A stretch of DNA of 34,994 nucleotides from positions 1-34,994 of the forward strand of contig CALZAJ010000003.1 of NCBI GenBank assembly GCA_945613785.1, written 5' to 3'. The translations under genes and the position numbers were made by a program. The DNA comes from an uncultured Verrucomicrobiota bacterium (lineage in GTDB: Bacteria > Verrucomicrobiota > Kiritimatiellia > RFP12 > UBA1067). Positions 1-34,994 of this stretch are shown here, piece by piece; position 1 is the stretch's first letter, and every line of letters begins with the position of its first letter. The notes beneath the pieces are model-generated. The model saw nothing but the letters and a program-made list of their open reading frames with translations. It ran no database searches and was not told the DNA's origin.

Positions 1-289
1 CGCCCGCCTTCTGCGCGTTGGCGACGACATGCAGCGCAAGCGTCGTCTTGCCGGAAGATTCCTGTCCATAACATTCCACAACGCGTCCGCGGGGAAGCCC
101 CCCTACACCAAGCGCCATGTCGAGCGAAAGCGCGCCCGTTGAGATGACAGGGATATCCTCAATTTCACGGTCGCCGAGACGCATAATCGCCATCTCGCCG
201 AATTCCTTGCGAATCTGGCTCATCACCGCATCCAGAGCCGTGTTGCCCGTATTGGCCGTCTTCTTCACCACCTCTTTCTTCTCTGCCAT
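1..289 (-). CDS. recA: Recombinase RecA, N-terminal part (truncated by left window edge)
   Basis: Own translation of the minus strand from ATG at 289: [96 protein letters not shown]. RecA N-terminus with Walker [10 protein letters not shown]. Not in the ORF track because it has no stop inside the window. Confidence 0.97.
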
Positions 290-313
290 AACTCTCCTTG
301 CTTTCTTTTTAAG

Positions 314-3300
314 CTATTCTGTCGCATTTCCATCAACACCTTTGACCGACCAGAAACGCTGCTCGTCGGTGGAACTGGCGTCTTGGAACGAAAATTCTCC
401 GTCGGCGGTCAAAACTTGGTTGGAAACCGCGATCCAGCTGTTGGTGGACTGGAGGGTCGTGCCGGCATAGAGCGTGTAAGAGCATCCCTTCACGCCCGGT
501 GAAAGCCGAAGCAAGTACGTATGTTCGTCGATGCGCTCGATGGCCGTGAAATTAAACGGGCGGCAGGATGGATTGTCCCCGGGATCGACGGCGGCCGCGG
601 TGATTGTGAAATCCGCCGGCGTAAATTCGATTGTATAGTTTCCGCCCAGCACTTTAAGGCTGCCCTGCAAGATGTCGTAGGTTCCAGGAGCCTCGCCACT
701 TTCGCGCACGAGAACGCCGTCAAGCACTTGACTGGCGCTATCCTCGCCCACAAGCCCATATACGCCGTAGGTGAAAACCGGGTCGTTCTCACCCTCTTTT
801 TTCGATGCCTCGAACGCTACGACCCTGATTGTCTTTTTGGCGATTTTCCACGGAATCGATTTCTCGTTATAAGTGCCGTCGGTCCAAACGAAACCCTTGC
901 GCAAAACCGCCCGCGCCACATAGTCGCCGGCATTCGTCGCCACACCCGAATACAACGCGTAGCCGATACCTTCTTTCACACCAATCTGGGCAGCGGCGTT
1001 GTATACGAACTCGTCTGCGGCGACCGTCGGCGGCGACACCGCGATATCCGCGCCGCCTTCAAGGGCGCCGTATACCGCATCGCCACGCTCATAGAGGCCG
1101 TCGGGATCCACCGCCGAGCTCCATACAAGAAGCGCATCGGTTGCATTGGTTACGACCATGCCGTAGTCGCCGGTGAGATCGTTGGTGAAACGCCGCGCAC
1201 CTTCCATGATTCGCTCTTGTGGTGCGGAAGCGAAATATTGCGCATCGACATCGCCAATAAAGTCGGGATCCGCGCCCAGACCCTCAAGAAAGCCGATACC
1301 GCCAGTAAGGTCACCAGCAAGATAAAGCCTGCTCTCAAGATCGTGCACGACCATATTGCTCGCTTCACCGGAAAGGCGGCTATTGCCGAGAATAGCAATA
1401 TCACCTTGCACATAGACACGAGACTTGTTGCCGATAAAGATCCCGCCGGCGCGGTAAGCACGGCAGCCGCGAATTTCACCGCCATTGAGATACGCCTGCG
1501 AATTATCCAGCAAAACTCCGCCGCCACAGCCAGTACCCTCTTTCTCGTTAATATAGTCATTCGCGCAATTCCTGATCGCCGCGCCAGGGTTCATCGTGAA
1601 AACGCCCTTCCACACCACTACGCCACCGCAGGCGCGACCGCCTTGGCCGGAGACATTCGAAATCACGCTGCCGTTTTCCAGCGTCAGCTGCCCTCCTTCA
1701 ACCTTCACCATCGCCGTCGTTCCGCCGTATTCGCCAGAAAGGACGATATTCGTAAGCGCAAGCGCGTTGTTCTCTGGAACCCTAATCGTCGCGTCCGCCC
1801 GACGGAAGAGCGTATGTCCGCCGCCGTCGAAAACAATCGCAGCGTTGTTGGTTACTGCAAAGTCGGTACCAAAATCGACATCGTGCAAAAGCCGCACCGT
1901 CGCACCGTTGGTCGCAACCGCAAAACCCTCGGCAACGGTCAGATAGAATTTTTCCTCCGTGCCGCCGGGGGCAAGCACCCCGACTTCTGCGACGGCTTCC
2001 GTCACCGATTGCGGGCCTTCTGGCGCCTTTGCCCATTGCAGATAATTCCCCTTCTCCGAAATCTGCGCGACCAGCGGCGACTTGTCGCCAATCCCGGCCT
2101 GATTGTAGAAGAATACGCCCAGCGATGACTTGGCATCGTCGCTGGAGCAGGTGAAGCTGCCAAACACTCCACCTTCCTTGTTGCCGGCCGGATAGCCGAT
2201 GCTGAATTCTACACCGACATACCCCGTAGCTGCGCCGGTGAGCACGAGTTTGGCTTTTGTGCCGTTAAGATAAATGTTGCTTTCTTGCTTATTGTAAATG
2301 TTGCCGTAAACCGACGCCAGGCCGGAAAGCTGAACTTCCGCACCGCTGGCCACAAAGACCCCGGCCGCATAATATTCCGACTGACAATCATAGATGCGCC
2401 CGCCTGTCATGATCAGCGCGGAGCCTGGGCTGAACAGACACACCCCGGGACTGTTGTTTACCAATGTAGTCTTGCTTTCTCTACATATATTTTTCGTAAT
2501 CTCAGAGCCAGGAAGCATTTCCACGCGGCCTGAATTCTTGACAAACACCGTAGAACTCTTATTACACTCGACATTACGAATTATGGCACCGTCGCCAAGA
2601 ACGAGACTTCCGCCATCGACGGTGATGAAATGGTTGGTTCGCGTGCCGTTATCCGCTCCAGCGAGGGCAAGATTGGCAATTGAAAGATTCTTGTCGGCAC
2701 CGACGGTAAATGCGCCGTTCTTGCCGATGGTGATTTGCCGACAGTCGGTGGAGGAAGAGAGCGTAAGCGGTCCGGCAAGATTCACGGCATTGGTAAGTTC
2801 GCAATCCCGATAGACTACGATGTTGCCAGTGTTTTGCGCATGCGCAAAACACTGGCGCAATGTGCTGTAGTAATGATTGATGCCGTCGCTGTCGGCGTAG
2901 GAAGCAACCGCCAAATCGGGTTGGGTCTCGCCCGAGCCGTCCCAAACAAGAATCGTTCCATTCGGACTATCGACCGCCGAGCCGACATGTTCGTCGTTGT
3001 AGCGATTCGCGAGATAATTAGCCGTGCCGTTCAATTCGGCGACCGAAACCGACGCCACGCCAAACTGCGCCCCGTCGCCAGAAGTCGCAAGGCAATTAAC
3101 CTCAAGACGCTCGGTCAACGGACCGCACAACTCCAACCCGGTTGGCGAATACAGCAAGACCGACCCAAAGCCGGCAATGTCCTTCAAAGCCGCCGTGGCC
3201 GTTCCGAGCACGCAGAGCGACTCCGTTCCGTCGCCTTCGACGGAGACGATGCGCACATGATCGAACAACACCCTGACAGAATCACCTTCAAGGCTGATGC

Positions 3301-5557
3301 GCCCCGTAGCAGGGCGAAGAATATCGCGCATTTCGCCTGCCTCTGACGATACGATACGGCAGCTTTTATCTATGGTCAGTTTCGCCGGAATGCGAACTTT
3401 GCCCATCAACTCGATCGTTTCGCCGCTTTGCACTTCTTCGACGGCTCTTTTGAGCGACTGGAAGCCAAGATTACGCTCGCGAATGCGCACGAGCGCATCG
3501 GCCGGGCCGACAGTCGCCGGATCAAAGGCGCCGCGGATATACAAAGCCGCCGCCCCGCCTTCGAGGTAATCGTAAAGGACGCTGCGGCAATCGACAATCA
3601 CCACATAAGTTCCCGGTTCGGCCTCGGCAATGCGCACGGATTCAATATTGTTCTTAACGTCGGGTTCATCGCCTCCATTGCCCAGCCAAAACGCCTCGCG
3701 GCCATCATCGCGGCGCTCAACCACAAGATCAAGATCGTTAACCAGTGCCTTCTCCGCCGAAGGTTCGCCAGGATGGTCCACCCAGACAAGTTGCACCTCA
3801 AGCGGCGCAGCATTGGTGGTGCGCACCGCCCACGCAAACTCCGCCCGGTCAGCAAATTGGATTCGGTCTATCAACTTGACGGCTCGGTTGTTCGGATAGA
3901 GCGTCTCTTCCAAATTTACCCTTCCCCAGCCCTGCGCAAAATCAGGAACCGTATCGTTCGCCGATGCCCCGCCGGTGATTACAGCTTTCATCAGCGCGGC
4001 AGTGGGACGCTTGTTCTCGTCTTCAGAAAATTCCGGCTGGTTCAACAACCATTCGCGCACCAACGCAACCGAGCCGGCTACCAACGGGCAAGCCATGGAA
4101 GTGCCCGTGTCGTAGGCGTAAAACTCATTGTAGTTGCCATAACTATAATCAACGCCCCATGCTCTCGTGGAAAGAACGCCTGTTCCGGGCGCGGCAATGT
4201 CTGGCTTGATGCGCCCGTCCTTGCAAGGTCCGCGGCTCGAATATTCGGCGGTAACAACCGGATTGCCGTTTTGTAAAAGGCCTTGCGGCGGAACTATGCG
4301 CGAATTCTGCGTAGCCCCCACGGCAAGCACATTCTTAGCTGCGGCAGGGGAGCCGATAGTGCTCGCTGCGCTTCCTTCGTTGCCAGCCGAAATCACCGGA
4401 AGAAAATCTGGATGCTCCCAGACGTATTTATCGAATTCTTTGCATTCTGCCGTATAAGTTCCCGGGGTTGAGGTGCCCCAGCTGGCGGAATGAATGTAGG
4501 CGGAATATGGCTGATCCCAGTACACAACATCGTCTGGATCGGGCGTAGGACGAAGCAGCTCGTTAATATCAGCTGGCGTATACACTCCACGCCCGCCATC
4601 TGAACAAAACCAGACGAACAACTTTGCCCCCCAGGCCGTGCCGCGAATCTCCTTCGCCGACATGCTGCCGTCGCCCACAATAGATCCGGCCGTATGCGTG
4701 CCGTGCCCGATGTTGTCGTTGGTGATACAATTCTTCGACACCTTGACGCCGATTACCTGGTCGAACAAATCAGGATGCCGAATCTGCCTGGCGTCCTCAT
4801 CAAAGGAAATGCCCGAATCGGAAGTTGTAATTATCTGTCCGGCACCGGAAAGCCCATGCAAATTCCATACCGCACGAACGTTCATCGCAACTGGATCCAC
4901 CGCGATATTGTTGGTGAATTCGGGCCGGACAAACGACTCCATCCACCGCACCTCGCCGTGCAACGACAATGCCCCGATAAGTGCAGCTGGAATACGGACT
5001 TTGAAACTGTCTGGGGCTAATAGACAGCCACTGATTTTCTCGCCGCCGTTTCCAAGTACATACAAGAGCATCCGCTCGCGGTCTTCGGGTGAAGTCGTAA
5101 CTACCGTGACATCAACCGTCTTCGCCCCTGCAGCCACAAGTTCCGAAAGCCCGGAATCGATTTTTCGCGAAGGGACGAACTCTTCTATCGGCAAGAAGCG
5201 CCCGTCGCGCGAAAGTCGATCGCACTGTCCGCTATCGGCTTCGACCAGCAGTTTGCGCGCAGACTGCACAGCCACGACCCGCGCGCCTGTGGCTTCAACC
5301 GCCAGACGCATCGGCTTGTCGAACGGCGTCTCGGAAGCGAGCACGTACGGCAGCGTTCCGCGCACGGTCGGCGTCTGCTTCGGCTCCCCGCCCACGGCGG
5401 AAGACACTCTCGGCGTGACCTCTGTAATCGACCGCGTAGCCCCCGCCGAGAGATCAGGAGACGACGCTGCGGACTCCACCTGGCGTCCGTCATTCCAAAT
5501 CCAAAGCCCCAATAGCGCGAGCAGACAAACTACCGCGCAGATCAAACACTTTCTCAT
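314..5557 (-). CDS. Secreted subtilisin-like (S8) serine protease with C-terminal beta-helix-like repeats and MBG-like domain
   Basis: 1747 aa; N-terminal hydrophobic signal (MRKCLICAVVCLLALLGLWIW); catalytic Asp (TTSDSGISFDED), His (GHGTHTAGS) and Ser (GTSMACPLVAGS) motifs; long Gly/Asn-rich repeat region; MBG-like segment (TIRVVAFEASKKEGENDPVFTYGVYGLVGED...). Confidence 0.92.
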   Translation of the reverse strand: MRKCLICAVVCLLALLGLWIWNDGRQVESAASSPDLSAGATRSITEVTPRVSSAVGGEPKQTPTVRGTLPYVLASETPFDKPMRLAVEATGARVVAVQSARKLLVEADSGQCDRLSRDGRFLPIEEFVPSRKIDSGLSELVAAGAKTVDVTVVTTSPEDRERMLLYVLGNGGEKISGCLLAPDSFKVRIPAALIGALSLHGEVRWMESFVRPEFTNNIAVDPVAMNVRAVWNLHGLSGAGQIITTSDSGISFDEDARQIRHPDLFDQVIGVKVSKNCITNDNIGHGTHTAGSIVGDGSMSAKEIRGTAWGAKLFVWFCSDGGRGVYTPADINELLRPTPDPDDVVYWDQPYSAYIHSASWGTSTPGTYTAECKEFDKYVWEHPDFLPVISAGNEGSAASTIGSPAAAKNVLAVGATQNSRIVPPQGLLQNGNPVVTAEYSSRGPCKDGRIKPDIAAPGTGVLSTRAWGVDYSYGNYNEFYAYDTGTSMACPLVAGSVALVREWLLNQPEFSEDENKRPTAALMKAVITGGASANDTVPDFAQGWGRVNLEETLYPNNRAVKLIDRIQFADRAEFAWAVRTTNAAPLEVQLVWVDHPGEPSAEKALVNDLDLVVERRDDGREAFWLGNGGDEPDVKNNIESVRIAEAEPGTYVVIVDCRSVLYDYLEGGAAALYIRGAFDPATVGPADALVRIRERNLGFQSLKRAVEEVQSGETIELMGKVRIPAKLTIDKSCRIVSSEAGEMRDILRPATGRISLEGDSVRVLFDHVRIVSVEGDGTESLCVLGTATAALKDIAGFGSVLLYSPTGLELCGPLTERLEVNCLATSGDGAQFGVASVSVAELNGTANYLANRYNDEHVGSAVDSPNGTILVWDGSGETQPDLAVASYADSDGINHYYSTLRQCFAHAQNTGNIVVYRDCELTNAVNLAGPLTLSSSTDCRQITIGKNGAFTVGADKNLSIANLALAGADNGTRTNHFITVDGGSLVLGDGAIIRNVECNKSSTVFVKNSGRVEMLPGSEITKNICRESKTTLVNNSPGVCLFSPGSALIMTGGRIYDCQSEYYAAGVFVASGAEVQLSGLASVYGNIYNKQESNIYLNGTKAKLVLTGAATGYVGVEFSIGYPAGNKEGGVFGSFTCSSDDAKSSLGVFFYNQAGIGDKSPLVAQISEKGNYLQWAKAPEGPQSVTEAVAEVGVLAPGGTEEKFYLTVAEGFAVATNGATVRLLHDVDFGTDFAVTNNAAIVFDGGGHTLFRRADATIRVPENNALALTNIVLSGEYGGTTAMVKVEGGQLTLENGSVISNVSGQGGRACGGVVVWKGVFTMNPGAAIRNCANDYINEKEGTGCGGGVLLDNSQAYLNGGEIRGCRAYRAGGIFIGNKSRVYVQGDIAILGNSRLSGEASNMVVHDLESRLYLAGDLTGGIGFLEGLGADPDFIGDVDAQYFASAPQERIMEGARRFTNDLTGDYGMVVTNATDALLVWSSAVDPDGLYERGDAVYGALEGGADIAVSPPTVAADEFVYNAAAQIGVKEGIGYALYSGVATNAGDYVARAVLRKGFVWTDGTYNEKSIPWKIAKKTIRVVAFEASKKEGENDPVFTYGVYGLVGEDSASQVLDGVLVRESGEAPGTYDILQGSLKVLGGNYTIEFTPADFTITAAAVDPGDNPSCRPFNFTAIERIDEHTYLLRLSPGVKGCSYTLYAGTTLQSTNSWIAVSNQVLTADGEFSFQDASSTDEQRFWSVKGVDGNATE
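2825..2856. repeat. Perfect 32-bp palindrome
   Basis: gccagtgttttgcgcatgcgcaaaacactggc equals its own reverse complement; no spacer. Confidence 0.97.
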
Positions 5558-5586
5558 TAGGCCATTCTCCTTTTCAACAGAATGGA

Positions 5587-5595
5587 ATTATAACA
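5587..5595 (-). promoter_or_regulatory. Candidate extended -10 promoter for the S8 protease gene
   Basis: Minus strand TGTTATAAT about 30 nt upstream of ATG 5557, in the AT-rich gap after the uvrA stop region; no good -35 seen. Confidence 0.4.
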
Positions 5596-5607
5596 AAAAT
5601 TTGTGGT

Positions 5608-8454
5608 TTATAGGAATTTTCCTGTGACAGATTCGTTGCAGGCGCGAACCGTGGAAACAGGTCCTTCACAGACGAGCTGACCGCCCGAATCACCTCCGCC
5701 GGGACCCAGGTCAACCAGCCAATCCGCACACCGCATGACATCGATATTGTGCTCGATGACAATGATTGTATTGCCCTGGTCTCGAAGCTGCAAAAGCAGC
5801 TTCATCAACTTTGCAATGTCATCAAAGTGCAGACCCGTGGTCGGCTCGTCCAACAGGTACAGCGTCCGCCCCGTCGCGCGCTTGGACAATTCCGTTGCCA
5901 ACTTAATGCGTTGCGCTTCACCGCCCGAGAGGGTCGTGGCGGGCTGTCCAAGACCGATATAGCCAAGACCGACGTCCGTCAAAGTCTTCAATTTTCTCGC
6001 CAATGACGGCACTTTTGCGAAGAATTCTGCGGCTTCAGCCACCGTCATCTCCAAGACGTCACTGATGGTCTTGCCGCCATATGTGACCTCGAGCGTCTCG
6101 GCATTGAATCGCTTGCCGTTGCACTGTTCGCAGGTGACATAGACATCGGGCAAAAAGCTCATTTCAAGCTTGCGCGATCCATCACCGCCGCAGACCTCAC
6201 AGCGTCCGCCCTTCACATTGAAAGAGAAGCGGCCGGAATCATATCCGCGCGCCTTTGCGGCCTCGGTTTGCGCAAATAACTGACGAATATCTGAGAAAAA
6301 GCCAACATATGTTGCTGGATTTGATCTCGGCGTGCGCCCAATCGGCGACTGGTCAATCTCGATTACCTTGTCGAAATTCTCAATTCCTGTGATTTTCTTG
6401 TATTTACCTGGCTGCTCCTTCGAACCATAGAAATGGCGCATGAGCGCACGCTTCAGGGTCTCGTCCACCAACGTCGACTTACCCGAACCCGAGACGCCCG
6501 TCACCACCGAGAAGGCCCCAATCGGGAATCGCGCGGTCACGTTCTTGAGGTTGTGCTCGGAACAGCCGGAAATGGTCAAGAAGGGTGCGGGACGGGATTT
6601 GGTGTGTTTGGGTGTTTGAGTGGTGGTGGGTTGAGTTGCAACGCTCTTTCGACCCGTCAGGTAGTCCGCCGTGAGCGATTTCGCCTTGAGCAGACCCTTG
6701 AAGTCGCCCTGGTACATGACCTGTCCGCCCTCACGTCCCGCACCGGGTCCGAGGTCAACGATGTAGTCCGCGGCGCGCATCATCTCCTCATCGTGCTCGA
6801 CAATGACCACCGTGTTGCCGCGGTCGCGGAGTCCCTTCAGCGTGCCGATGAGACGTTCGTTGTCACGCGGGTGGAGTCCGATGGTCGGCTCGTCCAGCAC
6901 ATAGAGGACGCCCGTGAGTCCGCTGCCGATCTGCGTCGCCAGACGGATGCGCTGCATCTCGCCACCGGACAGTGTCGAGGACGCGCGATCGAGCGTGAGA
7001 TAGTCAAGACCGACGTCGAGCAGGAATTGGAGTCGGCGACGGATTTCCTTCAGCACTTCCTTCATGCCGGCGAGCGTATTGGTTGGAGCACCCTGCACGG
7101 ACAAGGACTCGAAGAACGACAACGCCTCGCGAATGGGCATGGCCATCACATCGACGATCGACTTGCCGGCAATCGTCGCGGCGCGCGCTTCCGGACGAAG
7201 GCGCGAACCCTGACAGTCCGGACACATCTTGAAATTCTGGTAGGTCTCGTACTTGGCGCGGACCTCGTCATCCTCCGCTTCGTCGAGCTTGCGCTGAAGC
7301 GCATTGAGAACACCCTCGAACGGCTTGTCGACACGACGCCAGCTCAAGACGAGATCTTCCTTGAAACCGTGCATCAGGTCATGACGAAACTTCGCCGACA
7401 GCTTTTCATAAGGCGTCGAGAGCTTGACCTTGTTCTGACGCGCAATCTCCGAGAGCAATTCCTTGTGATAGAGAATCGCCATCTGTCCGCCCAAACGACG
7501 CCAGGGATGGATCGCCTCCTCGAGCGGCAGGGTCTTGTCCGGCACGACGAGATCCTCGTCGAAGAAATAGAGCTGTCCGAGACCCGCACATGTCGGACAC
7601 GCTCCGAACGGCGAGTTGAAGGAGAAGCTGCGCGGCTTGAGCTCTTCAAAGGAAATGCCACAGTCGATGCAGGCATTGAGCTCGCTGAACGTGCGCTCGG
7701 AGGCCGTGTTGCCGGGGTGTTGGGTTGTTTGAGAGGCGGAACCGGAGTCGGCGAGGAGTTCGACTTTGAGGATGCCCTGACCGACTTTGAGCGCGAGCTC
7801 GACCGAATCGGTGAGACGCGTGCGGTCACACGGCAACACGAGACGGTCGATGACGACGTCGATGTTGTGCGCCTTCTTCTTGTCGAGCTCGGGCAGTTCG
7901 TCGACCGGGTACATCGTCCCATCGATGCGCACGCGGGCGAAGCCCTTGCGCTTAAGTTCCTCGAAAACGGACTCGTGGCGTCCCTTCTTGCCTTTCACGA
8001 CAGGCGCGTAGAGGATCGTCTTTCCCGATGCGTCTGCCAGCAGCGAATCGACGATCTGTTCGGCGGACTGCTTGGTGACCGGCCGGCCGCACTTGGGACA
8101 ATGGGCGGTTGCGCAAGAGCCATAGAGCACGCGCAGATAATCATGAATCTCCGTGACCGTCGCAACGATCGAACGCGGGTTGCCACTCGTCGTGTGCTGC
8201 TCGATGGAGATGGCCGGGGACAGGCCTTCGATCTTCTCGACATCTGGCTTCTCAAGTCGGTCCAAGAACTGCCGCGCATAAGCCGAGAGCGACTCCACAT
8301 AACGGCGCTGACCTTCCGCGTACAGCGTATCGAACGCAAGCGACGATTTACCCGACCCCGAAAGCCCGGTCACCACCGTAAGAGAATTGCGCGGTATGGT
8401 TACATCGATGCCCTTGAGATTGTGGACGCGCGCATTCTTGATCACAATATCCAT
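5608..8454 (-). CDS. uvrA: Excinuclease ABC subunit UvrA
   Basis: Two ABC ATPase halves ([49 protein letters not shown]), zinc-finger CxxC motifs, and the pairs [12 protein letters not shown] / [12 protein letters not shown]. Start placed at ATG 8454 ([15 protein letters not shown]) rather than the upstream TTG at 8481, which overlaps the preceding gene. Confidence 0.97.
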
Positions 8455-8458
8455 CGCG

Positions 8459-11400
8459 CTATTCGGTACGCTCCGCCTCAATCGGGAAAGACCCGTACTT
8501 CTTTATCGTGCCGGTTGCCAACAGACGCCCGCCGACCAGGAAACCTTGCACTTTCACGGTGTCGTACTTGAGCCGTCCGTCGGCAAGATAATAAAGTTTG
8601 AACGAGCCAGACACCGCAGCCGTGCGCGCGGTAAACTTGAGTTTGAGCGCCGAAAGATTGGCCGGGGGTTTGTTCGCGGACGTTACGAGCTTGAGCGCGC
8701 CCGTTGCGCGATCCGCCGATACGCGCCCGGAAGTGCGCGGCACCGACACTTTCCCGCGAACAACCGCAAAGTCTTCCGGCACTAACGCCACGCCATCAAC
8801 CGTTTCTTCATAAGAATTATAGCGAGGAATGTCGTAGACCAGCGAGTATTGTCCGTCTTCCGGCGCGGACACGCGCTCGACAAGCAAAGGCTGCCAGTTT
8901 TCTTCGGTCAGCGCCGCAATCTCCGCCGCGTCGCCATCGAGCCAGAAGACGAAGCCGAAATTGACGGACCGCTTGGAGTAGACGACGGGCACGGCGAAGC
9001 GATCGTCTTCGCCAAGAACTCCTTGCGTCGAAAGCGAAACCCGCGTTCCGTCGGGCAGCGTCCCAGAAACCTTGGTTTTCCCATAGCGGCCGATGGTGAG
9101 CGAAAGCCCTGCCAGCCCATTGCCCGTATCGAACAGGCAAAGCCAGTTGCCGAGGGGCATTTTCGCGACACGGGCTTTTTCCACTGCCGATTTCGAGCGC
9201 GAAAAATCTTCCGCCGCCTGGACGGAATACGATCCGTAATTCCCAAGCACGGCACGGTCGGTGAAGATCACTCCCGATTCGTCGAGCGGATACTCGTCCG
9301 CTCCGGCAACAAATCCGCCGCGGACGGTAGTTCTGCGCTCGCCGATTTTCGTTACGTAAATCGTGGTTTTAACTGTCCGCCCCGCATTTGCCTTCGTGGT
9401 CTTGGCCGCAATCAATCCGGCGATTTTGCCATCCTTCTCGATCCAGCCGTTAAAGGTGGCGGCGTAAGACGTGTCAACGGGCGCGACGGATTCGAGCGAA
9501 TACAGAACACGCTCGGTGCTATTCGTTTCGGACGGCACCTCTTCTTCGGGCGGTGGCTCTTCCACGGGTGGAAGGTCTTCCTCGGGCGGATCGACCGGCG
9601 ACGGATCGACCGGCGGCGGGTTGACTGGCGGCGGATTGGATCCGCCCCCTTCAGGCGGCGTTGGAGGCTCGGGCTCCTTCAATGTAAGCTTTGCCGACAT
9701 CGATTCAATCTGCTCGTAGTTCGTCTCGTCGCCGCTGAAACTTGCCGTGACGACATAAACGCCCGCCGCGACGCGTTCGTTGCCCGAATAGCTAACGCTC
9801 ACGCCCTCGGGCAAACTTCCCTTAATAAAAAGAGAATGCTGCTTGCCGTCAACCTCGAACGTGGCGTCGGTGAAAACAACCTTGCTCATATCATAGGCGG
9901 CCTTGGCAATCGACCAGGTGCGCACGATTGCGTTAGTGGTAAGATCGGGCCAGCGCGAATACGCGCCCAGTTCGATCGTCGCGGTGTAGGTGCCGGCGTT
10001 GGTGGCGGCGAGCACGCCTGCTGCCGAACAGCTCGAATCGATTGCGACGCCCTGTTGCTCCGCGCCGGTATAGACGAGATTGGTGGAAAGCTGCGGCCAG
10101 GCAATTATCCCCCACTTCTCGGGATGGAACGCGATATCGGGCGTAATCGTCAGCGCCGACTGAATCTGCGGCAGCGGCGCGTAGCCTTCCTCCCGCTGGA
10201 ACTCGGCAACCACATCGTAATAGCCGGCCGCTCTCTGGAAGTTGTTGCTGTAGACGATGTTGGTAACCCCGACCGGCCAGCAGGCCCTGTCGATGTAATT
10301 CGAAAAGACATTGCCGTTTTCATAAAACTCGTTGTCCGCAAATTCGGGTGCGACAAAAGTTTCGCTCAAGCCCTCGTCAGGAATCCAGCGGATGTTGTCT
10401 AACCAGACTTTATAGTCGGAACTGCTACTAATAGAATCATTCCAGATTTTCCATGCAAAAGTACTGCATGTCGCGCTATCGATTTTTTGCGTAACCGTTG
10501 TCCATTTGCCGACCGAGGGAGATGGTGGGCTGAAACCCGAGACTCTACTTCCGTTTTCGCCGAAAAGATAAAAGAAGGTTGGTTTGTTACCACCGGTGGA
10601 CTCCTTCCAGTCGAAAATCAATTTCCCATTCCCAGGGACGTTGCCGGAAATGATCGCGTCACTTTCTATGTTCGAGGCCAAAATCGACGAACCGCCGTGG
10701 GTGGATTCGTTCGTATCGATCGACCAGCATGAACCGACAGGTTCATTAAGGAGAATGAAAGTGTCGACGGCCTGCATCCAGTCCGAACGCGCATCGCTCC
10801 AGACGGCATAAAGTTCAACGACTTCATCTTCGGCTGCAATGTCGGAGGCAAGCTCGGCGCCGTCGGCTAATTCGACGCTCCCCGTCGGCGAGGTCGCCCA
10901 ACCGGAGAAGACGTAACCATCCTTGGCGAAAGTGCATTTCTTAAGTTTGTTGGTGGTGCAGCCTACGGAGAAAGACTGCATAAACATCGTGTTGTGGCCG
11001 CCGTTGGGGTGGAAGCGGACGCGATAGGCCGAAGCCGACCAGACGGCTTTCAACACAATCTCCGCCGCGTCGACGCCATCCATGATCATGATATTCGCGC
11101 CGTCGGCAAAGGCAATATCGACGCCATTGGTAGTCCACCCCAGAAACTCGCGCGAATTGAATTGGAATGCGTTGGCGGGCAATTTGGCCGACGTCCCATA
11201 ACGAACCTGCATTGCCGGCATCTCGCCGATGCCGCCGTTGGAATCGAAGCGGACGGAATACGCCCCTTCCGACCAGACAGCCTGAAGTTCGAGCTCGGCA
11301 CCATTTATGTCGGTCAGGTTTTTCACCGTCTCGCCATCGTCATAAGTGCCGCCGCCGGAGATTGTCCATCTCAGAAACTCGCGCGTGCCGTATTCAAACC

Positions 11401-12607
11401 CGACCGGCGGCAGATTCGTGGGCGTATCGTAGAACAGCACCAAATCGTCCATCTTGCCCGCCGCGCCGCCTGGATTGAAACGGATAGTATAGCTGTTCGC
11501 CGCATAAACCGCTCTGATGATCTTGTCCGCGATGATTTCATCAAAGTCTGCGTCCCACTTCTCGAAGTGGTAGCCCTTGGGTACGGTGGCAATCGGGGAT
11601 GTAGCCGCATAGCCCTCCTTCACCTTGTCAATCACGTTAGTCGATGCGCCTGTCTCGGTTTTGAAGCGGAACTCGACATCATAGACTTTACGCTCGCGCC
11701 ATTGGGCGTAAAGCGTTGTGAAATCGATATCGCTGGCAGTTACGGTATCGCCATTCGAGATAATAGCCCCGCCGGAAGGATAGGGCGACCAGCCAACGAA
11801 ATATTCATCGTTAGGCGGCGTGGGCTCCGGCAATGAATACTTCTCGCCGATTCGTACGACTATGTTTTGGGGACTCACCTTGCCACCTTGCGGAGCAAGC
11901 GCCACCTGAACGGCGCGCTTTTCCCAGATCGCGTAAAGCGTAACCGTGCCGTTCGTCGTCGCACCAAATTTCTCGCCGGCCTTGTCTAGCTCCTGGCCGG
12001 TGGTGAAGTCGGCTTTGACGGCTGCTTTGGAAGTAGACCAGCCGGCGATTTCCCAGCCCTTGCGGATAGACGAATTTTCCCAGGCTTCGATGCGCTCGGC
12101 CATATCGTCGCCTGCAGCCACGACCACGACATCGGTATAGACAACGCCCTTGGGTCCGTAAGCCGCAGTAAAATTGCCGACGTTGGGATTGTAGACGATG
12201 TCGTATTTGAGGGGCGAGAACACCGGCGAGAGATAAAGCGACGAACCCCAAAGCGGAGATTCGTCTTTATCCCACTCAACTTTTATCGTGTAGCCGGAAT
12301 ATGATTTTTTGATTCGCTCGTCCGGAATCGACGACAAGGTGGTTCCAGACCACGTCAAACCGTCCCACAAAATCCATTGATCGAGAGCATAGCCCTTCGG
12401 CGGCACGGCGGCGATGCTGAACGAGAAGCTGGACGAAAGAAGCTGCGTTCCGTAAGGAGAAACGGTGGAGTTCACATTCGCTTCCATTGCCCGGTTCCCG
12501 TCCAAGAAATAATACGGCTGGGTGACGGTTATTTGGGTTGTCGCCGCGTTGGCGATGATCCCCGTAACAGCGAACACAAAAACGAACGAATGTTTTCTCA
12601 GATTCAT
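8459..12607 (-). CDS. Exported InlB B-repeat (Listeria-Bacteroides repeat) containing protein with Pro-rich linker and C-terminal repeat modules
   Basis: 1382 aa; signal peptide [22 protein letters not shown]; several repeats of the type YxVRFxxNGGxGxM...FxGWxT...ELxAVWS; linker [43 protein letters not shown]. Confidence 0.85.
9591..9635. repeat. 15-bp tandem repeat (3 units) encoding the Pro-rich linker
   Basis: + strand tcgaccggcgacgga / tcgaccggcggcggg / ttgactggcggcgga. Confidence 0.8.
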
Positions 12608-12633
12608 CCCCTTACCCCTTCCCTTTTCTGGAT

Positions 12634-14190
12634 TTATAGATTCTTGAGATCAAGCGCAAGCAGAAACTCGGGGTTCGACTTCGTTTTCTTCAACGAGTTA
12701 AGAACCGACTTCATGGCCGATTCAGCTCCAGCGTCGCTCAAGATGCGGCGCATGCCCCAGGTCTTCTCGAGTTCCATCGGATCAAGGAGGAGATCCTCCT
12801 TGCGCGTGCCGGACTTGTCGACGTCGATAGCCGGGAAGATACGCTTGTCCGCGAGACCGCGGTCCAGGACGATTTCCATATTGCCCGTGCCCTTGAACTC
12901 CTCGAAGATCACTTCGTCCATGCGCGAGCCGGTATCGATGAGACCCGTTGCGATGATCGTGAGCGAACCGCCGCCTTCGATGTTGCGGGCCGCGCCGAAG
13001 AAACGCTTCGGACGGTGCATCGCCATCGCGTCCACACCACCCGTGAGAATCTTGCCGGAGTGAGGCTGGACCGTGTTGTACGCACGGGCCATACGGGTGA
13101 TGGAGTCGAGGAGGATGACCACGTCGCGTCCGTTCTCGACCTGACGCTTGGACATCTCAATGACCATCTCGGCGACGTTCACGTGGTGCTGGGGCTCTTC
13201 ATCGAAGGTCGACGAAAGGACCATTGCCTTGGTGTTACGCTGCATGTCCGTCACTTCCTCAGGACGTTCGTCGATGAGGAGGATGATGAGCATCGCCTCC
13301 GGATGGTTCGCCGTAATCGCATTCGCCATCTTCTGGAGCAAGACCGTCTTACCGACGCGCGGCGGCGCGATGATGAGTCCGCGCTGACCGAAGCCGATCG
13401 GCGTGAAGAGGTCGATGACGCGCGTCGAGTATTCCGTCGGCTCCGTCTCGAGAATAATGCGACGGGTCGGGAAGGTCGCCGTCAGGTTTTCGAAATGGAC
13501 AACGCGGGCAGCCACAGAAGGCTCCTTGCCGTTGACGGTGTTCACATTGCCGAGACAGAAGAACCGGTCACGGTCGCGCGGGTCGCGAACAGGTCCCTCG
13601 ATGATATCACCCGTGCGAAGCGCGTGACGACGAATCTGCTGCTGGGTCACGAAGACGTCCTCCGGGCAGGCGAGGAAGTTGTTCTTCGCCGAACGGAGAA
13701 AGCCATGGCCTTCACGAACGATTTCAAGGCAACCGGACGCGAGAACCGCGCCACCCTTGGCGAGGTAAGAACGGATGGCCGCGAAAATGAGCTCGTGCTT
13801 CCGATAGGTTCCGAGCTCCTCGGGGTCCGCCCCCGGCATCATGCGATCGACAATCTGAGGGGCCGGCCAAGTCTGGATATCGGCCAGACGAAATTCAGGG
13901 AGCGACGGATCGCGATTGGCATTGGACGCTTCCTCGGGCTGCGCCGCGCGCGGCTCGGTCGGCAACGGCGCGTTCAAAAGAGGATTCACCGACTCGGCAC
14001 CATTGCCGCCGCGGATCGGCGAATTGTTCTTCTGCTGGGAACGGTGCGGCTGGCGCTTGTGGAACTGCTTCTTCTGATTCTGCTGTCCGCCGCCGCCATT
14101 GCCACCCTGAGACTGAGCCGGCGGATTGGCCGGAGGGGTGGAACGGGCTGGCTTTGCACTCTGTGCGAAAACGTCGAATTCTTCTGCCAT
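12634..14190 (-). CDS. rho: Transcription termination factor Rho with low-complexity N-terminal extension
   Basis: 518 aa; PIGFGQRGLIIAPPRVGKTVLLQKMA, LIDERPEEVTDM, DSITRMARAYNTV, TGGVDAMAMHRPKRFFGAARNIEGGGSLTIIATGLIDTGSRMDEVIFEEFKGTGNMEI are Rho signatures. Confidence 0.97.
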   Translation of the reverse strand: MAEEFDVFAQSAKPARSTPPANPPAQSQGGNGGGGQQNQKKQFHKRQPHRSQQKNNSPIRGGNGAESVNPLLNAPLPTEPRAAQPEEASNANRDPSLPEFRLADIQTWPAPQIVDRMMPGADPEELGTYRKHELIFAAIRSYLAKGGAVLASGCLEIVREGHGFLRSAKNNFLACPEDVFVTQQQIRRHALRTGDIIEGPVRDPRDRDRFFCLGNVNTVNGKEPSVAARVVHFENLTATFPTRRIILETEPTEYSTRVIDLFTPIGFGQRGLIIAPPRVGKTVLLQKMANAITANHPEAMLIILLIDERPEEVTDMQRNTKAMVLSSTFDEEPQHHVNVAEMVIEMSKRQVENGRDVVILLDSITRMARAYNTVQPHSGKILTGGVDAMAMHRPKRFFGAARNIEGGGSLTIIATGLIDTGSRMDEVIFEEFKGTGNMEIVLDRGLADKRIFPAIDVDKSGTRKEDLLLDPMELEKTWGMRRILSDAGAESAMKSVLNSLKKTKSNPEFLLALDLKNL

Positions 14191-14223
14191 AGCGATATTT
14201 ATCTAGTTGGAGGGTTAATGGAC

Positions 14224-14754
14224 TCAAGACCGTGATTTCAGCCAGTCGACGAAAGCTACGGCTTGAGCGCGTAGTTCTTCGGCAGTGCCGTCGTTCCTGA
14301 TCACATAGTGGGATTTTTCGGCCTTTTCCTCGACTGGCAACTGGGCTGCCAGACGGGCTTCGGCCTCATCGCGCGAATAGCCGCGCTTCGTCATCATGCG
14401 GGAGATTTGGTTCTCACGTGAAGATGCGATGCAACAAATTATATCATAATCCGACTGCCATTGCACCTCGAAGAGCAATGGAATGACGGCCAGGCGAAGA
14501 CGTCCGTTCGTCGATGTAACATTCAGAAAGGAGGAAATCTCCTCCCTCACCAGGGGGTGAAGCCACGCCTCAAGGGCCTTCCGCTTGATGGGATCGCCGA
14601 ACACCTCCGCGGCAATCCGCTTACGTTCAGCAGGGTTGGGAATCAATTGATGAACAACGTCATCGGCATCGATTGTCTCAATGCCGAGTTCGTTCAGAAA
14701 AGAGGAAAGGAGGGATTTGCCGCAGGCAATCCCCCCCGTAAGGCATATTCGCAT
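14224..14754 (-). CDS. coaE: Dephospho-CoA kinase
   Basis: 176 aa; MRICLTGGIACGKSLLSSFLNELGIETIDADDVVHQL P-loop and DADxxxH motif; HPLVREEI. Confidence 0.93.
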   Translation of the reverse strand: MRICLTGGIACGKSLLSSFLNELGIETIDADDVVHQLIPNPAERKRIAAEVFGDPIKRKALEAWLHPLVREEISSFLNVTSTNGRLRLAVIPLLFEVQWQSDYDIICCIASSRENQISRMMTKRGYSRDEAEARLAAQLPVEEKAEKSHYVIRNDGTAEELRAQAVAFVDWLKSRS

Positions 14755-14768
14755 ATGCTGAGCTTTGA

Positions 14769-17700
14769 TTAGTCCTCGCCCTCGGGCGCCGCCTTGACGT
14801 CGGCATCCGTCGTCTCGTTGGAGCTCATCGTGACCTCGCGGCCGCGAACATCGACAAGGCGTGTGGTGACGAACACCAGGAGGTTGCGCTTGGTCGTCTG
14901 CTCGGAGTGGCTGCGGAAGAGACGCCCGATGAACGGCAGGTCGCCGAGGAACGGAATCTTGTCGTCCATCGCCTTACGGTGCTCGGTGATGAGACCGCCC
15001 ATGACGATCGTGGCGCCAGGATAGACCGAAATCTTCGAGTTGATGTGGCGGGTGTGGAAGAACGGCTGTTCCATCGGCGCATCGTAATAGGTCATGTTCT
15101 TGTCACCCGAGGCGGAGAGGTTCTTCATCGCCTGCACTGCCGCGTCGCTCGCTTCGGTGACGATCATGTTCTTGAGCGCCGTGTCAATTGTCCCGCCGAC
15201 GGAAGCGATGATGTCGGAGAGACCAGTGAAGATCGTGCCGATACCTTCGAAACTCTGGAGCGAGCTGTTGCCGGTGAACGGAATCTTCATGCCGTAGTTC
15301 TTCCACGTCGGCTCGTCGACGACCTGGGTCTCGAGCTCGAGGTCAATGAGGTTGCCGTCATCGGTGAGCGTCGGGATGACACGGAGGATGACGCCGACTT
15401 CACGCATCGTGAATTCCTGCGGCTCGACGACTGCGAGAATCGCAGACTGGCTGCCGCCCGAGTTGCCGCCACCGTTGTTGGAGGAGCTCGACTGGAGCTG
15501 AACTTCGTAATCGGTCGGGTAGATGTATTCCGTGACGACCTTCATGACCGCTTCCTGACCAGACTGCGTGAGCACCTTCGGCGCGGAGAGAAGATCCGTG
15601 TCGCTGCGCTGCGAAAGCATGTGCAGGATCATGGAGAGGTCCGCACCGCCGAGGAACGCGTTGATGCGCATAAACTGGTCGTTCTGCGAATTCGATTCGC
15701 CGGAAATGTGGTTCGACAGCGTCGAAAGATAGCGCATGTTCGTGCCGTAGGCCGCGTCCCCACCGATGCCGTTGACGCCCACGCGCCCGTGGGAAGCCGA
15801 CCCGCTGCGAATCCACGAAGCACCGTTGGAATTAGCGTAGGTGGTCTTCGTTGAAGTAGAACTCGTCGAAGAACTCGTCGACGTGGATGTTGTCACCCCG
15901 CCGTTGTTGATAACGCCGCCGGTCGAAGTGGAGGAGCTGCCCGTGCCCGTAGAGCTGTCGGTGGTCGTCGTGGTCGAGCCCGAGGCCGAACCCCAGGTTC
16001 CGCCGCGCAGGCCCAACGCGCGGGAGACATGGCTGCCGAGGCCGAGTGTGTAGTCGCTGTTGAGAATCCATTCAAAACCGAGCGAATTGAGATCTTCCTG
16101 GCAAACTTCGACGAAGCGCGTCTCAATCTCGATGAGCTTGGGATCGGCGTTCATTTCCGTCAGGGCCTTCTCGAGTTCGGCGAGGTTCTCATACGTGTTC
16201 TTCACGCGGAGCTTGCCGATTGTCTTGATGTACATGATCGAGGAGCCATCGGGCCATTCCACGCCGAGGAGCTTGAAGAACTCCTTCCAGTCGCGGCTCT
16301 GGTTGCCGTCGCTGTCGTCATCCTTGCTGGAGCTACGGGTCACGAAGCCGCTAGACTGCATCTCCTTCATTTCGGAGGAAGCGGTGTCCATGCGCTCCAT
16401 GAAGGCCGCCACGACAGGATAGCTGCGGGTGACCATCTCCTCAGTCGACATGCCCTTCTCCATGACGAGCACGATCGAATCCTGAACCTTGAACTTGTAG
16501 TTAACGGATTCGCAGACGAGCTTGAGAGCATCGAAGAAGGTGATGTCGCTCGCGGTGATCATCGGGATGACCGGAACGCCAGCCTGATCGGAGGAGCCTT
16601 CAGACTCTTCATCTTCGCCGCCAAAGCCATCGGACTCCTCGGAGGCCGCAGCCGACGCCGCATTGCGGAGCGTGTCAGGCGTCTTCAGCATGAAGTTAAA
16701 GCCGCGTTGATCAACCGGGAGATCCGGACGGTCGAAGTCACGGGACGCGCTGCGGAAGAAGTCAACCGCATCGATGATCGTCGCCGGCGGCTTGAACGAG
16801 ATGGACGGAAGACGCATCTCCTTCATACGCTTGATGATGCTCTGCTCGAGCGCACGCTCAGGATCGTTGTCGAGCGGACGCTTGACCGTCTGGCTCTTGA
16901 TCTGCTCAAGTTCCTGCGCGTTGGGCGCGTAGACCGGACGCCACGCCTTGTCGACATCGGCAATCATTCCGTCGCGCGCGGCCTTGCGCTCGAGTTGGTA
17001 GATCGTACGGCGCTTCTTCTGAATCTTGTCGCGGAGACGGAGCGCCTCCTGATTGTACTTGTCCTGAACGAGAACGAGTTCGCACTCGTCAAGCGCACGG
17101 TCGAGCTCGCGGGTCGCAAAAAGCTGGCTGGAACGCTTGAGGTGCTGCTGGATCTTCGCACGGTTGGCCTTGTAATCCTCGTCGTTACGACGATGCGTCA
17201 CTTCAGAGACGTCAATCTTGCTGGCTTCCGGATCATCGGCGGCCAACCAGGCTTCGAGCTGACGGCGGGCCTTCGGATGACGCTTGGCAACAGCCTTCTC
17301 CATCAGCTTGATGGCGCGGGCGCGGCGGCCAGTGGAGTCTTCCTGAATCGCGGCATGATAGAGACCGGCGGCAATGCCGTTCGCGCACTCCTTGCGGAGG
17401 TGCTGCATCGCCGGCTTGTCGTTCAGGAGCTTGTCAGCGATCGTGTAGTGACGGGTCGCTTCAATGAATTCTTCAGCGGCCATCGCGCTACGGGCGAGCT
17501 CGACTTCGCGCATCGCCTCAGTATCGAAGGCCCTACGGCGCAATTCTTCAGTCGTACGGAGGTTTTCAATGAGTTCGGCATCCGGACCCGTGTAACGCGG
17601 AGTGGCCGGTTTAACAACCGCAGGCGTCTCAGCCACCGCGACAGGGGTTTCCTCGGCCACAACGGCAGGAGTTCCCTCGGCCACCGCAGGCGTTTCGGCA

Positions 17701-18089
17701 ACGGTCGCCGCCGGGGTTTGCTGTTCGGACTGAAGGTCATTCAAAAGCGAGAGAACGCCATCGTCGGCCTCATCCTTCTTCTCCGCGACTGCGGGGACCT
17801 CGGCAGGCTTCTCTTCGGCGACCTCAGCAGCCGGCTCCTCCGCGGCTTCAGCCTCGGCAGCGGGTTCCTCCTTGGCCTCTTCCTCGGCCGCAGCCTCGGG
17901 TTGAGACGCCTCCTCTGCAGGCGCAACTTCGCCATTCTTCTCTGTCTCGGCCGCAGCGGCCTGCTTGGAAGAATCGCCCTCGAGATCCTTCAAAAGATCG
18001 ACGAGATCGTCTTGGGCATTGACGGTTTGACCGATGGCGACAAATGCCATCGTCGCGCTAACTGCAACCAGATTCCTCAAGTTCATCAT
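14769..18089 (-). CDS. Type II/IV secretion secretin (GspD/PilQ-like), Amuc_1098-like
   Basis: C-terminal secretin signature IVMGGLITEHRKAMDDKIPFLGDLPFIGRLFRSHSEQTTKRNLLVFVTTRLV; Ala/Glu-rich N-terminus and TPR-like region. The ORF track starts at GTG 18098, but AAGGAG (18101-18106) fits ATG 18089 better. Confidence 0.9.
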   Translation of the reverse strand: MMNLRNLVAVSATMAFVAIGQTVNAQDDLVDLLKDLEGDSSKQAAAAETEKNGEVAPAEEASQPEAAAEEEAKEEPAAEAEAAEEPAAEVAEEKPAEVPAVAEKKDEADDGVLSLLNDLQSEQQTPAATVAETPAVAEGTPAVVAEETPVAVAETPAVVKPATPRYTGPDAELIENLRTTEELRRRAFDTEAMREVELARSAMAAEEFIEATRHYTIADKLLNDKPAMQHLRKECANGIAAGLYHAAIQEDSTGRRARAIKLMEKAVAKRHPKARRQLEAWLAADDPEASKIDVSEVTHRRNDEDYKANRAKIQQHLKRSSQLFATRELDRALDECELVLVQDKYNQEALRLRDKIQKKRRTIYQLERKAARDGMIADVDKAWRPVYAPNAQELEQIKSQTVKRPLDNDPERALEQSIIKRMKEMRLPSISFKPPATIIDAVDFFRSASRDFDRPDLPVDQRGFNFMLKTPDTLRNAASAAASEESDGFGGEDEESEGSSDQAGVPVIPMITASDITFFDALKLVCESVNYKFKVQDSIVLVMEKGMSTEEMVTRSYPVVAAFMERMDTASSEMKEMQSSGFVTRSSSKDDDSDGNQSRDWKEFFKLLGVEWPDGSSIMYIKTIGKLRVKNTYENLAELEKALTEMNADPKLIEIETRFVEVCQEDLNSLGFEWILNSDYTLGLGSHVSRALGLRGGTWGSASGSTTTTTDSSTGTGSSSTSTGGVINNGGVTTSTSTSSSTSSTSTKTTYANSNGASWIRSGSASHGRVGVNGIGGDAAYGTNMRYLSTLSNHISGESNSQNDQFMRINAFLGGADLSMILHMLSQRSDTDLLSAPKVLTQSGQEAVMKVVTEYIYPTDYEVQLQSSSSNNGGGNSGGSQSAILAVVEPQEFTMREVGVILRVIPTLTDDGNLIDLELETQVVDEPTWKNYGMKIPFTGNSSLQSFEGIGTIFTGLSDIIASVGGTIDTALKNMIVTEASDAAVQAMKNLSASGDKNMTYYDAPMEQPFFHTRHINSKISVYPGATIVMGGLITEHRKAMDDKIPFLGDLPFIGRLFRSHSEQTTKRNLLVFVTTRLVDVRGREVTMSSNETTDADVKAAPEGED

Positions 18090-18117
18090 ATCGAGCACTG
18101 CTCCTTGATTTTGAAAT

Positions 18118-18146
18118 ATTATACCGAAATTTTAGTTACTGTTCAA
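18118..18146 (-). promoter_or_regulatory. Candidate sigma70-type promoter for the secretin gene
   Basis: Minus strand TTGAAC (18141-18146) - 17 nt - TATAAT (18118-18123), upstream of SD AAGGAG and ATG 18089. Confidence 0.55.
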
Positions 18147-19272
18147 GTGCTTCGAGGGTTTTCTTTCCCTGCACAGGATGCTCAACCGTGACCTTCGCAC
18201 CCTTGCCTTCGCGCTTGATTTCAGTGACCTTATACTTCGTTCCGTTCAGGTCGATCGTATCGCCGGGAACGACTACGAATTCCTTTGTGCCGTTCCGTTC
18301 GTAGACCAGCGTCGCCTTGGCGTCAACCGCGACTTTGCGCTTGCTGGCACCGACGACCAGGACGAGCTTCTTCTTGTCGGACTTGCGTTCGACCGTGACC
18401 TCCGAGGCATCAACCTCGCGTTCCAAAGCCTTTTCGCCCTTTCCAGCCGCAATTTTGACCTTCGCGATCTTCTTTGCGTAGCCCTTGACGACGAATCCCG
18501 TCTTGCCGATGTCTTCGCCGGTCTTCATGTCATAGCCGAGTCCGAGCTGGCCATAGGCGTTCTTCTTGGACATGTCCTTGAAGTAGAAGCGGTAGTCACC
18601 GCCCGGCAACGGAGTCACGCGCTCGCAGAAGAACGGCAGGAAGGTCTCCTTGAGCGGAAGAACGAGCTTGAGCGAGTCCCGGTAGTCGGGGTGCGACGTG
18701 GGATCGGACGGATCGGTGCCGGCCAGGAACTCCTCCATGTTCGTGAAGCCGTCGCCGTCCTTGTCCTCGTCGACGTCCGCGGGGTTCTTCGGGTCGAGAC
18801 CGTACTTGTTCTCGTACTCGTCGGAGAGCCCGTCACCATCGGAGTCAAGCGTGATCTTGATTTCGGCCGGCTGAACCACGCCGCAATCGGCATAGGTGCA
18901 GACCTTGACGCCGAAGGGAATCGGACGACCGCAACCCTTGTGCTCGGATGTCGGATCGCCCGCTTCGCAGAAAACGCGGCGACCCGAGGCGAGGAAGCTC
19001 TGTTCGGACTCCGCCGGGGTCAGGGCCTTCGACGGTTTGTCAAAAACCTTGAGGGCTGCCTGATATTCGGACATATCCACCGGCTTGACGCCGTCCTTCT
19101 TGCCGCCACGGCGAATCTCTGCACTCGCCTCGGCCGCAGCCTCTTCAGGATCTTCGCCGCAGACGACGGTCATGACGACGATGCCACCCACCAGCGCCAG
19201 CGCGCCGGCACCCAGCAACAGCCAATCCCAGTGCGCAGCCAGGAAGCCTTTCTCGGAATTTCCGCCGATCAT
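18136..19272 (-). CDS. Pilus-cluster inner-membrane protein with TSP3-type Ca-binding-like repeats and a Cys4 cluster (Amuc_1099 position)
   Basis: One N-terminal TM segment (WDWLLLGAGALALVGGIVVMTVV); DSDGDGLSDEYENKYGLDPKNPADVDEDKDGDGFTNMEEFLAGTDPSDPTSHPD; CEAGDPTSEHKGCGRPIPFGVKVCTYADCG. Start set to ATG 19272 (track starts at GTG 19275); overlaps upstream stop as TGATG. Confidence 0.75.
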   Translation of the reverse strand: MIGGNSEKGFLAAHWDWLLLGAGALALVGGIVVMTVVCGEDPEEAAAEASAEIRRGGKKDGVKPVDMSEYQAALKVFDKPSKALTPAESEQSFLASGRRVFCEAGDPTSEHKGCGRPIPFGVKVCTYADCGVVQPAEIKITLDSDGDGLSDEYENKYGLDPKNPADVDEDKDGDGFTNMEEFLAGTDPSDPTSHPDYRDSLKLVLPLKETFLPFFCERVTPLPGGDYRFYFKDMSKKNAYGQLGLGYDMKTGEDIGKTGFVVKGYAKKIAKVKIAAGKGEKALEREVDASEVTVERKSDKKKLVLVVGASKRKVAVDAKATLVYERNGTKEFVVVPGDTIDLNGTKYKVTEIKREGKGAKVTVEHPVQGKKTLEALEQ

Positions 19273-20369
19273 CACTTCACCTCCTTGGTCTCTTCAGCTT
19301 CGGCCTTGGCCTCTTCCGCCTTCGTCTCGGCGGACGGCTCCGCCTGAACCGTCTCCGCCGCGGCGGTCTCCTCGGCCTCCTCTTCCTCACGCGCCACGGA
19401 CCGCAGCGAGGAATAGGGCTTCGTGCCCTTGCCGAAATCGTAGGTCGTGACCGTCAATTCGACCGTGAACGGGACGCCCGTCGCAGGATCGGTGACCAGG
19501 CCCTTCTTGTTGGCGGCCTTCTCGTCGCCTTCGGCGTTCGCATCCTCGCCCTCTGCAGAGTGACGCTTGTTGCGCTTTTTCTTGCGCGCGCTTTCCTTCT
19601 CCTTGCCGCCACCCAGAATCGTGGCCAGGGCGTCGTCGGCACGCAGGAAGCTGAGAGCGTCCACCGTCACGAAACGCTCTTCCGTGATCAAGCGGTTGAT
19701 GACTTCGACCAGCGCGGCCGGACGGACCGTGAACTTGAAAGAATAGGTCTCGGTCGAAGCCAGCGGAGCCTTCTCCTCAACGACCTTCTTCTGCTGACGC
19801 TGACCCCTCGTGGGCTTCGGCGCTTCGACGACCTTCTTCTCGGCGACCGTCACGTTCTGGAGCTCCAGGGCACCGGACTCGGCAATGAGCGAGACGAAGT
19901 GATAGACCTCGGACCACTGACGCTGGTAGGTCGCGAGCTTGTCGGACTCCGGCATGTTGCCGCTCGTGATGAGCGGGAAGCCGAAGTTGAAGCCCTTCTT
20001 CACCAACCGGCCCTCTTCCGCTTCGCCCGGCAGCTTCGACAGACGACGGGCGCCATCGACCATGATCTTCTTGAAGCTGTCAGGATAGATGCCCGACTCA
20101 ACGGTCAGATCGCCCGCGGAGACGCGCTCCAACGCGTCATCATACCAGTCCTTCAGCGCCTTGGCGTTCGCCTCGATCGCCTTGATGGACTCCTGCGTCG
20201 GGGGAATCGCGCCGCTGTTGACGCGCTCGGCCGTGCCGATCAGACCCTCGAACTCATCCGCGATGTCGGTCTTCTGACCCTGCGCGGAGAAAATCAGGTA
20301 CCCGATCACGCCGGCCGCCACGAGTGCGCCACCGCCGATTCCGGCCATTATGGTCTTGTTCTTGTTCAT
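19272..20369 (-). CDS. Amuc_1100-like pilus-associated membrane protein
   Basis: 365 aa; N-terminal single TM (IMAGIGGGALVAAGVIGYLIF), coiled-coil-prone region, low-complexity insertion before a terminal VPFTVELTVTTYDF strand segment. Position and layout match Amuc_1100 between the secretin side and PilM. ATGA overlap with upstream stop. Confidence 0.65.
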   Translation of the reverse strand: MNKNKTIMAGIGGGALVAAGVIGYLIFSAQGQKTDIADEFEGLIGTAERVNSGAIPPTQESIKAIEANAKALKDWYDDALERVSAGDLTVESGIYPDSFKKIMVDGARRLSKLPGEAEEGRLVKKGFNFGFPLITSGNMPESDKLATYQRQWSEVYHFVSLIAESGALELQNVTVAEKKVVEAPKPTRGQRQQKKVVEEKAPLASTETYSFKFTVRPAALVEVINRLITEERFVTVDALSFLRADDALATILGGGKEKESARKKKRNKRHSAEGEDANAEGDEKAANKKGLVTDPATGVPFTVELTVTTYDFGKGTKPYSSLRSVAREEEEAEETAAAETVQAEPSAETKAEEAKAEAEETKEVK

Positions 20370-22078
20370 TTGAACTGCATCTCCACTACAAACTGTTCAA
20401 CGCAACCGTCCTTGCCGAAGTCGGAGGACTCGATGACCTTGACGGACTCGGCGACGATCGCCGAGTTCTCACGGAGCTTCTCGGCGACGATCATCGAAGC
20501 CGTCTTGGCCTCGCCTTCGGACTTCGCCGCCGCCTTCTTGACGAAGTTGGCGATGTCATCCTTCCAGCCACGGATCGTCACACGACGCACAATCACTTCG
20601 GTCGTCACGGGCTCGGCCCTCTTCTTTCCGGGCTTCGACGTGTCAACGGGCTGCGTGACGGTCTTCTTGACCTGCTCCCACTTCTCGACCCAAAGCTCGT
20701 CACCGAGCGCCTGACAGATCGCATTGAAACGCGGACCCAGCACGCTGCGGCGCTGAATCAGTCCCTTGAGTTCCGCCGCAGCCGCCTCCTTGGCGTTCAG
20801 GTCGGCCGTCGCGGACTCGATCCGGCGCTGATTGGACTGCAGCTGCGAAACCTCGCCCTGAATCGCCTCGAACTTGGCCTCCTCGACCGCCACGTCATGC
20901 TTGAAGCCCAGAAGAACGCAGACGAGCGCCACGACGAACAACAACGCCGCGGCACCCACGAACGGGATGCGGGCCACCTCGGCACGGGCATCCAGCAGGG
21001 ATGCGGGCATCAGGTTGATCGCAATCGTCGCCTGGCCGGCCGCATGGAGCGCGACACCTGCCGTCGCGGACAGGACCGCCGCATCCGCCGCGACCGCTTC
21101 GGCATCAACGCCCGCACCAAGCGAAATGCGCTCAAAGGGATTGAGGAACTCGACCTCGATCTGGAGGGAGTCCCGGAAGAACGCATCAATCTGCGGCAGG
21201 AGAGCCGAACCGCCCGTCAGATAGAGCTTGGTCGGCACGCCGCCGCCCTGCTGACTGCGGTAGAAGTTGATGGAGCGCGAAACCTCGGCATGGAGACGGG
21301 TAAGGACCGCACGGCAGACCTTGGAAAGGCGGTCCAGCGTCTCATCCTCGTCCTCCGTGACACCGCCCATCGAGACATAGGCGCACTCACGCTTGATGCC
21401 TTCGGCTTCCTCGAGCGTGCAACCGAGCGCCTGGGCGATTTCCTTGGTGATCGTGTTGCCGGCGATCGGAATGGAACGGTTATAAAGCTTCTCATCCTCG
21501 GCGATGATCAGCGAGGCCGTCTTCGCACCGATGTCGAGCACCATGACGCAACCCTCGTCGCCGCGGTTCGCCTTGAGCGCATTCGTCACCGCGATCGGAG
21601 CGGCATCGACAAGCATCGGCTGGAAACCGGCCGCCTGGACGGCGTCGGTGATCGCCTCGACCTGTTCGGTCTTCGCGGCCACGATCAGGACGGCCTTGTC
21701 GCCGTTCGCCGTGTCCCCAAGGACCTGACGGTCGCAGATCATCTCATCAATCGGGAACGGGATGTTCTGCTCGATCTCGTAACGGACCAGCTGGTCGAAC
21801 TTGCCCTGGTCGCTGCCCGAGTCCGGAATCGCGGCGAAACGCGGGAAGACCATCTGACCGGAAAGGGAGACCGCGACCGGACCGGGCTTGATGCCCTTCT
21901 CACGGACGATCTCGAGCAGCGCCGGGGAAAGGACCGTGTCCGCATTGCCCGCATCGAGCGGAGCCGCGAGCGAGGCGGTACCGTAGTTGACCATCGTCAA
22001 CGACGCGCCGCTGGACTCGTATTCGGCCAACGCAATCGCCGAATAGCCGATGTTCAGAGTGAGAAACTTCTTAGCCAT
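20366..22078 (-). CDS. pilM: PilM-like actin-fold ATPase fused to a PilN-like domain (Amuc_1101 position)
   Basis: MAKKFLTLNIGYSAIALAEYESSG...VLDIGAKTASLIIAEDEKLYNRSIPIAGNTITKEIAQALGC...LYLTGGSALLPQIDAFFRDSL...ERISLG is PilM/FtsA-like. C-terminal INLMPASLLDARAE + TM + coiled coil resembles PilN. Start set to ATG 22078 rather than the overlapping upstream start at 22135. Confidence 0.85.
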   Translation of the reverse strand: MAKKFLTLNIGYSAIALAEYESSGASLTMVNYGTASLAAPLDAGNADTVLSPALLEIVREKGIKPGPVAVSLSGQMVFPRFAAIPDSGSDQGKFDQLVRYEIEQNIPFPIDEMICDRQVLGDTANGDKAVLIVAAKTEQVEAITDAVQAAGFQPMLVDAAPIAVTNALKANRGDEGCVMVLDIGAKTASLIIAEDEKLYNRSIPIAGNTITKEIAQALGCTLEEAEGIKRECAYVSMGGVTEDEDETLDRLSKVCRAVLTRLHAEVSRSINFYRSQQGGGVPTKLYLTGGSALLPQIDAFFRDSLQIEVEFLNPFERISLGAGVDAEAVAADAAVLSATAGVALHAAGQATIAINLMPASLLDARAEVARIPFVGAAALLFVVALVCVLLGFKHDVAVEEAKFEAIQGEVSQLQSNQRRIESATADLNAKEAAAAELKGLIQRRSVLGPRFNAICQALGDELWVEKWEQVKKTVTQPVDTSKPGKKRAEPVTTEVIVRRVTIRGWKDDIANFVKKAAAKSEGEAKTASMIVAEKLRENSAIVAESVKVIESSDFGKDGCVEQFVVEMQFK

Positions 22079-22089
22079 TGCTTGCTTCC

Positions 22090-22806
22090 TTACTGAGCGA
22101 CCATCTCGTAGTCGTTCGGATAGACCATCGCCCAAATCGTCTTGGAGCGGTCAACGAGACCCGCGCGACGCTCGACGAACGGCTCGCCGTTGGGCTGCTT
22201 GGCATCCATGATCTTCGGATTCTCCCACCACTTGGTGTGGCTCTTGATCTCGTTGATCTGGCTCTCGCTGTCTCCGCCGACAACCTCACCGTTCGCATCG
22301 GTGATCACCAGACCGTAGGCCTTGGGCTCGCCGTACTGCTCGAGGAAGGACGGATGGGCACAGACGGAGGCCGCGTGCGTACCGCGCGGGATGTTCACGT
22401 AGGTGACGGTCTGGCTCATGTAGGAATAGGGCGCGAGCTTGGCGCGGCCTTCCTTGTCATTCACCGTCGCGCTCTTCGTCTCGAGCAGGACGTGCCAGGT
22501 GAACGTCAGCTGGTCGATGCACTTGTCCATCGTCTGGTACTTCGTCTCCATGACGATCCACCGACGCGGTTTGCCGTTCCAAGACGGACCCATCGGCGAC
22601 TCACCGATCGAGGGCGCAACCGCCGTCGACGAGCGACCGAGCTTCGGGAACTGTTCCACGCGAAACTTGATCTTCGCACCGCCCGCCGCGAGGTCCTCGC
22701 CGCCCGCCGCGATCACGGGACCCTTCTTCGGGCCGCGCGCCTTGGGAGCCGCCATTGAAACCGCAGCCGCGAGAGCCGCCGCCGTCAAAATCATCGCCTT
22801 CTTCAT
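22090..22806 (-). CDS. Exported protein of the pilus-like cluster (Amuc_1102 position)
   Basis: 238 aa; signal peptide MKKAMILTAAALAAAVSMAAP; first gene of the five-gene block, ending 11 nt before pilM. Confidence 0.65.
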   Translation of the reverse strand: MKKAMILTAAALAAAVSMAAPKARGPKKGPVIAAGGEDLAAGGAKIKFRVEQFPKLGRSSTAVAPSIGESPMGPSWNGKPRRWIVMETKYQTMDKCIDQLTFTWHVLLETKSATVNDKEGRAKLAPYSYMSQTVTYVNIPRGTHAASVCAHPSFLEQYGEPKAYGLVITDANGEVVGGDSESQINEIKSHTKWWENPKIMDAKQPNGEPFVERRAGLVDRSKTIWAMVYPNDYEMVAQ

Positions 22807-22825
22807 TGCGCTTCTCCTTTCGTCC

Positions 22826-23812
22826 TTAGAGGACTTTCATCTTGGGCAAATCCTGAATGTCCACGAGTCCGACCACCCGGCCGTCCGCAGCGCACACCGG
22901 CAGGTCGTCGATGCGCTTCTTTTCAAATACCTTGAGCAGCTCGCTCGCATACGCGTCGTCGCGCACGAACATCGGGGACGACGTCATGTGCACCGACACG
23001 GCATCACCGAGAATGGAACTCGAGCCCTTCTCGCTCATCACGCGACGGAAGTCGCCGTCGGTGAAGATGCCCTGAAGCTTGCCGGCCGCATCGGCGATCA
23101 CGGCGCTGCCGCACTTCGCCCGCGTCATCGCCATCAGCGCATCCATAACCGTCGCCGACGGGGCGACGCAAGCCATCTTCTCGCCCGCCCGCATGATGTC
23201 CGTCACCTTGAGGACGAGCGCACGACCGATCGCGCCGGCCGGATGGTTCATCGCATAGCTCGAGATGTCGAACTTCATCGCGTCGATCATCACCATCGCC
23301 AAGGCATCGCCCATCGCCATCGTCGCAGTGGTCGAGTTGGTCGGAGCCATACCGAACGGACACGCCTCCTTGCCGCACGGAATCTCGAGATGAATGTCGC
23401 TCATCTGCGCGAGCGTCGACTGCGGCTTGCCCGTCATGCCGATCACCTTGAGACCGTGACGACGAATCGCCGGGATGAGGCGCAGGATCTCGTCGGACTC
23501 GCCCGAGAACGAAAGCGCGATCAGGACGTCACGCGGGGCCACCATGCCAAGGTCTCCGTGCATCGCCTGCACGGGATTGAGCAAGATGGAGCGCGTGCCC
23601 GTCGAGGCGAAGATCGCGCTCATCTTCTCGGCGATGGCCAGGTTCTTGCCGACGCCCGTCACGACGATGATGCCTTCGTCCTTCACGCACTTCAGCATGA
23701 GGTCGATCGCCTCGGTGAAGGATTCACCGAGCGAATCACGGGTCTTCCGAAGGCCTTCGATTTCAACATCGAAGACCTCTTTGGCCCGGGCAATCATGGC
23801 GTCATTCGTCAT
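22826..23812 (-). CDS. kdsD: Arabinose-5-phosphate isomerase, KpsF/GutQ/KdsD family (SIS + CBS domains)
   Basis: 328 aa; GIIVVTGVGKNLAIAEKMSAIFASTGTRSILLNPVQAMHGDLGMVAPRDVLIALSFSGESDEI (SIS) followed by paired CBS segments. Confidence 0.9.
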   Translation of the reverse strand: MTNDAMIARAKEVFDVEIEGLRKTRDSLGESFTEAIDLMLKCVKDEGIIVVTGVGKNLAIAEKMSAIFASTGTRSILLNPVQAMHGDLGMVAPRDVLIALSFSGESDEILRLIPAIRRHGLKVIGMTGKPQSTLAQMSDIHLEIPCGKEACPFGMAPTNSTTATMAMGDALAMVMIDAMKFDISSYAMNHPAGAIGRALVLKVTDIMRAGEKMACVAPSATVMDALMAMTRAKCGSAVIADAAGKLQGIFTDGDFRRVMSEKGSSSILGDAVSVHMTSSPMFVRDDAYASELLKVFEKKRIDDLPVCAADGRVVGLVDIQDLPKMKVL

Positions 23813-23819
23813 ATTTCTC

Positions 23820-24857
23820 TTACTTGGTGGTCGACTGAAGAAGCGTCACGCAGATCGTACCGACAATATCCTCCGCGGAGCAGCCGCGGCTAAGGTCGTT
23901 CATCGCCTTCGCGAGGCCCTGGAGATTCGGACCGATCGCCGTCGCGCCGCCGAGACGCTGCGCGATCTTGTAGCCGATGTTACCAGCCTGGAGGTCGGGG
24001 AAGATGAAGACGTTGGCGTTGCCCTGGATCTCGCCGTTCGGGTTCTTGAGCTCGCCGACCGAGGGAACGATCGCGGCATCGAACTGCATCTCGCCATCCA
24101 TCTTGATGCCGAGTTCAGCGAACTTCGGACGCGCGAGCTCGACGGCCTTCTGGACCTTCTCGACGAGGTCGCCCGCGGCGGAGCCCTTGGTGGAGAAGGA
24201 AAGGTACGCCACGCGCGGCTCACAGCCCGTGAGGTCGCGGTAGGTCTGCGCGGTCGCGAGACCGATGTCCACGAGCTGCTCGGCCGTCGGGTTGGGAATG
24301 ACGGCGCAGTCACCGAAGGCGAGGACGCTGTCACCGAACGGGGTCGGCTCCTTGAGATCCATGATGAAGCAGGACGAAGCGGTCTTGACGCCCTTCTGGG
24401 TGCCGAGCGTGTGGAACGCGGCACGGAGCATGTCGCCCGTCGAGGCGATCGAACCGGCGACGAGTCCGTCGACACGGCCGAGCTTGACCATCATGCCGCC
24501 GAAGTAGATGCGCTTCGTGCGGAGGGTCTTCTGCGCGGTCGCGAGGTCGATGATCTTCTGCTTCTCGGCCGGCTTCTTGGATTCCTTGGCGTTCCAGGCC
24601 TCGAGATAGGCGGCTTCGAGTTCGGCGTCGCCCTGCGTGTATTCAATCGTCTGTATTCCCTTGTCCGCAAGCTTCATGTGCGCGAGGCTCTCGGCAGTGG
24701 CAATCTCCTCGGGCGTGCCGAGCACGATCGGGGTGCAGATCTTACGTGCCACGCAGGCGCAGGCCGCGGTGATGACGCGCGGATCCATGCCCTCGGGAAG
24801 CACGACGGTCTTGTTGAGGGCGGAAGCCTTTTCGATAATGTTCTTGATGGCGTTCAT
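23820..24857 (-). CDS. pta: Phosphate acetyltransferase
   Basis: 345 aa; VVLPEGMDPRVITAA, LVAGSIASTGDMLRAAF, FGDCAVIPNPTAEQLVDI, GNANVFIFPDLQAGNIGYKIAQRLGGATAIGPNLQGLAKAMNDLSRGCS. Confidence 0.96.
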   Translation of the reverse strand: MNAIKNIIEKASALNKTVVLPEGMDPRVITAACACVARKICTPIVLGTPEEIATAESLAHMKLADKGIQTIEYTQGDAELEAAYLEAWNAKESKKPAEKQKIIDLATAQKTLRTKRIYFGGMMVKLGRVDGLVAGSIASTGDMLRAAFHTLGTQKGVKTASSCFIMDLKEPTPFGDSVLAFGDCAVIPNPTAEQLVDIGLATAQTYRDLTGCEPRVAYLSFSTKGSAAGDLVEKVQKAVELARPKFAELGIKMDGEMQFDAAIVPSVGELKNPNGEIQGNANVFIFPDLQAGNIGYKIAQRLGGATAIGPNLQGLAKAMNDLSRGCSAEDIVGTICVTLLQSTTK

Positions 24858-24874
24858 TTTAGAAATTGTCTCCT

Positions 24875-24945
24875 CTAGTCTTTCTAGTTGTTCTAGACGT
24901 TCTAGTTGTTCTAGATCTTCTAGAACCGCTAGAACTTCTAGCTAG
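24875..24945. repeat. CTAG array: eight CTAG tetramers at exact 9-nt spacing plus a ninth at +4
   Basis: CTAG starts at 24875, 24884, 24893, 24902, 24911, 24920, 24929, 24938, 24942; fills the ackA-pta intergenic gap. Confidence 0.95.
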
Positions 24946-24946
24946 C

Positions 24947-26080
24947 TTACCCCAGCACCGCGACCGTGTCCTGTGCGATTGCGAGTTCCTCATTCGTCGG
25001 GATGGCGACGACAGGGATCTTGGAACCCTTTGCCGAGAGGACGGCGACGACGCCGTGGGCCTTCTTGTTGGCGGCCTTGTCGAGCTTGATGCCGAGCGCG
25101 CCGAGACGGTTGATGATGCGCTCGCGGACCTCGGTGGAGTTCTCGCCGATACCGCCGGTCATGATGATCGCGTCAGCGCCGCCGATGACGGTGTTGTAAC
25201 CGCCGATGTAGAGCGCCGTGCGATAGGCCAGCATCTCAAGCGCGAGTTCGGCCTGCTTGTCACCCTTCGCCGCCTTGCCGCAGATGTCGCGGCAGTCGGA
25301 GGAACCGGTGAGCGCGAGGAGACCCGACTTCTTGTTGAGGAGGTTGTCGGCCTGCGCGGGCGTGAGCTTCTCGGCTTCCATGATGGAGAGGACCGCCGCC
25401 GCGTCGATATCGCCGCAACGCGTACCCATCACCATGCCCGCAAGCGGGGTCAGTCCCATCGAGGTGTCGACGCACTGGCCGTTCTTGACGGCCGAGAGCG
25501 AGGAACCGTTGCCCATATGGCAGGTCACGAGATTGACCTTGGACACGGGCTTCTTGAGGAACTTCGCGGCCTCCTGCACGATGAACTTGTGCGAAGTGCC
25601 GTGGAAGCCGTACTTGCGGATGCCCATCTTCTTATAGTACTTGGGATCGATCGCGTAAAGCGCGGCGCAGTCAGGCATCGTCTGGTGGAAGGCGGTGTCG
25701 AAGACGGCAACGTTCGGAACGCCCTTGAAGATCTTCTCGCAGGCCTTGATGCCGCCGAGATTCGGGGGCATGTGCAGGGGGCCGAACTTGACGAGCTTCT
25801 CGAGCTTCTTCATCACGGCAGGCGAGACCTTCACGGAGTCCTTGAAGACCTCCGCGCCATGAAGGACACGGTGGCCGATCGCGTCAACGTCCTTCGCGGC
25901 ATCGCCGAGATCGGCGACGACCTGATCCAGCGCAGCCGTGTGGTCCTTGGGACCGCCGCAGCCGATGCGCTCGACGAGGCCCTTCGCGATGCGCTCGCCC
26001 TTCTGCATGTCGAAGAGCTGGTACTTGAGCGAGCTCGAGCCCGAGTTGATGACGAGAACTTTCCTGATTGCCTTCTTCAT
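24947..26080 (-). CDS. ackA: Acetate kinase
   Basis: VLVINSGSSSLKYQLFDM, GHRVLHGAEVF, FDTAFHQTMPD, YGFHGTSHKFI, THMGNGSSLSAVKNGQCVDTSMGLTPLAG, GGIGENSTEVRE. Start set to ATG 26080; the track starts at GTG 26086. Confidence 0.96.
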   Translation of the reverse strand: MKKAIRKVLVINSGSSSLKYQLFDMQKGERIAKGLVERIGCGGPKDHTAALDQVVADLGDAAKDVDAIGHRVLHGAEVFKDSVKVSPAVMKKLEKLVKFGPLHMPPNLGGIKACEKIFKGVPNVAVFDTAFHQTMPDCAALYAIDPKYYKKMGIRKYGFHGTSHKFIVQEAAKFLKKPVSKVNLVTCHMGNGSSLSAVKNGQCVDTSMGLTPLAGMVMGTRCGDIDAAAVLSIMEAEKLTPAQADNLLNKKSGLLALTGSSDCRDICGKAAKGDKQAELALEMLAYRTALYIGGYNTVIGGADAIIMTGGIGENSTEVRERIINRLGALGIKLDKAANKKAHGVVAVLSAKGSKIPVVAIPTNEELAIAQDTVAVLG

Positions 26081-26099
26081 TTTCACTTTTCTTCCTGAG

Positions 26100-26127
26100 G
26101 TCCGCCCGTCGGCAAGGACAGGCGGAC
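26100..26127 (-). promoter_or_regulatory. Strong intergenic hairpin between giant-protein gene and ackA
   Basis: Transcribed strand GTCCGCCTGTC-CTTGCC-GACGGGCGGAC: 11-bp stem (10 Watson-Crick + 1 G.U) with 6-nt loop; no U-tract follows. Confidence 0.7.
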
Positions 26128-26137
26128 TGACTGGTTT

Positions 26138-29100
26138 TTACTGTTCGATGACGACCTTGTAGAAGCCGCTCGTGCCGTTGTCCTCCGGCAGCTCGATGGC
26201 CTGAGCGTCGGCGCCGATCTTGACCGTCGCGGACTTGACCTTGCTCCAGTCGGCTTCGAGCGTGTCCTTGTGGTAGACCACACAGGTGACCTCGGTCGGG
26301 GCCGTCTCGAGCTGTCCGTAGAGACCCGTCGCGAGCTCCTTCTGTGTGCCGTCGACCTGGATGACAAGCTTGCCGTCCTCGAAGCCGATGGAGGAGATCG
26401 TGACCGAGTCGACCTCGGACTCGACCGTCAGCCTGCCGGACTCGTCGACCGAAAGCGAATTCGGATCGACGTTGAGCGCAAGCGCCGCGTCCTTCGGCGA
26501 AGAAAGCGTATAGACGACTTGCGCGCCCAGTCCATCGCCCGTGGCGCCGGCGCCAAGCTTCACGGCGAGGTTGTTCGCCAGCGATTTCATAACCGCGGCA
26601 TCGCCGGGGAGAGTGGCATCGATCTTGTCCGTGCCGTTGAGAAGCTTGCCGCCGTTGGTGGCAACCTCCCAGGCGTCGGGCAGATTGTTGCCGTTGACAT
26701 CCGTATCTTCAATGTAGAGTAGCGCCGTTTCCGAGCTCGTCCCCGTATCGCCCACGACTATAGCCGCGGGAGCATAAGGCGCGTCTGAAGATTTCTCGCG
26801 CGAGCAGACATAGCCCCACGATTCGAAGCTGTCGCGCACGTACGCATTCCCGTAATTCTTCGAATCGAGCCAGGCCATGATGTAGTATTTGCCGCGCGGC
26901 AGACCGTAGACGAGCGCATTGGCAATATGCGCAACTTTCGCGGATGTCACCGAGGAGGTGTTGGTTACCACCGTGCGCGAGACGGGCGTGCCGCTGAAGT
27001 CCGGCGTGCCGTACGCAGCGACGCGGACCACCGCATCGTCGAGCGCGGCCTTGGGACCGAAGTATTTGACCGCCACCGGCGCGGAGCCGCTGACGTAACC
27101 GTTCGCGGGCGCGCTCATACGGAAGACCGGGCCTTCGGACGACCAGAAGTCGCTCTTGAACTTCGAGTTGTACATCGTCACGCGCCATGAATAGTTCTTG
27201 TCGTTCTCAAGCGTTTCGCCGACATACGCTTCGGATTCGAAGGTGTAGGTCTTGTCGGACGCCATCGGCGGCGTGCGGCGGATGCCCGAATCCCAGATGG
27301 TCTTCGCGCCATCGAGAATCTGCACGCGGAAGGCGGAATACGAATTCACGCCGTTCATGGTCCACTTAAACGTCGGATGCGAAGCGTTGACGATCGACCC
27401 TTCCGAGCCCGGAGCGATCGCCACCGGACGCGTGCGGTTCTTTGTCGAGTCGAGGTGGCGCACCGTGGCGATCGAGAAGAGGTTGTTCGTCGTATCGGTT
27501 TCGATAGTGCCGTTGCCCATTACGATCCGGTAAGTGACGTTGGTCGGATCGCCGCAATACTCCTTGACATATCCGTTTTTGACCACCTCTTGTTCAAAGT
27601 ATTCCCAATCGAGATCGAAGACGTTATCGCCCAGAACATCGCCCTCGAAGAAGAACGAGCGCTGATCAAGTTCGATCCACTTGTCGACGATCACGCGGTT
27701 GGCGACGCCGACCTGGTCGACGCCCCACCCATTAATGAGCGTGCGGATAACGCGAATTCGTTCGTACTTGCCGCCAGAAGGCTCGCCGGGGAGGAGGTTG
27801 CGGTTGTCGCCGTCTTCCGTTCCGTAAAGGACGAAGCGGTCGGACAGGCCGGTCTTGATATCCGCGCGGGTGATAACCGGGCTGACATCGGTAAGTTCGA
27901 TTTCGCCCTTCGCCGAATACCAACCCACATTGATTCCGCGAACAAAGCCCAAGGGCTCGCCAGGAGTGTAGGTGCCGGAGTTGTCGAGATCGATAAAGGC
28001 AACAATCGAGTTGAAGCCTTCCTTCACATAGCCGCTTTCGGGCTTGGCGAAGACAAGCGTCTGCTTGCCGCTCGCAAGGCTTTCAACTGGCGTTGCCTTG
28101 TAGACGGCGTCGGGCACTACGAGATCGGCGCTGGTGTAGGTTTGGATTACCACCGGCGCGTAGGCGGCGACATTCTGGGCTTCGCCGGCTGTGCCGGAGT
28201 TCGTCTCCCCATCGGCATTGCCACCGGTGGTCAGCACCTGCTGGCCGTTGTAATAGAACGTGAGATAGATTGTCGGCTCGGGGCGTCCAGCGATGCCGCT
28301 GGTGACAACCGTGTTCGTATCGTTCGTAGAAGCGGCCGCGAAGTCGCGGTAGCGGCGCTCGGCGAAATTGGTCCAGCCGTCGTCGTCGTTGTCGGTAAGC
28401 TGATCCCAGGCGAACCGGTTCGAGAACTCGGTGCCGACTTCGTCTTCCCAATCGTCCTCAATCATATCGTTGTCAGTGAAGATCTCACCGGCATAGAGCG
28501 AGCCGATCTGGTAGAAGTAATCGAGGTTGAACGGATCGACCGAGAAGGCGTTGTCGGGGTCGAACTTGACGCCGAGGTCAAACACCTCCGAAAGGAGATA
28601 TTCAACATAGTTGCAAAGCCCGTCGCCGTCTTGATCGTCCATCGCGCCGGCGCCCTTGATGTGATACTTGAAGGCCATGGCGTCGCCAATGCCATCGCTG
28701 CCGGTGTCGCCGGCGAACGGATCGGTCGGATGGTAGCCGCCGTCGTATTCCTGATACATCGTAAGCGTGTCGGCGTCGGCATCGAAGCTGCGGTCATCGC
28801 GATTCCACGGCGAGTGCGGCGCGGCGGCGAGGCGGCAATAGGCGGGTGCGCCCTTGTCGTCGTTGCCGAACATCGTGTAGAGTTCCCAGCCGTCCAGCAC
28901 GCCGTCGGCATCCTGATCGATCTGCTTGTAGCCCGTCACAATCTCCTTCTTGTTCGTGATCGCTCCGACCGCGAGGAGGTAATCCGCCACGTAGGTCTTG
29001 TCCTTCTTCGTGAAGTTCTTGGAGTTGACCCACTCCGTGCGCGGAATCCAGCCGTTCGCCGTGTTGGAGTTGAAGCCGAACTTCGAGTAGACCTGGGCGT

Positions 29101-32100
29101 GGACGAACACGATGTTCTGCCAGCCGTAGCCCGCGTAGCCGTTGTCCTTGAAGCTGCTGTCGGCCGTGTTGATGACCTTGAAGCCGGAGCCGGCCTGGAA
29201 GGTCACGTTGGTACCGATACCGAAGAGCTTCTGCTTCTTCTTGCCGTAGTAGTAGGTGGACATCAGCGAGGTGATGTTCTCGGCCGGCTCGCCGTTGCGA
29301 ATCGGGCATTCGGTCGGGGAGAGCTTCGTATCCTCGGAGAGGTAGTCGCTCACCCAGTACCAGGCCGCGTCGTTCTTGTTCGTGCCGGTGCCGATGTAGA
29401 CGAGGTAACCCTTGGCGGTGGCGTAAGCCATCACGTCGCGCTCCAGCCATTCGCCGCCGTTGTCGAGAACCGGATCTTCATCGTCCGTATCCGGGACGTC
29501 GTCGCCGTCGGAGTCGGGCTCTTCATCGTCCGTATCCTTCGCGCCTTCAAGCGGATCCTCGATCTCGCCGAACTCAGGAGCGACCGGGTTGAAGATGCCG
29601 TACTTCTCGTAGAAGTCTTCGTCGCGGTCATAGATGCCGTTGTCGTTCCAGTCGGTATCCTGGAGGTAGACCGTCGCGGTCTCGCTCGGGTTGAGCTTGG
29701 CGAGCAGCGCGCGCGGCTCGAAGCCGTACTCGGTCTCACCGAGACGCGTCACATAACCCCAGGCGTCGTACGGACGGCGAATCTCATTGTTCGCACGGCC
29801 GTCGTCGGGATTCTTGACCGCCCAGGCGGCAACATAGTAGGAGCCATTCTCACGGAGGCCGGAGATCGTATTCGTCACGCCGGTCGTCTGGCCCGTGATG
29901 ATCTTCACGGGATTGACGAGGTCCTCGCTCTCGTAGACCGCAACGGTGATGCCGTCGAGGGAGTCGAGAATCGGATGAATGACCTGGACATCGAGCTTGC
30001 CGTTGAAGTTCTTCGCCGCGTTGACGCTGAACTCCGCGATCTCGCTCCACTCGGTCTCGTCGTCGACGACCGTGTCAGGACCGCCGAACTTGTCGTTACC
30101 GAGGAGGATGCGGACCGTGTGGGTGCCAACGTCGAGGTTGGAGCCCATGAGCTCCTCGAGGTCGAGCGTCTTACGGCCACGCGCAACGCCCGTGAGCGGG
30201 AAGCCGCCCTCGTCGCCGAACTCAGCGCCGTCAACCTCGATCCAGAAGCGGGTATAGATGAAGCCATCCGTCGGGATCGTGAAGGAGATCATCGTGTCGC
30301 CGACGAGCGAATCCGCCGTGCCGATCACGTTGTTGGCGCGGTCACGCTTGAGCGAGTAGTGGATCGTGAACTCCTCGTTGACCTGCTGGTCAACCGTCTG
30401 GAGGGTGATCTCACCGGTCTCCTCGTTCACGACCTGGACCGTATAGTGGTTGAGGTTGGTCACGCTGATCGTGTTCTGGTTGTCATTGAGCGCACCCGTC
30501 TCACCGTCGACGATGCGCGGCACCGTCAGGCGGACGATCTCATACGTGACGGACTCGAGGGTTGTCGGATCGGACGCAAGGTCGAAGTCTTCCACCAGCA
30601 TCTTGTCGAGGCCGATGAACTCGTAGGCCTTGTTATCCGGATCTTCCGGATCTTCCGTGAGCATCCATTCCTCAGGATACACGCAGTCGCGGTTGACGTT
30701 GTTCCAGTACTTGCGGAGGAGCACGCCCTTCGGGGTGATTTCCTTGCCGTTCTTCTTCGTGCGGACGAAGCCGATGAGCTGGTAGACCTCGTCATCCTTG
30801 ACAAGCGGGATCACCGGGAAGGCCTCGTTCTTGTCACCGAGCTGGATGGAGATGTCGCCACCCTTCCAGCCAACCGTGGTCTCGGTCGTGCCGTAGGTCA
30901 TCTCATAGGAGAACTCGACCGCCTGCGCATCGGCGGGAGCACCCGCCTCAGCGCCGCCCTCGGCCTCGCCGACGACGTACGCGCGGAAGAGCGCCGCACC
31001 CTGCTTGAGCGAACCGGCCGTAGGCTCGGCGAGCGTCACCTGGGCGATGCCGCCGCTGAACTCGGCAGTGACGTTCCACGTCGCCTGGAGTTCCGTGCCG
31101 TTCTCCGGGAAGGTCGGATTGACCTGGAAGGCCTCGACGATCACCGCGAGGGTGTCGTTGCCCGCATAGCGGAGCGTGAGGTTCATCGTCGGCATGATCT
31201 TGCCGCTGAAGTCGTGTTCGACCATCCAGACTTCCGTTGTGACCGCGCCGTCATCGGAGACGACCTCAGTCGCGTTGGAGGTGGTGTTGGCGTAGCCGTA
31301 ACGCGCCGCGGACCAGTAATCCCAGCCCGTCGCCATCGAGGCCGTGCCGGCGCCCTGGAGGGCGTCCATGCCGAGGGCCGCGCGGGCTTCGATCTCGATG
31401 AACTCAGCCGCGTTGAAGCGCTTGCCGAGGTAGGTCTTGACGCCACGGTCCGTGAAGCTACGGAAGTAGTCCGGCGTCACGCCGTCGGAGAACGCCTTCG
31501 TCAGGTCGATGTCGGCGAGCGAGGTCGGATCGAGGTAGTAGCCGAGCATTTCGCCCAGCGCGTGGACCTGATCGAGATCGTCGTCAGCATAGTACTTGTC
31601 CGGCGTCACGCCGAAGTTCTTCGCCACCGCGTCGGTGAGGTAGTCGAATTCCTCGGGATCGCCCGTCAGGAGTTCGCTCTTGAAGAGCTCGTCGCGGACG
31701 GTATACTTGTTCCACGGATCGGTCGGCTGCAGGCCACGATTGTATTCCTTGTAGTTCTCAAGCGTGTCGCCGTCGTTGTCGCTGGCGCGATCGCCGTATT
31801 TCCACGGGCTGATGGCGGTGCCGTTCGTGAACGTCGTCGCGTTCATCTCGTTCGGACCGAACATCACATAGAGCTCCCAGCCGTCGCTGACGCCGTCCTC
31901 GTCGAGGTCGGTGTTGTACGGCTTGAGCGTGTAGTTCTTCCAGAGGTTCTTGATGTTGACTTCCTTCTCGTCGCAGATGCCGAGCGACTCGAGGTAGCGG
32001 ACGACGAGGTACTTGTCGAGCGCCGTGAACGGCTTGGTGTTCACCGCGTCAGGACCGGCCACTGCCGTGAGCGGGTTGAAGCCGAACACCGCATAGACCT

Positions 32101-34994
32101 GCGCATGGACGTAGGCGACCTGCTCGGTCGAGACCGCCGCGACACGGTTCTCCGTGCCAGCTTCGGCCGTCAGCTCGACACGGCCACCACGGCCGACGTA
32201 CTTGACAGCCTTGCCGTTCTCGATCACCGGATACTCGTACATGGAGTAGAGCTCGAGGCCCTCGGCCGAGTCGCCGACGAACGGAATCTCCGAACCCTCG
32301 GCGAGGATGTACTTGTAGGCGGTCGCGCCTTCCGTCGTGTTGCGGACGGTGATGACGGTCGCATTGGTGACCGCGAAGGCCATCACGTCGCCGTCAGCCG
32401 CTTCGTCGGCATCCGGGAAGTTCGGGTCGAGGTCGGCATAGAGCGCTTCCCAGCCGTCGGGCATGCCGTCGTTGTCGGAATCCTGCTTGTCCTTGTCGGT
32501 ACCGAACGAATCCTCGTCGGTGTCGCTGAGACCGTCGTCATCGGAGTCGGTTCCGAGCGCAGCTTGCTGCTGGCCTTCCTCGACGCTGAAGAACTTCGGT
32601 TCGCTGCAGTCCGGAATCTCGTTCTTGTTGGTGTCGCAGTCTTCGATGTAGATTGTGACGGACGGATAGGCCATCATCTCGTCGGTGACCGTGACGTCCG
32701 CCGGCGTGTAGATCGAGACCGCATCGGTGCCGACGTAGTTGGCGTAGCCCCACGGCTCCCAATTGTCGCGCACACCGTTGTTGTTCAAATCGGCGTAGGC
32801 GCGCAGGTAGTAATCGCCCGGCGCAATGCCGCGCAAGGCGACATTGGTCGTCGTCAAATCGTAGTAGTCGCTGATGGACGCGGTGTCGGCAACGCGCATG
32901 CGCGCAGCGGGGGCGCCGGTGAAGTCGGCGTTCTCAAACGCTTCGACCACGATCAGGTTCGTGAGGTCGGACGTACGGGCCGTACCGAAGTAGCGGACGG
33001 ACGCGGCGACATTGCCGTAGCCGGTCGGGATCATCGGATGACGGTTGACGTTGGCGACGTCCATCTGGAACTCGCCCCACTTGCTCCACACCGCGTCATC
33101 GTCGGACTCGTTGTACTTCGCGTTGAGGAGCGCGACACGCCAGAAGTAGTTGGTGTTGTCGTTGAAGATCGCCGAACCGTTCGTCGAGACGCAGCAGCCC
33201 GCGTAGAGGTCAGGCGTGACCGCGTAGACCGAGGTGCCCGCCGTGAGACCCGTGCGGCCCGGCAGCACCGTGACGCCGGAATCGTAGACCATCTCGGTCA
33301 TGTTCGTCGAGGTCCAGACCTGGAGGCGGTAGGCCTTCATCGTCTCGTCGTTGTTGACGAAGCGGAAGGTCGGACGCGCCGAGTAGACCGGCTGGGCGTC
33401 GATCGGTTCGCGGAGCGTCGGGATGGCGCGCTGCGTGCCGAAGGTGTTGACGAAGCTGGAGATGACGAGGTTCGAGGTCGAACCGTCAGGCATCGTGACG
33501 ACCTGCTCGATGTCGTAGCCGACGCTGATCAGCTCGCTGTCGAGGTCCTTCAGGCCAAGCTTCTTGGCGTCCTTGACGAGCCACTTCCAGTCAAGGTCGG
33601 GCTGGGCGATCGTCAGGATGTCGGCTTCCGTGATGTACGGACGGTCATCGAGGACCACCGTGCGCGCCGGAATCGAGCGCATCTGGATCGTCTTGCCTTC
33701 GATCTTGTTCTGGCCGTTGATCTCCTTGCGGCGGACGGTCACCTTGATCGTCTGCTGCGCGACAGGATCCGCCGCGGCTTCACCGCCCTCGGCGCCCGCG
33801 TTGGCGTCGGCGACGGCTTCGATCTCCGTGCGCGCGATCACGCTCGAGGAATCCTTGACCTCGATGACGAGTTCCGGCGTCTTGTGCCAGCCGATCGTCA
33901 CGTTCTGGAGCATGCCATAGGGCTCGCCCTCGGTGAACTGACCGTTGCCGTCGAGGTCGATGAACGCCTCAACCGTGTTGACGCCCTCGCGGACGCGGCC
34001 CTTGGTCGCTTCGCTGACCCAGATGGCCTGCGGCCAGTTCTCGCCGATGCGATAGGTCCAGTCGACGCGGAAGACACAGCCGTCGAGCGACTCGCCGCTA
34101 CCGGCGACCACCAGACCGAGGTCGATGGAGTACTCGCCCGTGCGGTAGTCAATCTTACCGATCAGCGTACGGGACGCGCTGTTGGTCGGCGTGTAGTAGA
34201 TCTCGCCATAGTGGCCGTCGGTATCCGAGACCATCGTCGCGAACTGCTCCCACTCAATCGCCGAATCGACGATTTCGATGTTAGGATTGTAGAGCAGCGC
34301 CTCAAGGTACTCTTCGTACGTACCGGTACGAACTCCGTAGTTTTGATCCTCAGGATCCGTCCAACGATAGTTCTGGTTGGAGGTCATCTTCGTCTTGGAG
34401 AAGATGCCGCTGCCAGGAACGACGCAGCCCGGGTTGAGGAAGCCATGGAGCTTCGCCTCGCCGAAGAAGCCGCCGAGCACGCGCGTGCCGGTCTGGACCT
34501 CGCCAGCGGAGCCCTCGACCATGAAGGTCGCGTCGACACGCGGCGAGGTGCCGGTGTAGGTGCGGACCACGAGGCCGGCGCCGGAGATGTCCTGCACGCC
34601 ATGATAGGTGATGCGGACGCCGATTGCCGGGGTCGGATAGCAGAGGACCTGGAGGTTGCCGTCGAGGAAGCGGTCGATGAGGTCGGCCGCGTAGCTGCCG
34701 CGCCAGGTGAACGCACGGCACTCGGCGAAGTTGGACCAGCCATCCTCGTCCTTGTCGTCGTTCGGATCGTAGACGCCGAGCGAGCTGTAGTTGACGTTGT
34801 ACTGCTTCTCCCACCAGTCTTCCATGAAGTCATGGTCGGTCGCAATCTCGCCGAGGTACTCGTTCGGGCTCAGGTTGGCCGCAATGTCCGCGACGTTCGT
34901 CGGACCGGAGAGGAAGTAATCCACGACCTGCTGGTCATAGCCGGTGCGCGCGAGCAGCGGGTTGAGGAACGGGAAGCCGTTCACCATCCCGTAC
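26138..34994 (-). CDS. Giant modular cell-surface/secreted protein with TSP3/EF-hand-like Ca-binding motifs (5' end beyond right window edge)
   Basis: >2,949 aa; no signal peptide at the first in-window Met (34987), and the frame stays open to 34994. Motifs DSDDDGLSDTDEDSFGTDKDKQDSDNDGMPDGWEALY, DTDDEEPDSDGDDVPDTDDEDP, AFIDLDGNGQFTEGEP; internal duplications. Confidence 0.85.
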   Translation of the reverse strand, partial: YGMVNGFPFLNPLLARTGYDQQVVDYFLSGPTNVADIAANLSPNEYLGEIATDHDFMEDWWEKQYNVNYSSLGVYDPNDDKDEDGWSNFAECRAFTWRGSYAADLIDRFLDGNLQVLCYPTPAIGVRITYHGVQDISGAGLVVRTYTGTSPRVDATFMVEGSAGEVQTGTRVLGGFFGEAKLHGFLNPGCVVPGSGIFSKTKMTSNQNYRWTDPEDQNYGVRTGTYEEYLEALLYNPNIEIVDSAIEWEQFATMVSDTDGHYGEIYYTPTNSASRTLIGKIDYRTGEYSIDLGLVVAGSGESLDGCVFRVDWTYRIGENWPQAIWVSEATKGRVREGVNTVEAFIDLDGNGQFTEGEPYGMLQNVTIGWHKTPELVIEVKDSSSVIARTEIEAVADANAGAEGGEAAADPVAQQTIKVTVRRKEINGQNKIEGKTIQMRSIPARTVVLDDRPYITEADILTIAQPDLDWKWLVKDAKKLGLKDLDSELISVGYDIEQVVTMPDGSTSNLVISSFVNTFGTQRAIPTLREPIDAQPVYSARPTFRFVNNDETMKAYRLQVWTSTNMTEMVYDSGVTVLPGRTGLTAGTSVYAVTPDLYAGCCVSTNGSAIFNDNTNYFWRVALLNAKYNESDDDAVWSKWGEFQMDVANVNRHPMIPTGYGNVAASVRYFGTARTSDLTNLIVVEAFENADFTGAPAARMRVADTASISDYYDLTTTNVALRGIAPGDYYLRAYADLNNNGVRDNWEPWGYANYVGTDAVSIYTPADVTVTDEMMAYPSVTIYIEDCDTNKNEIPDCSEPKFFSVEEGQQQAALGTDSDDDGLSDTDEDSFGTDKDKQDSDNDGMPDGWEALYADLDPNFPDADEAADGDVMAFAVTNATVITVRNTTEGATAYKYILAEGSEIPFVGDSAEGLELYSMYEYPVIENGKAVKYVGRGGRVELTAEAGTENRVAAVSTEQVAYVHAQVYAVFGFNPLTAVAGPDAVNTKPFTALDKYLVVRYLESLGICDEKEVNIKNLWKNYTLKPYNTDLDEDGVSDGWELYVMFGPNEMNATTFTNGTAISPWKYGDRASDNDGDTLENYKEYNRGLQPTDPWNKYTVRDELFKSELLTGDPEEFDYLTDAVAKNFGVTPDKYYADDDLDQVHALGEMLGYYLDPTSLADIDLTKAFSDGVTPDYFRSFTDRGVKTYLGKRFNAAEFIEIEARAALGMDALQGAGTASMATGWDYWSAARYGYANTTSNATEVVSDDGAVTTEVWMVEHDFSGKIMPTMNLTLRYAGNDTLAVIVEAFQVNPTFPENGTELQATWNVTAEFSGGIAQVTLAEPTAGSLKQGAALFRAYVVGEAEGGAEAGAPADAQAVEFSYEMTYGTTETTVGWKGGDISIQLGDKNEAFPVIPLVKDDEVYQLIGFVRTKKNGKEITPKGVLLRKYWNNVNRDCVYPEEWMLTEDPEDPDNKAYEFIGLDKMLVEDFDLASDPTTLESVTYEIVRLTVPRIVDGETGALNDNQNTISVTNLNHYTVQVVNEETGEITLQTVDQQVNEEFTIHYSLKRDRANNVIGTADSLVGDTMISFTIPTDGFIYTRFWIEVDGAEFGDEGGFPLTGVARGRKTLDLEELMGSNLDVGTHTVRILLGNDKFGGPDTVVDDETEWSEIAEFSVNAAKNFNGKLDVQVIHPILDSLDGITVAVYESEDLVNPVKIITGQTTGVTNTISGLRENGSYYVAAWAVKNPDDGRANNEIRRPYDAWGYVTRLGETEYGFEPRALLAKLNPSETATVYLQDTDWNDNGIYDRDEDFYEKYGIFNPVAPEFGEIEDPLEGAKDTDDEEPDSDGDDVPDTDDEDPVLDNGGEWLERDVMAYATAKGYLVYIGTGTNKNDAAWYWVSDYLSEDTKLSPTECPIRNGEPAENITSLMSTYYYGKKKQKLFGIGTNVTFQAGSGFKVINTADSSFKDNGYAGYGWQNIVFVHAQVYSKFGFNSNTANGWIPRTEWVNSKNFTKKDKTYVADYLLAVGAITNKKEIVTGYKQIDQDADGVLDGWELYTMFGNDDKGAPAYCRLAAAPHSPWNRDDRSFDADADTLTMYQEYDGGYHPTDPFAGDTGSDGIGDAMAFKYHIKGAGAMDDQDGDGLCNYVEYLLSEVFDLGVKFDPDNAFSVDPFNLDYFYQIGSLYAGEIFTDNDMIEDDWEDEVGTEFSNRFAWDQLTDNDDDGWTNFAERRYRDFAAASTNDTNTVVTSGIAGRPEPTIYLTFYYNGQQVLTTGGNADGETNSGTAGEAQNVAAYAPVVIQTYTSADLVVPDAVYKATPVESLASGKQTLVFAKPESGYVKEGFNSIVAFIDLDNSGTYTPGEPLGFVRGINVGWYSAKGEIELTDVSPVITRADIKTGLSDRFVLYGTEDGDNRNLLPGEPSGGKYERIRVIRTLINGWGVDQVGVANRVIVDKWIELDQRSFFFEGDVLGDNVFDLDWEYFEQEVVKNGYVKEYCGDPTNVTYRIVMGNGTIETDTTNNLFSIATVRHLDSTKNRTRPVAIAPGSEGSIVNASHPTFKWTMNGVNSYSAFRVQILDGAKTIWDSGIRRTPPMASDKTYTFESEAYVGETLENDKNYSWRVTMYNSKFKSDFWSSEGPVFRMSAPANGYVSGSAPVAVKYFGPKAALDDAVVRVAAYGTPDFSGTPVSRTVVTNTSSVTSAKVAHIANALVYGLPRGKYYIMAWLDSKNYGNAYVRDSFESWGYVCSREKSSDAPYAPAAIVVGDTGTSSETALLYIEDTDVNGNNLPDAWEVATNGGKLLNGTDKIDATLPGDAAVMKSLANNLAVKLGAGATGDGLGAQVVYTLSSPKDAALALNVDPNSLSVDESGRLTVESEVDSVTISSIGFEDGKLVIQVDGTQKELATGLYGQLETAPTEVTCVVYHKDTLEADWSKVKSATVKIGADAQAIELPEDNGTSGFYKVVIEQ

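Follow-up and report, generated by a model that had tools for sequence, protein, structure and literature searches.

A perfect 32-bp palindrome in an S8 protease gene of an uncultured Verrucomicrobiota bacterium, probably a template-switch scar

The S8 (subtilisin-family) protease gene of an uncultured Verrucomicrobiota bacterium carries a perfect 32-bp palindrome without a spacer, which is best explained as a genuine, non-mobile mutational scar. We consider it probable, at about 60%, that the scar arose when replication switched templates at an imperfect palindrome and copied one arm onto the other, and that it has no dedicated function. The palindrome lies in the window (the whole 34,994-nt stretch of DNA that was analyzed), which is contig C3 of a 1.76-Mb assembly of 258 contigs that is 71.5% complete.

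Sequence and rarity of the palindrome

In the protease, the catalytic domain Peptidase_S8 (PF00082) spans residues 239-545 (E = 8e-41), whereas the MBG_2 domain (PF18676) spans residues 1578-1651 (E = 1.7e-13). The palindrome is held by codons 901-912 (RQCFAHAQNTGN), well downstream of the catalytic domain, in a region of the protein that is proposed, as part of the best explanation, to be tolerant. On the minus strand of the window, a 2949-aa open frame (26138-34987) nearly reaches the contig end, and segments of it resemble, by eye, dockerin-like calcium-binding repeats with DxDxDG motifs.

Table 1. Positions of the palindrome, its parts and its host gene in the window
Feature	Position	Strand	Basis
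S8 (subtilisin-family) protease gene, 1747 aa, with C-terminal MBG_2 domain	314..5557	-	domain matches
Perfect spacerless 32-bp palindrome GCCAGTGTTTTGCGCATGCGCAAAACACTGGC	2825..2856	.	arm comparison; single copy in genome
5' arm (gene orientation), codons RQCFA and first bases of H	2841..2856	-	family-deviation test
3' arm (gene orientation), codons AQNTG and end of H	2825..2840	-	family-deviation test
Central core TGCGCATGCGCA, alternating pyrimidine/purine	2835..2846	.	sequence

The palindrome, first described in an earlier note on this DNA, is real in the sequence. The two arms of 16 nt form 16/16 pairs (100% complementary) with a spacer of 0, and the alternation of purines and pyrimidines in the core can be read directly from the letters. 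The in-frame coding was also confirmed: the minus strand reads CGC CAG TGT TTT GCG CAT GCG CAA AAC ACT GGC AAC, corresponding to RQCFAHAQNTGN. In this reading frame, first codon positions pair with each other across the palindrome axis, and second positions pair with third ones. As a perfect inverted repeat without a spacer, the segment 2825-2856 has the form of a quasipalindrome template-switch product.

By base composition, palindromes with arms of at least 16 bp are expected 1.4e-5 times per window, or ~7e-4 times when scaled to the 1.76-Mb genome; these figures apply per window and per genome, and the scan-wide chance of one such palindrome is larger, because the first-stage scan covered an unstated number of windows and genomes. 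The second-longest perfect palindrome in the window has only 14 bp. In a 634-kb portion of the same genome, the numbers of palindromes with arms 5-9 bp long are close to those expected from composition, and the largest arm after those of the 32-bp palindrome measures 11 bp, which makes this palindrome a clear outlier. The earlier claim that it is very unlikely to occur by chance in the window is thus upheld.

For the given peptide, just one choice for the 11 codons involved yields the palindrome; its probability is ~1e-5 under the codon usage of the neighboring genes, in which the required codons ACT (7%), TTT (19%) and CAA (17%) are uncommon. The codon usage of the protease gene itself is laxer and gives ~1e-4 (a hand product of frequencies), which makes the codon argument weaker than the former value.

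Chance would require that point substitutions and synonymous codon choice completed a palindrome in the partly self-complementary F-A-x-A-Q-N codons, with neither a mechanism nor a function. A large scan will meet such palindromes at the per-genome rate given above, and re-encoding the peptide at random with synonymous codons often gives arms of 5-6 bp, with arms of 12 seen as well. In addition, two distant homologues with the same motif have an inverted repeat with 6-bp arms on the same codon centre, at a frequency about as chance expects. However, this origin appears unlikely in view of the low probability under the neighboring codon usage, and of the concentration of unusual residues within the palindrome, which chance codon choice does not predict.

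Copy number and comparison with homologues

Searches of the genome, including the half-site search proposed earlier, revealed no second copy of the palindrome with up to three mismatches and no second half-site with up to two mismatches. The palindrome is absent from 60 congeneric genomes, and the exact palindrome is absent from viral contigs. Phage and plasmid records gave only partial chance matches with E values of 0.7 or worse, none of which spans 80% of the palindrome. On the half-site searches and the congeners, an operator or repeat motif was rejected, and the dimeric-protein site suggested in the earlier note is not supported; on the viral contigs and the non-significant phage and plasmid matches, an origin from a phage, plasmid or virus was rejected. 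Altogether, the single copy and these absences speak against three readings, namely an operator, a palindromic mobile element and membership in a repeat family.

About 12 distant homologous modules in the congeners, sharing roughly 24-36% identity, pass through the palindrome codons. Their common pattern is YY-[ST]-x-h-x-x-h-F-A-x-x-x-N...VV...DC, where h is a hydrophobic residue. Most of them align across the palindrome site without gaps or change in length, which indicates that codons were replaced rather than inserted, and the same homologous protein continues on both flanks, so that the contig is not a long fold-back chimera. At the DNA level, no inverted repeat with arms longer than 6 bp was found at this site in the homologues, which argues that the palindrome is derived.

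These comparisons also bear on a palindromic mobile element inserted in the gene, similar to the Rickettsia palindromic element or to REP/MITE-like sequences. Such an insertion would fit the perfect palindromy in a coding region, and other palindromic repeat families are present in these genomes. Nevertheless, it is ruled out as barely credible by the single copy and the unchanged length relative to most homologues, in addition to the lack of a phage or plasmid match covering 80% of the palindrome.

A further explanation is a selected element: the palindrome might be bound by a dimeric protein, or might form an mRNA hairpin in the coding sequence through which expression or decay is tuned. The hairpin suggested in the earlier note has a strong predicted fold, with -33.5 kcal/mol (z -6.1) for an 81-nt stretch containing it and 0 of 200 shuffles as stable, and a break in the sister contig beside the site (see below) would also fit a strong inverted repeat at that place in the sister. 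By contrast, the half-site has no second occurrence in the genome, the 60 congeners lack the palindrome, the homologues have nothing comparable, and neither recurrence nor conservation hints at a use of the hairpin by the cell. The site is located mid-gene, and neither of its flanks, AACATCGTAG and GCAATGTGCT, has a T-run, which rules out an intrinsic terminator. A selected element is accordingly quite improbable. The earlier note had treated absence of the palindrome from homologues, together with absence of the half-site elsewhere, as evidence against its claim, and both were found, the former for distant homologues, as the contig of the nearest homologue ends short of the site. This pattern counts against a conserved functional site and is predicted by a recent mutational scar.

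To score the departure from the family, each residue of the protease was compared with the aligned homologues, corrected for column variability, over ~13 aligned segments of distant homologues. Residues 901-911 rank first among 143 windows of 11 residues, with a random-residue permutation p of 0.0007, and the triplet RQC (residues 901-903), in the outer half of the 5' arm, ranks first among 151 triplets. The inner residues F-A and A-N are in keeping with the family. As amino-acid comparisons with distant homologues, these ranks serve as a residue-level proxy for clustered change in one arm, and they suggest that RQC is likely the tract that was overwritten.

Proposed template switch and the sister assembly

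We propose that the palindrome grew from a weak quasi-palindrome, which the F-A-x-A-x-N codons of the module (TTT-GCN ... GCN-CAA-A) can encode. Judging from these codons in the homologues, the pre-existing seed may have been TTTTGCGC / GCGCAAAA, reaching slightly past the core. At this imperfect inverted repeat, the nascent strand would have switched template, either to itself or to the sister strand, written the reverse complement of one arm in place of the other, and then returned to the correct template. Such a quasipalindrome correction would yield a perfect 32-bp palindrome with the gene length unchanged, and would exchange several codons in a single step; most likely, CGC-CAG-TGT, encoding RQC, took the place of three ancestral codons. 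The core repeat would thereby be extended outward, with the 3' arm as the likely template and the 5' arm as the overwritten one.

The combination of an atypical RQC with family-fitting F-A and A-N is expected if a weak core was extended by copying of the 3' arm onto the 5' arm, and adjacent atypical codons in one arm are a prediction of a multinucleotide template switch. The switch and its direction are inferences, as is the lack of a function, whereas perfection, uniqueness, colinearity with the homologues and the clustering of unusual residues in the palindrome are shown directly. Generating a spacerless palindrome in this way needs a small loop or a switch between strands, which counts against the explanation. 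Among the four candidates of the earlier note, the inversion or recombination scar fared best, in the form of a template-switch overwrite; there is no sign of an insertion, the alignment of homologues across the site being mostly gap-free.

The only close relative, the MAG CALYTX01 (G058/G080), shares the 3' half of the gene with 73-99% identity in 200-bp bins. Its contig stops 24 bp short of the palindrome, and the 5' half of the gene is absent from that assembly. Within the shared portion, the 3' third of the gene (window 200-1700, compared with L176 / G080:C56) is 92-99% identical, compared to 73-86% in the middle of the gene and ~75% for the shared genome. The tract of high identity is probably a recent recombination or transfer tract.

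Of the eight inverted repeats in the two assemblies (G000 and G080) whose arms measure at least 15 bp, four are situated no more than 110 bp from a contig end, compared to 0.13 expected, although one of these is a member of a repeated family and terminators may be among them. This suggests that such inverted repeats, or their repeat families, fragment metagenome assemblies. The break of the sister contig would fit a strong inverted repeat in the sister MAG too, though it is no demonstration of one. An orthologue comparison of both sister genomes showed that three of the other inverted repeats have imperfect counterparts in the other species, which is not diagnostic because it is expected at ~75% identity.

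Both the fragmented state of the assembly and the enrichment at contig ends, together with the sister contig stopping beside the site, would also fit an artefact, in which a local template switch or graph error during assembly or amplification wrote one arm twice. The long assembly fold-back considered in the earlier note is disfavored by the flanks, which continue the same protein colinearly with the homologues in one open frame. A small local artefact is improbable too: an overwrite of 16 bp that kept both the frame and the module would have to be shared by many reads to enter the consensus.

Alternatively, the palindrome might be common to both sister species, being either kept perfect by selection as a regulatory hairpin of the protease message or repeatedly regenerated by template switching at the built-in quasi-palindrome of the module; we regard this as very doubtful.

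Inverted repeats elsewhere and in known systems

A first test on coding inverted repeats of this genome gave 7 observed against 0.75 expected for arms of at least 12 bp, an excess that is unreliable because antisense and intergenic open frames contaminated the set. With gene calls based on codon usage, this genome has 3 inverted repeats with arms of at least 13 bp against 0.6 expected. Over 1.47 Mb of coding sequence, evaluated with the same type of gene calls and synonymous-codon shuffles, 4 such repeats, including the palindrome, were observed against 0.83 expected. Long coding inverted repeats are thus at most mildly in excess in these genomes, and a strong genome-wide process was dropped, as the excess shrinks under the codon-usage gene calls. 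The case for a template switch therefore rests on the palindrome site itself.

Several other repeats were observed in these genomes. Clusters of the near-palindrome GGGGTCTGTCCCC are found in this genome (L061 1373-2293, L069 13793-14886, L074 14439-14494, L086 3418-3451 and others), and a histidine-kinase gene contains two copies of it in inverted orientation. Both sister genomes contain a REP-like family, GTACTCGGTCAGTCAACACCGC-N3/4-GCGGT[C/G]TTGAC[C/T]GACC, which is often located at contig ends (L120 11709-11755, L082 475-516, L094 about 30-70, L119, L162 and L163). A near-spacerless 33-bp palindrome, TTTGGCACAGGAGGTCAGACCTCCTGTGCCAAA, with 16-bp arms and a 1-bp spacer, is found at L092 5918-5950; it is a single copy among the loci examined and lies outside the codon-usage gene calls. 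Moreover, the perfect inverted repeat at L071 17284-17335 has arms of 22 bp separated by an 8-bp spacer and is located 105 bp from a contig end.

Template switching at quasi-palindromes is known to perfect imperfect inverted repeats in E. coli, as seen with lacZ QP reporters and the thyA hotspot (PMC7202029). The palindrome resembles these mutations (Ripley model) in being a perfect inverted repeat of the arm-copied type in a coding gene, without a mobile element. However, the E. coli mutations were caught in the act, whereas here the end product alone is seen, spacerless and 32 bp long. In Saccharomyces cerevisiae, template switching has changed 39 coding genes, with up to five neighboring amino-acid replacements (PMC8604942). 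The palindrome would share with the yeast cases multi-codon replacements concentrated in a single arm of an inverted repeat, but differs in that the yeast ancestors were reconstructed from 50 strains, whereas the contig of the only close relative here ends before the site.

Template switching was also proposed as the origin of the coding palindromes in the mitochondrial genes of Nematomorpha (PMC6649704), which are likewise perfect inverted repeats in translated genes at which assemblies break. Compared to those genes, with 110 repeats of at least 15 bp, palindromes of up to 284 bp in total and conserved residues encoded by both arms, the protease gene has one 32-bp palindrome whose arms encode atypical residues. 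In addition, perfect RNA stems can arise in one template-switch event (PMC8794818), and a single event would likewise suffice here. Those stems are functional parts of RNA genes, whereas the palindrome lies in the middle of a coding sequence and shows no sign of function. In a survey of 118,019 genomes, bacteria were enriched in inverted repeats, most of which had 4-bp spacers and lay downstream of genes (PMC13155455); a spacerless palindrome in the middle of a gene is therefore atypical.

The palindrome points to no new system, and the kind of event is already known. If the template-switch explanation is true, it provides a clean case, in an uncultured bacterium, of one copying slip that replaced several adjacent codons while writing a perfect palindrome. 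Such events generate clusters of amino-acid changes that could be misread as positive selection, and metagenome assemblies may be fragmented by the resulting hairpins.

Follow-up and report, generated by a model that had tools for sequence, protein, structure and literature searches.

Amuc_1100 of Akkermansia has been studied as a surface or outer-membrane probiotic effector. The Akkermansia gene cluster, the effector Amuc_1100 and a PilQ role of Amuc_1098 have been published (PMC5332112, PMC4960237). In the accessible part of PMC13174399 the locus, MUL2, is described in Akkermansiaceae and neighbouring orders, 1099 and 1100 are called uncharacterised, and no mention of Kiritimatiellia or PilB is found in this part of the text. 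The synteny figure of that paper places a coaE-rho flank beside the locus in Akkermansiaceae, which is matched by the loci investigated here. The second system for comparison is PilMNOPQ of type IVa pili, represented by structures from M. xanthus (3jc8) and P. aeruginosa (2rjz).

We analyzed a stretch of 34,994 nucleotides (the window), which is contig C3 of a Kiritimatiellia MAG of 1.76 Mb and 71.5% completeness. Its five-gene operon shares with Akkermansia MUL2 (PMC5332112, PMC13174399) the five families, their order and the coaE-rho downstream flank. In contrast, sequence identity is low, with 1100 relatives outside the window's order being about 9-20% identical to the window 1100. The double TSP3-type motif and the Cys cluster of the window 1099 are unmatched in Akkermansia 1099, and a promoter-like site before the secretin gene is a feature of the Kiritimatiellia relatives. 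Similar to PilMNOPQ, the window operon runs from PilM to the secretin and contains equivalents of PilM, PilN, PilO and the secretin. In comparison to that system, however, PilM and PilN form one protein, the secretin carries fused TPR repeats in most relatives of the window, a recognisable PilP is missing and an additional exported protein, 1102, precedes PilM. New is the extension of the MUL2-type locus to Kiritimatiellia, a class for which we found no published description.

Identity and distribution of the locus

Reading of the open reading frames gave five genes on the minus strand between 22806 and 14769 in the order 1102-1101-1100-1099-1098 (Table 1). All five tightly packed frames proposed in the earlier note were found at their positions, and its junctions of 11 nt, ATGA, TGATG and 46 nt are reproduced exactly with the most likely starts. 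The upstream flank of the operon consists of ackA-pta-SIS, which is a further difference from the Akkermansia locus.

Table 1. Coordinates of the operon, the promoter-like site and the conserved downstream genes in the window.
Feature	Coordinates	Strand	Most likely start	Description
Amuc_1102-family exported protein	22090..22806	-	22806	238 aa; Sec-type signal peptide; without prepilin motif
Amuc_1101-family PilM-PilN fusion	20366..22078	-	ATG 22078	570 aa; actin-like cytoplasmic PilM part, one TM, periplasmic PilN-like part
Amuc_1100-family protein	19272..20369	-	20369	365 aa; N-terminal TM anchor, PilO-type coiled coil, alpha/beta domain
Amuc_1099-family protein	18136..19272	-	ATG 19272	378 aa; TM anchor, Cys cluster, TSP3-type Ca-binding region, C-terminal beta domain
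Amuc_1098-family secretin	14769..18089	-	ATG 18089	1106 aa; Ser/Thr-rich insertion between two secretin-domain halves
Promoter-like site TTGAAC-17-TATAAT	18118..18146	-		end of 1099 gene and gap before 1098 gene
coaE (dephospho-CoA kinase)	14224..14754	-		Pfam CoaE 1.6e-36; conserved downstream flank
rho (transcription terminator)	12634..14190	-		read from sequence; conserved downstream flank

Membership in the five families was determined with NCBIfam. The window proteins match the families Amuc_1098 (NF042912, E 1.4e-124), Amuc_1099 (NF042425, E 1.3e-20), Amuc_1100 (NF038287, E 7e-9), Amuc_1101 (NF045709, E 4.1e-117) and Amuc_1102 (NF042424, E 3.3e-7). Only 1099 scores over the equivalog cut-off, and since the other four stay under theirs, the window locus has to be regarded as a divergent copy. 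For the reciprocal comparison, profiles were built solely from the window's taxonomic order, without any Akkermansia sequence, and run against an Akkermansia reference locus, one of whose products is almost the same in sequence as the crystallised Amuc_1100. These profiles recover Akkermansia 1098 (2.6e-129), 1099 (1.8e-23), 1100 (1.4e-11), 1101 (1.7e-113) and 1102 (1.4e-10). With reversed-sequence decoys four of the profiles gave no match and the fifth a best E of 0.15, so that chance is excluded. The divergent Amuc_1098-1102-type locus recognised in the earlier note is thus present with all five families in the order 1102-1101-1100-1099-1098; its secretin groups with the Amuc_1098 family rather than with an unrelated system, and its middle proteins belong to the Amuc_1099 family and the Amuc_1100 fold. 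The window locus is a real, divergent member of the published MUL2 locus in Kiritimatiellia.

Named relatives of 1101 come from Kiritimatiellae and Lentisphaerae/Verrucomicrobia MAGs, many of them from rumen, goat, sheep, yak and other gut samples, and the genus-mates of the window MAG were sampled from rumen and gut. An Amuc_1101-family match at E<=0.001 was obtained in 372 of 388 Verrucomicrobiota genomes, some of these being weak generic PilM matches. Sixty loci were taken from the order, the class and the phylum. Nearly all of them keep the gene order wherever the contig is long enough, and in the window, as in Akkermansia and numerous other loci, coaE and rho come next after the secretin gene. 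This comparison, for which the earlier note had proposed a synteny search across PVC genomes, revealed few exceptions: the 1102 gene is unrecognised in a few loci, a tandem second secretin gene occurs in some, and in locus L100 the order of 1100 and 1099 is blurred by overlapping ORF calls. The operon therefore occurs nearly phylum-wide, across most of the Verrucomicrobiota, and since it does, it is not specific to mucin. The earlier note had overlooked this wide spread, the coaE-rho synteny reaching as far as Akkermansia and the promoter-like site before the secretin gene.

Two cases of operon loss are probably only apparent. In G240 rho is missing too, which makes an assembly gap likely, and in G302 the contig begins 484 bases before the secretin gene. 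The operon is likewise apparently absent from G133. Searching plasmids with the 1101 protein yielded nothing closer than distant PilM matches.

Structure and families of the encoded proteins

The PilM-like nature of the second gene, already recognised from the sequence, is supported by Pfam PilM_2 (4.6e-40); a fusion to PilN had been missed. In the family profile of 1101, positions 1-350 match M. xanthus PilM (3jc8_Ma, E 6e-69) and positions 356-541 match M. xanthus PilN (3jc8_Na, E 6e-11). Pfam PilN is detected in 9/50 and T2SSL in 10/50 members. From the consecutive matches it follows that the Amuc_1101 family is PilM fused to PilN.

For the window 1100, an AlphaFold2 model was calculated from an alignment of 55 sequences without templates (mean pLDDT 80). 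The ten best PDB matches in Foldseek were all Amuc_1100 chains (E 4e-8 to 1e-6), in accordance with the earlier proposal that the 365-aa protein follows the Amuc_1100 plan; this fold result is not fully independent, as the alignment had Akkermansia rows, while the order-only profile result is. Next in the ranking came M. xanthus PilO (3jc8_Oa, E 3.8e-4), and P. aeruginosa PilO (2rjz) was matched with E 0.04 and a probability of 0.99. The PilO similarity is seen mainly by fold, Pfam PilO matching 2/55 and T2SSM_b 4/55 family members. A PDB search with the 1100-like protein as single sequence returned nothing, in contrast to the searches by family profile and by fold. The 1100 family has an N-terminal hydrophobic anchor that in most members lacks a signal-peptidase pattern; in a crude motif count the pattern was present in 12/55 members compared to 33/49 of the 1102 family, which hints at an inner-membrane anchor in the former. 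Amuc_1100 itself may be an inner-membrane assembly part of PilO type. The open literature that we searched contains no paper joining Amuc_1100 with PilN; an earlier remark on PilO similarity may exist.

The window 1099 matches Pfam TSP3_bac (1.2e-10), and its Cys cluster represents a putative zinc ribbon. Its structure model (pLDDT 89.5) has a confidently modelled beta domain, and Foldseek of the model against the PDB gave no fold match at E<=0.001. The earlier note had suggested PilO/PilP as comparison for the 365-aa and the exported protein; for 1099, PilP could not be confirmed, and its assignment as PilP was dropped, as Pfam, PDB profile and Foldseek searches gave no PilP match. No match to a GspC-type protein (HR domain) was obtained by Pfam or fold either. 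1099 holds the PilP place in the gene order, without evidence of PilP ancestry.

That the first gene encodes an exported protein was borne out by its Sec-type signal peptide. The family profile matches the Amuc_1102 structure 7dsz with E 3.9e-45. The published likeness of Amuc_1102 to an archaeal pilin is one of fold. As a candidate pilin 1102 is unsupported: the strict prepilin motif is found in 0/49 family members, most of which have a Sec-type cleavage pattern, and ORFs adjoining PilC genes do carry the motif. An exported accessory protein would be the more suitable description.

The window secretin matches Pfam Secretin with 4.3e-32. TPR repeats occur in 15/19 relatives of the 1098 secretin; Pfam finds none in the window copy. 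Secretin_N or STN is present in some relatives only, and no AMIN domain appears among the 25 families listed for 1098 secretins. In other pili the secretin has TPR proteins as pilotins, PilF/PilW for example, so that the TPR repeats of the 1098 secretins may reasonably be read as a built-in pilotin.

Before the secretin gene, the pattern TTGA-N(18-21)-TATANT is found in 30/47 loci of window relatives, the window included, compared to 27/9400 random windows from the same 47 loci. The site was not found in Akkermansia. Its enrichment at a conserved place suggests that the secretin gene probably has its own promoter in the Kiritimatiellia lineage.

Location of the motor and the proposed machine

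In agreement with the earlier note, the window itself contains no pilin, PilB/PilT or PilC gene next to the operon. The search of the remaining genome proposed there revealed all three types elsewhere in this genome: five PilB/PilT-type matches on C63, C97 and C40, PilC-type genes on C5, C40 and C28, and 11 prepilin-type matches. C63 additionally carries a separate cluster of PilB, a secretin and a GspM-like gene, and due to this second cluster the ATPases of the window genome cannot be assigned with certainty. In genomes of the same genus 1101 is the only clear PilM.

Gene counts in Akkermansia are simpler. Three complete genomes contain exactly one PilM-family gene, which is 1101, and no other PilM-type alignment complex for the motor is detectable in complete genomes. 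These have one PilC with two T2SSF domains, two PilB-type and two PilT-type ATPases, and seven prepilins, one of them directly after PilC. Of their two secretins both belong to the 1098 family where checked (G024), the second one scoring 985 bits. Since a full motor is accompanied by a single PilM, the operon most likely functions in a type IV pilus, as its alignment complex and secretin, and not as a stand-alone envelope complex. Across 69 compared genomes, PilC is present in 34/34 with a clear 1100 gene and a clear 1100 gene in 0/8 lacking PilC; the genomes are related and many were picked for lacking 1101, so these counts are support and not a test statistic. In about 27 genomes, most picked for lacking the operon, PilC is present and a clear 1100 gene is not. 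Relatives of PilC are also used in type II secretion.

We therefore assign a probability of about 75% to the reading that the operon encodes a type IV pilus alignment complex together with its secretin, motor and pilins being encoded elsewhere. It is based on family membership, fusion, fold, gene order and genome-wide gene counts. The five proteins would assemble into one machine, in which 1101 would contact the PilB/PilC motor side through its cytoplasmic PilM part, and its PilN part together with the PilO-like 1100 would build a coiled-coil inner-membrane frame. 1099 is proposed as the bridge, spanning the periplasm in PilP's stead, and the 1098 secretin would form the outer-membrane gate. 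Filament and motor would be supplied by prepilins, PilB, PilT and PilC from other loci, and the purpose may be to attach the cell to glycan or feed surfaces. The lacking similarity of 1099 to PilP or GspC and the position of the motor genes away from the window operon speak against this pilus model, as do the second cluster on C63, the genomes that have PilC but no clear 1100 gene, and a PilO similarity seen mainly by fold.

The earlier note had left the choice between a motor elsewhere and a stand-alone complex, of which the former is favoured by our data. A stand-alone envelope complex would act as a channel or scaffold across the envelope, used to secrete proteins or display them on the surface, and would need no pilus ATPase. 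In line with this, genes for an ATPase, a platform protein or a pilin are absent from the operon and were not seen in its conserved flanks. We consider it very improbable, since the operon tracks PilC as described above, the PilM, PilN and PilO parts of known machines engage a motor, and Akkermansia has the full motor and no other PilM. Slightly less improbable, though still unlikely, is a type II secretion-like system analogous to GspL-M-C-D, in which folded enzymes are secreted by a short pseudopilus instead of long pili being formed. In its plan the PilM-PilN fusion is similar to GspL, Pfam T2SSL and T2SSM_b match some members of the 1101 and 1100 families (10/50 and 4/55, respectively), and the scores of the motor ATPases for GspE are close to those for PilB. 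However, the best structural and profile matches are PilM, PilN and PilO, Akkermansia possesses PilT-type ATPases, neither Pfam nor the fold search yielded a GspC-like part, and the window genome already has the GspM-like cluster on C63. The type IV pilus alignment complex thus remains the preferred reading.

Extended to the phylum, the balance tips slightly towards a single rebuilt machine by which most Verrucomicrobiota make type IV pili. In it, a PilM-PilN fusion would be combined with a TPR-bearing secretin, Amuc_1100 would act as PilO, and PilP would be replaced by Amuc_1099, an unrelated protein in which metal-binding motifs are frequent. A locus discussed as a trait of Akkermansia and Verrucomicrobiales now reaches uncultured Kiritimatiellia of rumen and gut. 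Each of its genes receives a testable role, with Amuc_1100 predicted at the inner membrane as a PilO-type protein. If this is true, host cells would meet the inner-membrane Amuc_1100 only after lysis or vesicle release.

Second machine and candidate filament cluster

Besides the operon, the window's own genome carries a second machine, the locus of which (L196) also gave a partial PilM match (1.8e-6), and a PilC-prepilin run (L197) that is a candidate filament cluster of this genome. A cluster resembling the latter is also present in another fetched locus, L201.

Coordinates of the features discussed
Feature	Location	Strand	Remarks
Second machine	L196 (contig C63) 2701-7606		PilB-type ATPase, 670-aa secretin, GspM-like protein, further small anchored proteins
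PilC-prepilin run	L197 (contig C5) 1-9707		PilC gene, then at least 7 prepilin-motif proteins
Promoter-like TTGAAC-17-TATAAT	window 18118-18146	-	overlaps 1099 gene end; also in loci L212-L264
2949-aa ORF	window 26138-34987	-	repeated TSP3-like segments
1747-aa subtilase (Peptidase S8)	window 314-5557	-	C-terminal MBG domain
1382-aa exported-looking protein	window 8459-12607	-	Listeria-Bacteroides repeats (Flg_new)
Second Amuc_1098-family secretin, Akkermansia (G024)	L192:6900-9425		apart from operon
Long Ser/Thr/Gly low-complexity insertion	window secretin, residues about 715-790		within secretin domain

Secretin copies and expression

The Amuc_1098-family secretin is duplicated in tandem in several other lineages (loci L108, L109, L123, L125, L129 and L130). 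Since the promoter-like site at the 1099 gene end is kept throughout the genus and family, separate control of secretin dosage is suggested. In genome G121, 1101 was matched weakly and the 1100 match is split in two, 1 base apart (G121:C1:2775033-2775696), possibly by a frameshift or decay of the gene.

Large proteins elsewhere in the window

The subtilase is probably exported. The start of the 2949-aa ORF probably lies upstream of the window edge; its TSP3-like segments match the 1099 profile (best 1e-18), and most loci from the same family have a relative lying upstream of ackA-pta-SIS. The encoded protein may possibly act as a surface partner or substrate.

Follow-up and report, generated by a model that had tools for sequence, protein, structure and literature searches.

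The stretch under study (hereafter, the window; 34,994 nt, about 35 kb) carries the genes for acetate kinase and phosphate acetyltransferase. The gap between them, from the ackA stop codon to the pta ATG, comprises 89 nt and is filled by an array of (CTAGN5)n units. The following features were assigned to the locus:

24947..26086, minus strand: ackA, acetate kinase (TIGR00016)
24875..24945, minus strand: (CTAGN5)n array of the ackA-pta gap, nine CTAGs, eight of them in exact 9-nt register (from the letters, counts and shuffles)
24870..24878, minus strand: last array unit, CTAGAGGAG, with AGGAG inside as a possible pta Shine-Dalgarno (from reading of the sequence)
23820..24857, minus strand: pta, phosphate acetyltransferase (TIGR00651)

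The position listing bore out the arrangement described in the original prediction, with CTAGs starting at 24875, 24884, 24893, 24902, 24911, 24920, 24929 and 24938, i.e., spaced by exactly 9 nt, and a ninth at +4 (24942). CTAG was also correctly said to be scarce elsewhere, as only three further copies (11986, 14203, 16351) are found in the 35-kb window. The word is avoided in the window (12 observed versus 50 expected from dinucleotide shuffles), and 9 of the 12 copies lie within the array. The longest run of 9-spaced CTAGs is eight in the real gap versus two at most in 200,000 shuffles of its 89 nt. The final unit reads CTAG-AGGAG, as had been noted, and its AGGAG, located 12 nt upstream of the pta ATG, may be the pta Shine-Dalgarno. 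The 8-bp pairing proposed for the units was confirmed as far as the palindrome is concerned, but no unit order optimised for hairpin folding was seen in 153 arrays (mean z −0.10). A comparison with Rfam returned only an implausible microRNA model, far under its threshold. The pta reading frame is open through the array and translates as LEVLAVLEDLEQLERLEQLERLEE, with an in-frame TAG before the array and no start codon. The peptide that positions 24875–24945 encode in this frame consists of leucine-rich, coiled-coil-like LEx triplets.

In the genome assembly from which the window comes (1.76 Mb, 71.5% complete), all of the 16 CTAGN5CTAG sites fall within three arrays, of which the first occupies the ackA-pta gap, the second the V-ATPase A-B gap, and the third an in-frame position inside carB, in the hinge linker. 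A gene for a RAYT-like Y1 transposase (L014, 490–1290) was observed near the V-ATPase operon, and its ends are free of CTAG arrays. Four-unit CTAG arrays were detected in 35 of 96 relatives, with a reversed-pattern control near zero. A scan of contigs from 85,000 species yielded listed matches mostly from Bacteroidales, Victivallales/Lentisphaeria and Kiritimatiellae, many of them originating from herbivore guts. The matches in Thiotrichales, Planctomycete Pla163, Achromobacter, Roizmanbacteria, Teredinibacter, Myxococcota and a Lake Baikal gammaproteobacterium consist mostly of ordinary, near-perfect repeats and were disregarded. Cultured Prevotella carry (CTAGN5)n arrays as well; in P. conceptionensis, the distance to the next CTAG is 9 nt in 101 cases, and any other distance below 40 occurs at most 13 times. 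In unselected samples of 300–400 kb, CTAG and GGAC, along with words that overlap with either, rank among the most frequent 9-nt cores. The ackA-pta array is therefore not a one-off, being one of many dispersed arrays, and the idea of a proliferating mini-repeat family is favoured by the presence of the same array type elsewhere in the genome, in relatives and in other phyla. No direct report of 9-nt CTAG repeats was found in a limited open-access literature collection.

The ackA-pta gaps of 29 congeners are short and unrelated in sequence to that of the window. Some of them contain tandem words of their own (8-nt ACATTCAA, 7-nt GATAAGY, 7-nt GCGAGAC), many contain none, and no CTAG arrays were found at the orthologous gaps compared, save for an 8-nt CTAG-like run in one genome (G026). 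By this comparison, the ackA-pta CTAG array is private to the window's species. The original prediction had linked a one-off, low-complexity origin to the lack of such arrays both in orthologous gaps and in the rest of the genome; CTAG arrays are indeed missing from the former, yet they are found in the latter. At the carB hinge linker, in-frame CTAG arrays are present in four species, and GGGACN4, CTTTGCG and other words are found in frame in others. This hinge of the carbamoyl-phosphate synthetase large subunit was observed to be a hotspot of in-frame arrays of 7–9-nt words that differ by congener (L015/L271–L300). Both the ackA-pta gap and the carB hinge are tolerant sites filled by whichever words each genome currently has, and this speaks against a function dedicated to acetate metabolism. 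Since the gap between ackA and pta varies freely among species, a specific role of the array in pta regulation is unlikely, and the suggested tuning of pta versus ackA finds no support in an array private to one species.

Arrays are situated in gaps and protein linkers, and their anatomy was examined in 155 arrays with at least five CTAGs. The CTAG core is kept, with only 23 of 868 interior units lacking it, and the N5 spacer is variable. Adjacent spacers share an identity of 0.546 versus 0.553 after shuffling within the array, and spacers of different arrays 32%. Raised similarity was found only between units two positions apart (lag-2 identity, z 8.0), and neighbouring units show no reverse-complement relation. 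The difference between orthologous arrays may amount to exactly 18 bp or to units gained or lost, or there may be none. Based on simple ORF calling, 67 of 195 arrays lie inside ORFs, 66 in codirectional, 25 in convergent and 10 in divergent gaps. Many near-perfect intergenic arrays of 7–8-nt words (TTTCAACC, AATCGAAA, ATTTACG, GGAAGAG) were also observed in samples of two genomes, G069 and G038 (L231–L270).

Nearly all Prevotella species have a gcvPB segment of the same length, 38 residues. In four species, five leucines of this segment, three codons apart, are all encoded by CTA followed by G, which gives five CTAGs, whereas in other species the same leucines are encoded by CTG, CTC, CTT or TTG. 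Among the remaining leucine codons of the three array-bearing gcvPB genes counted, CTA accounts for 5 of 134. The gcvPB array thus exists without insertion, purely through rare CTA codons. Either selection acts on CTAG as nucleic acid, or a sequence-directed process turns cores into CTAG; the case also suggests that arrays can be made in place. About 30 Prevotella species carry an extra insert of 40–100 nt in gcvPB after residue 301 or thereabouts.

Clustering of the proteins encoded near 229 arrays revealed that the top cluster belongs to TIGR04258 (ten loci, in both phyla; matches of 56 and 70.9 bits versus a curated cut-off of 40). Matches above the cut-off are present in 55 of 96 relatives and in none of 14 control genomes. 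The protein combines a four-helix bundle (TIGR02436; PF05635 slightly below cut-off) with a suffix domain, and its C-terminal part is a coiled coil. Its AlphaFold2 model (pLDDT 80) best matches the S23-family bundles 2gsc and 2rld in the PDB (E-value about 0.02; TM-score about 0.8, normalised by target length). Apart from TIGR04258, no functional theme was seen among array neighbours, nor was there a recurring ribbon-helix-helix (RHH) candidate; PADLOC gave no match, and PHROGs gave weak matches only. No mention of the TIGR04258 family was found in the limited open-access collection.

For the analysis of flanks, TIGR04258 genes were chosen across the order by family alone, blind to arrays (n = 30, versus 574 control ORFs). 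Runs of at least four 9-nt units occur in the flanks of 16 of the 30 genes and of 34 of the 574 control ORFs (p = 2.6 × 10−11), and runs of at least three units in 28 of 30 versus 19% of controls. Periods of 7, 8, 10 and 11 nt are not enriched in the TIGR04258 flanks. The words found there include CTAG, GGGAC/GTCCC, GATCCGTCC and AAGAC, among others; in some cases they are inverted from one flank to the other or inside a flank. At one locus (L088), an 8-nt-period CTAG array was observed upstream of the TIGR04258 gene (4577–5239), with a 9-nt array on the other side. No TIGR04258 gene of the CTAG-associated clade was found in the window's genome (1.76 Mb, 71.5% complete); its single TIGR04258 gene is associated with AAGAC-type arrays, has 46% identity and falls outside the CTAG clade. 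This gene (L222, about 12311–13150, G000:C13) has 9-nt arrays of the ACTAAGAC type on both sides, with inverted halves.

Homologues of the CTAG-associated protein were then taken by protein similarity alone. Within the order, the nine closest are all flanked by CTAG at a 9-nt period, and TIGR04258 genes of other clades are flanked by GGAC or other words, with at most one CTAGN5CTAG pair; flanking CTAG arrays are absent at five CTAG-clade members of the order (G011, G060, G042, G026, G035). Similarly, the top 15 homologues from Prevotella are all flanked by CTAG at 9 nt, and five somewhat more distant ones, forming a subgroup nested within the CTAG clade, by CTAT/ATAG at the same period. This subgroup (L454, L455, L458, L461, L464) represents a natural change of word. 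In a quick tree of 80 proteins, a branch with 99% support separates all 34 CTAG genes and the five CTAT genes from all 12 GGAC genes; all word labels together require 25 changes on this tree versus 41 in shuffles. The core word thus follows the protein clade, with CTAG (or CTAT) on one side and mostly GGAC on the other.

Co-occurrence followed the same pattern. CTAG arrays are present in 15 of the 17 genomes of the order with the CTAG clade versus 20 of the 79 without it (p = 2 × 10−6, uncorrected for shared ancestry), and they are not predicted by the presence of only another TIGR04258 clade (p = 0.42). The corresponding figures for Prevotella are 27/30 and 26/70 (p = 7 × 10−7, likewise uncorrected for shared ancestry), obtained with a bit-score threshold set after the range had been seen; other thresholds gave p values from 0.009 to 2 × 10−5. 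CTAG arrays also occur in 20 relatives and 26 Prevotella without a close CTAG-clade homologue, which may be due to incomplete metagenome-assembled genomes or to gene loss.

In view of these data, the ackA-pta array is probably a dispersed member of a two-part system made up of a TIGR04258 protein and its cognate 9-nt arrays. The parts of such a system would be the TIGR04258 four-helix-bundle protein and 9-nt units, each built from a short core (CTAG; CTAT or GGAC in other clades) and a variable spacer. An oligomer of the protein would bind the array at about one core per 9 bp, on DNA or possibly RNA. This recognition would drive the formation, spread and upkeep of arrays wherever they are tolerated, i.e., in intergenic gaps, protein linkers and, occasionally, native coding sequence through silent change; the array studied here would have landed in a gap that is free to vary between species. 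The protein-binding array suggested originally is thus favoured insofar as arrays track the protein clade, the binding itself being what we infer. DNA is the likelier target, since arrays are found in every orientation, both in coding and non-coding sequence. Against the two-part system stand the lack of a CTAG-clade gene in the window's incomplete assembly, the array-bearing relatives and Prevotella with no close homologue, the five clade members whose flanks are free of CTAG arrays and, to our knowledge, the absence of a catalytic domain from the TIGR04258 family.

More tentatively, and with considerable doubt, it may be proposed that each TIGR04258 protein itself writes and maintains the 9-nt iteron arrays cognate to it, its binding to degenerate sequence of 9-nt period biasing repair or copying. 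Cores would then be turned into the word of the protein (in gcvPB, from CTNG to CTAG), and new sites would be seeded by arrays. If true, such a repeat system would propagate itself with no known transposase or reverse transcriptase, and a shift in protein specificity would bring a shift of word. The two-part system would tie an orphan protein family to dispersed repeats of at least three phyla that extend into the coding part of genes for central enzymes (carB, gcvPB), and the natural specificity switch from CTAG to CTAT to GGAC, together with the partner protein, would offer a handle on how short bacterial repeats arise and persist.

Ordinary replication slippage, in which short tandem repeats grow by slipped-strand mispairing and are tolerated in gaps and linkers, would agree with the abundance in the same genomes of further word arrays with units of 7, 8 and 9 nt, with the raised lag-2 identity, and with the differences of exactly 18 bp and the gains or losses of units among orthologous arrays. 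It is nevertheless unlikely as the main cause, because it leaves the match of core word to protein clade unexplained and because the gcvPB arrays arose without any length change. The notion of a slippage-prone spacer is likewise unsupported, since adjacent units resemble each other no more closely than after shuffling, around a nearly invariant CTAG, though 18-nt steps do occur.

The 67 arrays inside ORFs and the 25 between convergent genes speak against a regulatory operator, i.e., control of neighbouring genes, including ackA-pta, by a CTAG-binding repressor such as a ribbon-helix-helix protein on iterated boxes like those of MetJ. The array at ackA-pta is, moreover, unconserved in congeners, and array neighbours other than TIGR04258 share no functional theme. 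Consequently, this explanation is considered quite improbable despite the palindromic core, the regular period, the location immediately upstream of the pta start and the 66 of 195 arrays in codirectional gaps. Movement of REP-like elements by a RAYT (HUH Y1) transposase could be suspected from the RAYT-like gene 1.6 kb from the V-ATPase array and from a weak association of RAYT presence with arrays (30/35 versus 32/61, p = 0.001). Within the genus, however, this association drops to p = 0.08, five array-bearing genomes have no RAYT, and the flanks of RAYT loci are without CTAG arrays, which makes such an origin very improbable.

The two-part system proposed here can be compared with several known ones. 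In RAYT/REP (REPIN) systems, the gene is flanked by short, often inverted, genome-dispersed repeats whose word co-varies with the protein clade, and its presence predicts repeat abundance (PMC2817692). Similarly, the TIGR04258 gene is flanked by its repeats, the repeats are dispersed, their word co-varies with the protein clade, and the presence of a CTAG-clade gene predicts its arrays. However, the partner matches TIGR04258/TIGR02436 and PF05635 rather than the HUH Y1 transposase PF01797, and a REP is a palindrome of 20–40 nt with a GTAG-type tag, whereas the present repeat is a 9-nt iterated CTAGN5 with a 4–5-nt core and a variable spacer, also found in frame inside genes.

Cyanobacterial STRR heptamers are short tandem 7-nt units like the TAACTGA repeats. 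The latter, direct heptamer repeats for which a mobile binding protein has been suggested, occur in Beggiatoaceae, Cyanobacteria and Bacteroidetes, and share with the present arrays short tandem units, a mostly intergenic and partly intragenic location, a patchy distribution over phyla and the lack of a functional theme (PMC4679880). The TAACTGA unit differs in being 7 nt long and nearly perfect, with no partner protein identified (PMC4679880). The present arrays, by comparison with both heptamer types, have a period of 9, a core with a degenerate spacer (mean N5 identity 0.55) and a partner family. As the partner is not a HUH transposase, the repeat is not a REP, and TAACTGA has no partner, the array system can be filed under neither. 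The joint occurrence and joint change of the arrays and a little-studied protein family of gut bacteria point to a so far undescribed protein-plus-repeat system.

According to the model, the partner would share its four-helix-bundle fold with the S23/23S rRNA intervening-sequence proteins (PF05635, TIGR02436). An S23-type bundle is also the fold of Avd, the accessory protein of diversity-generating retroelements (DGRs). Compared with S23 proteins and Avd, the partner has an added TIGR04258 suffix and a C-terminal coiled coil, and it is located outside rRNA, together with 9-nt arrays.
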